From the NCBI RefSeq assembly GCF_001659685.2, contig NZ_LXYE02000030.1, positions 62,001-126,000 of the forward strand: DNA of 64,000 bases, given 5' to 3'. The notes below the pieces were generated by a model that was given only the letters and a program-made list of their open reading frames with translations, did not search any database and was not told the origin of the DNA. Position numbers and translations under genes: made by a program. Of this stretch, positions 1 through 64,000 are shown piece after piece (position 1 is the first letter of the stretch; each line of letters opens with the position of its first letter). The DNA comes from Labilibacter marinus (GTDB taxonomy: Bacteria; Bacteroidota; Bacteroidia; Bacteroidales; Marinilabiliaceae).

Positions 1-9
1 TTCTACGAG

Positions 10-74
10 CAGCCTTGAACTTTTGCTTCTTTTTGGTTCAAGCCTAAATGAAGAGACAGCGGCTTGAGCGAAAT
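10..74. repeat. Diverged intergenic repeat, copy 1
   Basis: Non-coding stretch ahead of the first sulfatase. It begins CAGCCTTGAA, continues through TTCAAG and AAATGAAG, and ends near GAGCGAA. The same landmarks in the same order recur at 11093-11160, also between genes of this cluster. It looks like a dispersed Bacteroidota intergenic element. The copies differ by substitutions and small indels, so this is an old family, not a recent duplication. No function is visible. Confidence 0.5.
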
Positions 75-104
75 TAAGAAGCTTAATTAATAGATGATGG
101 CTCA

Positions 105-1724
105 ATGGAAAACAAGAGAGTTTATAATGTAAGAAAAGTTCGAAAATACGCAGTTTTGTTACTGTTATTGGTAACAGCGCACCTTTATGCTCAAAGACAA
201 CCCAACATCATCCTTATAATGGCTGATGATATGGGTTATTCCGATATTGGTTGTTATGGTGGCGAAATAAATACACCAAATCTCGATAAACTTGCAGAAG
301 GAGGAATTCGTTTTACACAGTTCTATAACAATGCACGTTGTTGTCCAACAAGGGCAGCCTTGTTAACGGGTGTTTACCCTCACCAAGCTGGCGTAGGTGG
401 AATGGTGGGGCACGGGCATGGTGATCTGAGCCAAAATGTAGTAACGATTGTAGAAGCACTATCAAACAGTGATTATGCTACTTACATGACAGGCAAGTGG
501 CATGTAGCCGATTCTGATAATGGAGAAGACAAACACAACTGGCCAATTCAACGTGGCTTTGATAAGTTCTTTGGTACCATAAAAGGAGTGGGAAGTTATT
601 TCGATCCGTATTCACTAAATTACAATAACAACGCGGTAGTATTAAAACCTTCTGATAACTTTTATTACACCGATGCCATTTCAGATTCTACCGTTTCGTT
701 TATCGATCAGCATTTTAAGGATAACAAGCAAGATCCTTTCTTCTTTTATGTAGCCTATACAGCTCCACACTGGCCTTTGCATGCATTGTCCAAAGATATT
801 GCCAAATACGAAGGGGTGTTTGATAAGGGTTGGGATGTTTTAAGAGAAGAAAGACTTGAGCGCATGAAGAAACTGGGTGTTGTTCCTGAAAACGTAGAGC
901 TAAGTCCAAGAAGTCCTCGTGCTAAAGCATGGGCAGATATTGAAAACAAAGAATGGGAATTACAGCGCATGATGACCTATGCTGCCATGGTTGATAATAT
1001 GGATCAAGGCATAGGGCGTATCATCTCAAAGCTGAAAAAAGAAGGTGAATTGGATAATACATTGATCATGTTTTTATCAGATAATGGTGGATGTGCAGAA
1101 ACCTTGGAAGGTGTTGAGCAATGGGTAACTGGTCGTGAAGTATCGGTGACTTTAGACGGTGAGAAAGTAAATCCAGGTAATGATGAAAATGTGTTCGCAG
1201 GCCCTGCAACCAGTTATATGAGTTACGGACCAGCATGGGCTAACCTAAGCAATACACCGTATCGCCGATTTAAAAAGTCAGGTCATGAAGGTGGCGTTGC
1301 TAGCCCTTTTATTATGCATTGGCCAAAACAGATAAAATGCAAAAATGGCATTACTAAAGAAGTGGCCAGCATTATTGATGTTATGCCAACCATCCTAGAA
1401 ATCACTGAAACTAATTATCCGAATTCATACAAGGAGAATAAGATTCAGGCTACTGAAGGTTTGAGTTTAGAGCCTGTATTAAATGGACAAAGATTAGGAC
1501 GTGACGAATGGTTTGTGGAACATGGCAGAAACAAAGCCTACCGCAAGGGAGATTGGAAAATAGCCTGGTCGCGCCAAAAAGATGGACAAGAATGGGAACT
1601 CTTCAACTTAAAAGACGACCCCACAGAGGTAAATAATTTGGCTTCTACATATCCCGAAAAACAGAAAGAAATGATTGATCGCTGGTACGAGTGGGCAAAA
1701 CGAGTGAAGGTAGTGCGAAAATAG
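105..1724 (+). CDS. S1-family sulfatase (arylsulfatase type)
   Basis: Predicted secreted sulfatase that hydrolyses sulfate esters on a glycan. A signal peptide (about residues 14-30, cleaved after LYAQ) precedes a PNIILIMADD strand whose Asp41-Asp42 would bind Ca2+. The formylglycine motif is Cys79-Cys80-Pro-Thr-Arg83, which fits CxPxR with Cys79 as the modified residue. TGKWH and SDNGG, the other S1 active-site segments, follow. Length (539 aa) is normal for the family. It is the first gene of the co-directional cluster, 85 bp ahead of the next gene. The sulfated substrate cannot be read from sequence. Activity depends on Cys-to-formylglycine maturation by an enzyme not encoded in this window. 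Confidence 0.93.
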   Translation: MENKRVYNVRKVRKYAVLLLLLVTAHLYAQRQPNIILIMADDMGYSDIGCYGGEINTPNLDKLAEGGIRFTQFYNNARCCPTRAALLTGVYPHQAGVGGMVGHGHGDLSQNVVTIVEALSNSDYATYMTGKWHVADSDNGEDKHNWPIQRGFDKFFGTIKGVGSYFDPYSLNYNNNAVVLKPSDNFYYTDAISDSTVSFIDQHFKDNKQDPFFFYVAYTAPHWPLHALSKDIAKYEGVFDKGWDVLREERLERMKKLGVVPENVELSPRSPRAKAWADIENKEWELQRMMTYAAMVDNMDQGIGRIISKLKKEGELDNTLIMFLSDNGGCAETLEGVEQWVTGREVSVTLDGEKVNPGNDENVFAGPATSYMSYGPAWANLSNTPYRRFKKSGHEGGVASPFIMHWPKQIKCKNGITKEVASIIDVMPTILEITETNYPNSYKENKIQATEGLSLEPVLNGQRLGRDEWFVEHGRNKAYRKGDWKIAWSRQKDGQEWELFNLKDDPTEVNNLASTYPEKQKEMIDRWYEWAKRVKVVRK

Positions 1725-1729
1725 AAAAT

Positions 1730-1785
1730 TACCCCAAAGGGCTTATGAGTAGGGCTTTAAGTCCTCTTTAGGGGATTTAGGGGTA
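1730..1785. repeat. Intergenic inverted repeat (TACCCC ... GGGGTA)
   Basis: The gap between the first two genes carries TACCCCAAAG and, 46 bp later, the partly complementary TTTAGGGGTA, with CCTCTTTAGGGGATTTAGGGG between. It resembles the G-run/T-run palindromic repeats scattered through Bacteroidota intergenic DNA and could form a hairpin in the cluster transcript. Function unknown. Confidence 0.35.
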
Positions 1786-1809
1786 GATTCAAATAAATAT
1801 AATTAAACG

Positions 1810-3918
1810 ATGAAGAATCAATTCAAAAACGTTATAGCTATAATCACCTGTTTCTTTTTAGTAGGAAACATAAATGCACAAAAAACAGATTTCGTTATCC
1901 ATACGGATATGAAAACCGGAGGAATTCAAAAAATTATGCATAAAGATGATAAGCATAATATGAATTGGATATTCCCTACTGACGGTAGCGTTCTAGAATG
2001 GTTTACGCCAGAGTTTGCCTGGGGATTGGGTTTTATCACCATTGAAAAAAATGGAAAAACAGAAACATATCAATGGAATGATATCTCTGAAACAGAAACA
2101 AAAAATGGAAAAACGATATACACTTATAGTTTCCCTGATTTTAAAATATTGATTAGCCGTTCTTTCAATCAACATGGCGAACTCATCGAAAATTTTGAGG
2201 TAAAAAATACCAGCTCTGGCCATATAAAAGTTGTGGACATGGGAATCTACACACCATTTAAAGATTGGTATGCAGGTGGAGCCGAAGTTTGTATGACTAG
2301 CCGTTGCAATACGCATATTTGGGCAGGTGGTTACAACTCGTCGTACGTAAATGCCATTCGCATGGGAACAGAAGCGCCTCATTTAGGTTTGGTTGTAATA
2401 GATGGAAGCATCCGTCATTATGAGTTAATTAATACCCGCGATTTACCTCGCAAAGTTGCAGGTTCGAATTTGCGTGGAGGTATCACCCTAAAGGTGGAAC
2501 CAACCACCATTAAAGCAGCGGATTCTTACGGATTAACCTGGAAAGTGTTTTGGCACGAAGGTTACGAGGACTTTTACGCAAAAGCCTTACAAAGTGGAAC
2601 AGTCATTGCTGAAGCCGACAAATATTTTATTCCGCTTGGAGAAACAGCAAAAATGCGTTTCAAATCAGCTAAGCCATTAGAGGAAGTGAGTTGCAGTATT
2701 GATGGAAAATCGATTAAACTTAAACAAACAGGCAACTTTATTACAGCAGAATACAAGGCAAAAAAATCAGGTGATAAAATTGTAACGCTGAATTACGGCG
2801 ATAAGAAAACGGTTATCAACCTTTACTTTTCTCTTCCTACGGATGATTTGTTACAAAAGCGAGTTGACTTTATCATCGACAAACAACAAATGAAAAACAA
2901 GTCAGACCAACGGTTTGGCGCATACATGGTTTACGATACCGAGATCAACGAAATATATCAGAATATCCCTTTTAAGGTTGACCATGATGAGGGGGCTGAA
3001 CGTTTAGGAATGGGCGTTGCCATTGCCAATTGGTTGCAGATGAACCCACAAAAAAGCAAGAAGTACCAAAAATCGCTTAAAGAATATTATCAGTTTGTTC
3101 GTTATAAACTTCAAACGCCTGAGTACAAAGTATACTCTACGGTTGACCATACCAAACGTCACAGAGGTTACAATTATCCTTGGGTAGCCGCCTTTTATGC
3201 AGAGCTGTATCAACAAACAAAAAATCCGCTTTACATAAAAGATTGTTACCACACCATGCGCAAATGGTATGCTGAGTTCGGATATGATTTTTATGCCATT
3301 TGTGTGCCTATCAAAAAAAGTATCGACTATTTACGCGAGGCAGGGTTTAAAGCAGAAGCCGACACTTTATTAAATGACTTTAAATTGGTAGCCAAAGAGT
3401 ACGATAAAAATGGCATCAATTACCCGAGTCACGAAGTTGTATTTGAGCAGTCCATTGTTTCGCCAGCGGTTAACTTTTATCTGGAATTATACCACATTAC
3501 CAAAGACGAGCACTACTTAAAAGAAGGAGAAAAGCATTTGGCCATTTTAGAAGCCTTCAATGGTCAGCAGCCCGATTATCACTTAAATGAAGTAGGTATT
3601 CGCCATTGGGATGGTTATTGGTTTGGTAAACGACAATCATGGGGCGATACCATGCCACACTATTGGTCGGCACTTACCGGCAGAGCGTACATCCAATATT
3701 ATGCAGCTACAGGCAAGGAAGACTATTTGCGTAGAGGTAAAATATGTTTAGAGAATAATCTTTGTAACATACGGGATAACGGTACCGGAGCTTGTGCCTA
3801 CATCTATCCCGAAAAAGTAAATGGTGTGGCATCTGAATTCTACGACGAATTTGCCAACGATCAGGACTGGGCGCTATTTTTCTTTTTAGAGATGAATGAA
3901 ATATTAGAGTGGAAGTAA
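1810..3918 (+). CDS. Secreted protein with probable (alpha/alpha)6 barrel, possible glycan hydrolase or lyase
   Basis: I do not recognise this as a named family with confidence. A signal peptide (about 1-23, ending NINA-Q) is followed by a beta-rich N-terminal half (about 25-340) and a helical C-terminal half (about 350-702). The helical part has aromatic and acidic helices such as DHDEGAERLGMG, YNYPWVAAFYAELYQ and a late RHWDGYWFGKRQSWGD-PHYWSALTG stretch. A beta-sandwich followed by a six-hairpin toroid is typical of several glycoside hydrolase and polysaccharide lyase families, and the cluster context supports such a role. No catalytic pair can be assigned. It sits between a sulfatase and the BNR-repeat protein, 55 bp from the latter. 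Confidence 0.6.
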   Translation: MKNQFKNVIAIITCFFLVGNINAQKTDFVIHTDMKTGGIQKIMHKDDKHNMNWIFPTDGSVLEWFTPEFAWGLGFITIEKNGKTETYQWNDISETETKNGKTIYTYSFPDFKILISRSFNQHGELIENFEVKNTSSGHIKVVDMGIYTPFKDWYAGGAEVCMTSRCNTHIWAGGYNSSYVNAIRMGTEAPHLGLVVIDGSIRHYELINTRDLPRKVAGSNLRGGITLKVEPTTIKAADSYGLTWKVFWHEGYEDFYAKALQSGTVIAEADKYFIPLGETAKMRFKSAKPLEEVSCSIDGKSIKLKQTGNFITAEYKAKKSGDKIVTLNYGDKKTVINLYFSLPTDDLLQKRVDFIIDKQQMKNKSDQRFGAYMVYDTEINEIYQNIPFKVDHDEGAERLGMGVAIANWLQMNPQKSKKYQKSLKEYYQFVRYKLQTPEYKVYSTVDHTKRHRGYNYPWVAAFYAELYQQTKNPLYIKDCYHTMRKWYAEFGYDFYAICVPIKKSIDYLREAGFKAEADTLLNDFKLVAKEYDKNGINYPSHEVVFEQSIVSPAVNFYLELYHITKDEHYLKEGEKHLAILEAFNGQQPDYHLNEVGIRHWDGYWFGKRQSWGDTMPHYWSALTGRAYIQYYAATGKEDYLRRGKICLENNLCNIRDNGTGACAYIYPEKVNGVASEFYDEFANDQDWALFFFLEMNEILEWK

Positions 3919-3973
3919 TACCAATAGGTATAAAGAATTAAGGAAGATAACAGGTTTAATAAAACTAATTAAC

Positions 3974-6900
3974 ATGAAGCGTATATATTTTTTCACAATA
4001 AGTCTTTTACTGTTTGCAGTAGTAAATGCCCAATTAACAACAGAGGAGTTTTTCACTAAGATGAAAAATGAAAAAGTGGTATCAGACGCTTCTGTTGATT
4101 GGGTAAATGTAGCACCTGCCATGTCGGGTTATAATGAAACATTTGTCTGTCATCCAACCGATCCTAATGTCATGTTTATGGGGCCAGATATGCATGTTTC
4201 TTATGGTACCTGGGATAATGGAGAATCATGGCATACGATCAAAGATTTTGATGGCAATGGCGATGATATGCGTAGGGTAATTGATTTTGAATTCTCCTTG
4301 CAGAATCCTGATTTAGGTTATGCCATTACATTGGTTTATGATGCCGATGCAAATTCAGGAAAGCTTTATAAGACGATAGATAAAGGTCGATCGTGGCAAT
4401 TTGTAAAAAGGTTGGGTAAAGCACATAACGAATTGGCCATTCATCCAGAAGATAACCAAATAATATTTATTGGAGCTGGTGATTTTTGGAATGTAAAAGA
4501 AAATCATCGTACCCAAGAAAAACCAAACGGAGTTATTATTGGCAGAGCTGAATACGGCCATGTTTGGAAATCAACAGATGGCGGTGTAACAATGAAGAAA
4601 GTAGCGACCAACATCTCTAATAATCTTGATGTTGGGCGAATTATCTTTAATCCAATAAATCCGGATAAAATGATTATGGCAACCAGTCATGGCCTATTCA
4701 GTAGTAGTGATAAAGGAGAAACTTGGGCTGCAAGCAACACCGGATTACCCAATGACCTACCTCGCGATCTTACATCCTATTATAATAAAGAGAGCGGAGA
4801 GTTTATATTGTATTTAGCTGAGCAAACCGTATACGAACCCAATAACGGTAGTATTAGCTCCAAAGGAGGTATTTATAAAAGTATCGATGGAGGTGCTACT
4901 TGGGTAAGCATTACCGGTAATCTGGGGTATGATTTAACTGTAATAACGGATTATACGACTAGGGAAGCTTATAAAAAACAGGTAGGATATTGGTTTGGTA
5001 TGTCAAAAGGAGATTTTGCAAGTAGCTATCCAAATTATCCTTCAAACATATTATCTATATACAATAGAATAGTTGTAAACCCTTTAGATAAGAACGAGAT
5101 TTATTTATGCCATAATAAAAAGCACGATAAAGGTTTTGGACCTGGAGATCTTTGGAAAACAGAAGATGGTGGTGCAAACTGGTTTGTCTGTGCACGAAAT
5201 GGAAAATATTGGATTCAGGAAGAAAATAAATCCTATTGGCAGGCAAAAGGAAACCCATTAGGTGCGAATGTAGAATTTGCTCATTTGCAGCACGAAATGG
5301 ATGATGCTAACGAAACACAAGGGAACAGACATTTAGCAATTAATTCTTTGGGAGAAGTCTTTATAGGCATCAATCAACAAACTTTACGAAGTAACAATAA
5401 TGGCGACAGCTGGCATCAGATTGATGATATAGAACTAACTCCTGGAAGTAAACAATGGATAAGCAGAGGAGCGAGTAATCTACCGGGATTATACATGTTG
5501 CACGAAACGGGAATACCGGATAGAAGATTGATGTGCAGTGGAGAGCATGCCCTTTGGCAAACCGTTGATATTGGCGATTATCCCGATAAAGACGCTGTAG
5601 CAGTGGAGCAGTTAGAAGGACAAGTAAATCATGGCGGAGCCCATACAGCTAAAACGGTGGCTGTTCACCCCAATGACCCAAATATTATTTACATGATGGC
5701 CACCCGACAATCGCACAGAGGGAAAATGCGTCGTTCTGTTGACGGAGGAAAAACATGGGATAACATAGCCACTATTTTTGAAGCTTCAAGCGGAATTTCA
5801 GCAAGCATCAATCAAGTACAGTCTTTAATGTGCGATCCTGTAAATCCGGATAACATGTATTTTACTTCTATTTATTCCGAGATAGGCACAAAAAACTCAG
5901 TTTCTCTTACAAAAGGAGATTATGGTGTATACCGTTCAAACGACGGAGGATTCACTTGGAATGTAAGTAAGCCAGATCCAACCGAAGGTGCCAGTGTACG
6001 CAGAATAACTATGGATCCGGATAATCCTCAAATTATTTATGCCGCTTTAAATCGTTATCAAATAGATGGAGGTTTGTATAAATCAACTGATGGAGCTGTT
6101 AGTTGGACAAAAATGACCATCCCTGCAGAAATAATATCAGTGAATAATGTTTTTATTGATAGAAACACAAAACACATACTCATATCTTGTGGTTCTCGCT
6201 CTGGAACATATAATACAGGAGGTGTTTGGAGAAGTAAAGACAACGGTAGTACATGGGAAAAAATCTTTAAAGCCCCTTACGTGTGGCAAGCTGAAGTTTC
6301 TCCAGTAAATTCTAATATAATGGTGGTTAATGTTCCTGGTCAGATTCCTTCCTTATATACAGAATTTAAAAATCCGGGAGTTTACTTGTCGAAAGATGCT
6401 GGTGACAGTTGGGTGAAAATTAACAGAGGACTGGGCAATATCAATAAAATTAATCAGATAAAACCAGATCCCTATAACGAGAGCATGTTTTGGTGTGCGG
6501 CTTATGGAAGTGGATGGTTTAAGGCTTTGATAAAAACCGACTATGTAAAAGCAGTATGTAACGATACAGAGGTTATGGAGGGCGAAGAGCTTACTTTGTA
6601 CGGTATTGGGTCAATTGGTACACAGCTTAATTATGAGTGGACAGCACCAGATGAAGTCAGTCTGTCATCAACCAATAAATATAAAACCACATTTACTGCA
6701 CCTGATGTTACAAAAGATAGCACCATCATTGTAAAACTTAAGGTTAGTAATGATTTATATTCTGATACTCATGATATAAATATCAATGTGAAATACAATT
6801 CTGATGATACTGCTGTTGGTGACACTCCTGTTAATCCTATTCATCTTTATCCAAATCCTGTTAAAGATGGGAAGCTCCATATTCATGGGATAACAGGCAG

Positions 6901-7063
6901 ACTTGACTATTCAATTTTCGACCTGGAGGGAAAAATAATTATAAGTGGTGAAATACAAAATAATTACATTGATGTTTCACACTTACAGCCACAAAGCTAT
7001 GTTTTGAAGCTTTCGACTGAAAAGAATAGTTGGGCTGAAAAATTCATGATTACAAATCATTAG
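3974..7063 (+). CDS. Large BNR-repeat (GH74/VPS10-like) secreted protein with T9SS sorting domain
   Basis: Signal peptide (about 1-19, VVNA-Q), then about eleven Asp-box (BNR) repeats of S/T-x-D-x-G-x-T-W type, for example STDGGVT, SSDKGETW, SIDGGATW, TEDGGANW, SVDGGKTW, SNDGGFTW, SKDNGSTW and SKDAGDSW. These indicate one or two beta-propellers as in GH74 enzymes, sialidases and sortilin-like proteins. An Ig/PKD-like domain (about 860-950) follows, then a type A T9SS C-terminal domain starting at LYPNP near residue 956 and ending KFMITNH. It is therefore expected to cross the outer membrane by T9SS and sit on the cell surface or be released. Catalytic residues are not assignable, so it may be an endo-glycanase or only a glycan-binding propeller. 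The 1029-aa length fits a two-propeller GH74-like architecture. Confidence 0.8.
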   Translation: MKRIYFFTISLLLFAVVNAQLTTEEFFTKMKNEKVVSDASVDWVNVAPAMSGYNETFVCHPTDPNVMFMGPDMHVSYGTWDNGESWHTIKDFDGNGDDMRRVIDFEFSLQNPDLGYAITLVYDADANSGKLYKTIDKGRSWQFVKRLGKAHNELAIHPEDNQIIFIGAGDFWNVKENHRTQEKPNGVIIGRAEYGHVWKSTDGGVTMKKVATNISNNLDVGRIIFNPINPDKMIMATSHGLFSSSDKGETWAASNTGLPNDLPRDLTSYYNKESGEFILYLAEQTVYEPNNGSISSKGGIYKSIDGGATWVSITGNLGYDLTVITDYTTREAYKKQVGYWFGMSKGDFASSYPNYPSNILSIYNRIVVNPLDKNEIYLCHNKKHDKGFGPGDLWKTEDGGANWFVCARNGKYWIQEENKSYWQAKGNPLGANVEFAHLQHEMDDANETQGNRHLAINSLGEVFIGINQQTLRSNNNGDSWHQIDDIELTPGSKQWISRGASNLPGLYMLHETGIPDRRLMCSGEHALWQTVDIGDYPDKDAVAVEQLEGQVNHGGAHTAKTVAVHPNDPNIIYMMATRQSHRGKMRRSVDGGKTWDNIATIFEASSGISASINQVQSLMCDPVNPDNMYFTSIYSEIGTKNSVSLTKGDYGVYRSNDGGFTWNVSKPDPTEGASVRRITMDPDNPQIIYAALNRYQIDGGLYKSTDGAVSWTKMTIPAEIISVNNVFIDRNTKHILISCGSRSGTYNTGGVWRSKDNGSTWEKIFKAPYVWQAEVSPVNSNIMVVNVPGQIPSLYTEFKNPGVYLSKDAGDSWVKINRGLGNINKINQIKPDPYNESMFWCAAYGSGWFKALIKTDYVKAVCNDTEVMEGEELTLYGIGSIGTQLNYEWTAPDEVSLSSTNKYKTTFTAPDVTKDSTIIVKLKVSNDLYSDTHDININVKYNSDDTAVGDTPVNPIHLYPNPVKDGKLHIHGITGRLDYSIFDLEGKIIISGEIQNNYIDVSHLQPQSYVLKLSTEKNSWAEKFMITNH

Positions 7064-7108
7064 CACGTTTTATTGTACAATAACATAACTGTATTAAAAT
7101 ATACTACA

Positions 7109-8665
7109 ATGGAATTTAATAAGATGAATACCATACTTCTTACACTTACTATAGCATTGAGTTCTGTCTGCGTAAGTTTTGCGCAAAACACAAAACAACC
7201 CAACGTCATCGTAATTTTAGCCGATGATCTTGGAACAGGGGATGTTTCGCATTATCAACGTTTACATAGTAACAACATTATCCTTGAAACGCCACATATT
7301 GATCAATTGGCAACTCAGGGAATGATATTTACCAATGCCCATTCTCCAGCTGCTTTGTGCGCAACTTCTCGCTACGCTATCATGACGGGAAATAGTTGTT
7401 ATCGAAGCACAGAAGGATGGGGTGTTTGGGGCGGATATTCCAAACCTGTTATTCGTGATGAGCAAATGACTTTGGGGCGATTGATGAAACAAGCCGATTA
7501 TAACACCGCATTTTTTGGTAAGTGGCACCTTGGTACAGGCTTTCCGCAAAAGGATAATCCAGAGCTTTTGTTTATCTCAAACAGACAAGAAAAAAGGAAC
7601 CCTCGTGTACCTGTAGATATTACAAAAATCAAGATCGGACCAAAGCAGTTGGGTTTTGATTACAGTCTTTCGCTTCCTGCAGGAATTCAGAATGTACCTT
7701 ACGCTATCTACGAAAATCATCAATGGCTTAAGCTTAGCGATAATTCAACCATAAAAGTAATTGATCAGGAATTTTACAATCGTCTGGGGGTTGACCATTT
7801 TAACAAACCGGGTTGGGGAGACTCCAATTGGAATCCAAGCGAAATGGGGCCTTTACTGGCTAAAAAAGGGGCGGAATATATTGCCAAACATGCTAAGCAG
7901 GAGAAACCATTTTTCATGTATTACTGCTCGCAAGCGGTACATACGCCACATGCTCCTCCAGCCGAAATTAATGGCGTGAAAATTAAAGGCTCTACTCCAT
8001 CAAAACATTTAGATATGGTGAAGGAACTGGACGAACAAGTAGGCATGTTGGTAGATGAATTAAAGAAGCAAGGTATTTATGATAATACAGTCATCATTTT
8101 TACTTCTGACAATGGTGGTTTAGGACCAGATATCGTTCCGGATTCGTATAATGCTGGACACCAACCGAGCACCATTTATCGTGGCTCTAAAAACTTACCT
8201 TACGAAGGCGGGCATCGTGTGCCATTTATCGTTTCGTGGCCCAGCGAAATTAAAAAGAAACAATCTTGTGATAAGCCAATAATTGGTATGGATATTATGG
8301 CCACGCTAGCAGCTATAACCCAACAAAATATTGGAACATCAGTAGCGCAGGATTCACATAACTTAATGCCTGTTCTTAAAAACGAAAAAGGTGCTCAAAC
8401 GCACGAATTCCTAATGATTCAAGGCGGTGCAGATAAAGAATATATCATCAACGATGAAGGCTGGAAACTGATTATGCAAGTCAATAAAAAAACGAAGGAT
8501 TACTTGGATGCAGAACCCATCGGACTTTTTAATCTGAACGATAATCTTACAGAAGAAGAAAGTGGAAATTTTATCAACAACCCTGAATATAAGTCGAAAG
8601 TAGATGCTTTACTCAGTAAGTATAAAAAGACAATTAAGAGTCAGGTTTATTTAGGAAGTCATTAA
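7109..8665 (+). CDS. S1-family sulfatase with non-canonical C-A-T-S-R active-site motif
   Basis: Start taken at ATG 7109; an upstream TTG at 7073 would add 12 residues ahead of the signal peptide. The signal peptide ends SFAQ near residue 26. Asp39-Asp40 (ILADDLG), GKWHLG, TSDNGG and the YEGGHR segment mark an S1 sulfatase of normal length (518 aa). The modified-Cys site reads Cys84-Ala-Thr-Ser-Arg88, so the Pro/Ala usually found two residues after Cys is Thr. That position is part of the recognition element for formylglycine-generating enzymes. It may be a tolerated variant or a poorly matured enzyme. It follows the BNR protein by 45 bp and precedes a Gfo/Idh/MocA gene. Confidence 0.88.
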   Translation: MEFNKMNTILLTLTIALSSVCVSFAQNTKQPNVIVILADDLGTGDVSHYQRLHSNNIILETPHIDQLATQGMIFTNAHSPAALCATSRYAIMTGNSCYRSTEGWGVWGGYSKPVIRDEQMTLGRLMKQADYNTAFFGKWHLGTGFPQKDNPELLFISNRQEKRNPRVPVDITKIKIGPKQLGFDYSLSLPAGIQNVPYAIYENHQWLKLSDNSTIKVIDQEFYNRLGVDHFNKPGWGDSNWNPSEMGPLLAKKGAEYIAKHAKQEKPFFMYYCSQAVHTPHAPPAEINGVKIKGSTPSKHLDMVKELDEQVGMLVDELKKQGIYDNTVIIFTSDNGGLGPDIVPDSYNAGHQPSTIYRGSKNLPYEGGHRVPFIVSWPSEIKKKQSCDKPIIGMDIMATLAAITQQNIGTSVAQDSHNLMPVLKNEKGAQTHEFLMIQGGADKEYIINDEGWKLIMQVNKKTKDYLDAEPIGLFNLNDNLTEEESGNFINNPEYKSKVDALLSKYKKTIKSQVYLGSH

Positions 8666-8712
8666 TGGTTAAAGAATAAGTAAGTCAAGTCTATTTAAAG
8701 AAATCTACAGTA

Positions 8713-10014
8713 ATGAATAAAATTGACAGAAGAAAGTTTTTAAAAAATACGGGAATTGCAGCGGCTGGAGCTATTGCTGTTCCTACAATAATTCCAGCAT
8801 GTGCTCGTGGCAAAAATGGACATACCGCTCCAAGTGATAGGATTGTGATGGCTGGAGTTGGTCTTAATGGAAAAGGTAACGGCAACATAAAAGCTCTTCT
8901 TAAGCAGAAAGGTGTTCAGTTTGTAGCTTTATGTGATTTAGATAAGGGTAAGTTAAAGCGCTCTCAGGAAGCCATGTGGGAGTATGCAAAAAATAAGGAT
9001 GCCAAAGCATATACTGATTATAGAGAGTTATTAGCCAAGGAATCAATTGATGCGGTATGCATCGCTGTTCCTGATCATTGGCATGCACTTCTGTATAAAA
9101 GCTTTGCCGAAAATAAGATTGACATTTATGGTGAAAAACCTTTGGTTAGAAAAATAGAAGAAGGTAAACAAGTTGTTAAGGCGGTACGAGACAATAATAT
9201 TATTTTTCAAACAGGTAGCCAGCAGCGAAGCATGAAACACTTTAGGCATGCTTGCGAATTGGTTGCGAATGGTGTACTTGGAAAAATTAAGCACATAGAA
9301 GTTGGTATTCCTGATATGAAAGAGGAGATTGGTATACCAGAAATTCAACAACCTCCTGCAGAGGTGGATTATAATTTTTGGGTAGGACCAGCTAAATTTC
9401 AAGAATACCGTGGCATATTGCATGGTCATTGGCGTTGGTTCAGAAACTATTCTGGCGGACAATTAACCGATTGGGTGGGTCATCATCTGGATATTGCCCT
9501 ATGGTCGATGGAGCATAATAATGCTGGTCCGGTTGAGATTTCAGGAGAAGCAACTTTCCGGGACAATACTATTTACGATGTTGCCTATTCTTTCGATATT
9601 CAAATGAAAATGGCCAATGGCATTCCAGTAAGAATGTGCAGTGAATCAAAAACACCTCACAAACATGGTATTTGTTGGTATGGCGAAAATGGTTGGATTC
9701 ATGCAAACCGCAAAGAAGGGTTAAAGGCTAGTAATCCTGATATTTTAAAAGAAGTTATCCCTGAAAATGGAATTCATTTGTACGAATCAAAAGGGCATGC
9801 AGGTAATTTTATTGAGTGTGTAAGGTCAAGAAAAGAACCTGTAGCTCCTGTAGAAGCAGGAAATCGTGCAATTACCGCAGGGCTATTGGGTGAGATAGCT
9901 TATATGACTGGAGAAACCTTGCATTGGAATCCTACAAAAGAAGAGCTCATTAACCCAAGTACTGCGGCATTGGCCTTAACCGATCGTAAATACAGAGAAC
10001 CCTGGAAACTTTAA
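8713..10014 (+). CDS. Gfo/Idh/MocA-family oxidoreductase with twin-arginine leader
   Basis: NAD(P)-dependent sugar oxidoreductase family. The N-terminus DRRKFLKNTG plus a hydrophobic stretch is a twin-arginine signal, so a pre-folded, cofactor-loaded enzyme is probably exported to the periplasm. The Rossmann glycine region (about 46-57), the CDLD acidic turn (about 74-77) and the EKPLV motif (141-145) with its catalytic-type lysine are present, followed by the beta-sheet substrate domain. Length (433 aa) is typical. It lies 9 bp ahead of a DUF1080 gene. In this family pair, exported oxidoreductases can oxidise the C3 hydroxyl of glycosides and DUF1080 enzymes act on the 3-keto product. A second copy lies at 14488-15789. 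Confidence 0.88.
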   Translation: MNKIDRRKFLKNTGIAAAGAIAVPTIIPACARGKNGHTAPSDRIVMAGVGLNGKGNGNIKALLKQKGVQFVALCDLDKGKLKRSQEAMWEYAKNKDAKAYTDYRELLAKESIDAVCIAVPDHWHALLYKSFAENKIDIYGEKPLVRKIEEGKQVVKAVRDNNIIFQTGSQQRSMKHFRHACELVANGVLGKIKHIEVGIPDMKEEIGIPEIQQPPAEVDYNFWVGPAKFQEYRGILHGHWRWFRNYSGGQLTDWVGHHLDIALWSMEHNNAGPVEISGEATFRDNTIYDVAYSFDIQMKMANGIPVRMCSESKTPHKHGICWYGENGWIHANRKEGLKASNPDILKEVIPENGIHLYESKGHAGNFIECVRSRKEPVAPVEAGNRAITAGLLGEIAYMTGETLHWNPTKEELINPSTAALALTDRKYREPWKL

Positions 10015-10023
10015 TCTGATAAT

Positions 10024-10812
10024 ATGTTGAATAAAATTATAATACTACAAGCGCTGTTCTTCTTTTTTGTGCTATCAAGCACAGCACAAGAGATTCCCAA
10101 ACTAATGGAGATGGAACACGAAATGACCGAAGTTTGGGAACCAGAAGTAAAAGTTATTACTCCTGGAGATAAATATGGAGATGCGCCTTCGGATGCCATT
10201 GTTTTGTTTGATGGAACTAACCTGGATGAGTGGGTTAATGAAAATGACAGTCTCCCACAATGGCCTGTGAAAAAGGGAGTGGTAACAGTTGTAAAAAGAG
10301 GGAAAGGTATTAAAGGGCCTGCCCTTATCAAAACCAAACGTAAATTTGGTTCGGTTCAACTGCATATAGAGTGGCGAACTCCTGCTAAAGTACATGGCGA
10401 AAGTCAGAAGAGAGGAAACAGCGGCGTGATATTTTGTGATGGACAATACGAGGTGCAAATATTGGATAGTTACAATAATCGCACCTACAAAAACGGTCAG
10501 GCTGCCAGTATTTACAAGCAATATGCTCCCTTAGTAAATGCCAGCAAAGGCCCAGGAGAATGGCAAACCTTTGATATCATTTTTAAGGCTCCTCATTTTA
10601 AGGAAGACGGCAGTTATTTGGTTCCTCCGGTTTTTACGGTTTTGCATAATGGCGTATTGGTGCAACATGCCGTAAAACTGCGTGGCCCTTGTGTATTTAT
10701 TGGAATGCCAGAATATCAAATCAAAAAACATGGCAAAGGTTCTATTATACTTCAGAACCATGGTAAGCCCGTTAGTTATCGGAATATTTGGGTAAGGGAA
10801 TTAACGCTTTAA
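10024..10812 (+). CDS. DUF1080 protein (3-keto-disaccharide/glycoside hydrolase family)
   Basis: Secreted (signal peptide about 1-20, SSTAQ). The sequence shows the DUF1080 jelly-roll signature: VLFDGTNLDEWVN near residue 60, FGSVQLHIEWRTP, RGNSGVIFCDGQYEVQILDSY, and a final YRNIWVREL strand. Family members act on 3-keto-glycosides or simply bind glycans. The gene directly follows an exported Gfo/Idh/MocA oxidoreductase (9-bp gap), which supports a two-step oxidise-then-cleave route in the periplasm. The specific substrate is not known. A second, lipoprotein-like DUF1080 protein is at 24627-25424. This is the last gene before the 583-bp gap that may split the cluster into two transcripts. Confidence 0.85.
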   Translation: MLNKIIILQALFFFFVLSSTAQEIPKLMEMEHEMTEVWEPEVKVITPGDKYGDAPSDAIVLFDGTNLDEWVNENDSLPQWPVKKGVVTVVKRGKGIKGPALIKTKRKFGSVQLHIEWRTPAKVHGESQKRGNSGVIFCDGQYEVQILDSYNNRTYKNGQAASIYKQYAPLVNASKGPGEWQTFDIIFKAPHFKEDGSYLVPPVFTVLHNGVLVQHAVKLRGPCVFIGMPEYQIKKHGKGSIILQNHGKPVSYRNIWVRELTL

Positions 10813-11395
10813 GCGGAAGGACAAGATGAAGATTTGTGGTGGTTTTTGAATGTTAAGATAAGGTGGAGCGAAGTTAGATTGGTGGCTGAAATGAGCAAAC
10901 GGAAGAAGTTGAATTTATATCAGTATTTTCCTAAGTATTCTTTTTCGTATTCTGTAGGTATTGTTAGGACTGGCCTCAGTCTGTGCACCATAAAACAAGG
11001 TTTATTTGAACGATAAAAATCGTTTTTGTTTGAGCATAGCGAGTTTAAATGATTTTCGTTCAATAACCGTAGTTTTATGAGTAAACAGGGTGCAGCCTTG
11101 AATTTCTTTGCTTCGTTTCTTGCTTCAAGGCAAGAAATGAAGTCGGGTTTGGGCGAAGCGCCAAATTGTATATTTAATTAGGACAACATTGTATTCATAT
11201 CAATTGTAATATAAAATTAGCACGAAATATCAAGTTGTATAGTAAACGAATAGGTATTTCAAAAGGTGTAAATATTGATTTAACGGCAAATTACCAAAAG
11301 TACCATTTTAATACCCTGCATTAAAACCTGTTATTTTCCGTGTTTTTAATCAATTACTAAAATCTTTGTATAAACATCATAAATAAACCATATCA
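10813..11395. other. 583-bp gene-free gap holding dispersed repeats
   Basis: No convincing gene. A 60-codon frame at 10834-11016 has no family features or signal. The gap contains an inverted repeat (TTGAACG at 11006, CGTTCAA ending at 11063) and the second copy of the intergenic repeat (11093-11160). The last 120 bp are AT-rich and probably hold the promoter of the alpha/beta hydrolase gene, but I see only a weak -7-like match (AATCTTTG near 11362). Confidence 0.5.
11093..11160. repeat. Diverged intergenic repeat, copy 2
   Basis: Begins CAGCCTTGAA like the copy at 10-74 and keeps TGCTTC, TTCAAG, AAATGAAG and GGGCGAA in the same order. It is preceded by the 11006-11063 inverted repeat, which may belong to the same element. 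Confidence 0.5.
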
Positions 11396-12811
11396 ATGAA
11401 AACGATTATCTACATCCTGATTCTTTTTTGTGTTCCTGTAACCTTGCTCGGGCAAGAAAAAGAACCTAATTGGCATATGCCCGATTTGTCTGGAGAATTT
11501 AAAACGTGTGAGGAAGGAACATTTGTAGAATTGGAAGATTCTATTCCAATCCGTGGCACGCAATACCGAATTCGTGTACCCGAAAACTGGAACGGCACAC
11601 TACTGAATGATTTGGATTATTATAAATCGGCCAATTCTCCACGTAACCTTAAGTTATTAGAAATGGGTTATGCCTTATCAGGCACGAAGCGTCGCCCTGG
11701 ACGAATGAAAGCTTATGATCCAGCTCATGAAATACATGATTTAATCTCGGTGTTGGATATCTTTGAAGTTAACTTTGGCAAACCAGTGCATACAATTCAA
11801 CTTGGGTGCTCAGGAGGTGGAACCGTAACCATTGCTATGGCCGAAATTCATCCCGACAGGATAGATGGCGCCATTGCTTTATGCGGTGCTACAAGTCCTT
11901 GGATGGCAAATACGCACTTAGATGCCATGTTTGTTTTAAAGGCTTTGTTAGCTCCCGAACTACCAATTGTTGATATTCCTCTTAGTGGAAAAGAAACAGA
12001 ACGGATAACCTTAGCTTGGAAAAAGGTAGTTCAGGATGCACAACAAACTCCCGAAGGCCGTGCACGAATTGCTTTGGCCATAACAATTGGTCAGTGGCCC
12101 GCTTGGGGTGGAAAAGGACAAGCGCCCGTCCCAAATCCCGACTCTAACAATACGAAAGAGTTACAATTAAGCATGTATCATAGTCTACTTGGTCTACTTC
12201 CAAGTCGTGGTACTTTTGGAACAAGTATGATTGAACTGGCTGCTCCTGGTCAAGTAAAATCCAATACAGGCGTTGATTATTTAGCGTTTTTCGATAATGG
12301 CGATGAGCTGTATAAAAAAGCGGTTAAGGACTTGTATAAAGAAGCTGGCGTTAAGCTTGAAAATGACCTTAATAAAATAAACGCCACACCACGTATTAAG
12401 GCAGATGCTTCTGCAAAGCAATGGTGGAGCAAACCTGGACGCACGCATATTGGTGAGCCCAAAATACCATTTCTCCGCATGAGCACAAGTGGCGATGGTT
12501 TGGTGTATCCAGCCATGGTAAAAGGTTACGAAGATCTAGTTTCCGAAAAAGGATATTCAGAATTACTTAGAACTGCCTATGTAAAAAGATGGGGGCATTG
12601 CACTTTTACCGTGGGCGAGTGGTTGGCTGCCATTGAAACAATGATGCAAAGACTCGAATCGGGCACATGGCCAAGTACTGCACCCAAAGACATGAACAAA
12701 CTTGCTAAAAAACTAGATGAAAATTCAAAAGCGGAATATTTCGACTATAGAACAGTGAAAAAATATAACCGTACGTGGTTGCCAAATATTAATGACTTTG
12801 TTGGTGAGTGA
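11396..12811 (+). CDS. Secreted alpha/beta-hydrolase, probable esterase
   Basis: Signal peptide (about 1-20, LLGQ). The nucleophile elbow is G-C-S139-G-G after the LG strand. A likely acid lies in STSGDGLVYPAM and a likely catalytic His in RWGHCTF near residue 400, giving a complete Ser-Asp-His set. Length is 471 aa. The residues between elbow and acid form a large helical insert, as in tannase/feruloyl-esterase-like and peptidase-like members. In this cluster a carbohydrate esterase is the simplest reading, removing acyl groups before glycan depolymerisation. Peptidase activity cannot be excluded. It opens the second run of the cluster and ends 9 bp before the beta-helix gene. Confidence 0.7.
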   Translation: MKTIIYILILFCVPVTLLGQEKEPNWHMPDLSGEFKTCEEGTFVELEDSIPIRGTQYRIRVPENWNGTLLNDLDYYKSANSPRNLKLLEMGYALSGTKRRPGRMKAYDPAHEIHDLISVLDIFEVNFGKPVHTIQLGCSGGGTVTIAMAEIHPDRIDGAIALCGATSPWMANTHLDAMFVLKALLAPELPIVDIPLSGKETERITLAWKKVVQDAQQTPEGRARIALAITIGQWPAWGGKGQAPVPNPDSNNTKELQLSMYHSLLGLLPSRGTFGTSMIELAAPGQVKSNTGVDYLAFFDNGDELYKKAVKDLYKEAGVKLENDLNKINATPRIKADASAKQWWSKPGRTHIGEPKIPFLRMSTSGDGLVYPAMVKGYEDLVSEKGYSELLRTAYVKRWGHCTFTVGEWLAAIETMMQRLESGTWPSTAPKDMNKLAKKLDENSKAEYFDYRTVKKYNRTWLPNINDFVGE

Positions 12812-12820
12812 AATTAAAAA

Positions 12821-14479
12821 ATGATGAATATGTTTTATACAAGATTATTATTAATACTGATTGCCGTTACACAATTTATGCAAGCAGAGGCAGAAACCAG
12901 AACGGCAGATGTAAACAATATTAGCCAGATTATTAGTTGGATGAAAGATGGAACAACAACCAAAATTATCTTCCCCGCTGGCACCTATAATTTCAACTCA
13001 ACGATAAGTCTCGAAAATGACGATCTCATTTTGGAAGGTAGTGGAAAGGATGAAACAATTATTAGATTGAATGCTGTAAAGAACTCTCTTATTGATGCTA
13101 AAGGAAATAATGCAAGAATAAGTAAACTAACTTTGGATGGCGGCAAGAATCAAAAGACATGGGGAAATCCGATTTTCAGATTTAATAAAAGTAAAGGTCA
13201 CCATTTTGAGGATGTGTTATTTACCAATTCCTTATGGATGGGTATTACAGGAATTACTGCTTATCCCACTGATGGATTACAACTGATACGTTGCGAATTT
13301 AGTAACATCGATTTAATGTGTTTGCAAATCTTTAATCGTAATACCAACAAGCGAGGAGGAGAAGTAATTGTAACGGTGGACAAGGTAATTATTGACGATT
13401 GTACTTTTCATGATGGATATGAAACAGCTGTATCATCAGATAATGGAAACGACCGCGAAGATAGTGGCGACGGGACAGGAAGAAGATACACTGAAAGTAC
13501 AAGTTTGAGTGGAACGGAGATAACCAATTGTGTTTTTGGTAAGAGTAAGCAGTTTCATATTGCTATGGTACAAAGCAAAGATGTACTCATTCAAAACAAT
13601 ACCTTTTATGGTATGACGGATGACGCTGGTGGAGGTTGTCAACCTATCCACATGGAGCAGTTCACCCAAAATATCGAAATATATGATAACATCTTTTACA
13701 TGGATAACACGGTGGAGCAGAAATACATGTATATTCATATAAATGGTACCGAAGGCCACAAGCGGGTTACACAGCAACAACCTAGTAATACTTATGCCAC
13801 ATGGACTTATAATGTCTTTGGTAGCAATGAACGTAGAGCTAATACCTCGTGTGCAAAAGAAGGGCATATTAATAAAGACTGTAAAAGAGATGTACATTCT
13901 TATGGCCCCCGAAATATTTATGTGGCGGGAAATACCTTTAATGAATCCACTAAAGTGAGTAGCTGTTTTAGTGCTAACGAAGGTGAAAACATTCAGATTG
14001 GAACTAAAAAAGATGGTACTGTATCCTTAAATAATTTTATAGGTGGAGATGCCAATACCATTAAAATTCATTTTGGTGGAAACGATGAAGGTACGGGTGA
14101 TGTTCTCATAAAAGCGGGTCAAAACATTGTGGCTACCAACGTTGAAATTAAAGATGTGTATTTCGATTTACCTGCTGTCAGACTACAAAAACCTATTGTA
14201 ATTGAGGCTAGATCCGACGTATCTGTCAATGAGCTAAATGGTGAGGGATTATTATTTTATCCAAACCCAACTTCTGGTTCATTATCTTTTAAAAGTGGGA
14301 TAAACATTAAATCAGTTCAAATTGCAGATATGTCTGGTAGTATGCTGAAAAGTTACCATAGAGGTGATCTTAGGGATAACTTGTTGAAAATAGAAGGTTT
14401 AAAAGCCGGTATGTATGTGATCAATGTACAACTTAAAAGTGGAGAACAAACCTCCGAAAAGTTAATTGTTAAGAATTAG
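12821..14479 (+). CDS. Right-handed beta-helix protein (pectate-lyase-like fold) with T9SS sorting domain
   Basis: Signal peptide about 1-25 (MQAEAE). Repeating short strands (IILEGSGKDETIIRL, SLIDAKGNNARISKLTLDGG, VLIQNNTFYGM, IEIYDNIFYM, IYVAGNTFNES) indicate a parallel beta-helix from about 30 to 440, as in polysaccharide lyases and some glycoside hydrolases. A type A T9SS C-terminal domain begins at FYPNPTSG near residue 480 and ends KLIVKN, so surface delivery is expected. Catalytic residues are not obvious, so lyase, hydrolase and binding roles all remain open. It lies 9 bp after the esterase and 8 bp before the second Gfo/Idh/MocA gene. Confidence 0.8.
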   Translation: MMNMFYTRLLLILIAVTQFMQAEAETRTADVNNISQIISWMKDGTTTKIIFPAGTYNFNSTISLENDDLILEGSGKDETIIRLNAVKNSLIDAKGNNARISKLTLDGGKNQKTWGNPIFRFNKSKGHHFEDVLFTNSLWMGITGITAYPTDGLQLIRCEFSNIDLMCLQIFNRNTNKRGGEVIVTVDKVIIDDCTFHDGYETAVSSDNGNDREDSGDGTGRRYTESTSLSGTEITNCVFGKSKQFHIAMVQSKDVLIQNNTFYGMTDDAGGGCQPIHMEQFTQNIEIYDNIFYMDNTVEQKYMYIHINGTEGHKRVTQQQPSNTYATWTYNVFGSNERRANTSCAKEGHINKDCKRDVHSYGPRNIYVAGNTFNESTKVSSCFSANEGENIQIGTKKDGTVSLNNFIGGDANTIKIHFGGNDEGTGDVLIKAGQNIVATNVEIKDVYFDLPAVRLQKPIVIEARSDVSVNELNGEGLLFYPNPTSGSLSFKSGINIKSVQIADMSGSMLKSYHRGDLRDNLLKIEGLKAGMYVINVQLKSGEQTSEKLIVKN

Positions 14480-14487
14480 AAACAGTT

Positions 14488-15789
14488 ATGGATAGGAGAA
14501 AATTTATAAAAAATATATCACTTACATCAGCTTCTGGTATTGTTGTACCTAGCATCATTTCATCGTCGGTATTGAGTGGATGCGGTCGAACTGCACCAAG
14601 TGATAAAATTAGGTTGGCACAGGTTGGGCTTGGAGGAATGGGCAACGGAAATACATCAAAGTTGGCCAGTCACGAAGGGGTTGAATTAGTTGCTCTTTGC
14701 GATATCGACAAAAATCGATTATCCGAGAGAATAGGAAAACTTCAGAAAAACGGAAAAAACAAAGGTATCAGACAATATACCGATTATCGTGAGTTACTTG
14801 ATGATGGTGAAATAGATGCCGTAATGATTGCTGTTCCTGACCATTGGCATGCTAAGTTGTATACCGATTTTGCGGATGCTAAAATTGATATTTACGGAGA
14901 GAAACCTTTGGTTCGCAGAATAAGAGAAGGTAGAATTGTTTCTGATGCAGTTAGAAATAACAAAGTGGTGTTTCAAACCGGAAGTTGGCAACGTAGTACA
15001 GAGATTTTTATAAAAGCATGTGAATTAGTTAATAGTGGAGCTATTGGCGAGGTGAATCATTTAGATGTAGCGCTATTAAAAATGAATCGCAAAATAGGGA
15101 TGCCTCCTATTATCGAGGTTCCTGCCGCAGTAAACTACGATTTATGGCAAGGTCCTGCTTCGGAGAAACCTTTTAGAGGAGTGTTGCATAAACATTGGCG
15201 CTGGCAACGTGAATATTCAGGAGGCACTTTAACCGATTGGGTAGGCCACCACTATGATATTGCAGCATGGTCGATGAATTTAGAATATACGGGCCCAGTA
15301 GAAATTGAAGGTTCTGCCAGCTTCTTAAAAGATGAGCTGTTCAATGCTCCCAGAAACTTTGAAATTAAGCTAAGGTTCAAGAATGATGTGACCATGCGTA
15401 TTGCCGAGCACGACAAATTTGATAAAGGCATGGGAATATACTGGAGAGGCGATAAGGGGTGGATACATGTAGGCAGAGACGGTATTTCGGCAAGTGATGA
15501 TAAAATACTTGAAACTCCTATTGCAAGTCATGTAACAAAGTTCCGACACAATAGTAAAACGCATCACTCCAATTTTATCGATTGCATTAAAACCAGAGAA
15601 AGACCGATTTCAGATGTTGAATCTGCTCATCGCGCTATCTCGGTAGGATTACTTGGCGAGATTGCATGTATCACCAACGAGAAACTAAAATGGAATCCTG
15701 ATAAAGAAGAGCTTATCGGAGCATCAGCACAAGCCAATGCATTTTTGAGGTATGATTATAGAAAACCTTGGGCATTGAAAGGTTTGTAG
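14488..15789 (+). CDS. Gfo/Idh/MocA-family oxidoreductase with twin-arginine leader (second copy)
   Basis: Paralogue of the 8713-10014 protein and the same length (433 aa). It starts MDRRKFIKNIS, a twin-arginine signal with a following hydrophobic and Cys-containing stretch. It has the glycine-rich nucleotide turn VGLGGMGNGN, the CDID acidic turn, the PDHWHA segment and the EKPLV catalytic-lysine motif. Shared landmarks (WVGHHxDIAxWSM, SG-G-LTDW) suggest related substrates. Probably a periplasmic NAD(P)-linked sugar oxidoreductase that feeds the 3-keto-glycoside step with one of the two DUF1080 proteins. The 170-bp gap after it holds no gene. Confidence 0.87.
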   Translation: MDRRKFIKNISLTSASGIVVPSIISSSVLSGCGRTAPSDKIRLAQVGLGGMGNGNTSKLASHEGVELVALCDIDKNRLSERIGKLQKNGKNKGIRQYTDYRELLDDGEIDAVMIAVPDHWHAKLYTDFADAKIDIYGEKPLVRRIREGRIVSDAVRNNKVVFQTGSWQRSTEIFIKACELVNSGAIGEVNHLDVALLKMNRKIGMPPIIEVPAAVNYDLWQGPASEKPFRGVLHKHWRWQREYSGGTLTDWVGHHYDIAAWSMNLEYTGPVEIEGSASFLKDELFNAPRNFEIKLRFKNDVTMRIAEHDKFDKGMGIYWRGDKGWIHVGRDGISASDDKILETPIASHVTKFRHNSKTHHSNFIDCIKTRERPISDVESAHRAISVGLLGEIACITNEKLKWNPDKEELIGASAQANAFLRYDYRKPWALKGL

Positions 15790-15960
15790 CTTAATTGATT
15801 ATTTAGATATGTATAATGGATTTTGCTGTTTTTCTAAAATTATTCATATCATAGAAAGACCCATGCAACCAACTTTCGGATGTAGAAAAGGGATTTGGGA
15901 GGTTGAGTAAAATCGATTCAAATAGTAGAGGATAATATTTTAATCTAGTAAAACACACCT

Positions 15961-17190
15961 ATGAAATCATTAATTATTTCTCTAATAATATTAATAATAA
16001 CTAATCTTAGCTCATTATCTGCTCAGTTATCAGAAAATACAAAACCATACAATTTTGATCCTACCAAAACAGAAGAGCTAAGAGTACGCGATGGTTTGCC
16101 CAACTTCTTTAAAAAGCTAAAAGCAGGCGAAGATGTTAAAATCGGGTACATTGGCGGAAGTATTACCAATGGCGGTTTGTGGAGAGCCAAATCTTTAGAA
16201 TGGTTGAAGAGCGAGTACCCCAAAGCCAATATCACCCAAATAAATGCGGCTATTGGAGGAACAGGACCCGATTATGGTGCATGCAGAATTGATAATCATT
16301 TATTGGTTCATAAACCTGATATGGTTTTCATTGAGTACCGCGTAAATAACGGTGGAGCATATAAAGGACGAGCATTAGAAGGTCTTATTCCTCAAATCTG
16401 GAAACAAAATCCCAATACCGAAATTTGTATTGTTTATACCATTTCAAAAGGCATGATTGCTGATATTCAAAAAGGGAATCAGACCAATGCGGGTAAATTT
16501 ATGGAGCCTGTTGCCAATCATTATGGTATTACATCTATCGAATTTGGATTGGAGGTTGTGAAATTATTAAACGATGATAAACTTGTTTTTCAAAAAGGAG
16601 ATGCCCCGGCAGAAGGAAAGGTTTTATTTAGTAAGGATGGAACCCACCCTTTAGAAGCAGGACATGATATTTACAGAGATGTATTGGTAAGATCATTAAA
16701 GAAGATTGAAAACCATGGCACACCAGAACCTAATGTAATACCTGCCCCATCCCAAAAGAATATTTTCTCTGGTGCCTCATTGGTGCCGATCACAAAAGCT
16801 AAATTTTCTTCAAAATGGAAAAATGTTGATTTAGGTGGTGACATCCATATCAATGATGATTTAACAGACAAGAATGGTGGCAAAAAAACACTTTATGAGA
16901 GTGCTAAAAAATCCACAACTATTGGAGAAAGCTTTACCTTAAAGTGGGATGGTTTTATGTTGGGGCTCACAGCTAAACTAGAAGCCTTAGGAGATATTCA
17001 GCTGGAAGTAACAACGGATGGAGGTAAACCAAAACTGTTTGATTTGAAATCGAGAAATGGTAAGACACAAGAGAAATACATTTTTATGGATGAATTAGAA
17101 GTAGGTTCACATACCACTACCATAAAACTTGTAAAGCTAGCCTCTGGAAAAGAATTTCAAATAGGACAGTTTTTAGTTGTTAATGAATAG
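15961..17190 (+). CDS. SGNH/GDSL-family esterase, secreted
   Basis: Signal peptide about 1-22 (SLSAQ). All four SGNH blocks are visible: IGGS67IT, a glycine in AAIGG100TG, an Asn in VFIEYRVNN (about 129) and Asp-x-x-His in DGTHPLEAGH (about 220). A beta-rich C-terminal domain (about 285-409) follows. It should deacylate a glycan, for example by removing acetyl groups, or act on another carbohydrate ester. It lies 17 bp before a sulfatase and is in line with other de-esterifying genes of the cluster. Confidence 0.82.
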   Translation: MKSLIISLIILIITNLSSLSAQLSENTKPYNFDPTKTEELRVRDGLPNFFKKLKAGEDVKIGYIGGSITNGGLWRAKSLEWLKSEYPKANITQINAAIGGTGPDYGACRIDNHLLVHKPDMVFIEYRVNNGGAYKGRALEGLIPQIWKQNPNTEICIVYTISKGMIADIQKGNQTNAGKFMEPVANHYGITSIEFGLEVVKLLNDDKLVFQKGDAPAEGKVLFSKDGTHPLEAGHDIYRDVLVRSLKKIENHGTPEPNVIPAPSQKNIFSGASLVPITKAKFSSKWKNVDLGGDIHINDDLTDKNGGKKTLYESAKKSTTIGESFTLKWDGFMLGLTAKLEALGDIQLEVTTDGGKPKLFDLKSRNGKTQEKYIFMDELEVGSHTTTIKLVKLASGKEFQIGQFLVVNE

Positions 17191-17207
17191 TCATAAATTG
17201 TTTAATT

Positions 17208-18671
17208 ATGAATAGTGTAAGGAAATTCGCTATAATTATTGTGCCAATAATTATAAACATAACATCTTTTGCACAGCAAGCCTCACAGCCACCTGTAGTG
17301 AGCCAGCTTGCCCGGAGCGGAGTCCAAGGGAAACCAAACGTCATTTTAATTATGGCCGATGATGTGAGCTGGAATTGTTTCGGCGCTTATGGTGCAGAAG
17401 ATTACAAAACTCCCAATATCGATGCATTAGCTTCTAAAGGTATTCGATTTGATCATTGCTATTCAACACCCATTTGTACGCCATCACGTGTAAAAATCAT
17501 GACTGGCCAGTATAATTTCCGCAACTACACCCATTTCGGATACCTCAATCCGAAGGATAAAACCTTTGGCCATTTAATGCAAGATGCTGGTTACAAAACA
17601 GCCATAGCTGGTAAATGGCAATTAAACGGACTTTATAATGAATTAGAAGGCTGTTACGACAAAACAAGACCTCAAAAAGCAGGTTTTGATGAGTCGTGTT
17701 TATGGCAAGTAACTACCGGAAAAACAGGAGAGAATGGTGGAGAACGCTTTTGGAGTCCGCCTTTATTGCAAAACGGTAAGTTTCTAACCATAGAAGATAA
17801 TAAAGGAAAGTATGGGCCAGATATTATGTCGGATTTTGTTTGTGACTTTATTGAAAAGAATAAAGAGGAACCCTTCTTTGTTTATTACCCTACCGTCATG
17901 GTACATTCTCCTTTTGTTCCTACTCCTGAAACAGTAGGAAACGGATCAAGATCACAAGAAGCGAATAAAACACCAAAAGATAAAATTGCCAAAAAAGCCA
18001 ACTATGTGGCCATGGTCAATTATCTGGATAAGATAGTGGGTAAAATTGTTCATAAGGTTGATGACATCGGGCAGCTTGAAAATACCATAATCATGTTCAC
18101 TTCTGATAATGGAACCGCATCAATTACTTCTTGTTGGAAAGGAAAAAACATAACTGGAGCTAAAGGCAGAACCGTGGATATGGGTACACATGTGCCATTG
18201 GTAACCTATTGGAAAGGTCATACGCCCAACGGCTTGGTGAGCGATGATTTAATTGATTTTACCGATTTTTATGCAACCATAGCCGATGCAGCTCAAATTC
18301 AATTGGGTGATGATGACCCTATTGACGGTCGTAGTTTTTATCCTCAACTGAAAAACAAAAAAGCAAATCCTCGTGATTGGGTTTTCTGGCAATATCAACC
18401 TTATTGGGGAAAATTTGAAGGTATTCAATTCGTGCGAAATCAGGAATACAAATTGTACGAAAAGGGGGCCTTATATCATGTGCCCAGCGATATTCATGAA
18501 AAACACGATTTAATAATGGAGAGCAATAATACTTCTGCGCAAAAAGCAAAAGTGGAATTGCAAAAAGTACTAGATACCGCACCTCCTGCTCCAATAGTTG
18601 TAGGTGCTAGAAATGCAAAGACAAGAACTGTATATCCTGATTGGAAGAATATTGTAAATCCAAATGATTAA
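17208..18671 (+). CDS. S1-family sulfatase
   Basis: Signal peptide ending FAQ near residue 23, followed by an unusually long linker (about 24-42) before GKPNVILIMADD. Asp51-Asp52 are the metal ligands, and Cys90-Thr-Pro-Ser-Arg94 is a canonical formylglycine motif. GKWQL stands where most S1 enzymes have GKWH, so the usual active-site His is Gln here. FTSDNG follows. Length is 487 aa. The stop codon overlaps the start of the GH115-like gene by 8 bp, so the two are probably translationally coupled and may act on adjoining groups of the same glycan (sulfate and glucuronate). Confidence 0.92.
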   Translation: MNSVRKFAIIIVPIIINITSFAQQASQPPVVSQLARSGVQGKPNVILIMADDVSWNCFGAYGAEDYKTPNIDALASKGIRFDHCYSTPICTPSRVKIMTGQYNFRNYTHFGYLNPKDKTFGHLMQDAGYKTAIAGKWQLNGLYNELEGCYDKTRPQKAGFDESCLWQVTTGKTGENGGERFWSPPLLQNGKFLTIEDNKGKYGPDIMSDFVCDFIEKNKEEPFFVYYPTVMVHSPFVPTPETVGNGSRSQEANKTPKDKIAKKANYVAMVNYLDKIVGKIVHKVDDIGQLENTIIMFTSDNGTASITSCWKGKNITGAKGRTVDMGTHVPLVTYWKGHTPNGLVSDDLIDFTDFYATIADAAQIQLGDDDPIDGRSFYPQLKNKKANPRDWVFWQYQPYWGKFEGIQFVRNQEYKLYEKGALYHVPSDIHEKHDLIMESNNTSAQKAKVELQKVLDTAPPAPIVVGARNAKTRTVYPDWKNIVNPND

Positions 18672-20784
18672 AACGATGAGAAATAAATTAAGTATTTACG
18701 TTGTAATTCTACTGTTAATGGCCACTACGGTAGGTGCGAAAAACGTTAAGTTATATAATAATATTCGCATACATGATAAAACAGAATCGCAAGCGGTAGC
18801 TTATGCACGCAAAGCATTACAGCAAGATTTTCAACGAAAATTTGGAACTTCGGTATCGCAAGAATCCGCCATTGATATTGTTCTAAACATCGATAAGGAT
18901 TGGAATGCCTTTGATAAATTCAAAATTGAAATAAATAGTGGAAAAATCAATTTTATCGGTTCCGATGAATTGGGCTTGCTTCATGGTATTTACACCTTTT
19001 CTGAGGATTATCTTGGCATCGACCCTTTTGTTTATTTCACGGATATTGTACCACAGCCTGTGTCTTCTATTCAAGTAAAGGCAGGTATTGTTACCTCAAA
19101 ACCATATACCTATAAACACCGTGTGTTTTTTGTAAACGATGAAGACTTAATTGTGGGATTTCAGATGGAAAAATTGGAATATGGTTTCAATCTAGAGTTC
19201 ATGGAGCATTTTTTTGAAACCATGTTGCGCCTTAAGATGACAGGAGTTATTCCTTCAACCTTAGTATTGGCCGATGAACCGCATCTTAAATTGGCTTCAG
19301 ATATGGGTTTATATATTGCCCAGCATCATGCCGAACCTGTTGGAAGTGTGCCTTTGTATTGGCCAAAGAATATACCTTATTCATGGTCTACACACAAGGA
19401 GCATTTTGTGAAATTCTGGCGAGATGCCATCGAACGACAAAAAGGTGAAAATGTCATTTGGACACTTAATTTCAGAGGTTATCTCGATGGTGCTTTTTGG
19501 CATAACGACCCCAATGTTTCGCATGATAGTCCACTCGCTGAGAAAGCAAAAGTGGTGAATGAAGTGATACAAACTCAATACGATTTAATCAAAGAAATCA
19601 CGGGTAACGAAACACCTTTGGTATGTGGTTATTTGTGGAGTGAATTGGGAGGTATGTATCGCGCGGGTTTACTAAAATATCCGCCGCAGACAATGATTCT
19701 ATTCTCCGACCAGGGCTATGGTGAATTCCCTAAAGGCACATGGGAATCTGCAAAAAAGACGAATCTAGGCAAAGGCGTTTACCAGCATGTTTCCTATCAC
19801 AACCGAAAAACACATCTACGCATTAACACTATTCACCCTGATATTCTACATCGGGAAATGGACTTGGCAATTAGTCATGGTCTTACAGATATGATTGTGC
19901 TAAATGTAGGCAATTTTAAAGAGAAGATATTCGGTGTGCAGCAAATGGTGAATTACATGAATGATTTCGATTCTTATAAAGAAAAACCTACTGGCGACTA
20001 TTATTTCGATTGGTATGTTAACGACAAGTTTGATTCTAGTTCGCCTGCTATTATTCAAAGCTACAAAGACTTTTTTGCCAATCAATTCGATTTAGGAGAC
20101 CCTGAACGAAAACCAGGAGATGAATGGTTTTTCTTTTACGTGGAGCAATTATTAAACATGGCCTACCAGAAGGAATTCGACGATAAATTTGTAAAGAAAG
20201 AATTTCCAGGCGATGGTCAAAAGGAGTTTCAGAAGCTAAAAGACTTTCATTCCAAAATGGATTTTATTCTTGATGCCTATGCGCAAATTTACCGTGCTAC
20301 TGGGTCAAAATGGTCTGTTTCTGTACAACATACTTTAGATGCCAAGAGTGCATTGTCGGGTGGAAGATTGAATTTTTATAATGTGGATATGGCATTACCA
20401 ACACAGAAAATGTTCCACTTAACCGCGATGGCTGCTGATTTCACGGAGTCTTTGAATTACTACCTCAACAAAGAATATCACAAGAGTCAATTGGCCGCTT
20501 ATGCCGCTTTGGAACATGCCAAAAAAGCCAATGAAATTGAAACAAAAATAGAACAAAACGGCTCTGGTAAATTCAAAGATTGGTACCGTTGGGATGAAAC
20601 AGCTTTAACCTATCGTATCGAAGAGGTGCTCGAAAACTACATGGCTCATGTGAAGGACCTCAAGTACTTCAACCTGGAATATAAAAACAGAAATAGTAAA
20701 ACACCAGGCATCCAACATAAATATCAACCCTTCTTTGAAAGCGAATACCAAAAGGAGCTTATTTATATGGAGAATGCAAAGTAG
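18664..20784 (+). CDS. GH115-like glycoside hydrolase (alpha-glucuronidase family)
   Basis: Signal peptide about 5-25. The early GLLHGIYTFSEDYLGIDPF segment, a RVFFVNDED segment, the ADEPHLKLASDMGLYIAQHHAEP stretch, the LFSDQGYGEFP strand and VSYHNRKTHLRINTI match the order of landmarks I associate with GH115 enzymes, which remove alpha-1,2-linked (4-O-methyl-)glucuronic acid. Length (706 aa) is shorter than most GH115 proteins, probably because a C-terminal domain is missing. The match is from memory of motifs, so the family call is moderate. It overlaps the upstream sulfatase by 8 bp. It suggests that the target glycan carries uronic-acid branches. Confidence 0.62.
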   Translation: MIKTMRNKLSIYVVILLLMATTVGAKNVKLYNNIRIHDKTESQAVAYARKALQQDFQRKFGTSVSQESAIDIVLNIDKDWNAFDKFKIEINSGKINFIGSDELGLLHGIYTFSEDYLGIDPFVYFTDIVPQPVSSIQVKAGIVTSKPYTYKHRVFFVNDEDLIVGFQMEKLEYGFNLEFMEHFFETMLRLKMTGVIPSTLVLADEPHLKLASDMGLYIAQHHAEPVGSVPLYWPKNIPYSWSTHKEHFVKFWRDAIERQKGENVIWTLNFRGYLDGAFWHNDPNVSHDSPLAEKAKVVNEVIQTQYDLIKEITGNETPLVCGYLWSELGGMYRAGLLKYPPQTMILFSDQGYGEFPKGTWESAKKTNLGKGVYQHVSYHNRKTHLRINTIHPDILHREMDLAISHGLTDMIVLNVGNFKEKIFGVQQMVNYMNDFDSYKEKPTGDYYFDWYVNDKFDSSSPAIIQSYKDFFANQFDLGDPERKPGDEWFFFYVEQLLNMAYQKEFDDKFVKKEFPGDGQKEFQKLKDFHSKMDFILDAYAQIYRATGSKWSVSVQHTLDAKSALSGGRLNFYNVDMALPTQKMFHLTAMAADFTESLNYYLNKEYHKSQLAAYAALEHAKKANEIETKIEQNGSGKFKDWYRWDETALTYRIEEVLENYMAHVKDLKYFNLEYKNRNSKTPGIQHKYQPFFESEYQKELIYMENAK

Positions 20785-20815
20785 TAGTACGAACATCAAG
20801 AAGAAAATCCTAAAA

Positions 20816-22381
20816 ATGAAAAATTCGATTCTACATATAGCACTGATTTTACTGCTTAGTTTTAGTGCACAGGCAGAAGTAAAAGTGGCCAATGTTTTTG
20901 GTAGCAAAATGGTACTACAGCGCAATCAAGCGAACCCAGTTTGGGGTACAGCCGATAAAAAAGAAACTGTAAAAGTTTCGATTGCTGGGCAGGTACATAC
21001 TACAACAACAGATAAAAACGGAAAGTGGAAAGTTAAACTCGATCCCATGAAAGCCGGGGGGCCTTTTACCATGACTGTCGAAGGCAAAAAAAACAAAATC
21101 ACTTTTGAAGATATTCTGGTTGGCGAAGTATGGATCTGCACCGGGCAATCAAACATGCAATGGAGTGTAGAAAACTCGAATCATTCCGACTTAGAGTTGC
21201 TTGCAGCAGACTATACCGAAATCAGGTTGTTCACCATTCCTTTGGTTGGAAACCCAGAGCCACAATCAGAAATAAGAGATTCTTTATGGTATGCTTGCAC
21301 ATCTGAATCATTACCTAAGTTCTCAGCCGCAGGGTATTTCTTTGGTAAACAACTGCATAAAATATTGGGTGTTCCGGTAGGTTTGATAAATGCGTCGTGG
21401 GGAGCATCTTCCCTAGAAACATGGATTCCGCGTGATGCCATTGAAGAGAATTATGCGCATAAGGAGTTTTTGGAGGATTGGGATTGGCGCATCTCTCAAT
21501 TTTCAGACCAAATGATTATTGATTACACCAAAGAATACAAAGCGTGGGAAGAAGCAGGGAAGCCAGGTAAGAAAATGCGTCCACCCAGAGATATTCGTAT
21601 TGCACAAAACCGACCAGCCAATGGTTACAACGGAGTAATTCACCCTGTAGTAGGGTACGGAATTAGAGGTTCCATTTGGTGTCAGGGCGAAAGTAACCTT
21701 GGGCGTGGTGACCAGTATAGTGATTTATTTCCAATCATGATAAACGCTTGGAGAGAGCGATGGCAACAGGGCGACTTCCCGTTTTACTGGGTTCAAATTT
21801 CCAGCATGAAAGAACCCGATGTAGCGCCAAAGATTAGCTCGTGGGCTGAATTACGTGAAGCCATGTCTAAAACCCTTTCATTACCTAAAACTGGAGAAGT
21901 GATTTCAATGGATGTGGGAGAAGGCAACGACATTCACTACCGAAACAAACAGGAAATAGGTAAGCGTTTAGCGCGATTGGCTTTGGATGAAACCTATGGG
22001 TATGATATTGTTGGCAAAAGTCCGCGTTATCAATCCATGGAGATAAAAGGCAACAAAATCGTCATTACCTTTAAAAATGTGGATAAAGGCTTGTATGCAT
22101 TCAATTCCAACACCATCAAAGGATTTGCCATTGCCAGCTCCGACCAGAAGTTTGTTTGGGCAGATGCTAAAATTATCAGCAAAAATCAGGTAGAGATATC
22201 ATCCACTCAAATCAAAAATCCAGTGGCGGTTCGTTATGCCTGGTCTGATATGCCAGTTTGTAATTTGTACGACCGAAACAGTTTACCCGTGGCTTGTTTC
22301 AGAACCGACAAATGGCCCATTGCCTCTGAAGGCAAAATTAAAGCACAGTACCGATATCAATTCGATCACTCTAAAAAATAA
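20816..22381 (+). CDS. Sialate O-acetylesterase-like SGNH carbohydrate esterase
   Basis: Start taken at ATG 20816, where a clean signal peptide begins (MKNSILHIALILLLSFSAQA). The in-frame ATG at 20735 would overlap the previous gene and has no signal. A beta-sandwich (about 22-98) precedes GEVWICTGQSNM, whose Ser112 is the predicted nucleophile, and WCQGESN carries a conserved block of the family. Expected to remove O-acetyl groups from sugars. In this cluster the substrate is more likely an acetylated plant or algal glycan than sialic acid. Length (521 aa) is usual. It lies 31 bp after the GH115-like gene and 31 bp before the GH43-type gene. Confidence 0.85.
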   Translation: MKNSILHIALILLLSFSAQAEVKVANVFGSKMVLQRNQANPVWGTADKKETVKVSIAGQVHTTTTDKNGKWKVKLDPMKAGGPFTMTVEGKKNKITFEDILVGEVWICTGQSNMQWSVENSNHSDLELLAADYTEIRLFTIPLVGNPEPQSEIRDSLWYACTSESLPKFSAAGYFFGKQLHKILGVPVGLINASWGASSLETWIPRDAIEENYAHKEFLEDWDWRISQFSDQMIIDYTKEYKAWEEAGKPGKKMRPPRDIRIAQNRPANGYNGVIHPVVGYGIRGSIWCQGESNLGRGDQYSDLFPIMINAWRERWQQGDFPFYWVQISSMKEPDVAPKISSWAELREAMSKTLSLPKTGEVISMDVGEGNDIHYRNKQEIGKRLARLALDETYGYDIVGKSPRYQSMEIKGNKIVITFKNVDKGLYAFNSNTIKGFAIASSDQKFVWADAKIISKNQVEISSTQIKNPVAVRYAWSDMPVCNLYDRNSLPVACFRTDKWPIASEGKIKAQYRYQFDHSKK

Positions 22382-22412
22382 CATTGATATATAGCATCTA
22401 AAATCAATCTAA

Positions 22413-23399
22413 ATGAAAGCTGTTCGATATAAAATATTGTTTACTATAGGGCTTGCACTATGTACACAACTAGCCCTTGCCCAAACAAATAAAGTGTTGG
22501 TGCCCAAACAGGCCAACAACTATGTTAAAATTTATCATCCCGATGGAGATTATTTTTTTGGTCCTGATACAAAAGAGCTGAAAGAAGGTGAATGGTATGA
22601 TAGATGGATTCCTAATGACCATTGCTTTGTGAAACATACCGATGGATTATGGCATATTTTTGGAATCACTCATCCATATACCGATCCTAAGTTGGGCAAT
22701 ATTCACCAAGGAGAAAATGCTTCCTTTCATGCAATTTCTACGGTTACGGATTTTAAAAAATCAATTGAAGTAGATCACTATGTTGATAAGCCCAAAATAC
22801 TTCCTCCCAAAGAACGACCAGGTGAAATCAATGCAAATCATGCGCCTTACATTGTAAAAAAAGGAGGATTGTATTACATGGTTTATGGTCATAGCCCCAT
22901 ACGTTTGGCAACTTCTCCTGATTTGTATAAGTGGACTCCACGAGGTTCTTTATTCGAAGAAGAACAGGGGGCGCGCGACCCTAATTTAATTCTTTACGAT
23001 GGTACTTATTATATGACGTATTGTTCTGAAAAATGCGTACGCATGCGAACTTCGAAGGATCTGATTGATTGGAGTGATGCCAAAACGGTTCTAACCACCA
23101 ACGAGTTTGATCCAGAATCACCTTCCATTATTCTTCATAACAACACCTTTTATCTTTTTGTGTGTTCATGGAAAAAAGGGCAGTGGGATCGTGTGAGTTT
23201 AATGGGCGCCTATACACATCATGCCCATGTTTATGCTTCTAATGATATCACTAACTTTGGAATTGATGACGAAAAAGAAATAACCATATTAAATGCGCAT
23301 GCACCTGAGATTTTTCAAGGGGAAGATGGACAATGGTATATCTCAAGTGTGGTATACCCGGATATGGGAGTTAGTATCGATAAATTAGAATGGGAATAA
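22413..23399 (+). CDS. GH43-type five-bladed propeller glycosidase
   Basis: Signal peptide about 1-24 (ALAQ). Repeated blades show the GH43/GH32/GH130 fold: DHCFVKHTDGLWHIFGIT, APYIVKKGGLYYMVYG, ARDPNLILYDGTYYMTYCSE and DPESPSIILHNNTFYLFVCSW. The ARDP motif and an ESP-type motif are plausible catalytic elements. A family number cannot be fixed without a search. Length (328 aa) fits a single catalytic propeller without accessory domain. Probably releases terminal sugars in the periplasm. Confidence 0.7.
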   Translation: MKAVRYKILFTIGLALCTQLALAQTNKVLVPKQANNYVKIYHPDGDYFFGPDTKELKEGEWYDRWIPNDHCFVKHTDGLWHIFGITHPYTDPKLGNIHQGENASFHAISTVTDFKKSIEVDHYVDKPKILPPKERPGEINANHAPYIVKKGGLYYMVYGHSPIRLATSPDLYKWTPRGSLFEEEQGARDPNLILYDGTYYMTYCSEKCVRMRTSKDLIDWSDAKTVLTTNEFDPESPSIILHNNTFYLFVCSWKKGQWDRVSLMGAYTHHAHVYASNDITNFGIDDEKEITILNAHAPEIFQGEDGQWYISSVVYPDMGVSIDKLEWE

Positions 23400-23421
23400 G
23401 TAAAACAATAAAACTGTAGTT

Positions 23422-24606
23422 ATGCATAACCTAGTTAAAAGTATTGTAATAGTTTTCATGATTGTGGTGCTGGTATCTTGCTCACAAGAAATACCAAAAG
23501 GAACCTTTGCCTATGATTTAAATTTTCTTGAACGGCATCAAAAAGTGATAACTCTTTCTACTAACAATAAAAAGAGTCAAATTATTGTTTTGCCAGAATT
23601 GCAGGGAAGGGTGATTACTAGCACTGCAGCAGGTTTACAAGGCAATAGCTACGGCTGGATGCATTACGACCTGATTTCTTCTGGTAAATTCGAAGAACAC
23701 TATAATCCTTTTGGCGGAGAAGACCGATTTTGGATAGGTCCAGAAGGAGGACAATACTCAATCTTCTTTAAAAATGGAACTGACTTTACTTTTGAGAATT
23801 GGTATACACCCAAAGCTATAGATACGGAACCTTTTGATATTATCAATCAGTCGGAAAAAGAAGTCTCTTTTAATAAAAAAATGCATTTGGTAAATTATCA
23901 GGATTTCGAATTTGATATTGAGGTAAATCGTACCGTATCTATCTTTAATAAAAAACAGGTTGAAAATGACTTGGGTGTAATTCTCTCCGACCAAGTCGAT
24001 TTTGTTGCTTATCAATCCCATAATGAAATTACGAATACTGGAACTCAGGAATGGACGAAAGAAAACGGCTTATTATCCATTTGGATTTTAGGTATGTTTA
24101 TGCCTTCGGAGAATACGACTGTTATTCTTCCATATAAAGATTCTTTGGCTTTAAATACATCGTATTTTGGTACTATTCCACCAGAAAAACTGACTATAAC
24201 AGATAAGCATGTAATGTATAAAGGTGATGGTAAATGCAGGTTTAAGATGGGATTACCACCGCAAAATGCTATGCCTTATATTGGAAGTTACGATGCCAAA
24301 AATAGTATACTTACCATAGTAAGTTACTCTTTTGCAGGTGATACTAATTATGTAAATTCAGTTTGGCGAAAAACCGACAATCCATACGGAGGGGATGTGG
24401 TTAATTCTTATAATGATGGACCATTGGAGGGAGGTACTCACTTTGGAGGTTTTTATGAACTTGAAACATCATCAAGTGCTAAAGAATTAAAACCTGGAGA
24501 GAATATAAAGCATATACACAAAACGTATCATTTTGAGGGTGATTTTGATGCATTAAACAGTATCTCAAAGCAACTATTACAAAAGGATCTTATAAGTATT
24601 AAATAG
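23422..24606 (+). CDS. Lipoprotein with mutarotase-like beta-sandwich, probably DUF6786
   Basis: Starts with a lipoprotein signal (VVLVSC, Cys20). The body is beta-rich, with VLPELQGRVITSTAAG, NPFGGEDRFWIGPEGGQYSIFF and TFENWYTPKAID, which I associate with the DUF6786 family of aldose-epimerase-like folds. The family name is from memory. The function of DUF6786 proteins is not established. In this cluster it could bind or isomerise a released sugar at the membrane surface. It lies 22 bp after the GH43-type gene and 20 bp before the second DUF1080 gene, so it should be co-transcribed with both. Confidence 0.6.
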   Translation: MHNLVKSIVIVFMIVVLVSCSQEIPKGTFAYDLNFLERHQKVITLSTNNKKSQIIVLPELQGRVITSTAAGLQGNSYGWMHYDLISSGKFEEHYNPFGGEDRFWIGPEGGQYSIFFKNGTDFTFENWYTPKAIDTEPFDIINQSEKEVSFNKKMHLVNYQDFEFDIEVNRTVSIFNKKQVENDLGVILSDQVDFVAYQSHNEITNTGTQEWTKENGLLSIWILGMFMPSENTTVILPYKDSLALNTSYFGTIPPEKLTITDKHVMYKGDGKCRFKMGLPPQNAMPYIGSYDAKNSILTIVSYSFAGDTNYVNSVWRKTDNPYGGDVVNSYNDGPLEGGTHFGGFYELETSSSAKELKPGENIKHIHKTYHFEGDFDALNSISKQLLQKDLISIK

Positions 24607-24626
24607 CACCTATAGAATAAGATAAA

Positions 24627-25424
24627 ATGAGAAAACTACAGATATTATTGCTTCTGTGCATTGTTCTGATATGCAGTAATTGCCAGAATACAACACAACC
24701 AAACACAAATAAGGAAAATTGGCAGGTACTTTTTAATGGAAAAGATCTGGATGGATGGGTGGTAAAACTCAATCACCACGAGATGGGTGATAATTACGCC
24801 AATACCTTTAGGGTGGTGGATAGTGTTATTCAGGTTAACTACGATGGGTACACTGAGTTTGGCGAACGCTTTGGGCATCTTTATTATAGACAGCCTTTTT
24901 CTACTTATCATCTTAAATTTGAGTATCGATTTACAGAGCAATGGATGGATGAAGCACCTGTGTTTGCCTTCAGGAATAGTGGTATCATGTTTCATTCGCA
25001 AAGTCCACATTCCATTTTAAAAGACCAACGCTGGCCTATCGCTTTAGAGTTTCAATTCTTGGCTGAGGAAACCAAAGGTGAACCTAGATCAACAGGTAAT
25101 GCTTGTACGCCAGGAACAAATATTTTTATGGACGGAAAACTCATTACAAAACATGTCATTCTATCCTCTGCTAAAACCTACCCATGGAATCAGTGGGTAA
25201 GTGGTGAGCTCATAGTAAATAAAGACAACAGTATGATTCATATTGTAAATGGTGATACTGTTTTGCAATACCAAAAGCCAATGATAGGAGGCAAAATATT
25301 AACGGATTGTGATTCTACAATTTGGATAGAGGATAAAGAAGTTACTGAAGGTTACATCGGGCTTCAGGCAGAAGGGCAAGGAGTTGAGTTTAGAGATATT
25401 AGAATTAAAGATCTTTCAAAATAG
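24627..25424 (+). CDS. DUF1080 protein, probable lipoprotein (second copy)
   Basis: N-terminus MRKLQILLLLCIVLICSNCQ looks like a lipoprotein signal although the lipobox is imperfect. The DUF1080 core is visible: WQVLFNGKDLDGWVVK near residue 32, FGHLYYRQPFSTYHLKFEYRF, RNSGIMFHSQSP, LEFQFLAEE, and a final VEFRDIRIKDL strand. It belongs to the 3-keto-disaccharide hydrolase family and shares only landmarks with the other copy at 10024. It is followed by a sulfatase after 47 bp. The likely role is cleavage or binding of oxidised sugars at the cell envelope. Confidence 0.83.
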   Translation: MRKLQILLLLCIVLICSNCQNTTQPNTNKENWQVLFNGKDLDGWVVKLNHHEMGDNYANTFRVVDSVIQVNYDGYTEFGERFGHLYYRQPFSTYHLKFEYRFTEQWMDEAPVFAFRNSGIMFHSQSPHSILKDQRWPIALEFQFLAEETKGEPRSTGNACTPGTNIFMDGKLITKHVILSSAKTYPWNQWVSGELIVNKDNSMIHIVNGDTVLQYQKPMIGGKILTDCDSTIWIEDKEVTEGYIGLQAEGQGVEFRDIRIKDLSK

Positions 25425-25471
25425 AAGGTGTTTTATAAACAGGAGAATGATTTAATTATAAATATAAAAAG

Positions 25472-27289
25472 ATGATACAAATTAAGCACTTTGTAGCTAT
25501 AGTAGTTGCAATTTTTTTAGTGTTCGCAAACAATGCGCAAGCTTCCAACAAACAAAAGCCTAATGTTATTTTAATTATTACCGATGATCAAGGATATGGT
25601 GATGTGGCAGCTTTGGGTAATAAGATAATAAAGACGCCTCAAATGGATAAGCTTTATAAAGAAGGAGTTCGTTTAACCAACTTTCATGCAGGAACTACTT
25701 GCGCACCTAGTCGTTCTGGTTTAATGACAGGAGCCGAGGGAAATCGTGCAGGTGTATGGCATACCATTGGTGGATGCAGCCTGATGCGCGAGAAGTTTAC
25801 CATTATGCCGCAGGTTTTTAAACAGAACGGTTACTCCACAGCTATGTATGGTAAGTGGCACTTAGGCGATGAATATCCTTATCGTCCAGAAGATCGTGGC
25901 TTTGACGAAACGGTTGTTCACGGTGCTGGTGGTGTAGGGCAAACTCCTGATTATTGGAATAACGATTATTTTGATGATACCTATTGGCACAATGGAACAC
26001 CTCAAAAATATAAAGGTTATTGTACCGATGTATTTTTCTCTGAAGCCATCGATTATATCGAAACGAAGAAAGACGAACCTTTCTTTGTGTACATTTCTCC
26101 AAATGCTCCTCATGGCCCTTATAATGTTCCCGAAACGTATTTTAATCGTTATAAAAATGAGCCTTTGCTGAATGAAACGCAAAAAGCCTATTATGGTATG
26201 ATTACCAATATTGATGATAACATAGCCAAGTTGGAGCAAAAACTTGAAGAACTTGGAATTAAAGATAATACTATACTAATTTTCACCACGGATAATGGCG
26301 CAGCCTGGCATACAATTAAAGATGGTAAAAGCAAATATGTTTATAATGCGGGTATGAATGGTTATAAAGGTTCGCCGTACGAAGGAGGACATCGTGTCCC
26401 TTTCTTTATCCGTTGGAAAGATGGCAATATCGTAGGAGGTCATGATGTGAGTCAGTTAGCCATGAATTTTGATATTTTGCCAACCTTAATTGCTTTGTGC
26501 GGAATGAATAACCATCCTAATACAGGACGTGATGGACGTGATTTAACACCACTTATAAGGCAAGAAGTTAAAGATTGGCCTCACCGCTATTGTGTGGTTG
26601 ATAACAATCGCTTGCAACAACCTGAAAAATGGCGACAAAGTGCAGTTATGGATGACAACTGGCGTTTAATTAATGGGAAAAAGTTATACGACTTAAGCAA
26701 AGATCCTGGACAGAAGAATGACATTGCCAAAAAGCATCCTGCAAAGGTAAAAGAAATGCGTTCTGCCTATGAGCAGTGGTGGTCTTATACTTCTCGTGAA
26801 TTTGGTCGTTTTGAGGCCTATAAGATTGGCGCGACGGATCATACAGAATCTGTTTTAACAGCGCACGATTTGCATACTTTCTCCCCAATAACATGGAGCC
26901 AAACTTATATCAGAGATCCGTACTTTGGAAAAAAACCTGCGTTGGGAACAGGTTATTGGATGATTGACATTCAACAAGAGGGTGAATATGAAATTGAACT
27001 AAGAAGATGGCCGCGAGAATCAGGTTTAGGTTTTGATGACACCACTGTTCAATTAAATACTAGAACACCTTGGATGGATATTAGGCCTGCAGGAATAAAG
27101 GTTGAAATTAAAAAAGCTATACTTAATATTGAAGGTATTCATATGGAAGAAAAGGTGGATATGACGAAGGATAATGTGAGCTTTAAAGCTTATTTATGCG
27201 AGGGAAGGCAGCATCTAGAGGCTTCTTTTATTGATGAAGACGATAAAGAATTCTCGGCTTTTTATGTGTATATCAGGCGAATCGATTAA
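25472..27289 (+). CDS. S1-family sulfatase with C-terminal beta-domain
   Basis: Signal peptide about 1-25 (NAQAS). LIITDDQGYGDV supplies Asp38-Asp39, Cys77-Ala-Pro-Ser-Arg81 is a canonical formylglycine motif, and YGKWHLGDE, FTTDNGAAW and YEGGHRVPF follow. At 605 aa it is longer than its neighbours. The extra 140 residues (about 465-605) are beta-rich and include GTGYWMIDIQQEGEYEIELRRWP, possibly a carbohydrate-binding or oligomerisation domain. The domain is inference from strand pattern. A 130-bp gap with a short palindrome separates it from the last sulfatase. Confidence 0.92.
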   Translation: MIQIKHFVAIVVAIFLVFANNAQASNKQKPNVILIITDDQGYGDVAALGNKIIKTPQMDKLYKEGVRLTNFHAGTTCAPSRSGLMTGAEGNRAGVWHTIGGCSLMREKFTIMPQVFKQNGYSTAMYGKWHLGDEYPYRPEDRGFDETVVHGAGGVGQTPDYWNNDYFDDTYWHNGTPQKYKGYCTDVFFSEAIDYIETKKDEPFFVYISPNAPHGPYNVPETYFNRYKNEPLLNETQKAYYGMITNIDDNIAKLEQKLEELGIKDNTILIFTTDNGAAWHTIKDGKSKYVYNAGMNGYKGSPYEGGHRVPFFIRWKDGNIVGGHDVSQLAMNFDILPTLIALCGMNNHPNTGRDGRDLTPLIRQEVKDWPHRYCVVDNNRLQQPEKWRQSAVMDDNWRLINGKKLYDLSKDPGQKNDIAKKHPAKVKEMRSAYEQWWSYTSREFGRFEAYKIGATDHTESVLTAHDLHTFSPITWSQTYIRDPYFGKKPALGTGYWMIDIQQEGEYEIELRRWPRESGLGFDDTTVQLNTRTPWMDIRPAGIKVEIKKAILNIEGIHMEEKVDMTKDNVSFKAYLCEGRQHLEASFIDEDDKEFSAFYVYIRRID

Positions 27290-27364
27290 GCCTAATTGGA
27301 GCTTAAGAGATTAACAGGTTAGTAAAATATAAAGGTATAAGAAAAAACACAGAATCTCGATGCC

Positions 27365-27383
27365 CCTGCCTGCTGCAGGCAGG
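27365..27383. repeat. Near-perfect short palindrome CCTGCCTGC-T-GCAGGCAGG
   Basis: Two 9-bp arms around one base lie just upstream of the fifth sulfatase gene. Similar CCTGCC...GGCAGG palindromes are common in Bacteroidota intergenic DNA and behave like REP elements. An ATG at 27360 in frame with the sulfatase would translate this palindrome as MPLPAAGR, so the downstream ATG at 27420 is preferred as the start. Confidence 0.7.
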
Positions 27384-27419
27384 TCGGTGTTCAGCAGTAT
27401 AACTGTAAAATTAAAACAA

Positions 27420-29057
27420 ATGAAACAAATACTATTATTCTCAATCATTATACTTCTTTCAATTAGCGGCTATGCTAAAAAGAACGAACGTCCCAACATC
27501 ATCTTCATCTTAACCGATGATCAATCCTACGGGATGATGGGATGTACAGGAAATGAAATCATTCAAACACCCAATTTGGATAAGTTGGCAGGTGAAGGAG
27601 TGTTGTTCACCAACGCTCATGTTAGTAGCGCCATTTGTACCCCAAGCAGAGTATCTATATTCTTGGGGCAATACGAACGCAAACACAGTGTTAATTTTAA
27701 CTCGTCAACAGCTATTTCAGAAGAAGCATGGCAGGAATCGTACCCTGTATTGATGCGAAAGGCTGGTTATTATACTGGATATATTGGAAAAAACCATTCG
27801 CCCATAGGTAAAGAGGGTTACGAAAGTGGAATTATTGAAAATAGCTTTGATTTTTGGTTTGCCAGTCATGGAGGAGTGTATTTTTATCCAAAAGAAAGGC
27901 GAGAAATATACAAAGATGCCATTGCAGAAACTCAGGCAGAGGTATTAGAAGAAGGCGTAAATCAGTTTCTCGATCCTAATGCACGGAGATTAAAAGGAGC
28001 TATTAGCTTCTTGGAAGAACGCCCATCGGATAAGCCTTTTATGCTCAGCCTGAATTTTAATATCCCGCACGGGGCCACCACACAAACCATGCGTCAGCGA
28101 GCAACGGATGATGAAATTTACCGCGCGCTTTATCGCGATAAAGAAATCCCTTTACCTCCAAACTATATTGCAAAAGGAGATATCAAAAATCCAAAACTTC
28201 CAGTCAATATTCATCACGCCAACGATCGTCAGGCAGGTTATAACTACGTGGATACACCAGAAGATATGAAGGAACGATACATTCTTCAGATGCAGTGTAT
28301 TACTGGCGTTGATCGTATGGTCGGGAAATTACGTGAAACTCTGAAGGAGTTAGAGTTGGATAAAAATACCATTATTATTTTCACTTCAGATCATGGCCTG
28401 TTTATGGGAGAACACGGACTAGGAGGGAAGTCTCTGTGTTACGAAAAATGTACGCATGTCCCCATGTTTATGTACCACCCTAAAATGAAAAAAGGGTATA
28501 AAAGTGATGCGCAGGTACAAACCATAGACATAGCCCCAACTATGCTTTCATTAGCAGGTGCAGAAATACCTAAAGCTATTCAAGGAAAAGATATTTCTGC
28601 ATTTATAAAGGATGGAAAAACAAAAGTTCGGGATTATCTCTACACGGAAAACTTATGGTCCACCACTTTTGGTAATCCTAGGTGCGAAGCGGTACAAACG
28701 AAAGAATGGAAGTACATCAGGTACTATAAGAACAATAATATTTCAGCTACAGAAAAAGTTAATTTGGCAAAAGAATATGGCATTTCTCAAAGAGTTATGC
28801 TTTACGAGGTACATCCGCAGCAGTTTGCTGTGTACCGAAATTATATAGAAAACCCAATTAATGGCGAGCTTCCTGTTTATGAGGAATTGTATCACTTAGC
28901 GGAAGACCCGCATGAAGTACATAACTTGGTTAAAAAAGCAGAACATAAGGCCATTTTAGAAGAATTAAGAGCTGCGTGGAAATCAGAAATTACAAAAGCT
29001 AGAGGCGAAGGTAAACCTAAAGTAGTTATTCATAGTAATATGAAATCTAAAATCTAA
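27420..29057 (+). CDS. S1-family sulfatase (DHG type)
   Basis: Start taken at ATG 27420 because the signal peptide (MKQILLFSIIILLSISGYA) begins there. FILTDDQSYG supplies the Asp pair, Cys73-Thr-Pro-Ser-Arg77 is canonical, GKNHS replaces the usual GKWH, and FTSDHGLFMGEHG (Asp-His-Gly rather than Asp-Asn-Gly) together with KSLCYEKCTHVP is typical of the choline/iduronate-type branch of S1 sulfatases. Length is 545 aa. It ends 55 bp before the hairpin that was once the terminator of the opposing tRNA-Ser gene, so this is the last gene of the cluster on the ancestral chromosome. Confidence 0.92.
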   Translation: MKQILLFSIIILLSISGYAKKNERPNIIFILTDDQSYGMMGCTGNEIIQTPNLDKLAGEGVLFTNAHVSSAICTPSRVSIFLGQYERKHSVNFNSSTAISEEAWQESYPVLMRKAGYYTGYIGKNHSPIGKEGYESGIIENSFDFWFASHGGVYFYPKERREIYKDAIAETQAEVLEEGVNQFLDPNARRLKGAISFLEERPSDKPFMLSLNFNIPHGATTQTMRQRATDDEIYRALYRDKEIPLPPNYIAKGDIKNPKLPVNIHHANDRQAGYNYVDTPEDMKERYILQMQCITGVDRMVGKLRETLKELELDKNTIIIFTSDHGLFMGEHGLGGKSLCYEKCTHVPMFMYHPKMKKGYKSDAQVQTIDIAPTMLSLAGAEIPKAIQGKDISAFIKDGKTKVRDYLYTENLWSTTFGNPRCEAVQTKEWKYIRYYKNNNISATEKVNLAKEYGISQRVMLYEVHPQQFAVYRNYIENPINGELPVYEELYHLAEDPHEVHNLVKKAEHKAILEELRAAWKSEITKARGEGKPKVVIHSNMKSKI

Positions 29058-29111
29058 ATTTTAAACTGGATGAGTAGGAATATCCTCCCGTAATCTAATC
29101 TTAGTAGGCAC

Positions 29112-29145
29112 AAAAAAAGCCCTGAGTTAATAAACTCAGGGCTTT
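29112..29145 (-). terminator. Intrinsic terminator, probably the displaced original tRNA-Ser terminator
   Basis: Perfect 13-bp arms (AAAGCCCTGAGTT at 29116, AACTCAGGGCTTT at 29133) with a 4-nt loop. On the minus strand a seven-T run follows the hairpin. It abuts the left copy of the 18-bp att repeat. Before insertion it would have stood directly downstream of tRNA-Ser, which is now at 45119-45203. It can also serve the converging sulfatase cluster. Confidence 0.85.
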
Positions 29146-29162
29146 CAGCGGAGAGAGAGGGA
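29145..29162. repeat. att direct repeat, left copy (outer end of the integrative element)
   Basis: TCAGCGGAGAGAGAGGGA, identical over 18 bp to 45115-45132, which is the 3' end of the tRNA-Ser gene. It marks the distal boundary of a site-specific insertion of about 16 kb. Confidence 0.88.
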
Positions 29163-29340
29163 ACTGAAAAATTGCTTTAAGTGCCCTATTCTCAATGTTT
29201 TACGAATTCAATTTTTTAAGTCCTCTGTAAGTCCACCAAAAATGGGTAAAAAATGCCCGTTTTAAATGCGTTTTAATGAACTCATTTCTCTCCAAAAGTA
29301 GTAAAAAGGAACCGAACCTAAAAATGGATTTTTCAAATGA
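29163..29340. other. Left end of the element with recombinase arm-type sites
   Basis: Gene-free. AAGTCCTC at 29218 and AAGTCCACCAAAAAT at 29229-29243 recur near the other end of the element (AAGTCCACCAGAAAT at 44996-45010, plus inverted copies at 44967-44979 and 44985-44992). Presence at both ends fits arm-type binding sites of the recombinase. Nothing else is seen here. Confidence 0.55.
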
Positions 29341-31161
29341 CTAACGTGGTTTTTTATTTTCAGTATGCCTCCAATTGTATAAGGTTTCTTTTCTTGTTTT
29401 ACCACCTAATTGATTAAAATGAGTTGCAGCCTTAGGTGCTCCACCAAAACTGGAAATTGCCCATTCTGCTAATCTACTTTTAAAATCATCAATCATTTCT
29501 TCGGCAGTTTTACTTTTTGAAAATTCATCTTGGGTGTCATTATTATTCCAACTATATCTTTCGAATTCTTTTCTTGCGAAATCAAACGCATTTCTTTCAC
29601 TAAGTAAATTCTTTAATTCTTTATTAAAAGACAAAAACGACTTATAGTATATGGCTATCTTCTGTAAATCCCTATAGTTGCCGTAAAGTTCTTGACTTCT
29701 TATCCAGTTAAGAAAGTTTTTGTCCTTACTTATATATTTGTCAAATGGAAATTGTTCTTGAAATTTCATTTGAGTCCAGATCTTTTCAAATTCAGCAGGT
29801 ATGTCTTCCTTAGCGTTTCTTAAAGGCGGTAATTCAATAACTAATTGGGTAATTCTATCATAAAAGTCTGGCAATAATTTTTGTTTTAATTCTTTAATTG
29901 AGTTATTTGAAGCTAAAATTATTGTTAATTCCTTTATTGTTTCTTCCTTGCCTCCGAGAGGAGTTATTTTATACTGGTTATACTCATCTGTTTGAAGTGC
30001 CCTCATTAACTTAGCTTGCGTTAGTTTATCGAGGTGATGAATTTCATCAAGAAAGAGAATGTTATTTTCTGCTTGTTTTAATGCTCCTATATGATCATCT
30101 TTTGCATCGGTAAATGCGCCTTTTTTGTGTCCAAATAAAATGGATTCAGCAATTTGATTATTTGTAAAAGATGCACAATTAAATGGTATGATTTCTTTTC
30201 CTTCTTTATTTTCAGCTAATCTAGTTTTTCCAACACCTCTTTCTCCTAATAGTAAAATTGTAAAGCCTGAGTTTAGGTAAGATTCCATCTTTTGCTCAGT
30301 AACTTGTCGGTTTTCTGATTTGGTTTTCGTATCGTATAAAGGGAAGTGCTTTGTTATTTCTGTTAGTATTTTATTGGGTATCTTTTTTATTATTAAAGGC
30401 TTAAAGCGACCTTTAGCAACCTCCTTATTATCATATGTTTGTATGAGTGTGGTTTTTTGAGGAAGATGCCCAGTCTCACTTAATACCTGCCATACCACTT
30501 GAGTCTCATTACTACCAAGCGAGGAGTTAATTATGAAATTAGCGTTTGGATGTTTAGCTTTAATTTTACTAATGAAAGGTTGTATTTTTTTAGAAATACT
30601 GGATGCATCCCTGAGGTTTTTAATACCAAAACTTTCGGCTATGAACCGTTCACCTGCAGGGTAAAATTGTTTTGCATTACTATAATTGCCAAACCACCAT
30701 ATTTGATCTTCTACATCGTAATGAGGCATATCTCGCCATAAGGTTTTTTTCCAATGTCGATAAACATCTTTATAATGATTTCTGACAAAAGAATCTTCTT
30801 CTTTCATTTTCCAAGTATGATTAAGAATACGTCTTTTATTGATGAGTTTTTGCCAGACTTTAAAGCTCTTGTCACTCTTAATGAATTCGTCCTCAAGAAT
30901 ATTTGATATATAATCGAATCTTCTTCTGGATAATTTATCAAAGGTAACCTGCGGAGCTGTTAAGTAATAAACTTTATCAAAAACAAAGCCTCCATTGTCT
31001 ATATCTTCATTAAATAAGAGATTCATTTCTTCCTGACAAATTCCACTTTGGTTATAAATATCATGAATTCCATATTTATAAAAAGCTGAAAGAATATGTT
31101 TTAGGTATGCGATTCCATGCGTTGTATAATGCCATGTAATAAAAATATTTTCTTCCTTCAT
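29341..31161 (-). CDS. RtcR-like regulator: CARF-like sensor + sigma54-type AAA+ + C-terminal HTH
   Basis: Predicted enhancer-binding activator. The N-terminal half (about 1-270) has a NFIINSSLGSNETQVVWQVLSETG-LIQT segment like the ligand-binding strand-loop of CARF domains in RtcR. The AAA+ domain has Walker A GERGVGKT (306-313), Walker B ILFLDE (368-373) and the sigma54-contact loop as GAFTDA (348-353) in place of GAFTGA. The C-terminus (about 570-606) looks like a short Fis-type HTH. It is divergent from two mini-genes and a modification operon, and a sigma54-type promoter at 31252-31268 faces that operon. The inferred role is to sense an RNA-derived or cyclic nucleotide and switch on the neighbouring genes. 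RNA-repair genes (rtcA/rtcB) are not present. The CARF call rests on motif resemblance only. Confidence 0.72.
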   Translation of the reverse strand: MKEENIFITWHYTTHGIAYLKHILSAFYKYGIHDIYNQSGICQEEMNLLFNEDIDNGGFVFDKVYYLTAPQVTFDKLSRRRFDYISNILEDEFIKSDKSFKVWQKLINKRRILNHTWKMKEEDSFVRNHYKDVYRHWKKTLWRDMPHYDVEDQIWWFGNYSNAKQFYPAGERFIAESFGIKNLRDASSISKKIQPFISKIKAKHPNANFIINSSLGSNETQVVWQVLSETGHLPQKTTLIQTYDNKEVAKGRFKPLIIKKIPNKILTEITKHFPLYDTKTKSENRQVTEQKMESYLNSGFTILLLGERGVGKTRLAENKEGKEIIPFNCASFTNNQIAESILFGHKKGAFTDAKDDHIGALKQAENNILFLDEIHHLDKLTQAKLMRALQTDEYNQYKITPLGGKEETIKELTIILASNNSIKELKQKLLPDFYDRITQLVIELPPLRNAKEDIPAEFEKIWTQMKFQEQFPFDKYISKDKNFLNWIRSQELYGNYRDLQKIAIYYKSFLSFNKELKNLLSERNAFDFARKEFERYSWNNNDTQDEFSKSKTAEEMIDDFKSRLAEWAISSFGGAPKAATHFNQLGGKTRKETLYNWRHTENKKPR

Positions 31162-31175
31162 GTGATTATATGATT

Positions 31176-31224
31176 ATATAGTATGCTCATATAAATATAT
31201 AGAAATATATTAAATATACTATAT
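31176..31224. promoter_or_regulatory. Inverted repeat, candidate upstream activator site
   Basis: ATATAGTAT (31176-31184) and ATACTATAT (31216-31224) are perfect 9-bp inverted arms, 28 bp upstream of the -24 element of the sigma54-type promoter. They sit in the gap between the activator gene and its presumed target, where an enhancer-binding protein would bind. The region is very AT-rich, so chance arms are possible. Confidence 0.4.
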
Positions 31225-31251
31225 GTATAAGGTAATGAGATTCTAAAAATA

Positions 31252-31268
31252 TTGGCACGGGTATTGAA
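31252..31268 (+). promoter_or_regulatory. Sigma54-type (-24/-12) promoter
   Basis: TTGGCACGGGTATTGAA: the -24 element TTGGCACG is perfect against YTGGCACG, and the -12 element TTGAA differs from TTGCW by one base. The GG and GA doublets are separated by exactly 10 bp, the required spacing. Predicted start is near 31279, 27 bp before the first mini-gene. The divergent AAA+ activator is the natural regulator. Confidence 0.72.
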
Positions 31269-31305
31269 AAATTGTTGATTGATATACTTTTAAAAATCAA
31301 TCAAT

Positions 31306-31440
31306 ATGAAAAATGTTAAATCGGGCAGTCATAATGCCGATATGAAGAATTCTAACAAAGGTACTTCTGGACAAAACAAAACACACGCAAAAAATCAAGG
31401 AAATCGAGGTAAGCAATTAAATCCTAATCAAAAAAAATAA
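31306..31440 (+). CDS. Mini-protein 1 (44 aa, hydrophilic, Asn/Lys-rich)
   Basis: ATG to TAA without interruption, first frame after the sigma54-type promoter. It is rich in Asn, Lys, Gly and Gln, has no Cys and no hydrophobic stretch, so it is soluble and probably disordered. The C-terminus GNRGKQLNPNQKK contains a (K/R)QL(N/D)P motif that is also in the next mini-gene. It may be a precursor peptide, a stress-type small protein or a target of the downstream modification enzymes. No family is assigned. It is too short for ordinary gene callers. Confidence 0.6.
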   Translation: MKNVKSGSHNADMKNSNKGTSGQNKTHAKNQGNRGKQLNPNQKK

Positions 31441-31446
31441 ATAGGT

Positions 31447-31596
31447 ATGAGTTTAAATAACGATAATGATTACTCAAAAGAAGAGCTTGATAATTATTCA
31501 AGACAATTAGATCCGGAAAATGACGCGTATTGGCAATCAAGAGGTGAAGAAGAAAGACCTACTGATTGGCAAGATAGATTAGAAAAGGATGACTGA
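31447..31596 (+). CDS. Mini-protein 2 (49 aa, acidic)
   Basis: Starts 6 bp after the stop of mini-gene 1, so the two are almost certainly co-transcribed. It is strongly acidic (many Asp/Glu), with YSRQLDPENDAYWQSRG in the middle, echoing the RGKQLNPNQ of mini-protein 1, and two Trp in the C-terminal third. No Cys, signal peptide or membrane segment is present. It may partner the basic mini-protein 1 or be a second substrate of the operon. Function unknown. Confidence 0.6.
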   Translation: MSLNNDNDYSKEELDNYSRQLDPENDAYWQSRGEEERPTDWQDRLEKDD

Positions 31597-31643
31597 TAGA
31601 AAAACAATATCTAATCTATTAGTATAATATTCTGAAATATTTT

Positions 31644-31694
31644 CAAAGAAACTAAAGTTTAAGTAATTCTATACTTACTTCTTTAGTTTCTTTG
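31644..31694 (+). terminator. Long hairpin between mini-genes and operon (terminator or attenuator)
   Basis: Perfect 14-bp arms CAAAGAAACTAAAG (31644-31657) and CTTTAGTTTCTTTG (31681-31694), with an inner TAAGTA/TACTTA pairing. TGTTCTTTTTATATATTTT follows, so it can act as an intrinsic terminator. It lies 25 bp before the glycosyltransferase start. It could make the mini-genes abundant and let only part of the transcripts continue into the operon. Confidence 0.65.
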
Positions 31695-31718
31695 TGTTCT
31701 TTTTATATATTTTATTCA

Positions 31719-33005
31719 ATGCACATATTAAAAATAATTCACGGATATCCACCTTATTACAATGCGGGCTCAGAGGTATATAGTCAATCCATAGTAGATG
31801 AACTAAAGAAGACATATAAGATTACCGTTTTCACCAGAGAGGAAAATGAGTACATACCTGACTTTAACTTTAGAAGAGAGTCAGGAGATGGTGCTGATTT
31901 TGTTTTTGTCAATATGGCTAGAGGGAAAGATGGGTATAATCATGCAGCAATCAATAAAAGGTTAGCAGAGCTTATTGAAGATATAAAACCGGACGTAGCT
32001 CATATCGGTCATTTAAACCACTTGTCAACCGGAATAGTTGATGAATTGAATAAACAGAACATTCCTATTTTGTTCACCCTTCATGATTTTTGGCTAATGT
32101 GTCCAAGAGGACAATTTTTGCAAAGGAATTTTGATGGTGAAAATTTATATAAGCTATGTGACCGGCAAGAGGATTCTAAGTGTGCTGAGTCTTGCTACAG
32201 AATGTATCAATCCGGTATAGATTCCCAAAAGGATAGTAAGCATTGGGCAGAATGGGTGAATCAAAGGATGAGAATTACGAAGGAGGTTATTGACAAAGTT
32301 GATTGTTTTCATGCTCCTTCTAAATACCTCATGAATCGTTTTATTGATGACTTTGATGTGCCTAAAGAAAAAATTTTCTATCTCGATTATGGTTTTCCTA
32401 CTCATTACCTTAAGCCTGAAATACATTCCGATTCTGATACTTTTACATTTGGTTATATTGGAACTCATATAGCTGCCAAAGGGGTGAATTTATTAATTGA
32501 AGCATTTAAAGGAATAGAGGGAAAAGCTAAGCTTAAGATATTTGGCAGAGAACTAGGTCAAAGCACAAAGGCTTTAAAAAAGCTTTCTTCGGAATGCTCA
32601 AATCCGGTTGAGTTCTGTGGTGAATATATCAACCATAATTTAGCAAAGGATGTATTCAGTAAGGTTCACGCAATTGTAGTGCCATCAATATGGGGCGAAA
32701 ATTCACCATTGGTCATACATGAGGCGCAATCATGTCACATACCTGTAATTACAGCTGATTTTGGGGGTATGAAAGAATATGTGCAGAACAATGTAAACGG
32801 TTTACTCTTTCAACATCGGAATCTCGATTCTTTAAGAGAAAAACTTCAATTTGCTGTCAGTCATGCAGAAAAAATGAATTCGCTAGGAAGAAAAGGGTAT
32901 TTGTATTCAGGGAGTGGTGAGATACCGAATATTATTGAGCATTGCCAAGAGTTATATCGAAAGTACAATTATTTACTAGAATCAAAGAATGCAAAAACTG
33001 TATAG
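31719..33005 (+). CDS. GT4-type glycosyltransferase
   Basis: Start taken at ATG 31719 (MHILKIIHGYPPYYNAGSEVYS); a TTG at 31692 lies inside the hairpin region. GT-B fold: the N-terminal domain has the GSEVYSQ donor-side turn and ends near residue 215, and the C-terminal domain has FTFGYIGTHIAAKGVNLLIEAF and the nucleotide-sugar segment PSIWGENSPLVIHEAQSCHIPVI (Glu pair of the EX7E type). Length is 428 aa, with no signal or membrane segment, so it acts in the cytoplasm. It overlaps the next gene by 17 bp, showing translational coupling. The acceptor is unknown; a peptide or small molecule made by the operon is the inference. Confidence 0.82.
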   Translation: MHILKIIHGYPPYYNAGSEVYSQSIVDELKKTYKITVFTREENEYIPDFNFRRESGDGADFVFVNMARGKDGYNHAAINKRLAELIEDIKPDVAHIGHLNHLSTGIVDELNKQNIPILFTLHDFWLMCPRGQFLQRNFDGENLYKLCDRQEDSKCAESCYRMYQSGIDSQKDSKHWAEWVNQRMRITKEVIDKVDCFHAPSKYLMNRFIDDFDVPKEKIFYLDYGFPTHYLKPEIHSDSDTFTFGYIGTHIAAKGVNLLIEAFKGIEGKAKLKIFGRELGQSTKALKKLSSECSNPVEFCGEYINHNLAKDVFSKVHAIVVPSIWGENSPLVIHEAQSCHIPVITADFGGMKEYVQNNVNGLLFQHRNLDSLREKLQFAVSHAEKMNSLGRKGYLYSGSGEIPNIIEHCQELYRKYNYLLESKNAKTV

Positions 33006-34011
33006 ATTAACATTGGACACAAATCCGGAAGATTGTAATCTTAAATGTATAATGTGTGAGGAACACAGTAGATATAGCAATTTCAAAAATGAATTGTTTG
33101 TTTCTACTGGTGTTAAAGCCAGAAGGATGCCTTCTACTTGGATAGATAAAATATTTAAAGAAGCGAATGAACTTGGGGTTAAAGAGATTATTCCTTCGAC
33201 AATGGGTGAGCCTCTATTATATAAAGATATTGATAAGTTCTTTCAACTCGCTAGGAAATATGATATTAAAATAAACCTCACGACAAATGGTACTTTTCCC
33301 AAAAGAGAAGTTAAGGAATGGGCTAAATTGATTATTCCGGTAACTAGTGACACAAAAATATCTCTAAATGGAGTTACGAAAGATATAGCCGAAAGTATCA
33401 TGCATGGGCTTTCATTTGAAGAGCATGTATCGAATCTAAAAACCTTTATCGAATATAGGAACTTACACCATAAGAAATCAGGTTTTTATAGCACAGTAAC
33501 TTTGCAATTGACTTTCATGCAAAATAATATGCATCAACTACCTGAAATAATAAAGTTTGGGGCAAGCATGGGAGTTGACCGGATAAAGGGACATCATTTA
33601 TGGATGCATTTTGCTGAAATTAGAGACCTTTCCTTTAAAAAGAATCAGGAATCAATCGCAGAATGGAACTCAATAGTTGACAAGGCTAATGATGCAGTTG
33701 AAGCTTTTAGGAAACCAAGCGGTGAAAAGATTTTACTGGAACAAATTGACTATTTAAATGAAAAGGAAACTTTCATAATTCCTGATAGTTATAACTGTCC
33801 ATTTTTAGGTAAGGAGTTATGGGTTTCTGCAACAGGAAAAATATCTCCATGTTGTGCTCCAGACAAAGAAAGAGACTCGTTAGGTAACTTTGGAAACTAC
33901 CAAAATATAACATTTACAGAGGTGTTGAATAATGAAGTTTATAAAGATTTGATTACTAATTACAAGCAAAAGCCTTTATGTCAATCATGTATAATGAGAA
34001 AGCCGCTTTAG
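32989..34011 (+). CDS. Radical SAM/SPASM-type enzyme
   Basis: CNLKCIMC (residues about 15-22) is the CxxxCxxC motif that binds the SAM [4Fe-4S] cluster. The C-terminal part carries further cysteines (NCPFLG, PCCAP, CQSC) in a SPASM-like arrangement for auxiliary Fe-S clusters. Such enzymes often modify peptides or small molecules. At 340 aa and with these motifs it does not look like an anaerobic sulfatase-maturating enzyme, and it is far from the sulfatases in operon terms. It overlaps the glycosyltransferase by 17 bp and the phosphatase by 34 bp. The nearby mini-proteins have no Cys, so thioether formation on them is excluded. Confidence 0.85.
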   Translation: MQKLYRLTLDTNPEDCNLKCIMCEEHSRYSNFKNELFVSTGVKARRMPSTWIDKIFKEANELGVKEIIPSTMGEPLLYKDIDKFFQLARKYDIKINLTTNGTFPKREVKEWAKLIIPVTSDTKISLNGVTKDIAESIMHGLSFEEHVSNLKTFIEYRNLHHKKSGFYSTVTLQLTFMQNNMHQLPEIIKFGASMGVDRIKGHHLWMHFAEIRDLSFKKNQESIAEWNSIVDKANDAVEAFRKPSGEKILLEQIDYLNEKETFIIPDSYNCPFLGKELWVSATGKISPCCAPDKERDSLGNFGNYQNITFTEVLNNEVYKDLITNYKQKPLCQSCIMRKPL

Positions 34012-34679
34012 ACAGTGTAAATAGCCCAAGTACTTATATAGAACAACCTATAATTCCCAATTTTAGGGATGCTTCAAAATACGTATCAACTATAAAACCC
34101 AAAATGATATTTAGGACATCATCATTAACTAAATATCAGGATGTCAGTTCAGCTTTAGGTGTTATAAGGAGTAATAAAATCAAAACCGTTATTGATTTAA
34201 GAGCGGAAAGGGAAGTAAATGCAGATTCATATTCAGAATCATTTTCGCATGAGTTTTATTGCATTAATTTTCCTCTTGACCCATGGAATCAACCGGAATG
34301 GTTTGTAGAAGAGACAAAAACCATCTACTCAAATTTTTCAAATGCTGAAAAAGCATATTACTTTTTTATTAAGTGTTGTCAGTATCAAATCAGAGCTGTT
34401 CTTGAAACCATTTCTGTATCTGAATATCCGGTTGCAATCCATTGCGTTGCAGGAAAAGACAGAACCGGATTGATTACCATTTTAATTGGAATGTTAGTAG
34501 GTTCTGGTTATGAGGAATTATTGGTTGATTATTTACAAAGCGAACAGGATACGGATGAGTACAAATTCAGGATTTTCTATGATTATATTATGGGTGTCGG
34601 AGGAATAGAGGAGTATCTATCTCATAGTGGTATAAGTAAAGATGTTATCACGACTTTAAAACAAAAATTAGGAAAATGA
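33978..34679 (+). CDS. Tyrosine-phosphatase-family protein (Y_phosphatase3 type)
   Basis: IHCVAGKDRTG (about 155-165) is the HCx5R(S/T) signature with Cys nucleophile and Arg. An N-terminal NFRDAS and a FRTSSL motif are typical of the bacterial tyrosine/lipid phosphatase 3 family. Length (233 aa) is usual. It starts 34 bp inside the radical SAM gene and ends with ATGA overlap to the methyltransferase. The role may be removal of a phosphate from an operon intermediate or protein. The substrate cannot be inferred. Confidence 0.85.
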   Translation: MSIMYNEKAALDSVNSPSTYIEQPIIPNFRDASKYVSTIKPKMIFRTSSLTKYQDVSSALGVIRSNKIKTVIDLRAEREVNADSYSESFSHEFYCINFPLDPWNQPEWFVEETKTIYSNFSNAEKAYYFFIKCCQYQIRAVLETISVSEYPVAIHCVAGKDRTGLITILIGMLVGSGYEELLVDYLQSEQDTDEYKFRIFYDYIMGVGGIEEYLSHSGISKDVITTLKQKLGK

Positions 34680-35638
34680 TTGAGCATAGAAATGAGCTAA
34701 AAGGATTATTTACTCAATACTGGGATTACTTAGCTGTTTATGCTGCATGTAAACAGAATATTTTTGATTGTATTCAGAATACTTCTATGTCAATTAATTC
34801 CCTTGCTGATAATGAAGGATTTGATTTAGAAGTTTTAAAAGAATTAGTTTCAGTACTTAAACAGCAAAAGCTAATTCATGCAGATGGTGAGACGCTAAAG
34901 TTGACAATCAAAGGAGAACTCTTAACAGAATCTCATCCGTACTCTTTAAAATATGCATGTTTAAATTGGGGTGCAGAGCATTTAACAGCATGGCAAAATT
35001 TAGATTATACGTTAAAATCAGGCAAACAGGCTTTTAATCATTTATTTGGAAAGCCATTTTTCGATTATATATCAAATGACAAGGAAAAGTTATTGAGTTA
35101 CCATAGGGCAATGTATGAATATGCTCGTGATGATTATGAGAATATCTATCAAGTTCATGACTTTTCAAAACACCAATCTATAATAGATGTAGGTGGAGGT
35201 TTGGGCGCATTGATTGATGCTATTAAAGCCCATAATCCACAAATTAACAGCTATTTATTTGATAAGCCCGAAGTGATTGATTTGTATGAAGGAGATATTC
35301 CTGTAATAGGTGGAGACTTCTTTCAATCCATTCCTAAAGTTGCTGATGCGGTTATAATGAGTAGAGTTTTGCATGACTGGAGTGATGATAAATCAACATT
35401 AATTCTTAATAATGCTTTTGAATCTTTACCCAAAGGTGGGGTTTTATATTTAGTAGAGAACTTAACAGATAAAATTGATGATGGGGCAGCAATTCTATCT
35501 TTAAATATGCATGCTTTAACAGGAGGTTTTGAAAGAAGCTTATCTGAATACAAAAATCTCATAAAATCAACAGGGTTTAAATACATAGAGAATAAGAAAG
35601 TAAATGACCTTCAATCCTTAATTATAGCAGAAAAATGA
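34676..35638 (+). CDS. SAM-dependent O-methyltransferase (Methyltransf_2 type)
   Basis: The N-terminal winged-helix dimerisation part (about 1-90) is followed by a Rossmann domain with IIDVGGGLGALI (SAM motif I, about 167-178) and SRVLHDWSDD, the catalytic His/Asp segment typical of small-molecule O-methyltransferases in natural-product pathways. Length is 320 aa. Start and stop overlap both neighbours by 4 bp (ATGA), so it is coupled. Presence of this type beside a glycosyltransferase and radical SAM enzyme points to tailoring of a small molecule or modified peptide. Confidence 0.85.
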   Translation: MIEHRNELKGLFTQYWDYLAVYAACKQNIFDCIQNTSMSINSLADNEGFDLEVLKELVSVLKQQKLIHADGETLKLTIKGELLTESHPYSLKYACLNWGAEHLTAWQNLDYTLKSGKQAFNHLFGKPFFDYISNDKEKLLSYHRAMYEYARDDYENIYQVHDFSKHQSIIDVGGGLGALIDAIKAHNPQINSYLFDKPEVIDLYEGDIPVIGGDFFQSIPKVADAVIMSRVLHDWSDDKSTLILNNAFESLPKGGVLYLVENLTDKIDDGAAILSLNMHALTGGFERSLSEYKNLIKSTGFKYIENKKVNDLQSLIIAEK

Positions 35639-36336
35639 ATTGGAAAGATATAGAAGTTTCAGAATGCTCTACATTCTTTAAATACAATAGTCAAAAAATT
35701 TTTAATAAGACCTTTAAAGAAGTCTTGAAGTTTCATTCAGACGGATTAGCTCCTGTATGTGATGAAACAGGATGGTATCATATTGACATTAATGGCAACC
35801 CACTTTATGAAGATAGATATGATAGAGTGTTTGGATATTACTTCTCTAAGGCAGCGGTTATTCTTGATGAGTTCTGGTTTCATATTGATGTCAAAGGGAA
35901 CAGGTGCTACCGTGAAAAATATGCTTGGGTAGGTAATTTTCAAGAGAATGTTTGTACTGTCCGAAGTTCAGATAAACAATACTTTCATATTGATACAGAT
36001 GGTAAAACATTGTATTCGGATAGATACAGGTACTCAGGTGATTTTAAGGATGGTTTTGCAGTTGTGAAGCTTCAAAACGGTTTATGTAAGCATATAAATA
36101 AATCTGGAGAAGATTTAAATGGAAAGTTATTTTTAAATCTAGGGGTATATCATAAGTCATTTGCAACAGCCAAAGATGAAAATGGATGGTTTCACATTGA
36201 TAAAAATGGAAATCAACTTTATACCGAAAGGTATCTTGCAATAGAACCATTTTATAATGGTTTTTCTTTGGTCGAAACTCGTGATAATGAACAAAGTGTT
36301 ATTAATGAGAAGGGTGAGGTTGTCGTTAATATATAG
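35635..36336 (+). CDS. WG-repeat protein
   Basis: 233 aa built from about five WG-type repeats of W/F-x-H-I-D-x-x-G-x-x-x-Y-x-x-R/K-Y (GWYHIDINGNPLYEDRY, FWFHIDVKGNRCYREKY, QYFHIDTDGKTLYSDRY, GLCKHINKSGEDL, GWFHIDKNGNQLYTERY). WG repeats form beta-rich scaffolds with no enzymatic motif. No signal peptide, so cytoplasmic. It is the last gene of the coupled operon (4-bp overlap with the methyltransferase), and no terminator hairpin is obvious after it. A substrate- or enzyme-holding scaffold is the inference. Confidence 0.82.
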   Translation: MNWKDIEVSECSTFFKYNSQKIFNKTFKEVLKFHSDGLAPVCDETGWYHIDINGNPLYEDRYDRVFGYYFSKAAVILDEFWFHIDVKGNRCYREKYAWVGNFQENVCTVRSSDKQYFHIDTDGKTLYSDRYRYSGDFKDGFAVVKLQNGLCKHINKSGEDLNGKLFLNLGVYHKSFATAKDENGWFHIDKNGNQLYTERYLAIEPFYNGFSLVETRDNEQSVINEKGEVVVNI

Positions 36337-36405
36337 TAAAAAGCTATTCCTATTTTAATGAGTTTACTACTATTGTATTGCCTATAAATATAGCTATGCA
36401 TGAAC

Positions 36406-36525
36406 ATATACTAAAAATAACACATGGCTATAAACTAAAAATGCTACATTTGTATTTACTAAATTCACTACGTACATATATACTAAATGTGATACGCGGG
36501 TAAATACTAAAAGTAATACGGATTT
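36406..36525 (+). repeat. Five 24-bp direct repeats upstream of the Fic gene
   Basis: ACTAA begins at 36410, 36434, 36458, 36482 and 36506, exactly 24 bp apart. Each unit reads about ATATACTAAAaaTgaTACg, with the 3' third variable. The array ends 15 bp before the Fic-fusion start codon. The fixed period and diverged sequence suggest a cooperative operator, most likely for the AbiEi-like winged helix of the Fic protein. A replication iteron is an alternative. Confidence 0.7.
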
Positions 36526-36540
36526 TAAGCAAAGGAAATC

Positions 36541-38070
36541 ATGGCAACACCACAAGAGAAACTTGCGAAAGCTTTGGAAGCATTACAAGTGTTACAACAA
36601 GATAATGATGTTATTATAATAAATGCAGATGATCTGTCAGCTCCGCATAAAAAGCTATTGAAAGACAACGGCTTTATTAAGGAAGTAATTAAAGGGTGGT
36701 ATATTTCAACTCGGCCTGATGAACGAGAAGGAGATACAACATCATGGTATATGTCCTTCTGGAGATTCGTTTCTACATATGTGAATTCACGTTTTGGTAA
36801 TGACTGGTGCCTTTCTGCAGAACAGTCTTTGCTTTTGCATAGTGGCAACACCATTATCCCAACTCAGCTTTTAGTTCGCTCTCCCAAAGCCAACAATAAT
36901 ATAGTACAGTTACTTCATGGCACTTCTATTCTGGATAACAAACTAAAAATTGTTGATGAAGAATCACGTATAATCAAAGATGGATTACAACTCTATAGCC
37001 TGGAGGATGGTCTTATTGCTGTTGGAGAGGACTTTTTTACCAGATATGCTACGGATGCCAGGGCTTGCCTTGCTATGGTTAAGGACGGCTCTTTCTTGCT
37101 CGAAAAGTTACTTAATGGTGGGCATAGTGTGGTTTCAGGCCGTTTAGCAGGGGCACTTAGGAATATAGGTAATAAAAAATTGGCTGATAACATTCTTAAA
37201 ACAATGAAATCAGCAGGATATGATGTACGTGAGAACGATCCGTTTACTGAGCAATTTACAATTAAGCTTAGTACAAGAGATGCCTCTCCTTATGCAAATC
37301 GGATGCGTTTAATGTGGCACAATATGAGAGAAGTAGTAGTTAGTAACTTTCCTTCACCAAAAGAATTGCCATCTGATATTGAAGCTTATTTAAAAGAGGT
37401 AGAAGATAACTATGCAGATGATGCATATAATTCTCTATCAATAGAAGGATATCGGGTTACATCCGAACTAATTGAGAAAGTGAAAAGTGGCAATTGGAAT
37501 CCAAAAGATAACGAAGCAGACCAAGAAGCCAGAAATGCAATGGCTGCAAGAGGATATTATCAGGCATTTCAGTTGGTTAAAGATAGTATAAAAGCAATAT
37601 TGGAAGGTGAGAATGCTGGAGAAGTCGCAGATGATAATCACGGAGATTGGTACAGGGAGTTGTTTGCACCAAGTGTTACAGCTGGCCTTTTAAAAGCAGG
37701 TGATTTAGCAGGTTATCGTTCCGCTCAGGTTTATATTAAGGGATCAATGCATACACCACTTAATCCGGATGCTGTTCGTGACGCTATGCCTGTTTTATTT
37801 GACTTGATTAGAGAAGAAACACATGCAGGTGTTCGAGCTGTTTTGGGGCATTTTTTATTCGTATTTATCCATCCTTATATGGATGGTAATGGCCGTATCG
37901 GGCGTTTTCTATTTAATGTGATGCTAGCTTCAGGAGGTTATTCCTGGACTGTAATTCCTCTCTCTCAAAGGGAAGCTTACATGGCTGCCCTGGAACAAGC
38001 TAGTGTTCATGGTGATATTAGTGACTTTGCTAAGTTTTTGGGAGGATTAGTGCAAAAAGGTTCAAAATAA
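36541..38070 (+). CDS. AbiEi-like winged helix fused to Fic-domain AMP-transferase (class II)
   Basis: HPYMDGNGRIGR (444-455) is the Fic active-site motif HxFx(D/E)GNGRxxR with Phe replaced by Tyr. S-L-S-I-E-G (298-303) is the N-terminal inhibitory helix motif (S/T)xxxE(G/N), so it is a self-inhibited class II Fic protein. The first about 200 residues start like AbiEi-type antitoxins (winged helix, then a DNA-binding or regulatory domain, GWYIS near 52). Expected to transfer AMP to a target protein and perhaps to control its own promoter through the 24-bp repeats upstream. Length is 509 aa. The start ATG 36541 immediately follows the repeats. A defence or toxin role is inference. Confidence 0.82.
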   Translation: MATPQEKLAKALEALQVLQQDNDVIIINADDLSAPHKKLLKDNGFIKEVIKGWYISTRPDEREGDTTSWYMSFWRFVSTYVNSRFGNDWCLSAEQSLLLHSGNTIIPTQLLVRSPKANNNIVQLLHGTSILDNKLKIVDEESRIIKDGLQLYSLEDGLIAVGEDFFTRYATDARACLAMVKDGSFLLEKLLNGGHSVVSGRLAGALRNIGNKKLADNILKTMKSAGYDVRENDPFTEQFTIKLSTRDASPYANRMRLMWHNMREVVVSNFPSPKELPSDIEAYLKEVEDNYADDAYNSLSIEGYRVTSELIEKVKSGNWNPKDNEADQEARNAMAARGYYQAFQLVKDSIKAILEGENAGEVADDNHGDWYRELFAPSVTAGLLKAGDLAGYRSAQVYIKGSMHTPLNPDAVRDAMPVLFDLIREETHAGVRAVLGHFLFVFIHPYMDGNGRIGRFLFNVMLASGGYSWTVIPLSQREAYMAALEQASVHGDISDFAKFLGGLVQKGSK

Positions 38071-38077
38071 GATAAAC

Positions 38078-38135
38078 TATACCACATCGGGTATAATATC
38101 ATTATAGTTAACGGTTATTATACCCGAACGGGTAT
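38078..38135. promoter_or_regulatory. Two related palindromes upstream of the phosphoesterase gene
   Basis: TATACC-N6-GGTATA (38078-38095) and ATACCCG-AA-CGGGTAT (38120-38135) have centres 41 bp apart, about four helical turns. GGGTAT(A/T)AT followed by TCATTATAG occurs after each, so the segment is also a loose direct repeat. They stand 19 bp ahead of the next start codon and look like paired operator sites for a dimeric regulator, identity unknown. Confidence 0.5.
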
Positions 38136-38153
38136 TATCAATGTCATTATAGA

Positions 38154-38900
38154 ATGAAAATACAGATCATTAGCGATATACATCAAGAGTTCGGGTTTAA
38201 TCAATTTAGTTTTGACAATGCTGACATTGTTGTGTTTGCTGGCGATATCAATCTTGGAGTAAAAGGAATAAATTGGATGGTGAAAGAAATACCCAATAAA
38301 CCAGTTATATATGTATTGGGTAATCATGAATACTATAAGGGATCTTACCCTAAAACATTGCTAAAGATTAAAGAAGTTGGGAAAGGAACAAATATTCATG
38401 TGTTAGAAAATGAATCGATAGAGATTGATGGTATAACATTCCATGGAGCTACCCTTTGGACTGATTTTTCAATATTTGGTAATCCAATGAAATATGGAAT
38501 CATTTGTCAGGAGAAGATGAATGATTATAAGAAAATAAGAAGAGATCCGTCATATTCACGCCTAAGAACCATAGATACTTTTCATCTTCATAATCAATCC
38601 ATATCATGGCTTAAAAAAAGTTTAGTTGAATCTAAAACAGTTACAAACATTGTAGTAACCCACCATGCTCCAAGCATAAAGTCAGTGCCAGATCCATATA
38701 AGAAAGATCCGGTGTCTTCTGCATATGCTTCCAATTTAGAGGATTTTATTATTGAGCAAAAGCCTCAGTGTTGGATTCATGGCCACGTGCATACACCTGT
38801 GAGATACAAGATTGATGAAACTGAAGTTATCTGTAATCCACATGGATATATTGATGAGAAATATAATGGTTATGAAAAGGAACTAATTATAGAAACCTGA
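38154..38900 (+). CDS. Calcineurin-like metallophosphoesterase
   Basis: All five metal-binding blocks are present: DIH (8-10), GDIN (about 30), GNHE (about 58), THH (about 168) and GHVH (about 218). Single domain, 248 aa, no signal, so cytoplasmic. Hydrolyses a phosphodiester or phosphomonoester; the substrate could be a nucleotide, nucleic acid or protein phosphate. It follows the Fic gene by 83 bp with its own operator-like palindromes. In a defence island it could degrade a signalling nucleotide, but nothing in the sequence proves that. Confidence 0.85.
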   Translation: MKIQIISDIHQEFGFNQFSFDNADIVVFAGDINLGVKGINWMVKEIPNKPVIYVLGNHEYYKGSYPKTLLKIKEVGKGTNIHVLENESIEIDGITFHGATLWTDFSIFGNPMKYGIICQEKMNDYKKIRRDPSYSRLRTIDTFHLHNQSISWLKKSLVESKTVTNIVVTHHAPSIKSVPDPYKKDPVSSAYASNLEDFIIEQKPQCWIHGHVHTPVRYKIDETEVICNPHGYIDEKYNGYEKELIIET

Positions 38901-38917
38901 GCAGCCCCAATCCGGTC

Positions 38918-39157
38918 TTAAAGCCCCTCAAACTCTTCCTGACTAATACAAAAGTGTTCCAGGATAAGCTCCAGTTCTTTGTGAGTAAAGTAATGGGCAC
39001 GTTTATTACGTGTCAGCTTATCAAGCTTAGTGATTAATTCCTGTGATAGTTTAATTTCTTTACGCAATAATTGCATGGCGGAAGTTGTATTTGAACTTTG
39101 TGGGTATAGTTTTTTAGCTAAATCTTGTTTTAGTATTGTTCGGGGTAATATCATCAT
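38918..39157 (-). CDS. DUF4248-like small protein, copy 1
   Basis: 79 aa. ILKQDLAKKLYPQSSNTTSAMQLLRKEIKLSQELITKLDKLTRNKRAHYFTHKELELILEHF fits the DUF4248 pattern of Bacteroidota mobile elements (LAxxYxP, then a mid Leu/Ile helix and a final R-x-x-T-x-x-E-x-x-x-I helix). It is a paralogue of the gene at 39683-39919, with about two-thirds identical residues by eye. Small helical, probably DNA-binding or replication-related, function not established. Convergent with the phosphoesterase gene (17-bp gap). Confidence 0.65.
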   Translation of the reverse strand: MMILPRTILKQDLAKKLYPQSSNTTSAMQLLRKEIKLSQELITKLDKLTRNKRAHYFTHKELELILEHFCISQEEFEGL

Positions 39158-39682
39158 ATTGCGTTTAATATTATTCTACTTCATTTTGATGGTTGTAAAA
39201 TTATATTATAAATCACAAAACGAACGACTTACGGCTGTGCCAATTTGCGACACAACTATGCCAATCACTACCATTTAGAACATTTTTTTGTCTTCATACT
39301 CCACAGACTCTAAAGATCACCCCATAAGCATCTAAAATATACGCTCATAAATGAAGCATTTTCACCATTTAATGATAGCTGCTGTTTTCATATTGGTGGT
39401 GATTTGGGTTAAGTACTATTGATAATGAGCAAAGCATCCACAAAGTACTCTCATAAATTTAGGAAGCATTCAAAAAGCACTCTAAATATACACTACAACA
39501 TAGGCAAAGCTCTTAAAAGCAAGTGAAATATACTCTGAATATAGTCTATACATACTCTAAAAGTACTCACAAGCATAAAAAAGCACGCAAAAGCAGTCTG
39601 ATTATTATCATAATTAGTGCTTTTGAGCTTGTTTCTATATGGTTTACCTTGTGCTTTATCATTATTCTTAAAGGTAAGCCTA
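39158..39682. other. 525-bp gap with degenerate AAGCAT direct repeats
   Basis: No convincing gene. Frames of 62-82 codons here overlap each other on both strands and look like chance. Three related 27-bp units begin AAGCAT at 39326, 39432 and 39464 and contain TAC(G/T)CTCATAAAT or CACTCTAAATATA. Further ACTCT and AAGC words continue to about 39600. The units could be binding sites for the DUF4248-like proteins encoded on both sides or a replication or transfer origin. Confidence 0.45.
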
Positions 39683-39919
39683 TTATAACAAATCAAATTC
39701 TTCCTCACTAATACAAAAATGTTGCAGGATTACCTCCAGCTCTTTGTGCGTGTAATAATGTGCTCTTTTATTTCGGGTCAATAAATCGAGTTTACTATTC
39801 AATTCCGATGATAGCTTAATTTCTTTTCTGAGTAACTGCATTGCAGCATTTATATTTGAGCTTTGTGGATATAGTTTTATTGCCAAATCTTGTTTCAAAA
39901 TCGTTCTTCTAAATGTCAT
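39683..39919 (-). CDS. DUF4248-like small protein, copy 2
   Basis: 78 aa: RRTILKQDLAIKLYPQSSNINAAMQLLRKEIKLSSEL... AHYYTHKELEVILQHFCISEEEFDLL. Nearly the same as the 38918-39157 product, so the two arose by duplication inside the element and both kept an open frame, which argues that both are used. Upstream (39920-40265) lies an array of 10-bp phased TTTACT words. Confidence 0.65.
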   Translation of the reverse strand: MTFRRTILKQDLAIKLYPQSSNINAAMQLLRKEIKLSSELNSKLDLLTRNKRAHYYTHKELEVILQHFCISEEEFDLL

Positions 39920-40265
39920 TTTGTTGAGTCTTTTTTGCGTTTTTCGGTTTCAATAATAAAGAATTAGAATGCAATAAAAAAGCAATAGTAAAACATAGTA
40001 ATATAAGGTAGTGTTAAGTAAATGGGTTGAGAATCAAATGGTAATAAAACGAAGTAAACGGATGTAAACGATTTTACTAGACTGATTAGAATGCATCGTG
40101 TACTCAATAATATTTACTTGAACGTAATTTAAAACATGCAAATCGATAAAATACGATACAAAACAATCTTTTACTTGCCTTTACTCTCCTTTACTTTCCG
40201 TTACTATCTTTTACTGGAAAGTGACTTCATCGTATTGCTTAGGTTTGAGGTGTAAAAATTAATAT
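39920..40265. other. 346-bp gap between DUF4248 gene and primase with phased repeats
   Basis: No gene. It contains GTAAACG at 40054 and 40064 (10 bp apart), TTTACTAG at 40073, and the five-copy TTTACT array at 40170-40215. Position next to a primase gene makes it a candidate replication origin of the element. A promoter/operator for the DUF4248 copy 2 gene is the alternative. Confidence 0.45.
40170..40215. repeat. Five TTACT words at exact 10-bp spacing
   Basis: TTACT begins at 40171, 40181, 40191, 40201 and 40211, four preceded by T and four followed by a pyrimidine-rich linker. The spacing puts every copy on the same face of the helix, as expected for a protein-binding array (origin iterons or operator). 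Confidence 0.65.
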
Positions 40266-41084
40266 TCAACTAAATCTATTAAGGATGATTTTATTACGGA
40301 GCGTAATAGCTAATTTGCCAATATTTTTTGGTATTGATGACGAAATGGACTTAGGATTGGATTTGTATTTTGATAGTATAGTTTGAAATTTTTCAGATGA
40401 TAGACGTTTTATACTCTCCAAGAATTGCCATTGGTTTTCAAATGCTTCAAAACTTGTTTCGTCAATGAAACAGTTATTTTCTTGGGCTAATGTATGTCTG
40501 TTAAAGGGAAGAGCAATTAAGTTGCCAAAACCTTTACCGGATAGATAATCCTGATTAGGGAACAGCCTATCAAAGCTTGAGTATTTATCAAATTCAGAAA
40601 TGATCCCACACTCTTTCAGTAATGCTATAAATACTCTTCTAGAGTCTACTGCAAGAAGTGGTTCTTCAAAAAAGATCCAAACATGTGCCCCTTTACCGGA
40701 TCGAGAGCGCTCTATATATGCGGGAGTTTCGTATTCATTGCACTTATTTTGAAATAGGACGCATTCTTCCTTCCAGTTTTCTTTATCAAAGTCAGCTACA
40801 ATAAACCATGAAGTGTTGTTTTCCAGTAGGGGATAAATCCCAATAAATTGTTTTCCTTCAAGGTGATGTTTTATTTCATTATTTGTAAGCTGCTTTCTAA
40901 CCTTGTCTTTAAAGTTTGCTAAAGTACCTCCGCCGATTTTATGTTGTTTGTAAACGTAGGGATCATAACTATATGAAGGCATATAACCTTTTTTATTTCC
41001 ATGTTCCCAACGAATAGCAAATACATCTTCACGACATCTGAAGAGCTGTTGAATAAGTTTTATATGGTGATCAATGTTGCTCAT
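40266..41084 (-). CDS. Stand-alone TOTE-type AEP primase
   Basis: Archaeo-eukaryotic primase domain of the kind found in TOTE conflict systems. The landmarks are RCREDVFAIRWE (about 16-27), FIVADFD with metal-type Asp98 and Asp100, YIERSRSGKGAHVWIFFEEP (SGKGAH 129-134), SFDRLFPNQD (about 170-179) and GFGNLIALP (185-193). In the TOTE proteins I know of, helicase and nuclease domains follow, but here the protein ends at 272 aa and no helicase frame follows in any orientation. So it is either truncated or re-used as the element's own replication primase. Downstream of its stop lies the phased TTTACT array. Confidence 0.8.
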   Translation of the reverse strand: MSNIDHHIKLIQQLFRCREDVFAIRWEHGNKKGYMPSYSYDPYVYKQHKIGGGTLANFKDKVRKQLTNNEIKHHLEGKQFIGIYPLLENNTSWFIVADFDKENWKEECVLFQNKCNEYETPAYIERSRSGKGAHVWIFFEEPLLAVDSRRVFIALLKECGIISEFDKYSSFDRLFPNQDYLSGKGFGNLIALPFNRHTLAQENNCFIDETSFEAFENQWQFLESIKRLSSEKFQTILSKYKSNPKSISSSIPKNIGKLAITLRNKIILNRFS

Positions 41085-41176
41085 TTATTTTTTAATAGCT
41101 AATCATTAACAAAGAAAATAATAATCTGTCGTAAATATGCCATAATTATTGTTTGGAGAGTTTACGTATGAAATTG

Positions 41177-41542
41177 TTATAATTTACGAGAATTCCTTAA
41201 GATATAGTCAGTCGCTTTTTTCTCAATATCGTTTCGATTGAAACCTCTGTTTTCTGTAAGCCATTCTTCTAATTCTTTGGTTTTGAAGTATAAACGTTTA
41301 CCTCTTTTGTAGTGAGGGATTAAACCTCCGCTTGTTAATTTATAAATGTAAGAACGAGAGAATCCTGTATATGCAGAAACCTCATTGATGTCAATTATTT
41401 TTTTAAAGTCATGTTCATGGACTGATTCTGTTCTTTGCAAGGACGCATATTCTTTGATTAAATAATTCGCAAATTCAATTAAATCATGCTTTGTAACAGT
41501 AAAGCTTATTTGTTCAGGCAATTCTTCGATAAGATTTCTCAT
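41177..41542 (-). CDS. Excisionase-like helix-turn-helix protein
   Basis: 121 aa. The core IIDINEVSAYTGFSRSYIYKLTSGGLIPHYKRGKRLYFKTKELEEWLTENR is the MerR-like HTH_17 winged helix of excisionases and AlpA-type regulators in Bacteroidota integrative elements. The N-terminal about 45 residues are a helical extension. Likely role: excision directionality factor, and/or repressor or activator of element genes. It precedes the primase gene in the same direction (92-bp gap). Confidence 0.82.
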   Translation of the reverse strand: MRNLIEELPEQISFTVTKHDLIEFANYLIKEYASLQRTESVHEHDFKKIIDINEVSAYTGFSRSYIYKLTSGGLIPHYKRGKRLYFKTKELEEWLTENRGFNRNDIEKKATDYILRNSRKL

Positions 41543-41672
41543 GACGATGTATTTTGAATTTAATTACTGAGAATTAAAGATATCAAATCAACGATTGTAA
41601 TTGAGGTCTGTTATTAAATTCCTCATTATTGATTAAATTTAAATAGCTCTAGTGAGGCTATAAAAACAAATT

Positions 41673-41703
41673 TTCAGTTGTGAGGCTCAGGCCTCCAACT
41701 GAA
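41673..41703 (+). repeat. Hairpin repeat H1
   Basis: TTCAGTTG-t-GAGGC ... GCCTC-c-AACTGAA with CTCAG at the apex, followed by TTTTAATAGGCTTTTTT. The outer stem and following T-run recur in H2 with a different inner stem that still pairs. Confidence 0.6.
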
Positions 41704-41879
41704 TTTTAATAGGCTTTTTTCAATTGGGGTAGAAGGATTAGTATGTAACGTTTCTACCTGTAAAAAAAAGCGACATATTTTAGAAGTAAACAGAAAGGTT
41801 TTTACCCGTATTAACATTTTATTTTTGCCAATAGTGTTCTTCAAAAAACAAGTAGGTTTGTTCTAATGAAAACAGTTTT

Positions 41880-41907
41880 TCAGTTGAGGTGCTCAGCACC
41901 CCAACTG
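41880..41907 (+). repeat. Hairpin repeat H2
   Basis: TCAGTTG-AGGTGC-tca-GCACC-c-CAACTGA, followed by TTATATTAGACTTTTTT. Same outer stem and downstream T run as H1. The inner stem differs, with compensating changes (GAGGC/GCCTC to GGTGC/GCACC). Confidence 0.6.
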
Positions 41908-41923
41908 ATTATATTAGACTTTT

Positions 41924-41954
41924 TTGAACTATGGTTCTCAGCACCATAGTTCAA
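41924..41954 (+). repeat. Hairpin H3
   Basis: Perfect 12-bp arms TTGAACTATGGT and ACCATAGTTCAA around TCTCAGC. It starts in the T-run of H2 and shares the CTCAG apex. It has no T-run of its own. Confidence 0.6.
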
Positions 41955-42033
41955 ATAACTGATGCAATTGAAATAATACAATGACCACCGTCTGAAGTAT
42001 TTTGGCTAAATAAATTAATGCCTTAAGTAAGTC

Positions 42034-42091
42034 TGGTTAATATATTAGCTATTTATGTATATAATGATTATATTTGGTTAATATATTAGCT
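42034..42091 (+). promoter_or_regulatory. hipB: hipBA promoter and paired operators
   Basis: TGGTTAATATATTAGCT occurs twice (42034-42050 and 42075-42091), 41 bp apart, each with the near-palindromic core TTAATATATTAG. The second copy overlaps a Bacteroidota -7 box TATATTTG (42069-42076) and ends 2 bp before the start codon. This is the expected layout for HipB autorepression. With the -7 box this close, the mRNA would be almost leaderless. Confidence 0.6.
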
Positions 42092-42093
42092 GT

Positions 42094-42372
42094 ATGTACT
42101 CAATAGATCCAACACCAAACGATATTGCTAAGGAATTGGCCAAACGCCACAAAGCCTTACGAAAACAACTAAAGATATCTCAAGCAGAGCTTGCAGAACG
42201 TTCAGGTGTATCTTTAGGTAGTTTAAAAAGATTTGAAACTACTGGTCATATATCACTTGAATCACTGCTTAAATTAGCAAACCTTCTTAATAGATTGCAA
42301 GATTTTAATTCTATTTTCCAAGCAAAGGATGATATGAGCAAAATCGAAGGACTTTTCACTACTAATTCATGA
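42094..42372 (+). CDS. hipB: HipB-type antitoxin, HTH_XRE
   Basis: 92 aa with a Cro/CI-type helix-turn-helix (LRKQLKISQAELAERSGVSLGSLKRFETTGHISLESLLKLANLL, about 23-67). Lies 7 bp ahead of hipA in the same direction. Predicted to bind the two TTAATATATTAG operators just upstream and to neutralise the HipA kinase. Like other HipB proteins it is short, with a C-terminal tail. Confidence 0.87.
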   Translation: MYSIDPTPNDIAKELAKRHKALRKQLKISQAELAERSGVSLGSLKRFETTGHISLESLLKLANLLNRLQDFNSIFQAKDDMSKIEGLFTTNS

Positions 42373-42379
42373 ATTTACT

Positions 42380-43615
42380 ATGGATAATGTTAAAAATATT
42401 TTAGTCTCATTAGATATTGAAGGCCAATCTCATGAACTTGGAGAATTAGTACTAAACAATAGGACTATCTACTTTCGTTATAATACTAATTTTTTAAAAC
42501 TAGGCATAAATATTTCGCCTATTAAGTTGCCTTTGAGTAGTGAAATAGCAACTGCAGGCCCAGAACCATTCGAAGGATTATTTGGAGTTTTTAGTGATTC
42601 GTTGCCCGATGGTTGGGGTAAGTTATTACTCGATAGAACGCTTGCATCTAAGAAAGTGGATTTACAAAGCTTGACTCCCTTAGATCGTTTGTCTTATGTT
42701 GGAGATAAAGGAATGGGTGCCTTGTGCTATAGACCAAAGTTTGATGAAGATATTAATGTTTTATCAAAGATAGAGTTAGATACTCTCGCACAGGAGATGG
42801 GTCATATTTTAAAGGGTATTGATTCTGATATTATAGAAGAATTATTTACACTCGGAGGTTCCTCAGGAGGTGCTCGCCCAAAAATATTTGTTGGTTATAA
42901 TAAGGATACCAACGAAATAGTGCATGGGCACCATCAATTGGCTGAAGGTTTTGAAGATTGGATTATAAAATTTCCATCTTCTTCAGATAACAAAGAGATT
43001 GCCAACGTTGAGTATGCCTACCATAAGATGGCTTTAAAAGCAGGGCTTAATATGAGTGAATGTAAATTATTTACAGGCCGCTCAGGGCAAACTTATTTTG
43101 GTACAAAGCGCTTCGATCGCATTAAAGGCAAAAGAATCCATATGCACACAGCTAGTGGTTTAATGCATGATAACTTTAGGATGAGTACCATGGATTATGG
43201 ACATCTAATGGATTGTGCATTTCAGATGGAAAAACATGTTGAAGCCTATGAAAAGGTTCTGCGTTTAGCTGCATTTAATGTGTTTGCACACAATAGAGAC
43301 GATCATAGTAAGAATTTTTCATTTTTAATGGATGCCAAAGGGCGTTGGAATTTTGCACCAGTCTATGATTTAACATTCTCAAATTCTGCGTACGGTTTCC
43401 ATAGTACTATGATTGCAGGAGAAAGTAAGAATCCTGGAAAGAAACATTTATTAGAGCTAGCTAAACATTTTGGGATAAAAAAACCATATCAACTGTTGGA
43501 GGAAGTCCAAGAAGCCATTTGTCAATGGAATACAATAGCTAAAGAATGTGGTGTTTCTAAAACCTTAATTAATAATATTGAAAAGGTAATGAATGATGTA
43601 AATAAAAATGCCTGA
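42380..43615 (+). CDS. hipA: HipA-type serine/threonine kinase toxin
   Basis: 411 aa. Glycine-rich ATP loop GGSSGGARPK (159-168), catalytic segment N305-R-D-D-H-S-K-N312 and the YDLTFS metal segment are all present, so it should be an active kinase. The N-terminal subdomain (about 1-110) carries FSDSLPDGWGKLLLDR, usual for the family. In characterised members HipA phosphorylates tRNA synthetases and halts growth; the target here is unknown. With hipB it probably stabilises the element or gives abortive protection. Its stop codon lies in the terminator hairpin that separates it from the convergent recombinase gene. Confidence 0.9.
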   Translation: MDNVKNILVSLDIEGQSHELGELVLNNRTIYFRYNTNFLKLGINISPIKLPLSSEIATAGPEPFEGLFGVFSDSLPDGWGKLLLDRTLASKKVDLQSLTPLDRLSYVGDKGMGALCYRPKFDEDINVLSKIELDTLAQEMGHILKGIDSDIIEELFTLGGSSGGARPKIFVGYNKDTNEIVHGHHQLAEGFEDWIIKFPSSSDNKEIANVEYAYHKMALKAGLNMSECKLFTGRSGQTYFGTKRFDRIKGKRIHMHTASGLMHDNFRMSTMDYGHLMDCAFQMEKHVEAYEKVLRLAAFNVFAHNRDDHSKNFSFLMDAKGRWNFAPVYDLTFSNSAYGFHSTMIAGESKNPGKKHLLELAKHFGIKKPYQLLEEVQEAICQWNTIAKECGVSKTLINNIEKVMNDVNKNA

Positions 43616-43641
43616 ATTTCCCCCAAAAAGGGGAAATTCAG
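43612..43641. terminator. Bidirectional hairpin between hipA and the recombinase gene
   Basis: Perfect 12-bp arms CTGAATTTCCCC and GGGGAAATTCAG around CAAAAA, placed between two convergent genes. No long T-run follows on either strand, so termination strength is uncertain. Confidence 0.6.
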
Positions 43642-43655
43642 ATCATCCATATCCA

Positions 43656-44870
43656 TTAGTATAAATCCTTAATCTTCTCCATGTTTTTTTGAATCAAAGC
43701 TTCTGTCGTTCGTGCATAACGCTGCGTCATTTTAGTGCTTGAATGACCAAGAGTTTTTGAAACAACTTCGAGAGGCATATTATTCTCTAAAGCAACAGTA
43801 GTGGCAAAAGTATGCCGTGCCGTATGTGTTGAAATGGGTTTATCAATACTACATATAATACCAATCTCTTTTAGGTAGGCATTCATCTTTTGATTGCTCA
43901 AGACGGGGAGGACTGCATCCTTTCCCATGAGTTCTGGTTCGTTTTTATATTTAGCCATTAATTTTTTAGCCGCTTCGATAACGAATATGGTACTCATCTG
44001 ATCGGTTTTAGTACGTTTTTTATGTATCCAGGTAATTCCATTTCCATCAGTTGTGATATGCTGTCTTTTTAATGATTTGACATCAGAGAAGGCTAATCCG
44101 GTAAAACAGCAAAAAATAAAAACATCACGAACCTGTCTTAAGCGTTCTATGCTTATATCTTTATTAATGACTATATCCAATTCCTCTTTGGTAAGATATA
44201 CTGCATCAACAGGCTTAAGTTTGAATTTAATAGTAGCAAATGGATCTTTCTTCATCCAACCATTAGCCAATGCAATGCGAACAATCTTTTTGAAGTTTTT
44301 CAAATACTTAATGGTAGTGTTGTGGGCACATTTACGTTCAGTTTTTAAGTATAATTCATAATTACGTACAAACTGATGATTCAGGTCTTCCAAGGCTATA
44401 TCTTCACGTTTGTGTTGCCAACGAATAAAATCTTTGGTATGTGTATAACAGGTTTCGTAGCGTTGAACTGTATCAGGAGCGAAGTCAATGCCAATTAACT
44501 TTCTGGCATTGTCGTTATGTTCCTGGAATACTTTAAGAATAGTGCGCCTGGTTTCTTTTTTGCCAACAATCTTCTCTTTAATAATTCTGGGAGATACTTG
44601 TTGATTGTCCATAATGAGGAAATCAAAGTAGGATTTAATTTTTGAAGAGTGAAGCTCTATTAGTTGATTAACTTCCTGTGATTTTTCAGAATTGCCTTTT
44701 GCTAATTGTTTTGTTTCATTCCATTGTTTAGGTTGAATGCTTTTCTTTAAGGCATACTCGTCTCTTTCTTTGTTAATGATGATTCTAACGAAGATAGGAG
44801 CTTCTCCGTTTTTAAGCAATTTTGTCTTCTTGATAAAGAAGTTGATTTTAATGGTCTCAAGTCCACTCAT
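43656..44870 (-). CDS. Tyrosine recombinase (integrase) of the element
   Basis: 404 aa. The N-terminal arm-binding part (about 1-100) and SAM-like core-binding domain (about 110-215) precede the catalytic domain. His349-x-x-Arg352 (STHTARHTF), His376 (LGHSS) and the nucleophile Tyr385 (RYAR) are in place. The first catalytic Arg, normally in TGLR, is replaced in FTGLAFSDV, as in other Bacteroidota transposon integrases. It lies next to the intact tRNA-Ser and the att repeat, and arm-type repeats are found between its start and the tRNA. It catalyses insertion and excision at the tRNA 3' end. Confidence 0.92.
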   Translation of the reverse strand: MSGLETIKINFFIKKTKLLKNGEAPIFVRIIINKERDEYALKKSIQPKQWNETKQLAKGNSEKSQEVNQLIELHSSKIKSYFDFLIMDNQQVSPRIIKEKIVGKKETRRTILKVFQEHNDNARKLIGIDFAPDTVQRYETCYTHTKDFIRWQHKREDIALEDLNHQFVRNYELYLKTERKCAHNTTIKYLKNFKKIVRIALANGWMKKDPFATIKFKLKPVDAVYLTKEELDIVINKDISIERLRQVRDVFIFCCFTGLAFSDVKSLKRQHITTDGNGITWIHKKRTKTDQMSTIFVIEAAKKLMAKYKNEPELMGKDAVLPVLSNQKMNAYLKEIGIICSIDKPISTHTARHTFATTVALENNMPLEVVSKTLGHSSTKMTQRYARTTEALIQKNMEKIKDLY

Positions 44871-44966
44871 AATAATAAATTTTTGGTGTTAAAATTATTT
44901 TTATGAGTTCATTTTTAAACGATTTAAAACCGAGTAATAGAGCGCAATACAGAGCTTTTTTAACTC

Positions 44967-45010
44967 TTTCTGGTGGACTATAATGAGGACTTTTTAAGTC
45001 CACCAGAAAT
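44967..45010. promoter_or_regulatory. Recombinase arm-type sites, right end
   Basis: TTTCTGGTGGACT (44967-44979), GAGGACTT (44985-44992) and AAGTCCACCAGAAAT (44996-45010) form an inverted set with 13-bp perfect outer arms. The same words occur at the other end of the element (29218-29243). They could also act as a hairpin in the recombinase leader. Confidence 0.55.
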
Positions 45011-45060
45011 CCACCCAAAAACTGCCTTTTTCTGCCTTTTATTGCACACTTTTGCGCATT

Positions 45061-45094
45061 AAAAAACCCTGTAAGTGTTGACTTACAAGGTTTT
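45061..45094 (-). terminator. Element-borne terminator for tRNA-Ser
   Basis: CCCTGTAAGT (45067-45076) and ACTTACAAGG (45081-45090) pair over 9 of 10 positions, extended by A/T flanks. On the minus strand a T6 run follows. It stands 25 bp beyond the tRNA 3' end and replaces the original terminator that was pushed to 29112-29145 by the insertion. Confidence 0.7.
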
Positions 45095-45114
45095 ACTTTA
45101 AATTGCTTTCGCAC

Positions 45115-45132
45115 TCAGCGGAGAGAGAGGGA
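45115..45132. repeat. att direct repeat, right copy (within tRNA-Ser 3' end)
   Basis: TCAGCGGAGAGAGAGGGA, identical to 29145-29162. Covers the acceptor-stem 3' strand and part of the T-arm of tRNA-Ser plus 4 bp beyond, the classical target of tRNA-specific integrases. Confidence 0.88.
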
Positions 45133-45203
45133 TTCGAACCCCCGGTACCTCGCAGTACAATGGTTTTCAAGACCACCGCATTCGACCACTCTGCCATCTC
45201 TCC
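45119..45203 (-). tRNA. tRNA-Ser (UGA anticodon)
   Basis: On the minus strand it runs GGAGAGATGG ... TCTCTCCG, with a 7-bp acceptor stem (GGAGAGA/TCTCTCC), a D-arm region, an anticodon loop CTTGAAA (anticodon TGA), a long variable arm typical of class II tRNAs and the T-loop TTCGAAT. Discriminator base is G, and CCA is not encoded. It is the integration target of the 29-45 kb element and is left intact. Confidence 0.93.
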
Positions 45204-45460
45204 AAAATTTTTATATCTCGTCTGAAACCCTTGCTGTTGCTATTGTTTCAGTGTGTATCTCTTTTGATAACGGGTGCAAATGTAGAGGAATTTTTTGAAC
45301 TGCAAAAATAAAAATGAAAAAAAATATAAGCTTTAATGCTTTGTAGGGCGTAAGTGCTTTTTTTTCAAATGTGTATGTGTTCAAAAAATATTTAAATTAT
45401 TTTTCACCTCAAGCTACTTGATACCTTTCAAGTATGACTTGAGGTGTTATTGTAATGCTT

Positions 45461-46117
45461 TTAAAACTTACCAAATTTAAAAGCCAAACCAAAATTCCAT
45501 CCATGCAACATGTTTTTTGAAGCTATTGAACTGAAGTCTGTACCTTCGCTCGTATAGCTTAAGTTAACATCGCTGGTATATCTATAACTACATGATAATG
45601 CAAATCGCATAAACTTAACCACATTAAATTCTAATTCAACTCCAGGTTCCAATACAAAAAATGCGTCGCTATCTTCATAAGTATCCTCATAGTTGTAATT
45701 GTTATCATAGTCAAAGTTGGTAGTTGTATACGCAACACCTCCAGCTCCAATAAGTATTGGAAAGGATAGGTGCACTGGGTGTTTAGCTCCAATAATAGGC
45801 TCTAAAAGAAGTCCCCCATAACCTCCCGCAAACTCATAATCCTTGTTTAAACTAACATCATGTTTTGGTTCGGTAATAAATCCATAACCGCCCAAACCTA
45901 AGGTAAAAGCATGGTTAATGACCCATCCTCCTTTAGCTCCCATCAAAATGGCATCTCTGTTGGCTATATTTGAATAATTAACCATCAGGCCACCGTATCC
46001 ACCATTGCTACGGACCGACTCATTACTAAAAATGGTTCTTATTTCATTTGATTCTTCCTGTGCATAAACAAGGTTAGTAACACAGGCAACGGCAATGATT
46101 AAAAGTAAATGTTTCAT
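45461..46117 (-). CDS. Outer-membrane beta-barrel protein
   Basis: 218 aa with signal peptide (about 1-19, LVYAQ). Alternating aromatic/glycine strands (GGYGGLMVNYS, GGWVINHAFTLGLGGYGF, GGYGGLLLEPIIGAK) and a terminal aromatic strand WNFGLAFKFGKF mark an eight- to ten-stranded barrel. Last of a minus-strand group headed by an ECF sigma factor, probably a member of that regulon. A hairpin with 9-bp outer arms (CACCTCAAG/CTTGAGGTG, 45405-45446) follows the gene and may end the operon. Function unknown. Confidence 0.7.
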   Translation of the reverse strand: MKHLLLIIAVACVTNLVYAQEESNEIRTIFSNESVRSNGGYGGLMVNYSNIANRDAILMGAKGGWVINHAFTLGLGGYGFITEPKHDVSLNKDYEFAGGYGGLLLEPIIGAKHPVHLSFPILIGAGGVAYTTTNFDYDNNYNYEDTYEDSDAFFVLEPGVELEFNVVKFMRFALSCSYRYTSDVNLSYTSEGTDFSSIASKNMLHGWNFGLAFKFGKF

Positions 46118-46181
46118 GGTATAATTGTTTTTCTTTTTCTTAAATCGATAAAAATGTAATTAGCATATATTTTTAATGCAG

Positions 46182-46700
46182 TTAAAATGTATATCCCAAT
46201 CCTATGGATATTAAATCCATATTAACTTTAAATGCGGTGGCGCCTCCAAATTCAAAGTTGGGATTGATATCTGTTGAAATCACAAAAGGATATTTCAAAA
46301 ATCTATATTCTAATCCTATAATTCCGTCTAAACCAGCAGCAAAATAGTTTCCCCTATATTCGTTAGTAGGGCGCCAAGGTTTAAAAGGGTTATTTCGTTT
46401 GTATCTAGTATAATATCTAAAGTGAGCACCATATCCATAAAATAGAAACAATTGATAGTTCTGTTTTTTAGGAAATGCTAGCTGATGAAATGTTCTGTAC
46501 GCATTTAATGTTATACCTCCGTCTCTAAAACCTAACTGGGCAGAAAAAGCCGTTTCGTTGGGTAAAAGTCGTTTGTAATTAAAACCTGTGTATACACCTG
46601 TTTTAAGAGAAACCAGATTTTTGTAATCCTGCCCTTTTGCATTTGAGCAATAAGCTAGGATGAAACTAAAAAATAAGAGTTTATATATAGTTGTATTCAT
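46182..46700 (-). CDS. Secreted outer-membrane barrel-like protein
   Basis: 172 aa, signal peptide about 1-23 (NAKGQ). Strand-rich: VSLKTGVYTGFNYKRLL, FLFYGYGAHFRYYTRY, YFAAGLDGIIGLEYRF and a last VNMDLISIGLGYTF that ends in an aromatic residue, as outer-membrane barrels do. It follows the DUF4097-like gene in the same direction (75-bp gap). Function unknown. Conserved presence beside ECF sigma factors is an inference from this one site. Confidence 0.62.
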   Translation of the reverse strand: MNTTIYKLLFFSFILAYCSNAKGQDYKNLVSLKTGVYTGFNYKRLLPNETAFSAQLGFRDGGITLNAYRTFHQLAFPKKQNYQLFLFYGYGAHFRYYTRYKRNNPFKPWRPTNEYRGNYFAAGLDGIIGLEYRFLKYPFVISTDINPNFEFGGATAFKVNMDLISIGLGYTF

Positions 46701-46775
46701 GGGGCTTGAAGTTATTAGGGAATGGATATTAAAATCCTCTCTAAGCTATGTTTAAAGGAACTTGTACCTGACTAA

Positions 46776-47861
46776 TTAATAAATATTTAAGTTGGCTTCT
46801 GTAATATCAATTTTTACATTACTGCTACTGTTCTTATTCAGATGGTAGCCAGATTTTGTTAAAGTACCTTCTTCATCAGCTACTTCTGCAGGTTGCCAGA
46901 TAATACTTTTATCGCTACTGCAATTTGCCTTTAGATATGATGTTTTAATGTTGTAAGCATCTTCTTTAGGTAGCTTAAGCCATACATCGGCATGTGTACT
47001 ATATATAGTTATGGATTCAAATCCACTTTGACAATTTAATTTTTTTAGAATGCCATATTTTAATCTAATATTAGCTTCGGAGCTGATGTTGTTGATAAAT
47101 AGCTGGCAAAACTCAGTTTCAGAAAACAAATAGTTGGTATTAGTTATTTCAATATCACCTCGTTTACTGGTAAGTTTTAATAGGTTAGCCTCTTCAATAT
47201 TTAAGTTAGAAGATTTACTTTCAATGGTTAAATTATTAGCTTTAGTAATGCTGGCTTCTAAAAAGTTTAGCTTTAGGTTACCGCGTTCAATGGCATTTAA
47301 TCTAGCACTTCCAAAGGATAATTCTAACTGGTTATTTCCTTTTAACTCTCTGGCTTGAAAATCACCATTACTTAATTTTATATCGGTGTCACCTAGTAAA
47401 CTAGGCAGTATTATATTGCCATATTTATTATCAATATTTAAATTGATATAGTTGGGTATAGTAATGTAATAATCAACATGTGTTTGATCTGCGTTAGAAG
47501 AAAACAAATTGGTAGCTTCTTTTAAATCCTTAAATAAAGAAGAGTAGCTATTTCCGTACTGTGTTTTAACGGTTCTGTATAAGCTATTTCCTGCAAAATC
47601 GAAGTTTACACTATTCTTAATTTTCTTAAATCGATTTTCATTTTTTTCTGCAATAATAAATTCAATATTAATTTTTACAGAATCCTTGTCCCAAGTATCT
47701 ACATATACCGAACCATACTTATTGCTTAGTTCTAATGTACCCGAGGGCGCAATTTTAAAGGTTTTAGAAATGTTAGATTCTTCCCTGAAATTTTGAGCGG
47801 AGGTGCTGAGGTTAATTCCCCACAAACCTGTTAATATGATGAGTATTTTAAAGTATCGCAT
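46776..47861 (-). CDS. DUF4097-like beta-helix/adhesin-type protein
   Basis: 361 aa with signal peptide (about 1-22, STSAQ). Short repeated strands (GTLELSNKYGSVYVDTWDKDSVKI, LNIDNKYGNIILPSLLGDTDIKLSNGDF, LNIEEANLLKLTSKRGDIEI) match the beta-solenoid pattern of DUF4097/putative auto-transporter adhesin proteins. Envelope location is expected. It lies 24 bp after the anti-sigma-like gene and may be a sensing or envelope-stress component. Function not established. Confidence 0.7.
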   Translation of the reverse strand: MRYFKILIILTGLWGINLSTSAQNFREESNISKTFKIAPSGTLELSNKYGSVYVDTWDKDSVKINIEFIIAEKNENRFKKIKNSVNFDFAGNSLYRTVKTQYGNSYSSLFKDLKEATNLFSSNADQTHVDYYITIPNYINLNIDNKYGNIILPSLLGDTDIKLSNGDFQARELKGNNQLELSFGSARLNAIERGNLKLNFLEASITKANNLTIESKSSNLNIEEANLLKLTSKRGDIEITNTNYLFSETEFCQLFINNISSEANIRLKYGILKKLNCQSGFESITIYSTHADVWLKLPKEDAYNIKTSYLKANCSSDKSIIWQPAEVADEEGTLTKSGYHLNKNSSSNVKIDITEANLNIY

Positions 47862-47885
47862 AACGTATTGTTTATTCTGTCCCTA

Positions 47886-48428
47886 TTAAATATTAGAAAT
47901 CTTAGTTTGCTCAGTTTCTATTTCTTGCTGAGGTTCAATGTATTTAAGTATATCTTCTAATATTTGTAATTTCATCCTGTAATTTTGTACCATAGCTTCT
48001 ACCACCTCGGTATTTGAAATATTTTCCTGAAGATCATTTTTAAGCTCAAGCATAGCCTTATCAAGTAAGGCAAGTTCAGCTTCAATGTCTGTTTTAATAT
48101 CAGGATCGCTCGATGTGAGTTTAAATATTTGCTGTTTCTTTTGTAATACCTTGTTATTATAATACTGTTCCGTCTCTAGCACTTCCTCATAAGCTGCTGA
48201 CATATGTTGTTGTTGAGGTTGACTAGTTGAGAAATAGTTGTATCCCAACAGTGCCACCATTAATATAGCTGCTGCTCCTGAAATACGGTATGTAATAAGC
48301 TTTCGGCTTAAGCCTCGTTTTTTTTGAGTGTCTTGCGATATTCTTTCCCACATATCGCCTGAGGGCGTTAAGTCATCAAATGAACCGCGATTCTCCTCTA
48401 TGTATTTATCAAGTTTATCAGTCATCAT
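47886..48428 (-). CDS. Anti-sigma-factor-like membrane protein
   Basis: 180 aa. The N-terminal 45 residues are cytoplasmic and carry a SGDMWERI motif as seen in Bacteroidota anti-sigma proteins. One membrane helix (about 50-66, ISGAAAILMVALLGYNYF), then a periplasmic coiled-coil-like tail rich in Glu, Gln and Leu. It directly follows the sigma factor gene (9-bp gap). Predicted to hold the sigma factor at the membrane until an envelope signal arrives. Confidence 0.72.
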   Translation of the reverse strand: MMTDKLDKYIEENRGSFDDLTPSGDMWERISQDTQKKRGLSRKLITYRISGAAAILMVALLGYNYFSTSQPQQQHMSAAYEEVLETEQYYNNKVLQKKQQIFKLTSSDPDIKTDIEAELALLDKAMLELKNDLQENISNTEVVEAMVQNYRMKLQILEDILKYIEPQQEIETEQTKISNI

Positions 48429-48437
48429 TTAATGTTT

Positions 48438-49004
48438 TTAATTTGTACTATATTCAAAATTCCCAGCCTTAATAATCTCTAATAATTTCTTTTTGGCTCG
48501 GGCTAGTTGCGATTTCGAGGTTGATTCCGAAATGTCAAGTATTCCTGCAATCTCCTGATGGTCGTACCCTTCTAATAAGTAAAGCGAAAAAACTATCCTA
48601 TATCCATCGGGTAGTAACCCCATTGCTCTCTTAATTTTTTCCACTTGCATTAAACTATCATCCTCTATCGTTTCTTCGCTCAGTTCGTGTTTGTAAGCAT
48701 GGTCTCCATATTCTAATTCTACTTTTCTTTTTTTAAGTTGGTTGATGCACCTGTTTACCACAATGCGTTTTATCCAAGCACCAAAAGTCGATTCAAATCG
48801 GAAAGTGTCTAACTTCCTAAAAGCCTCACAAAATGCTTCTTGCAGAACATCCTCTGCTTCGGCCACATTATTCATCATGCGATAGCATATATTGAACATT
48901 GCCTTGGCATAAAGCTCGTAAAGGTTCTTCTGAGCTTTAGGGTTGCCCTTTTGTGCCTTTTTAATAATGGGTTTATGTATGTCGAGATTTACTGTTTCCA
49001 ACAA
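48438..49004 (-). CDS. ECF-type RNA polymerase sigma factor
   Basis: 188 aa. Region 2 (ICYRMMNNVAEAEDVLQEAFCEAFRKLDTFRFESTFGAWIKRIVVNRCINQLKKRK) and region 4 (LPDGYRIVFSLYLLEGYDHQEIAGILDISESTSKSQLARAKKKLLEII) are both complete. First gene of a five-gene minus-strand group with an anti-sigma-like protein, a DUF4097-like protein and two barrel proteins. Probably directs transcription of this envelope group and itself. Confidence 0.92.
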   Translation of the reverse strand: MLETVNLDIHKPIIKKAQKGNPKAQKNLYELYAKAMFNICYRMMNNVAEAEDVLQEAFCEAFRKLDTFRFESTFGAWIKRIVVNRCINQLKKRKVELEYGDHAYKHELSEETIEDDSLMQVEKIKRAMGLLPDGYRIVFSLYLLEGYDHQEIAGILDISESTSKSQLARAKKKLLEIIKAGNFEYSTN

Positions 49005-49203
49005 TCTAAATTTTACCTAATGACAATGTGTTTTTAGGATAGTTGCACCGAAAGTAAATAAAAATAAAATTTTATGGATAGAATCATCCAGTTATCTTGA
49101 TGTATTGGTATGTTACTCAAATAGCTTGCATAAATTTATAATTTATTAATATATTACATCCGATTTGTTGATAAGACTAAATTCTTATCGAGCAAAATGA
49201 ATT

Positions 49204-51045
49204 ATGAAGATGAAAAATCCCAACGAATTATTTCAAGTCAGAAATGTTATTGTCGATAAGGCATTGGTGATTGGCTATTTCTTTGGGCTTTTCTCATATT
49301 TTGTCACCTTATCGCGTGCAATTAGTTATGGTTTTGACTTTGCCTTTGTGTTAATAACAGTAGTTATGATTGGCATGGGGTTAATTGCATTTTTCAGAAA
49401 ACGATTAAGTTTAAGTATTAAGGTATACACCATCATGGTGGTTGTTTTACTGGCGTTAATTTCAGGACTAACCAAATATGGATTTTTAGTCTCCTCAAAA
49501 GCTTATATAATTTTAATACCTGTATTTGTATCATTTATATTAGAGTATAAAAAGGCTTTAATGGCTATGGTCTTTTATGGTTTAGTCTATTCGTGTTTTG
49601 GTGTGTTATATATATATGATATAATTCCCTTTACAGTTGATGCCAATGAGTATGTGCTCGATATCAATGCGTGGTTAATGGATTTAAGTATTATTCTATT
49701 AACAGGATTCACATTGCTTTATGTGGGTAGAATTTATTCGGATACCATCTTGGAAAAACTTTCTGTTATAAAAACCAAAACTGGTGCATTAGCTTACAGA
49801 GAAAATAGATACCGTTACTTATTTGAGCATTCATTTGATGCTATTTTTATTTTAAATGGTATTGAGGTTAAAGAAGTGAATGAGCGAGCGCTTGAGTTGT
49901 TTGGCGAAAAGAAAGAAAATCTCATAGGTAAAACAATATTAGACCTGTCTACTATATATCAGGTTGATGGAGTTAGTTCGGAGGAAAAAATTAAATACAT
50001 CGAAGGTAAGGTTGAAATTGGAAAGCCTAATTATTTTGAATGGAGACATTTGAAAACGAATGGAGAAAGTTTTTTAGCTTCGGTTAGCTTGGCCTTAATG
50101 AAGGATGGCGATGTGCAATTTTATCAGGCCGTGGTTAAGGATATTACTAAGCAAAAGAAACAAGAAGAAGAGTTAGAGCGTTATAAAACGCATTTAGAAG
50201 GTTTGGTGCAAGTACGTACAGAGGAGTTAGAGCAAACCAATGAAGAGTTAACACAGTCTAATTTCGATTTAATTGACCAAAGAAATAAGCTAGAGTTAGC
50301 ACTAAGGGAGTTACATGAAACGCAAGAAAAATTAATAGAGTCAGAAAAGATGTCGTCTATTGGTATATTAACAGCTGGTGTTGCGCACGAAATTAATAAC
50401 CCATTAAACTATATTCAATCTGGTCTTTATAGTCTTCAAAATTTAGATGAAGGACATTATGGAGACTTGTCGGAATTGGAATTGAAATCCCTGAATGAGC
50501 AAATTGTTTTGGGTATGGAAGAAGGTGTACGACGTATCAGTAATATTGTAAAGAGTTTGCAACGCTTCAACAAAAAAAACGAGAAAAATTTCACAAGTTG
50601 TAATATTCGTATTATTATTGAGAGTTGTTTAAGTATTTTGGCTTCTGAAATAAAAGGAAGAATTAATGTTGTTAAGCAGTTTCCAGAAGAAGATGTGTTT
50701 GTAGAAGGAAGCGAAGGTGAATTGAGTAGAGCATTTATTAATATGTTGTATAATTCAATTCAGGCAATAGAAAATAAAGGAGAGGTGAAGATAAATATTA
50801 GCGTTCAGGAAAATATAATGCTGAAAGTTGATATTATTGATAATGGAGCAGGGATGGATGACGAGGTTAGAAATAAAATTTTTGAACCATTCTTTACCAC
50901 AAAGGAAGCCGGTCAAGGTACAGGCCTAGGGCTTTCAACGGTATATAATATTATAGATAAACATAAGGGAAGGGTTCATGTGGAATCAAAAAAGGGGGAA
51001 GGTTCCTGGTTTAGTGTATTTATTCCCATTAAAAGTAAAAATTAA
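49204..51045 (+). CDS. Membrane PAS-domain sensor histidine kinase
   Basis: 613 aa. Six predicted membrane helices (about 20-185) form an input module, followed by a PAS domain (about 200-315, YRYLFEHSFDAIFILNGIEVKEVNERALELFG), a coiled coil (about 320-380), HisKA with phospho-acceptor His in GVAHEINNPLNYI (about 393) and an HATPase domain with N-box (FINMLYNSIQAIEN), DNGAGMD and GTGLGLS. Overlaps the receiver gene by 1 bp (TAATG), so the two are coupled. Signal and target unknown. Confidence 0.9.
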   Translation: MKMKNPNELFQVRNVIVDKALVIGYFFGLFSYFVTLSRAISYGFDFAFVLITVVMIGMGLIAFFRKRLSLSIKVYTIMVVVLLALISGLTKYGFLVSSKAYIILIPVFVSFILEYKKALMAMVFYGLVYSCFGVLYIYDIIPFTVDANEYVLDINAWLMDLSIILLTGFTLLYVGRIYSDTILEKLSVIKTKTGALAYRENRYRYLFEHSFDAIFILNGIEVKEVNERALELFGEKKENLIGKTILDLSTIYQVDGVSSEEKIKYIEGKVEIGKPNYFEWRHLKTNGESFLASVSLALMKDGDVQFYQAVVKDITKQKKQEEELERYKTHLEGLVQVRTEELEQTNEELTQSNFDLIDQRNKLELALRELHETQEKLIESEKMSSIGILTAGVAHEINNPLNYIQSGLYSLQNLDEGHYGDLSELELKSLNEQIVLGMEEGVRRISNIVKSLQRFNKKNEKNFTSCNIRIIIESCLSILASEIKGRINVVKQFPEEDVFVEGSEGELSRAFINMLYNSIQAIENKGEVKINISVQENIMLKVDIIDNGAGMDDEVRNKIFEPFFTTKEAGQGTGLGLSTVYNIIDKHKGRVHVESKKGEGSWFSVFIPIKSKN

Positions 51046-51413
51046 TGCAGAGTTTAGGAGTTGTGCTTTATGTAGATGATGAGCCCATCAATTTAAAATT
51101 GTTTGGGATAATGTTTAGAGGAGTTTTTGAGATAATAACAAGTGAGTCGGGGATGGATGCATTAAATGTGTTAGCCGATAAAAAAGATATAGGAGCAGTC
51201 ATTACAGATATGAAGATGCCAGGAATGAATGGTTTGGAGTTTGTAATGGAAGCGCGTAAAGTGAGAGCAGACTTGCCCTATTTTCTGTTATCAGGTTATG
51301 GTTTAACTCCCGAAATTGACGAAGCCTTAAATAAAGACTTAATAGATGGTTATTTTCAGAAACCCTTAAAAAAATCGAAAATAGAAGAAGAGTTAGGAAA
51401 GTATTTTAAATAG
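51045..51413 (+). CDS. Single-domain response regulator
   Basis: 122-aa receiver domain only: acidic pair Asp11-Asp12, phospho-acceptor Asp55 (VITDMKMPG), SGYG and a late Lys in QKP. No output domain, so it acts through protein interaction or passes phosphate on. Coupled to the preceding kinase (1-bp overlap), which should be its partner. A clear intrinsic terminator follows. Confidence 0.9.
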   Translation: MQSLGVVLYVDDEPINLKLFGIMFRGVFEIITSESGMDALNVLADKKDIGAVITDMKMPGMNGLEFVMEARKVRADLPYFLLSGYGLTPEIDEALNKDLIDGYFQKPLKKSKIEEELGKYFK

Positions 51414-51437
51414 GAATATAACATGTATATATATTAT

Positions 51438-51470
51438 AACCCAGTACTATTATTAGTATTGGGTTTTTTT
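51438..51470 (+). terminator. Intrinsic terminator after the receiver gene
   Basis: AACCCAGTACTA and AGTATTGGGTT pair almost fully around TTATT, followed by seven T. Ends the kinase/receiver transcript 24 bp after the stop codon. Confidence 0.85.
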
Positions 51471-51614
51471 ATGGTTTTGATTTTAGCTTTATGCTGAAAA
51501 TATGTTTTATTTCATTTTGGGTGTTGAATAATGGGTGTGTTGAGGGGTAAAAGCATTAATTATTATTTAAACTGTATTTAAAAAGGGGGTATTGGCTTAC
51601 GAATTGTAATATAA

Positions 51615-51646
51615 TTTGCACAATACCTATAAAAATTATAAGTTTG
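51615..51646 (+). promoter_or_regulatory. amt: Bacteroidota-type promoter of the ammonium transporter gene
   Basis: TTTG at 51615-51618 and TAAGTTTG at 51639-51646, separated by 20 bp, match the -33 TTTG and -7 TAnnTTTG elements. The -7 box lies 43 bp before the start codon at 51690. Confidence 0.6.
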
Positions 51647-51689
51647 CCAGCGAGAAATGATTATTACCACCTATTAACGTATAATTTTT

Positions 51690-53009
51690 ATGAAAAGAGT
51701 GATTCTTTTAGCAACCATGTTGCTAGGGTTTTTTGTGACTAGTTGGGCCAATGATGGATCCCAAGTTGATACAGGGGCTACTGCCTGGATGATTACATCT
51801 ACTGCATTGGTACTTTTAATGGTGCCAGGACTTGCCATGTTCTATGGCGGTTTAGTAAGATCGAAAAATGTTTTAGGAACCATGATGCACAGTTTTGCAG
51901 CAATGGGAGTGATGAGTGTACTATGGGTAATCTTTGGTTATTCTATGTGCTTTGGAGATAAAGTATTGGGAGGCTGGTGCGGCTGGAATAGCGATTTTGT
52001 ATTCCTTAATGGTATTGATACCAGTGTTACTAATGGTGTGCCAGATCTTGTGTTTTCTATGTTTCAAGGAAAATTTGCTATTATAACGCCTGCACTAATT
52101 GCTGGTGCATTTGCTGAGCGTGTTAAGTTTAAAGGATATTTAATTTTTATAGCCATTTGGGGTATATTAGTATATAACCCATTATGTCACTGGGTTTGGG
52201 CCGAAGACGGTTTCTTACACCATTGGGGTGCTGCCGGAGCTATTGACTTTGCTGGAGGTACTGTAGTGCATATTTCTGCTGGTATTAGTGGTTTAGTAGC
52301 TGCTATTTATTTAGGTGCCCGTAGAGGATATCCACAACGTCAGTTAAGTCCTAATAATCTAGTTATGACTATGATGGGAGTTGGGCTTCTTTGGGTAGGT
52401 TGGTTTGGTTTTAATGCCGGAAGTAGTGTTTCTAGTGGTATTGAAACCGCTCAAGCATTAACAGCTACTCAGGTGGCAGGTGCTGCTGGAGCATTAATGT
52501 GGGTTATCGTTGAATTATTACACCACGGAAAAGCAACTGCTTTAGGTTTTGCATCTGGTATTTTAGCAGGTTTAGTTGCTGTGACACCAGCAGCAGGAGT
52601 TGTTCAACCAATGGGAGCTATGGCCTTAGGAGCTATTTCTACAGTTGTTTGTTACGGTGGTTTATTGTTAAAAGATAAGCTTGGATATGACGATTCACTT
52701 GATGCATTTGGAGTGCATGGTGTTGGTGGTATTGTTGGAGCTATTTTACTTGTTTTCTTTATCAGAGATTCTTGGATGACAGATGCAGCAGCAGCTTCTT
52801 CTACTGGATTATGGTCTGTTTGGGACCAGTTTGGTGTTCAGGTTGTCACAGTAGTAATTGCTATTGCGTATTCAGTTGTTTTAACTATTGCAATTATTTG
52901 GTTTGTGGAGAAAGTGTTTGGTTTAAAATCAACCGACGAAGAGGAGATGATGGGATTAGATCATTCTTATCACGGTGAGCGTGGTTACGGAATGACAAAT
53001 CCAAACTAA
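51690..53009 (+). CDS. amt: Ammonium transporter (Amt/MEP/Rh family)
   Basis: 439 aa with a cleavable signal (about 1-20, TSWAND) and eleven membrane helices. Family landmarks: GLAMFYGGLVRSKNVL (helix 1-2), DFAGGTVVHISAGISGLVAA with the first pore His, WVGWFGFNAGSS and DAFGVHGVGGIVGAIL with the second pore His. Conducts ammonia/ammonium across the inner membrane. The next gene encodes a PII protein, the usual gatekeeper of Amt channels, 112 bp downstream. Confidence 0.95.
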   Translation: MKRVILLATMLLGFFVTSWANDGSQVDTGATAWMITSTALVLLMVPGLAMFYGGLVRSKNVLGTMMHSFAAMGVMSVLWVIFGYSMCFGDKVLGGWCGWNSDFVFLNGIDTSVTNGVPDLVFSMFQGKFAIITPALIAGAFAERVKFKGYLIFIAIWGILVYNPLCHWVWAEDGFLHHWGAAGAIDFAGGTVVHISAGISGLVAAIYLGARRGYPQRQLSPNNLVMTMMGVGLLWVGWFGFNAGSSVSSGIETAQALTATQVAGAAGALMWVIVELLHHGKATALGFASGILAGLVAVTPAAGVVQPMGAMALGAISTVVCYGGLLLKDKLGYDDSLDAFGVHGVGGIVGAILLVFFIRDSWMTDAAAASSTGLWSVWDQFGVQVVTVVIAIAYSVVLTIAIIWFVEKVFGLKSTDEEEMMGLDHSYHGERGYGMTNPN

Positions 53010-53121
53010 ATATTATTCAGAAATAAAGTAATAAGTAACATATAAAGATTAAGTATATGAAGTTTGATAATGTTGTATCTTTATACTTTATGACTTAATA
53101 TTTATACTAAATCTTGTAGAA

Positions 53122-53472
53122 ATGAAATTAATAACAGCAATAATAAGAGAATACCAGTTAGATCAAGTACGTGAGTCTTTGATAAGTGCAGGTATTACCC
53201 GTATAACCGTAACCAGGGTTTCTGGTCATGGTAATCAAGTTCGAAAACAAGTTTATCGTGGTAAAGAAATAGTACCTAACCTTACGCCAAAAATGAGAGT
53301 TGAGGTTGCTGTAAACGAAGAGTATGCCGAGTTAACAATTAATGCAATCATTAAAGCTGCTAAATCGCATAATGGTCACGAAGGTGAAGTTGGAGATGGA
53401 AAAATATTTGTTACACCCCTTGAGCAATGTATCCGTATCCGTACCGAAGAGCGAGGAAGCGATGCTATATAA
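53122..53472 (+). CDS. glnK: PII nitrogen-regulatory protein without the uridylylated Tyr
   Basis: 116 aa. Core MKLITAIIREYQLDQVRESLISAGITRITVTRVSGHG, T-loop QVYRGKEIVPNL and C-loop GDGKIFVTPLEQCIRIRTEERGSDAI are complete. At the site of E. coli Tyr51 there is Ile50, so uridylylation is not possible. Tyr45 (equivalent to Tyr46) is retained. The B-loop region carries extra residues (SHNGHEGEVGDGK). Control by ATP/ADP and 2-oxoglutarate with plugging of the Amt channel is the known role of this family next to amt; symbol by linkage to amt. Confidence 0.9.
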   Translation: MKLITAIIREYQLDQVRESLISAGITRITVTRVSGHGNQVRKQVYRGKEIVPNLTPKMRVEVAVNEEYAELTINAIIKAAKSHNGHEGEVGDGKIFVTPLEQCIRIRTEERGSDAI

Positions 53473-53501
53473 GTAGAGATTTATATACGCTAATCTAAAC
53501 C

Positions 53502-53548
53502 AAAACCCCTGTTGTTTGCCTGGCAAATAGCAGGGGTTTTATTTTTTT
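53502..53548 (+). terminator. Intrinsic terminator after the PII gene
   Basis: AAAACCCCTG (53502-53511) and CAGGGGTTTT (53531-53540) with an inner TTTGCC/GGCAAA stem, followed by A and a T7 run. Ends the amt-PII transcript. Confidence 0.9.
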
Positions 53549-53649
53549 ATTCCTTTCGGTTTAGTCATTATCTGACTTTTTTACCGTTCATTATATCGTG
53601 GAAATATACAAGATGTCATAAAAGCTGTCTATCTGTCACCAATGTTTTG

Positions 53650-53691
53650 TTGGCACATCATTTGAAAAGGAAAGATCAGAAAATATGTTTC
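53650..53691 (+). promoter_or_regulatory. htpG: htpG promoter: overlapping sigma54-like and housekeeping-like elements
   Basis: TTGGCACATCATTTGAA (53650-53666) has GG and GA doublets 10 bp apart, as at the sigma54-type promoter of the 31-kb locus. The same segment gives TTTG (53661) and, 19 bp on, TATGTTTC (53684-53691), one base off the Bacteroidota -7 box. Either or both could drive htpG, whose start is at 53713. Confidence 0.45.
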
Positions 53692-53712
53692 ATCATAAAA
53701 ACTTAAAATAGT

Positions 53713-55770
53713 ATGTCAAAAGGTAATATTGGGGTTACTACCGAGAATATTTTCCCCATCATTAAAAAGTTCCTTTATTCAGATCACGAAATTTTCTTGC
53801 GTGAATTAGTGTCAAATGCAGTTGATGCTTCGCAAAAACTTAAAACACTATCAAGTATTGGTGAGTTTAAGGGCGAGCTTGGAGAGATGAAAGTTTCTAT
53901 TCATGTTGATGAGAAAAAGAAAACATTAACTATCTCTGACAACGGTATTGGAATGACTGCTGAAGAGATTGAGAAGTATATTAATCAAATTGCTTTTTCA
54001 GGAGCTGAAGAATTTTTGGATAAGTATAAGGATGATGCTAATGCAATTATCGGTCACTTTGGTTTGGGTTTTTACTCATCATTTATGGTGGCTAAAAAAG
54101 TTGAAATCCACACATTATCTCATAAAGAAGGAGCTACTGCTGTAAAGTGGTCTTGTGATGGAAGTCCTGAGTATAATTTAGAAGAAGAAGCTAAAGATGC
54201 TATTGGTACTGATATTATTCTTTACATAGATGATGAGAATAAGCAGTTTCTTGAGAAAGCAGAGATTACTAAGCTTTTAAATAAGTACTGTCGTTTTTTA
54301 CCTGTTGAAGTTGTTTTTGGTAAAAAAACAGAATGGAAAGACGGTAAAGATGTTGAGTTAGATGAGGATAATGTAGTTAATGATACAAACCCTCTTTGGA
54401 CACGTACTCCAAATGAATTAAAAGACGAGGATTATAACAAGTTCTATAAGGATCTTTATCCTATGAGCGAGGATCCAATCTTTAATATTCACTTAAATGT
54501 TGATTATCCTTTTAACCTTACGGGTATTCTTTATTTTCCAAAAATTAAGAATAATGTAGAGGTTCAAAAAAATAAGATTCAACTTTATAGCAACCAGGTT
54601 TTTATTACTGATTCTGTAGAGAATATTGTACCTGAATTTTTAACGCTTTTACATGGTGTTATCGATTCTCCAGATATTCCGTTAAATGTTTCTCGTTCTT
54701 ATTTACAAGCTGATGGTAATGTAAAAAAGATTTCAAATCATATCACTAAAAAGGTAGCTGACCGTTTGGCAGAAATCTTTAAAGCTGACAGAAAAGGATT
54801 TGAAGAGAAGTGGGATTCGTTGAGATTATTCATCAACTATGGTATGTTAACTGAAGAGAAGTTCTACGATAAAGCACAGAAATTCTCATTGTTTAAAAAT
54901 TCAGATGGTAAGTATTTTACCATGGATGAGTACAACGATATCGTAAAAGATAACCAAACTGATAAGGATGGTCAGGTTGTATACTTATATACAACTGATG
55001 TTGAAGAGCAACATAGTTTTATTCAAGGTGCTGTTGATAAAGGTTATGATGTGTTAGTGATGGATGGTCAATTAGACTCTCACTTCATTAACCATATGGA
55101 GCAAAAGTTAGATAAAACTCGTTTTGTACGTGTTGATGGAGATGTGGTTGAAAAGCTTATCCCTAAAGAATCAACATTAGAGTCAAGTCTTTCAACTGGA
55201 GATAAGGATGATTTAACATCGGTATTTGCTGCACAAGTGCCTAATGGTGATAAAATGAACTTTATTGTTACGTTTGAAGCTATGGGGCCTAATGCGAATC
55301 CTGCAGTTATTACGCAACAAGAGTTTATGCGTCGTATGAAAGAGATGAGTGCTATGCAAGGTGGCGGTGGAATGAATTTCTACGGTGAAATGCCAGATAG
55401 CTATCAAATTGCAGTGAACGAGAATCACCCATTAGTAGAGCGTATCTTAGCTGATAAAACAGAAAAGGTAGGAGAGCAAGTTGATTCGCTAAGAGGTAAG
55501 ATTGAGAGCTTAAATGGAAAGCGTCAGGAATTAGAGAAAGCCAAGGAGGGCAAGAAGGACGAAGAAATTCCTCAAGCTGAAAAAGATGAGTTGGCTGATG
55601 TAGATAAGAAAATTAGCGATTTAAATACTAAGAAAACAGAGATTTTAAGTGGTTTTAGTACCGATAATAAATTAGTTTCTCAGTTAATTGATTTAGCGCT
55701 ATTATCTAACAATATGCTAAAAGGCGAAGCTTTAACTAAGTTTGTTAAACGAAGCATCGATTTAATCTAA
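53713..55770 (+). CDS. htpG: Hsp90-family chaperone HtpG
   Basis: 685 aa. The N-terminal ATPase has EIFLRELVSNAVDASQKL, SDNGIGMTAEE and GHFGLGFYSSFMVA. The middle domain has NVSRSYLQADGNVKKI. The C-terminal dimerisation region contains an insert with a charged coiled-coil (about 575-640, KRQELEKAKEGKKDEEIPQAEKDEL). Length slightly exceeds E. coli HtpG (624 aa) because of that insert. Cytosolic chaperone for stress-damaged and client proteins. Single-gene transcript bounded by terminators on both sides. Confidence 0.97.
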   Translation: MSKGNIGVTTENIFPIIKKFLYSDHEIFLRELVSNAVDASQKLKTLSSIGEFKGELGEMKVSIHVDEKKKTLTISDNGIGMTAEEIEKYINQIAFSGAEEFLDKYKDDANAIIGHFGLGFYSSFMVAKKVEIHTLSHKEGATAVKWSCDGSPEYNLEEEAKDAIGTDIILYIDDENKQFLEKAEITKLLNKYCRFLPVEVVFGKKTEWKDGKDVELDEDNVVNDTNPLWTRTPNELKDEDYNKFYKDLYPMSEDPIFNIHLNVDYPFNLTGILYFPKIKNNVEVQKNKIQLYSNQVFITDSVENIVPEFLTLLHGVIDSPDIPLNVSRSYLQADGNVKKISNHITKKVADRLAEIFKADRKGFEEKWDSLRLFINYGMLTEEKFYDKAQKFSLFKNSDGKYFTMDEYNDIVKDNQTDKDGQVVYLYTTDVEEQHSFIQGAVDKGYDVLVMDGQLDSHFINHMEQKLDKTRFVRVDGDVVEKLIPKESTLESSLSTGDKDDLTSVFAAQVPNGDKMNFIVTFEAMGPNANPAVITQQEFMRRMKEMSAMQGGGGMNFYGEMPDSYQIAVNENHPLVERILADKTEKVGEQVDSLRGKIESLNGKRQELEKAKEGKKDEEIPQAEKDELADVDKKISDLNTKKTEILSGFSTDNKLVSQLIDLALLSNNMLKGEALTKFVKRSIDLI

Positions 55771-55794
55771 GAAGATTAAGCAATTATATAAATG

Positions 55795-55827
55795 AGCCGT
55801 TTGATTTTTTTTCAAACGGCTTTTTTT
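55795..55827 (+). terminator. Intrinsic terminator after htpG
   Basis: AGCCGTTTGA and TCAAACGGCT, perfect 10-bp arms with a T-rich loop, followed by a T run. 24 bp after the htpG stop codon. Confidence 0.92.
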
Positions 55828-55964
55828 ATCTCCAAAAATGAGATTCGCTTTTGCGGATTGTTAATAACTACAGACCTTGTAATGAAACTAATTTTATGAT
55901 TAAAGGTAAATGCACTGAGGATGTATTGATATATTTCAAAAAGTAGAAGTTATTTACAAGATAG

Positions 55965-57086
55965 ATGTTTTTAAGAGAGAAATTAAAAATATGGTTTAGT
56001 CAGTTGTTTAAGGCGTTAAGGTATCATTTTTTGTACTGGAATTCAGCCTTATTTCTTTTCTGGTTTTTAACAGGAGATGCCTCTTTTTTTGTAAACTACT
56101 TTGAGCTTTTAACCATAGAATCTATTTATGCAAATGTGGTGTTTGCAGCACTTTCCATATCTATTTTATTTACCATTTTAGACATGTTGTTTTCTGATAG
56201 GATAATGCGATATTCTCCCATCAGAACCATGGTATTTTTTCGCTCATTATTTTACTTTGCTGTGGCTTTGGTATTGGTGATGTTGGCTGCCAACAAAAAC
56301 CTGCAAATAAAAACCATTGTAGATTATCCATCCTTTGTAAAGTATGTTCCTGAGTTTACCATAAAGCACATTCGTTTTTTTACTTATTTTTATTTGGCTT
56401 GTGTAGGTAACAGTACGTTTAAAGAAATGTACAAAAAAATAGGGGTTGGTAACTTTTTCAACTGGTTTTTTGGCCGCTTAAATAAACCTAAAGAAGAAAA
56501 GAAAATATTCATGTTTATAGACATGAAGGCATCTACGACCAGAGCAGAGCAGTTGGGGCATCAAAAGTTTAGTCGCTTAGTGCAAGATGTTTTTAATGAT
56601 ATGTCGGTGTTGTATAATTATCACGGTGAAATTTATAACTACCTGGGAGATGGTGCTGTGGTTACCTTTAATGAGGGCAGTGGTTTAAGAAATAATAATT
56701 GTTTGAGGGCATTTTTTGCATTTCTTAGGGTTATCGAAAGGCGTTCGAGATATTATAGGCGCAAGTATGGCGAGGTGCCTAAGTTTAAAGCAGGTTTACA
56801 TATTGGTAAAGTGATGGTGCTTCAGGTGGGGAGCATTCGAAGAGATATTTCTTATAATGGAGATGCCATTAATACAGCAGCACGAATAGAGTCTATGTGC
56901 GGTGAGAAAAAGCAAGACCTATTGATTTCTGGAGTTTTGTATGAAGCTTTAGAAGATAAGGATGAGTTTACCATAAAAGCATTGCCAGACCCAATTAAAT
57001 TAAAGGGGAAACGACGTCCCATGGAAATTCATTTTGTGAAACAAAAACGTACTGCCAAAAAGAAGAAAAAGAAAGTGGAATATTAA
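55965..57086 (+). CDS. Membrane-bound class III nucleotidyl cyclase
   Basis: 373 aa. Four predicted membrane helices in the first 150 residues, then a class III cyclase domain: metal ligands Asp186 (FIDMKAS) and Asp229 (GDGAV), and the transition-state pair Asn303/Arg307 (NTAAR). Substrate specificity (ATP or GTP) is not clear from these residues. A Lys-rich tail (KKKKKK) ends the protein. Makes cAMP or cGMP near the inner membrane; effectors are not in the window. A 32-bp gap leads to the ywbE gene. Confidence 0.82.
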   Translation: MFLREKLKIWFSQLFKALRYHFLYWNSALFLFWFLTGDASFFVNYFELLTIESIYANVVFAALSISILFTILDMLFSDRIMRYSPIRTMVFFRSLFYFAVALVLVMLAANKNLQIKTIVDYPSFVKYVPEFTIKHIRFFTYFYLACVGNSTFKEMYKKIGVGNFFNWFFGRLNKPKEEKKIFMFIDMKASTTRAEQLGHQKFSRLVQDVFNDMSVLYNYHGEIYNYLGDGAVVTFNEGSGLRNNNCLRAFFAFLRVIERRSRYYRRKYGEVPKFKAGLHIGKVMVLQVGSIRRDISYNGDAINTAARIESMCGEKKQDLLISGVLYEALEDKDEFTIKALPDPIKLKGKRRPMEIHFVKQKRTAKKKKKKVEY

Positions 57087-57118
57087 TTCTATATTTCGAC
57101 TTCATTATTATAAATAAC

Positions 57119-57316
57119 ATGAGCGCAGGAAATCAAAGAAAAAATATTCAAATAGGAGTAGAGGTTGAAGTGGTTCAAAAGCATCATCAACGAACAGGAG
57201 AATTAACCACAGGAATCGTGAAACGGATCCTAACTAATTCAAGTAATCATCCACACGGAATAAAAGTTCAATTGCAGTCAGGCATTGTAGGAAGAGTTAA
57301 AAATATCATTCCGTAG
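57119..57316 (+). CDS. ywbE: YwbE-family protein (DUF2196)
   Basis: 65 aa: NIQIGVEVEVVQKHHQRTGELTTGIVKRILTNSSNHPHGIKVQLQSGIVGRVKNII, which matches the small YwbE family along its whole length (Gly-rich beta-barrel with GVKVQL-type strand). Function unknown; an RNA- or ribosome-related small barrel is a common guess. The gap after it (57317-57588, 272 bp) holds no gene that I can support. Confidence 0.85.
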   Translation: MSAGNQRKNIQIGVEVEVVQKHHQRTGELTTGIVKRILTNSSNHPHGIKVQLQSGIVGRVKNIIP

Positions 57317-57591
57317 TTTTCATTGTAATTTTATAGGGAAGAATTAATTGAATATAGATGGGGTATGCTTTTTAAGGGTAACTTTCAGATATTCAGTCTT
57401 TATATACTTGGCATCTAGGAGGTGTCTATGTGTTTGAGGTGATACTTATGCGTAAAAAATCAAAATACCCCCTAAAATTAAATTGTTAACAACTGTTAAA
57501 ATAAAAAGGAATACCTATCTTGTCGTTATTGAAATAGGCAGATTTCAATATAGAATAATGATTTAATGATAATAAGTCGAATGCAAATTTG

Positions 57592-58494
57592 ATGAAAATG
57601 AAGAGGGTATTTATTACGATTCTGTTTTTAGGAATGTTTTTTTCTACATGGGCAGTAAGACCATATTTTAGGATTGGGCAATCTCACGAATCTGTTCATG
57701 ATTTAACCGCAGAAGTTACTAAACTTCTTTTGGGGCATGATTTTGAGGTGTTGGGCATGTATCATCCTAATGATGATAAGGACTTATGCGTGATTGTTTT
57801 TACTTGCGACCAGATGACCAGTATGGCCACCAGTGTAGCAGATAAAGGAGCTTTTGGCGCTGCATTAAAAGTGGGTTTAGTTGGGCATGATAATGGAATG
57901 ACAGATATTACGCTTTTAAACCCGCACTATATAAAACAAGCTTATTTTAGTACTAATACTAATCGTTACGAAGCAGTTAAAATGACTGCAGTAACAGATT
58001 CTTTAATTAAGGAGGCGCTCTCGCCATTGGTTTCAGATTCTACGTATTATGGAAAAGACATACCCAAAGAGGAGTTGTGGGAATATCATTTTATGCCTAC
58101 TATGGCTAAATATGAAGATACTGTTGAGTTAAATGAATTTAGTGAATATCTGGAGGCAATTGCAACAATAAAGACAAATTTGCTGAAGGGTGTAGAATGT
58201 TGTGAATTGGTTTATGAGTTGACTTTTGATGATAAGGAAATAGCTATTTTTGGAGTCTCCTTTAATGGAGAGGAAGATATAGAAAAAGAACTAATTGAAT
58301 TATTAGGAATCGACTGTATAACCTCTATGCCACTTGAAATATTGGTGCAAGGTAATAAGGCTTTTATTTTAAACGGGCGCTACAGAATTCCAGTTTTTAA
58401 GACAGACTTAAGTAGATCGAAAGTTTTAAAAATTTTCGATATTGCTTCGGATGTAAAAAGTTGCTTAAAGACTGTAGTTGAATGGGAGGATTAA
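57592..58494 (+). CDS. Secreted protein with DUF302-like N-terminal half
   Basis: Start taken at ATG 57592; a TTG at 57589 adds one residue. Signal peptide about 1-20 (FSTWAV). Residues about 30-125 (SVHDLTAEVTKLLLGHDFEVLGMYHPNDDKDLCVIVFTC ... LKVGLVGHDNGMTDITLLNPHYIKQAYF) resemble the DUF302 fold. This is a weak call by eye. A second alpha/beta half follows, about 175-300. Envelope-located protein, function unknown. It overlaps the convergent response-regulator gene by 4 bp at the 3' ends. Confidence 0.6.
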   Translation: MKMKRVFITILFLGMFFSTWAVRPYFRIGQSHESVHDLTAEVTKLLLGHDFEVLGMYHPNDDKDLCVIVFTCDQMTSMATSVADKGAFGAALKVGLVGHDNGMTDITLLNPHYIKQAYFSTNTNRYEAVKMTAVTDSLIKEALSPLVSDSTYYGKDIPKEELWEYHFMPTMAKYEDTVELNEFSEYLEAIATIKTNLLKGVECCELVYELTFDDKEIAIFGVSFNGEEDIEKELIELLGIDCITSMPLEILVQGNKAFILNGRYRIPVFKTDLSRSKVLKIFDIASDVKSCLKTVVEWED

Positions 58495-59192
58495 CTCTCT
58501 TCGTTTAATTTGAGTAGATATCCACTTCCATGTATATTAATTATTTCAATTCTAGGTTCTTCACGTAAGTATTTTCTGAGCTTTGTAATGTAAACATCCA
58601 TACTACGTGTGGTAAAATAGCTATTTTCTCCCCATATGCTTTTAAGCGCTTTTTCGCGAGGCATTACTTTATTTAAATCTAAACAAAGCATTTTTAGCAA
58701 TTCAGCTTCTTTAGGTGATAATTGATTTACTTTTCCTGGGGAGCTTAATGTGCGTAATTCAAAATTAAACTCAATACATCCTAATTCAAATAAACTTGGA
58801 GTATCTTCATCAGATTGATTAGAGCTACGGCTTAATATGGCATTGATTTTGGCAATCAGTATTTCTGAATCAAATGGTTTCGTTACATAATCATCGGCAC
58901 CAATGCCAAATCCTTGTAGGATGTCTTCTTTCAGGGTTTTTGCGGTTAAAAATATTAAAGGAATAGTTTCTTCTTTCGCTTTTATTTCTCTACCAATAGT
59001 AAAACCATCTACATTGGGCAACATTACATCTAAAATACAAATGTCAAAATGACCCTTTAAGAAAGTTTTAAGGGCGTTGTTACCATCTTTAACCCAGGTA
59101 ACACCAAATCCATTAATTTCTAAATACGATTTCATGACGGTTCCAAAATTTTGGTCGTCCTCTACCATAAAAACTTTTTTCTTATCGCTCAT
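58491..59192 (-). CDS. rprY: OmpR/PhoB-family response regulator, RprY-like
   Basis: 233 aa. Receiver with acidic residues Asp12-Asp13, phospho-acceptor Asp55 (ICILDVMLPNVDG) and Lys105 (TKPF). The winged-helix output domain (about 135-230) has the SPKEAELLKMLCLDLNKVMPREKALKSIWGENSYFTTRSMDVYITKLRKYL recognition-helix region. It pairs with the kinase gene 25 bp upstream in the operon. The RprY name is by resemblance to the Bacteroides RprXY pair. Phased TTAAC boxes in front of the divergent gene at 61042 fit a binding site of this protein. Confidence 0.87.
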   Translation of the reverse strand: MSDKKKVFMVEDDQNFGTVMKSYLEINGFGVTWVKDGNNALKTFLKGHFDICILDVMLPNVDGFTIGREIKAKEETIPLIFLTAKTLKEDILQGFGIGADDYVTKPFDSEILIAKINAILSRSSNQSDEDTPSLFELGCIEFNFELRTLSSPGKVNQLSPKEAELLKMLCLDLNKVMPREKALKSIWGENSYFTTRSMDVYITKLRKYLREEPRIEIINIHGSGYLLKLNEES

Positions 59193-59217
59193 TTTTCTGT
59201 ATTTGTTATTGGGTTGA

Positions 59218-60843
59218 TTAACTAAATGGTAAAAATAACTTAAATGTTGAACCTTCGCCTAATTTACTTTTAACAAAAATATTTCCGTGATGTTGATCCA
59301 TAATGGCTTTTACATAGCTTAACCCTAAGCCAAAGCCTTTTACATTGTGAATGTTTCCTTTGGTTGCTCTAAAAAATTTCTCAAATACTTTAGCCTGTTG
59401 TTCCTTGGTCATGCCAATACCATTGTCGCTTACCTTAATTTCAATTCCGCTTTTGGTATTTTGTGTGCACACTTCAATTAAAGGTGTTTGCTCGGTGTAT
59501 TTAAGTGCATTTTCAAGTAGGTTCATAATAACATTGGTAAAATGAACTTCATCTACATTGAAAACAGTCAGATCCGCATTTAATTGTGTGTTGATACTTG
59601 CGGACTTTTGTTCTGCCAATAGTTTTATTTTTTCTACTGCATCATTTATCAATGGATGCAAGTCTGTTTTTATCTTAACTAATTGGAAATCTCGTTTCTC
59701 AATTAACGACATTTGTAAAACTCTTTCAACCTGATTATTCATTCTTTTATTCTCTTCCTTTATAATTCTTAAAAAAGGAGAGATATGTTCTGGTTTATCA
59801 ATAATCATGGGGTTTCCAATGTTGTCAGTTGCCAAGTTAATGGTTGCAATGGGTGTTTTAAACTCATGCGTCATGTTGTTAATAAAGTCTGACTTGATTT
59901 CGGAAAGCTTTTTTTGGTTGATAATGGTTCTAAGTGTAAAATAAAAAGTAAGTAGAATGAATAGGGTGAAAATTAAGGATGATGCCAATAGTATATTTAA
60001 TGATTTATATATAAATGCCTTTTGATTTGGGAAGTATACATCCATGGCAAGCGGTGACATGTTTCTAAATAAATCGTTAGGGAATAAGTTAGCGACAAAC
60101 AAAAAATTACTTTTTTCACGCTTGTAAGTATTCGAACAAAGCTTGGTTAATTGACCATTGTCTCTGTTTAAGATGCCGTATTCGTATTCTAAATCTATAC
60201 CTCTTGCCTTTAACTCATAATCTAAAATACGGGTCAGGTTTTTAGTGTCTATTCTATTTGAAATATCTGAAGAACGCATTTGAATTTCATAAGAGAATTG
60301 GTTGAAAAAACTTTGTGCATTCAAGGAACTACTGCCCGTCATCTCTCTTTGTAATGAGTCTTGAATATGTGCTATGGCTCTTTCAACTCTTTTAATATCA
60401 GATTTATTATTGAAATCTATATTTTTGTCAGTCAGTGTTATTTGTTGCGATTTTCCATTGTTTAATATTTCAATATGAGCTTCAAAATGTCCTGTACTTA
60501 ATGGACGCGTTTCTTCTCTACCTTGTGCATAAATATCTTCGGGTGAAAATCTCTTTTTCCCTTGATTAGATAATGGGAAATGGGGCATTCTTTGTAATGA
60601 AGATGTATCGGTCAGGTTGCGGTTTACTGGCTGGTTTTGAAAGAATTGTTTCATGTAATAATTAGCCGCTTGTTCTCTTTGAGCTCTTTGTGCGGTTGCA
60701 TTAAGTGCATCGTAAACTGTTGCGTTAAATTTTTCCTTTCTAACATCAATGGCATTATTCATCCAGAAAAACTGAACCATAATAATACCCAATAGAGAGA
60801 AGCCCATTAATACTACTAATCCCGAGAACGATTTTTTCTTCAT
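59218..60843 (-). CDS. rprX: Sensor histidine kinase, RprX-like
   Basis: 541 aa. Two membrane helices (about 10-28 and 285-308) enclose a large periplasmic sensor domain of about 255 residues with coiled-coil character. HisKA (FINNMTHEFKTPIATINLATDNI) supplies the phospho-acceptor His. HATPase motifs NVIMNLLENALKYTE, SDNGIGMTKE and GFGLGLSYV are complete. It is transcribed with the response regulator and divergently from the 61042 gene. The periplasmic signal is unknown. Confidence 0.88.
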   Translation of the reverse strand: MKKKSFSGLVVLMGFSLLGIIMVQFFWMNNAIDVRKEKFNATVYDALNATAQRAQREQAANYYMKQFFQNQPVNRNLTDTSSLQRMPHFPLSNQGKKRFSPEDIYAQGREETRPLSTGHFEAHIEILNNGKSQQITLTDKNIDFNNKSDIKRVERAIAHIQDSLQREMTGSSSLNAQSFFNQFSYEIQMRSSDISNRIDTKNLTRILDYELKARGIDLEYEYGILNRDNGQLTKLCSNTYKREKSNFLFVANLFPNDLFRNMSPLAMDVYFPNQKAFIYKSLNILLASSLIFTLFILLTFYFTLRTIINQKKLSEIKSDFINNMTHEFKTPIATINLATDNIGNPMIIDKPEHISPFLRIIKEENKRMNNQVERVLQMSLIEKRDFQLVKIKTDLHPLINDAVEKIKLLAEQKSASINTQLNADLTVFNVDEVHFTNVIMNLLENALKYTEQTPLIEVCTQNTKSGIEIKVSDNGIGMTKEQQAKVFEKFFRATKGNIHNVKGFGLGLSYVKAIMDQHHGNIFVKSKLGEGSTFKLFLPFS

Positions 60844-60930
60844 TGTAAGCTATCTAATAATGTATTTATGGCTGTGTTTTGCCAACTTTACAATGTAAAT
60901 ATAGCCCATTTTTAGTGGCTTGATTTCACT

Positions 60931-60997
60931 TTAACTATATCTTAACTGATTTTAACCGCACCTTAACCAGTCTAGTTTAATAAGTTGTTTACCTTTG
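60931..60997 (+). promoter_or_regulatory. Phased TTAAC boxes plus -7 element, candidate RprY-like site
   Basis: TTAAC at 60931, 60942, 60952 and 60963, spaced 11, 10 and 11 bp, lie upstream of a perfect -7 box TACCTTTG (60990-60997). No TTTG stands at -33. Phased pentamers replacing -33 are typical for activation by an OmpR/PhoB-type regulator. They lie in the gap between the kinase gene and the 61042 gene, so autoregulation is possible too. Confidence 0.6.
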
Positions 60998-61041
60998 AAA
61001 TACTTAAAACCCGTCTTGTAAAAGATTAAAAACTTATCATC

Positions 61042-62085
61042 ATGAAGAAATATATGCTTAAGTCGTTTATCATTATGGTTTTGATAGCGGTATTAACGCC
61101 ATTATCTATTATTGCTCAGCATAACCATGTTAAGGTAGAGGTGTTAAACGAAGAAGGTGATTCAGTCACCAGTAATTACTTTTATCGTACCATGTTTAAT
61201 GTAGGGGAAGTAAATGATATGCATAAAAAGCTAGATAGTATCTTTTCTACTTTAGATAAGGATTTGAATAAACGTATTGAGGTAATTGCATTTAATAATG
61301 ATTCGATTTTTAATCAGTATAGGTTTGAGCACAATTTAGACTCTGTATTATTGATGCATAAATTAAGTACGAATGATAAAAGGATTAATGCCCTAATTAG
61401 ATCACATTCGAGCAAACCAGGAAAGCAGGTTTGGGTTTTTGACGAAAATGATATGGACTCTACTATTCATAAAAATATGAATATTGAGGTAGTAACAGAT
61501 TCCATGACTGAGAATGGAAAAACTGTTATAAAGAAACGAGTAATTGTAATGAATGGTAGTGATGGGAGAGAATCTCCTATTGTGATTAAACATTCGAGTG
61601 ATGGGGAGGGTGCTGATGTACAACAAGTGATGGCCTATAGTTCAGTAGGTACGCATAAATATCCTGGAGAAACCATTAGAATTGTAAAAGGAGATAAAAA
61701 GATAAAGGCTAAAGGAGCAAAATCATCTCAAAAGTTTGTTGCTGAAATTCCTATTTCAGATGCTGAGGTATTGGTAAGAGGGGGAGTTTCTCCGAAGGTT
61801 ATAACAGGAGAGGCTTTGCATCCTAATGATATTGCAGTTCATGTAAAGGTAAAGGAGGAGTTTGGTAAAGAAGTGAAAACTGCAGGTTTGTATTTGACAT
61901 TTGAAGATGTGGAAGATATGCAAGTTAAAATACTGGATAGAAATGGACGTATTTTATTTGAAGAGGTAAAAAAGAAATTTACTGGGGAATATAAAAAAGA
62001 TATAGAAATGAAGAATGCCTTAAGTCCTTATTATTTTGTGGTAGTACGAAATAAGCAATTATTTGCTAGGATGATAGGTGATTAA
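61042..62085 (+). CDS. Secreted protein of unknown function, probable target of the RprXY-like pair
   Basis: 347 aa with signal peptide (about 1-25, SIIAQ). The middle part is polar and contains RVIVMNGSDGRESPIVIKHSSDGEG-like charged stretches. The last about 75 residues (VEDMQVKILDRNGRILFEEVKKKFTGEYKKDIEMKNALSPYYFVVVRNKQ) look like a T9SS-type sorting domain without the YPNP start. Not recognised as a named family. The divergent two-component genes and the phased TTAAC boxes make it a likely regulon member involved in envelope stress. Confidence 0.6.
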   Translation: MKKYMLKSFIIMVLIAVLTPLSIIAQHNHVKVEVLNEEGDSVTSNYFYRTMFNVGEVNDMHKKLDSIFSTLDKDLNKRIEVIAFNNDSIFNQYRFEHNLDSVLLMHKLSTNDKRINALIRSHSSKPGKQVWVFDENDMDSTIHKNMNIEVVTDSMTENGKTVIKKRVIVMNGSDGRESPIVIKHSSDGEGADVQQVMAYSSVGTHKYPGETIRIVKGDKKIKAKGAKSSQKFVAEIPISDAEVLVRGGVSPKVITGEALHPNDIAVHVKVKEEFGKEVKTAGLYLTFEDVEDMQVKILDRNGRILFEEVKKKFTGEYKKDIEMKNALSPYYFVVVRNKQLFARMIGD

Positions 62086-62118
62086 GAAATTGGGTTAAAT
62101 TAGATTGTGTATTTAGGT

Positions 62119-62154
62119 AAGCCAGTTCTACGTCTTGTATGAGCTGGCTTTTTT
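62119..62154 (+). terminator. Intrinsic terminator after the 61042 gene
   Basis: AAGCCAG-t-TC and GA-g-CTGGCTT arms around a 12-nt loop, followed by T4. It also touches the end of the convergent wcaF-like gene. Confidence 0.8.
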
Positions 62155-62701
62155 ATTCTATTTTGCGTAGCTTAACCTTTACAGCAGGGTTTCCACGATA
62201 AATGGAATAAGTTTCAAGTTCTCCTGAGGCTACAGATTGTACGGATAAAACTGCGTGTGATTTGCAGATAGTGTTGGGTGTTAGCATAGATTGTGCGCCA
62301 ATCCAAACCCCGTCCTCCAACACTATAGGGCCAATCATTAAGTCAAAGGTTTTTTTCTTGAAATTGTGATTTCCGCAAAGCAATAAAGCACCTTGCGATA
62401 AGCAACAGTTTTTTCCAATAGTGACTTGGTCTAGATTATCTATCCAAACATTTTCGCCAATCCAAGTATGCTCTCCAATAGAAAGTTTCCAAGGGTATTT
62501 TATATTTACACCCGGCTTTATAACAACTCCAGAAGCAATTTTGGCTCCAAAAAGTTTTAATAAGGCTTTTTTAAGTCCAGAAGAAGGATTAAGTGGGTTT
62601 ATTAGGAATAATAAATTAATAAAATACCATAAGGTTCTTTTAATTGCACTACCTGGTTTGTACCAGCTATTATTGTATTTTGAGAGATCTGTTTGCTTCA
62701 T
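62153..62701 (-). CDS. wcaF: WcaF-like colanic-acid-type acetyltransferase
   Basis: 182 aa hexapeptide-repeat (left-handed beta-helix) acetyltransferase: GVVIKPGVNIKYPWKLSIGEHTWIGENVWIDNLDQVTIGKNCCLSQGALLLCGNHNFKKKTFDL, then VLEDGVWIGAQSMLTPNTICKSHAVLSVQSV and YRGNPAVKV. The Asn-His pair near the middle supplies the catalytic His. It transfers acetyl groups from acetyl-CoA to sugars of an exopolysaccharide precursor. Isolated from other exopolysaccharide genes here. The transporter gene follows 29 bp upstream on the same strand. Confidence 0.85.
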   Translation of the reverse strand: MKQTDLSKYNNSWYKPGSAIKRTLWYFINLLFLINPLNPSSGLKKALLKLFGAKIASGVVIKPGVNIKYPWKLSIGEHTWIGENVWIDNLDQVTIGKNCCLSQGALLLCGNHNFKKKTFDLMIGPIVLEDGVWIGAQSMLTPNTICKSHAVLSVQSVASGELETYSIYRGNPAVKVKLRKIE

Positions 62702-62730
62702 GGCAAATGTTATTGCTGCGAATTATAATG

Positions 62731-63627
62731 TTATTTTGTACCAAAAATAAGTAAGCCTATACCAATTAAAATACCCAATAGGTAAATAGCTTTTGTTTTA
62801 ATGTTTTTCTCTTTAAATAAATATGCGCCAAAAGCAAAAGCGATAACAACGCTACCTCTTCGTAGTGCTGAAACAATGGATATCATACTTTCGGGGATAT
62901 GTAAAGCATAAAAATAAAAGAAATCGGCAATAATCAAGAATAAACCAATTAAAGGAATGCTCCATCTCCACTTAAAAGGAGATGTTTTTTTACGAGTAGG
63001 CCACCAAATAGCAAATACTAATGGCACAAATAGTACCACTTGGTAAAAGGTAAAATAACACTGAACTGCCATCCTATTGATGTGGCGTAATAAAAACTTA
63101 TCATATAATCCACTTACAGCGCCGAACAGAGTTCCTAGTATGATGAAAAACACCCATTTATTTTTTCTAAAAGAAATGCCTTCTGTTTTTCCAGCAATGG
63201 AAAACATATAGAAAAATGATAATGTTATAGCGATGCCAATCCATTGGTAAGGGGTAAGTCTTTCTGAAAATATGATAATGGCTCCAATGAGTGTCCATAA
63301 AGGTCCAGTAGCTCTAATGGGCGAAACGATGGTTAATGGCAGATGCTTTAAGGCAAAAAACGAAAATATCCACGAGGTTACAACAATGGCCGACTTTAAA
63401 AAGAGCATAGCATGTTCTTTCCAGCTAATGGATGGAATGTAAAAAAGATGCTCGGGAGTGATAAATTCATTTCTAGAAGCAATTAAAATGGGAATGAAAA
63501 GAATTGCCCCACTGATAGAGCTAAAAAGTAATACTGGAAGTACCGCATTTTTGTTTACAGAAACCTTTTTTACAACATCGTATATTCCTAAGAATAGTGC
63601 CGAAACAATTGCTAATAACCACCACAT
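62731..63627 (-). CDS. EamA-family (drug/metabolite) transporter
   Basis: 298 aa with ten membrane helices in two repeats, for example WLLAIVSALFLGIYDVVKKVSV at the start and SMISIVSALRRGSVVIAFAFGAYLFKEKNIKTKAIYLLGILIGIGLLIF at the end, where EK marks the usual turn of the EamA repeat. Inner-membrane exporter or importer of a small metabolite, substrate unknown. Same strand as the wcaF-like gene. No further genes are seen in the 165-bp gap before 63793. Confidence 0.85.
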   Translation of the reverse strand: MWWLLAIVSALFLGIYDVVKKVSVNKNAVLPVLLFSSISGAILFIPILIASRNEFITPEHLFYIPSISWKEHAMLFLKSAIVVTSWIFSFFALKHLPLTIVSPIRATGPLWTLIGAIIIFSERLTPYQWIGIAITLSFFYMFSIAGKTEGISFRKNKWVFFIILGTLFGAVSGLYDKFLLRHINRMAVQCYFTFYQVVLFVPLVFAIWWPTRKKTSPFKWRWSIPLIGLFLIIADFFYFYALHIPESMISIVSALRRGSVVIAFAFGAYLFKEKNIKTKAIYLLGILIGIGLLIFGTK

Positions 63628-63792
63628 TTTACTTCGTATATTGTTGAGGGCACAAAAATAGATTTTTATTATAATTCAGAGTAAGTTATTGTGTTTTTGT
63701 TTTGTACAATGGAGATATTTAACGTAAATTTAGAAAAGGTACTTCATAAATAAGTTAATATCTTACTGGTGCCATAAACTAATTTCTCGTCC

Positions 63793-64000
63793 ATGAATTA
63801 TCTGCTCGTTAAAAACGGATTTGTTGTAAAGCAGTCGGCAATTATAACCGAAGATATTTTGGTGGGTGGTAATAAAATATTGCAAATTGGGCAAGGTATT
63901 GAGCGACCTACGGGAGAAACACCAGTAATAGATGCCAGTGGAAAGTATATTTTGCCTGGAGCGGTGGATGTGAATAGGCATTTTTTAGACCTAACTTCCG
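63793..64000 (+). CDS. Dihydropyrimidinase/allantoinase-like amidohydrolase, 5' end only
   Basis: Open frame from ATG 63793 to the window edge, 69 codons read. LLVKNGFVV, then TEDILVGGNKILQIGQGI, VIDASGKYILPGAVDVNRHFLDL is the beta-sandwich start and first metal-binding segment of cyclic amidohydrolases. In catalytic members this segment reads PGxIDxHxH. Here it is VDVN-R-H, with Asn in place of the first His. It could be a metal-binding variant or a non-catalytic homologue. The rest of the gene lies outside the window. Confidence 0.75.
   Translation, partial: MNYLLVKNGFVVKQSAIITEDILVGGNKILQIGQGIERPTGETPVIDASGKYILPGAVDVNRHFLDLTS

Follow-up and report, generated by a model that had tools for sequence, protein, structure and literature searches.

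A mobile Labilibacter marinus operon joins a CARF-type sigma54 activator to a conserved set of putative small-molecule enzymes

The stretch of Labilibacter marinus DNA analysed here (64 kb, hereafter the window) carries an operon that is cargo of a 16-kb tRNA-Ser integrative element and is faced by a divergent gene for a CARF-type sigma54 activator (Table 1). We infer a mobile operon under the control of a nucleotide alarm, whose product would be a small molecule that is glycosylated, matured by the phosphatase and either O-methylated or carbamoylated, and that most likely serves chemical defence; we give this reading an even chance of being right. Every part comes from a known family, and the novelty lies in the system.

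Table 1. Features of the operon and of the integrative element that carries it (window positions)
Feature	Position	Strand	Evidence or sequence
attL, 18-bp direct repeat, left end of the 16-kb integrative element	29145-29162		TCAGCGGAGAGAGAGGGA
CARF-AAA+-HTH sigma54-type activator, 606 aa	29341-31161	-	Pfam Sigma54_activat 4.1e-32; PADLOC; alignment with 17 relatives
Sigma54-type -24/-12 promoter facing the operon	31253-31268	+	TGGCACGGGTATTGAA
Mini-gene m1, 44 aa, Asn/Gly/Lys-rich conserved small protein	31306-31440	+	15/80 loci and the window
Mini-gene m2, 49 aa, acidic small protein	31447-31596	+	phmmer
GT4-family glycosyltransferase (GT)	31719-33005	+	Pfam Glycos_transf_1 2.4e-24; 76/80 loci
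Radical SAM enzyme, SPASM/twitch-like C-terminus	32989-34011	+	Pfam Radical_SAM 6.5e-14, SPASM 1.7e-9
Y_phosphatase3-type phosphatase	33978-34679	+	Pfam 1.6e-28
Methyltransf_2 O-methyltransferase (MT)	34676-35638	+	Pfam 1.8e-41
WG-repeat protein, predicted propeller-like	35635-36336	+	77/80 loci; AlphaFold2
Tyrosine integrase of the element	43656-44870	-	Pfam Phage_int_SAM_5 3.6e-21, Phage_integrase 1.1e-16
attR, 3' end of tRNA-Ser(TGA)	45115-45132		18-bp repeat of TCAGCGGAGAGAGAGGGA; tRNA 45118-45203, - strand, ARAGORN

A first-pass annotation had described a divergent activator, a promoter, two mini-genes and five overlapping genes; all were found where it had placed them, and Pfam concurred with each of the enzyme domains that it had named. 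By their ORF coordinates, the five operon genes overlap successively by 17, 34, 4 and 4 bp. The GT start was set at the ATG at 31719, a 94% twin also beginning at ATG; an earlier TTG at 31692 is listed by the ORF tool as well. The cluster cysteines of the radical SAM enzyme were conserved in 5/5 sequences. The WG protein was modelled with a pLDDT of 95.4 (AlphaFold2), and its 50 listed fold matches are mostly propellers, including BamB and designed ones, with TM-scores by query length of at most about 0.55; the protein is probably non-catalytic.

Relatives of the operon are widespread: the radical SAM protein as query recovered 226 of them among the 84,980 species genomes scanned, whereas the activator query had failed at first. 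Locus counts refer to the best 80 of these 226; contig ends truncate some of the 80. Among them, 76 encode a GT4 enzyme, 77 a WG protein, 61 a phosphatase and 51 an O-methyl- or O-carbamoyltransferase, and the GT and radical SAM domains are fused in one ORF in 39 of the 76. Among the viral-contig loci listed, 79 of 80 match general radical SAM proteins at 18-30% and were set aside as relatives; some were reused as sequence controls.

Two positions in the set are filled by alternative enzymes. The phosphatase is of the Y_phosphatase3 type in 33/80 loci and a histidine phosphatase in 29/80 (both in 1), and the tailoring enzyme is a Methyltransf_2 protein in 40/80 and an O-carbamoyltransferase in 13/80 (both in 2), the remaining loci having neither. 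In the 73 loci that have GT and WG genes together, the two phosphatase types are mutually exclusive: 29 have the tyrosine type alone, 26 the histidine type alone, 1 has both and 17 have neither (p 2.5e-7, kinship ignored). The same holds for methyltransferase and carbamoyltransferase: 36 have MT alone, 11 the carbamoyltransferase alone, 1 has both and 25 have neither (p 0.0014, kinship likewise ignored). The tree calls for at least 11 changes of phosphatase type, at least 10 of tailoring type and at least 11 of activator type. Other genes occupying such slots in relatives include a nucleotidyltransferase, an APH kinase and an aldolase.

The regulator had been proposed to be a CARF-type sigma54 activator, which is supported by a PADLOC match to RtcR_PspF1 CARF_AAA_HTH (E 6.3e-78, the match beginning at residue 177). 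On sequence grounds, it is a CARF_AAA_HTH protein of the RtcR_PspF type. An N-terminal CARF-like Rossmann domain is indicated by PADLOC, by a profile match of the N-terminal parts to the RtcR-type CARF (probability 91.4, 65 columns) and by the alternating strand-helix order of the predicted model. Residues 1-176 fall outside the CARF-type matches, and the 50 matches listed in a fold search with the whole protein are AAA+ structures, so that the CARF-like domain did not match by itself. The model further predicts a helical insert, and the region preceding the AAA+ domain is longer than in RtcR. The sigma54-contact L1 loop reads GAFTDA, as against GAFTGA, in a protein that matches Pfam Sigma54_activat; its threonine is invariant across all 18 aligned activators (window and 17 relatives). 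The CARF domain may sense a distress signal of the nucleotide or RNA-end type. RpoN and RtcB matches are present in the Labilibacter marinus genome, the latter on another contig. At E 1e-40, the activator query had no match beyond the window's own copy in 71 family or 395 phylum genomes, a weak absence because just three candidates were scored in each genome listed, and none in the viral contigs.

The proposal of a sigma54-type promoter facing the operon gained support from conservation. The window site scores 21/24, a value equalled by 0/200 dinucleotide shuffles, and ends 37 bp upstream of m1; its -12 part is imperfect (TTGA instead of TTGC). A TGGCAY -24 element facing the operon occurs in 15 of 18 distinct CARF cases, window included, against 1.32 expected. 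It is present in 2 of 11 cases with an AAA-only protein, and within these 11, GAFTGA is confined to the same two. The promoter is conserved, and the activator would open it. A full CARF-AAA-HTH activator was found in 18 of the best 80 relative loci, so the refutation that the first-pass annotation had named, an activator and operon that do not occur together, fails, although 45/80 loci show no visible activator (25 of these 45 have at least 2.5 kb of upstream sequence). In 17/18 cases the CARF activator gene precedes the GT gene and is read in the opposite direction, some with intervening ORFs; in one (L118) it lies downstream.

The attL/attR repeat is the only directly repeated 18-mer within the window, and a related integrase adjoins the same tRNA in G016. 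Relative sets lie on a Carboxylicivirga prophage with an integrase and an endolysin and on another phage contig carrying a terminase. The core genes also occur on insect-symbiont plasmids and in Wolbachia phage WO, as UC3/UC4 of the Undecim Cluster.

Some relatives lie in units flanked by attC-like sites, as integron gene cassettes do. One such 4-kb unit is 99.975% identical in two MAGs; mis-binning of these MAGs is not fully excluded, their contigs being 240 and 494 kb long. The sites lie at 6255-6396 and 10289-10431 of L151 and at 1-133 and 7257-7398 of L145, and the L150/L151 and L145 units are bounded by same-strand sites at each edge; an 817-kb control gave 0 hits. An IntI gene beside an attC array was not found in six genomes: none had an integron integrase above the cut-off, 3/6 gave partial matches below it, and the model detected no attC-like sites in the three neighbourhoods of such matches that were searched. 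We regard these units as cassette-like, the label 'integron' for L150/L151 and L145 drawing on paired-arm sites, on unit boundaries and on the usual appearance of attC sites.

The first-pass annotation knew of no named system with this gene set. Within the searches made, this holds for the whole set; the enzyme core, however, is common to the Undecim Cluster (Wolbachia phage WO, WD0611-WD0621; relatives in Rickettsia, Cardinium and Phycorickettsia). GT, radical SAM, WG and O-methyltransferase parts are found in both, the last being a weak dimerisation match in UC4. UC3 is a GT-radical SAM fusion with 44.6% identity to the window radical SAM part, and UC4 consists of WG repeats followed by the O-methyltransferase dimerisation match (20.8 bits, cut-off 25.6). 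Of the eleven contiguous Undecim genes, the window operon matches UC3 and UC4 only; the glmU-like, epimerase, PhyH, ABC transporter and threonine aldolase genes are absent from it. Conversely, the phosphatase, the mini-genes and the CARF-sigma54 switch distinguish it from the Undecim Cluster, and no activator match was found in a 29-kb phage WO stretch. The cluster is reported to be highly expressed in Wolbachia, which does not resemble an alarm-only role and counts against our preferred reading. An aminoglycoside cluster of R. buchneri was dropped as a link to the operon: it is reported to lie in RAGE-A, whereas the Undecim-like region has been described from pREIS2 and from another part of the chromosome.

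The Rtc RNA repair operon has the CARF-AAA-HTH layout, the divergent gene order and the sigma54-type promoter in common with the window, and E. coli RtcR and the window activator share 28% identity in a local alignment (residues 208-454). However, the NCBIfam RtcR score is 140 (cut-off 650), and neither RtcA nor RtcB was found in the window operon with Pfam. Prokaryotic viperins share the radical SAM fold and the idea of small-molecule defence, but their partner genes differ, and the window enzyme has a weak PADLOC match (3.5e-8) and 24.9 bits in NCBIfam, below the family cut-off of 180. Aminoglycoside and aminocyclitol pathways employ a similar mix of enzyme types (BtrN, O-carbamoyl- and O-methyltransferases). 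BtrN aligns weakly with the window radical SAM enzyme (E 0.0024), four C-terminal cysteines of which align with BtrN cysteines, and aminocyclitol synthase and aminotransferase are absent from the operon's Pfam matches.

At E 0.001, PADLOC gave no match for the GT, phosphatase, MT and WG proteins and only the weak pVip match for the radical SAM enzyme. Among the matches listed, and with redundant models, the flank set matched 107 PADLOC models (140/303 proteins) and 127 control proteins from 17 random stretches matched 39. The flanks hold Gabija, Shedu, RT, viperin and Cas1 hits, and the control holds CBASS, mads and others. Because the models are redundant and both sets hold whole defence systems, no enrichment of defence genes is claimed, and a defence-island reading was not taken up. 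Pfam integrases were found in 3/140 flank proteins and in none of the 25 control families listed.

We propose that the CARF-domain enhancer-binding protein would detect a nucleotide- or RNA-end-type distress signal and open the sigma54 promoter. Going by their families, the GT4 enzyme would glycosylate an acceptor, the radical SAM enzyme would change a carbon centre, the phosphatase would release or activate the product by dephosphorylation, the O-methyl- or O-carbamoyltransferase would cap it, and the WG propeller would probably bind substrate or product. The resulting small, sugar-containing molecule would act as a chemical defence against phage or competitors, its likeliest role because tailoring parts and switches are often swapped and because the set is carried on phages, integrative elements, plasmids and cassette-like units. 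The GAFTDA loop, the 45/80 loci without an activator, the lack of an exporter in the operon and the weak kinship with BtrN were counted against this explanation. A narrower version is tentative: a CARF sensor of infection- or damage-born nucleotides would induce an aminoglycoside-like modular glycoside that stops phage, as prophage, integrative-element and integron-cassette cargo, with the Undecim Cluster as its domesticated, alarm-free descendant.

Possible, if doubtful, is an envelope function: the enzymes, carried by phages and islands, would modify a surface glycan, either to keep out superinfecting phage or to vary antigens, and the O-methyl/O-carbamoyl swap would then be surface variation. 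GT4 enzymes often act on surface glycans, and the module swapping on the tree fits. In the phage WO study, part of the Undecim Cluster is proposed to have a role in exopolysaccharide or LPS. However, the Pfam matches of the window operon include neither a flippase nor a polymerase or lipid-carrier enzyme, a CARF alarm switch would be an odd control for a preventive coat, and mutually exclusive phosphatases would better suit a soluble phospho-intermediate. We consider it rather unlikely that the target is not phage but other bacteria or a eukaryotic host, with an antibiotic or a signal as the product. CalO6 and other natural-product enzymes are among the solved structures that best match the methyltransferase, and the presence of core genes on insect-symbiont plasmids and in a Wolbachia phage would suit such targets; against this, no exporter or recognised immunity gene was detected in the window operon with Pfam, and CARF control suggests an internal distress signal.

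SPASM enzymes frequently modify peptides, and peptide tailoring had been one option of the first-pass annotation. In such a RiPP pathway, m1 or m2 would be the precursor on which the radical SAM and GT enzymes act; m1 is the first operon gene, is highly conserved in alignment and accompanies the enzyme in 2/2 enzyme-bearing genomes among 395 of the phylum. Yet a precursor should be kept with its maturase, and m1 was found in only 15/80 loci besides the window, some loci being cut by contig ends. Its orientation is reversed in L158 and L163, and in L186 and L188 m1-like genes stand beside unrelated AAA_5-type genes with none of the enzymes present (the L188 match contains an internal stop codon). 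Neither mini-gene has a Pfam or NCBIfam match, and m2 was matched by phmmer solely in L100 and L165 among the 80 loci. The peptide option is accordingly disfavoured, and a RiPP seems very improbable. Equally hard to credit is an extension of the RtcR theme, with broken RNA sensed and tRNA modified to resist nucleases. The RtcR-type sensor and the RtcB in the genome agree with it, and tRNA can be a substrate of GT and radical SAM enzymes; on the other hand, Methyltransf_2 enzymes and carbamoyltransferases belong to small-molecule families, and the Pfam matches of the five operon proteins include no RNA-binding domain.

The system joins CARF alarm sensors, a conserved enzyme set apparently suited to making a small glycoside, and mobile carriage on phages, islands and cassette-like units, a link that we did not find in the literature searched. 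An antiviral product would make it, alongside viperin, a chemical defence that is inducible and has diversity built in. The unexplained Undecim Cluster also gains relatives, mostly in Bacteroidota, which are perhaps easier to study and whose chemistry is directly testable.

An activator divergent from the operon, a promoter and the operon genes had been mapped in the first-pass annotation, and gene calls and a sequence check bore this map out. The Pfam matches of the set are Sigma54_activat, Glycos_transf_1 (the glycosyltransferase, GT), Radical_SAM with SPASM, Y_phosphatase3 (the tyrosine-type phosphatase, PTP), Methyltransf_2 (the methyltransferase, MT) and WG_beta_rep. The two copies of an 18-bp direct repeat, the sole directly repeated 18-mer within the window, enclose the activator and the operon, with a tyrosine integrase at the right side, and the right-hand copy forms the 3' end of a tRNA-Ser gene; activator and operon are thus carried as cargo on a 16-kb integrative element. 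The remaining genes of the element encode Fic, metallophosphoesterase, DUF4248, TOTE-type primase, HTH_17 and HipA-like proteins; PADLOC matched the Fic protein to SoFic (4e-23) and the metallophosphoesterase to PDC-S10 (1.5e-16). Two sulfatase-like genes, whose translations were judged by eye, end shortly before the left att site.

Features of the window and of compared sequence stretches (L-numbers), in coordinates of each source
Source	Positions	Feature	Remark
Window	25472-29057	Two sulfatase-like genes	
Window	29145-29162	18-bp direct repeat, left copy	
Window	31253-31268	Promoter-like TGGCACGGGTATTGAA	Precedes mini-gene m1
Window	31702-36332	Five operon genes shared with G016	94.5% DNA identity
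Window	36541-44870	Possible small defence or toxin-antitoxin island	Fic, metallophosphoesterase, TOTE-type primase, HTH_17, HipA-like kinase
Window	45115-45132	18-bp direct repeat, right copy	
L105	9005-9769	Protein family without Pfam match	4 loci
L109	5859-6731	Extra slot gene	
L113	8387-8942	MT frame broken into two overlapping ORFs	
L132	9012-9698	Protein family without Pfam match	4 loci
L141	9168-12387	Extra slot genes	
L154	228-617, 4058-4405, 6042-6468	Three repeats	90-98% identity over 315-427 bp
L186	9963-10103	m1-like gene	No enzyme operon
L188	9930-10028	m1-like gene	No enzyme operon

Among 71 genomes of the family searched, one other, G016, carries the operon. There it lies beside an integrase adjoining the same tRNA-Ser as in the window, with an endolysin gene and a helicase-like one close by, and the region is present in IMG/VR as a viral contig, identical across the 13,655 bp compared. 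The G016 activator is a 302-aa AAA+ protein without the CARF half and without GAFTGA. Identity between the two genomes begins just upstream of the GT gene and the G016 m1 is a diverged version, which points to the switch and mini-genes having probably been exchanged as one block between the window and G016 types.

Five radical SAM sequences used as queries against 84,980 species genomes yielded 250 stretches and 226 relatives, the best 80 of which were analysed, many of them truncated by contig ends. Going by record titles, Bacteroidota predominate, the others including Planctomycetota, Leptospiraceae, Chloroflexi, Proteobacteria and a Heimdall archaeal bin. Profile searches of the best 80 of 226 retrieved GT in 76 loci, WG in 77, MT in 40, a nucleotidyltransferase domain in 25 and a carbamoyltransferase in 15 (13 with a score >100); phosphatases were of the tyrosine type in 33 and the histidine type in 29, with both in one locus and either in 61. 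Pfam names of slot genes were assigned from single members. At E 1e-60 the radical SAM enzyme was found in two of 395 genomes of the phylum, the window's own counted in, and it is therefore rare and scattered there.

Within the best 80 of 226 loci, 18 have a full CARF-AAA-HTH activator, 17 have a form without the CARF half (AAA-only) and in 45 none was found; among the 55 with at least 2.5 kb upstream the counts are 17, 13 and 25. In one locus, L118, the activator lies on the far side of the operon. TGGCAY occurs at a distance of at most 240 nt on the operon strand in 15 of 18 distinct CARF cases (the 18 loci minus the duplicate L117 plus the window), against 1.32 expected from shuffles. It occurs in two of the 11 AAA-only cases tested, against 1.33 expected, the rest of the 17 being cut, differently arranged or untested; these two (L123 and L134) are also the sole GAFTGA keepers of the 11. 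The full 16-base consensus reached P <0.05 in just 6/18 CARF cases, so the -12 part of the sigma54-type promoter is weak. RpoN is encoded in the window's genome.

The N-terminal parts of 15 activators aligned with RtcR-type N-termini over 65 columns (prob 91.4, E 9e-7), and PADLOC labelled the window activator CARF_AAA_HTH from residue 177 onward. In its AlphaFold2 model (pLDDT 85, pTM 0.50), strands alternate with helices and an inserted segment is helical. An RtcR regulon is reported to answer to damaged tRNA (PMC7790460), and the CARF domain of RtcR to bind RtcAB (PMC9650030). Elsewhere, on Klebsiella and Vibrio plasmids (L009-L011), CARF-type sigma54 activators stand behind a phospholipase D-like gene, possibly another CARF-controlled set; on the Vibrio plasmids a helicase gene also precedes the activator, and one has cas1/cas2 and a RAMP gene nearby.

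Close pairs of loci plainly show swapping of modules: L114 and L120 share 94.4% identity from GT to WG and have different activators, L102 and L103 share 88% in GT-radical SAM and have different phosphatases, and an inserted MT gene sets L160 apart from L150. A radical SAM tree (84 rows, quick method) required at least 11 changes of phosphatase type, 10 of MT/carbamoyltransferase and 11 of activator type; with 28 of its 79 inner branches left open, these counts are rough. Fisher tests on module exclusivity gave p 2.5e-7 and 0.0014, kinship being ignored. Both Pfam-less families (Table) are mostly sited between radical SAM and phosphatase, and the extra slot genes encode a class II aldolase, an APH-type kinase and second radical SAM enzymes. 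An AbiEii-type gene immediately precedes WG in L113, the locus with the broken MT frame.

Mini-gene m1 was found in 15 of the best 80 of 226 loci and in the window, and in 5/395 genomes. Two of the five are the enzyme carriers; in one of the remaining three a stop codon interrupts the match. An AAA_5-type ATPase gene lies near m1 in L186 (a Pfam call) and L188 (resemblance only), where attC-like sites are also near; the third enzyme-less m1 locus is L187. Perhaps m1 is a small protein found generally in mobile cassettes.

In two MAGs (L150 and L151), a unit from m1 to WG is 99.975% identical over 4,047 bp with differing flanks, and its ends fall within attC-like sites. A covariance model built from six such sites gave 18 hits across 85 sources (1.21 Mb, counting the training sites and excluding the duplicate L117) and none in 53 control sources (817 kb) or in the window. 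The matches lie in L126, L145, L148, L150, L151 and L154 and, among other m1 loci, in L186 and L188, while L189 has three weak ones; every one is on the same strand as the operon or m1. In L145 the CARF activator is also inside a unit delimited by two such sites. No integron integrase tied to the sites was found in the genomes and integrase neighbourhoods searched. One of the three L154 repeats lies just upstream of the operon.

GT and radical SAM form a single ORF in 39/76 loci, and likewise in phage WO and in L017, a terminase-bearing phage contig. WG and MT are a single ORF in L173-L176, L178 and on an Arsenophonus plasmid; in UC4 of phage WO, WG repeats are followed by an O-methyltransferase dimerisation match below the cut-off (20.8 versus 25.6 bits). 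Such fusions link the operon activities to one another. L017 carries GT-radical SAM and WG, with neither PTP nor MT matched in a profile search; PHROGs matches were terminase, helicase, Sak4-like and RusA-like there, and endolysin and integrase in L014, two further proteins of which had no PHROGs match.

The phage WO Undecim Cluster has been described with guessed functions (PMC9203015), and its functions are called currently unknown in PMC12801941. Among the papers searched, none mentions both 'WG repeat' and 'radical SAM', and none brings a glycosyltransferase and a radical SAM enzyme together with a carbamoyltransferase and phage defense; further searches gave no such system among the matches listed. 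Every part belongs to a known family, but as a whole the set did not pass all the defining tests of any named family considered for it.

The best solved-structure matches of MT are 6c5b (named just Methyltransferase), CalO6 and Plu4892, the L100 nucleotidyltransferase resembles lincosamide nucleotidyltransferase (E 0.0026), the C-terminal radical SAM cysteines align with those of BtrN (E 0.0024), and the predicted WG model is propeller-like. These matches support a small glycoside as the somewhat favoured product and single out no named compound. Aminoglycosides are reported to block phage (PMC9239200), which would bear on the operon product by analogy only. The window operon is very probably regulated, conserved and mobile, and there is an even chance that its role is chemical defence, including defence against phage.
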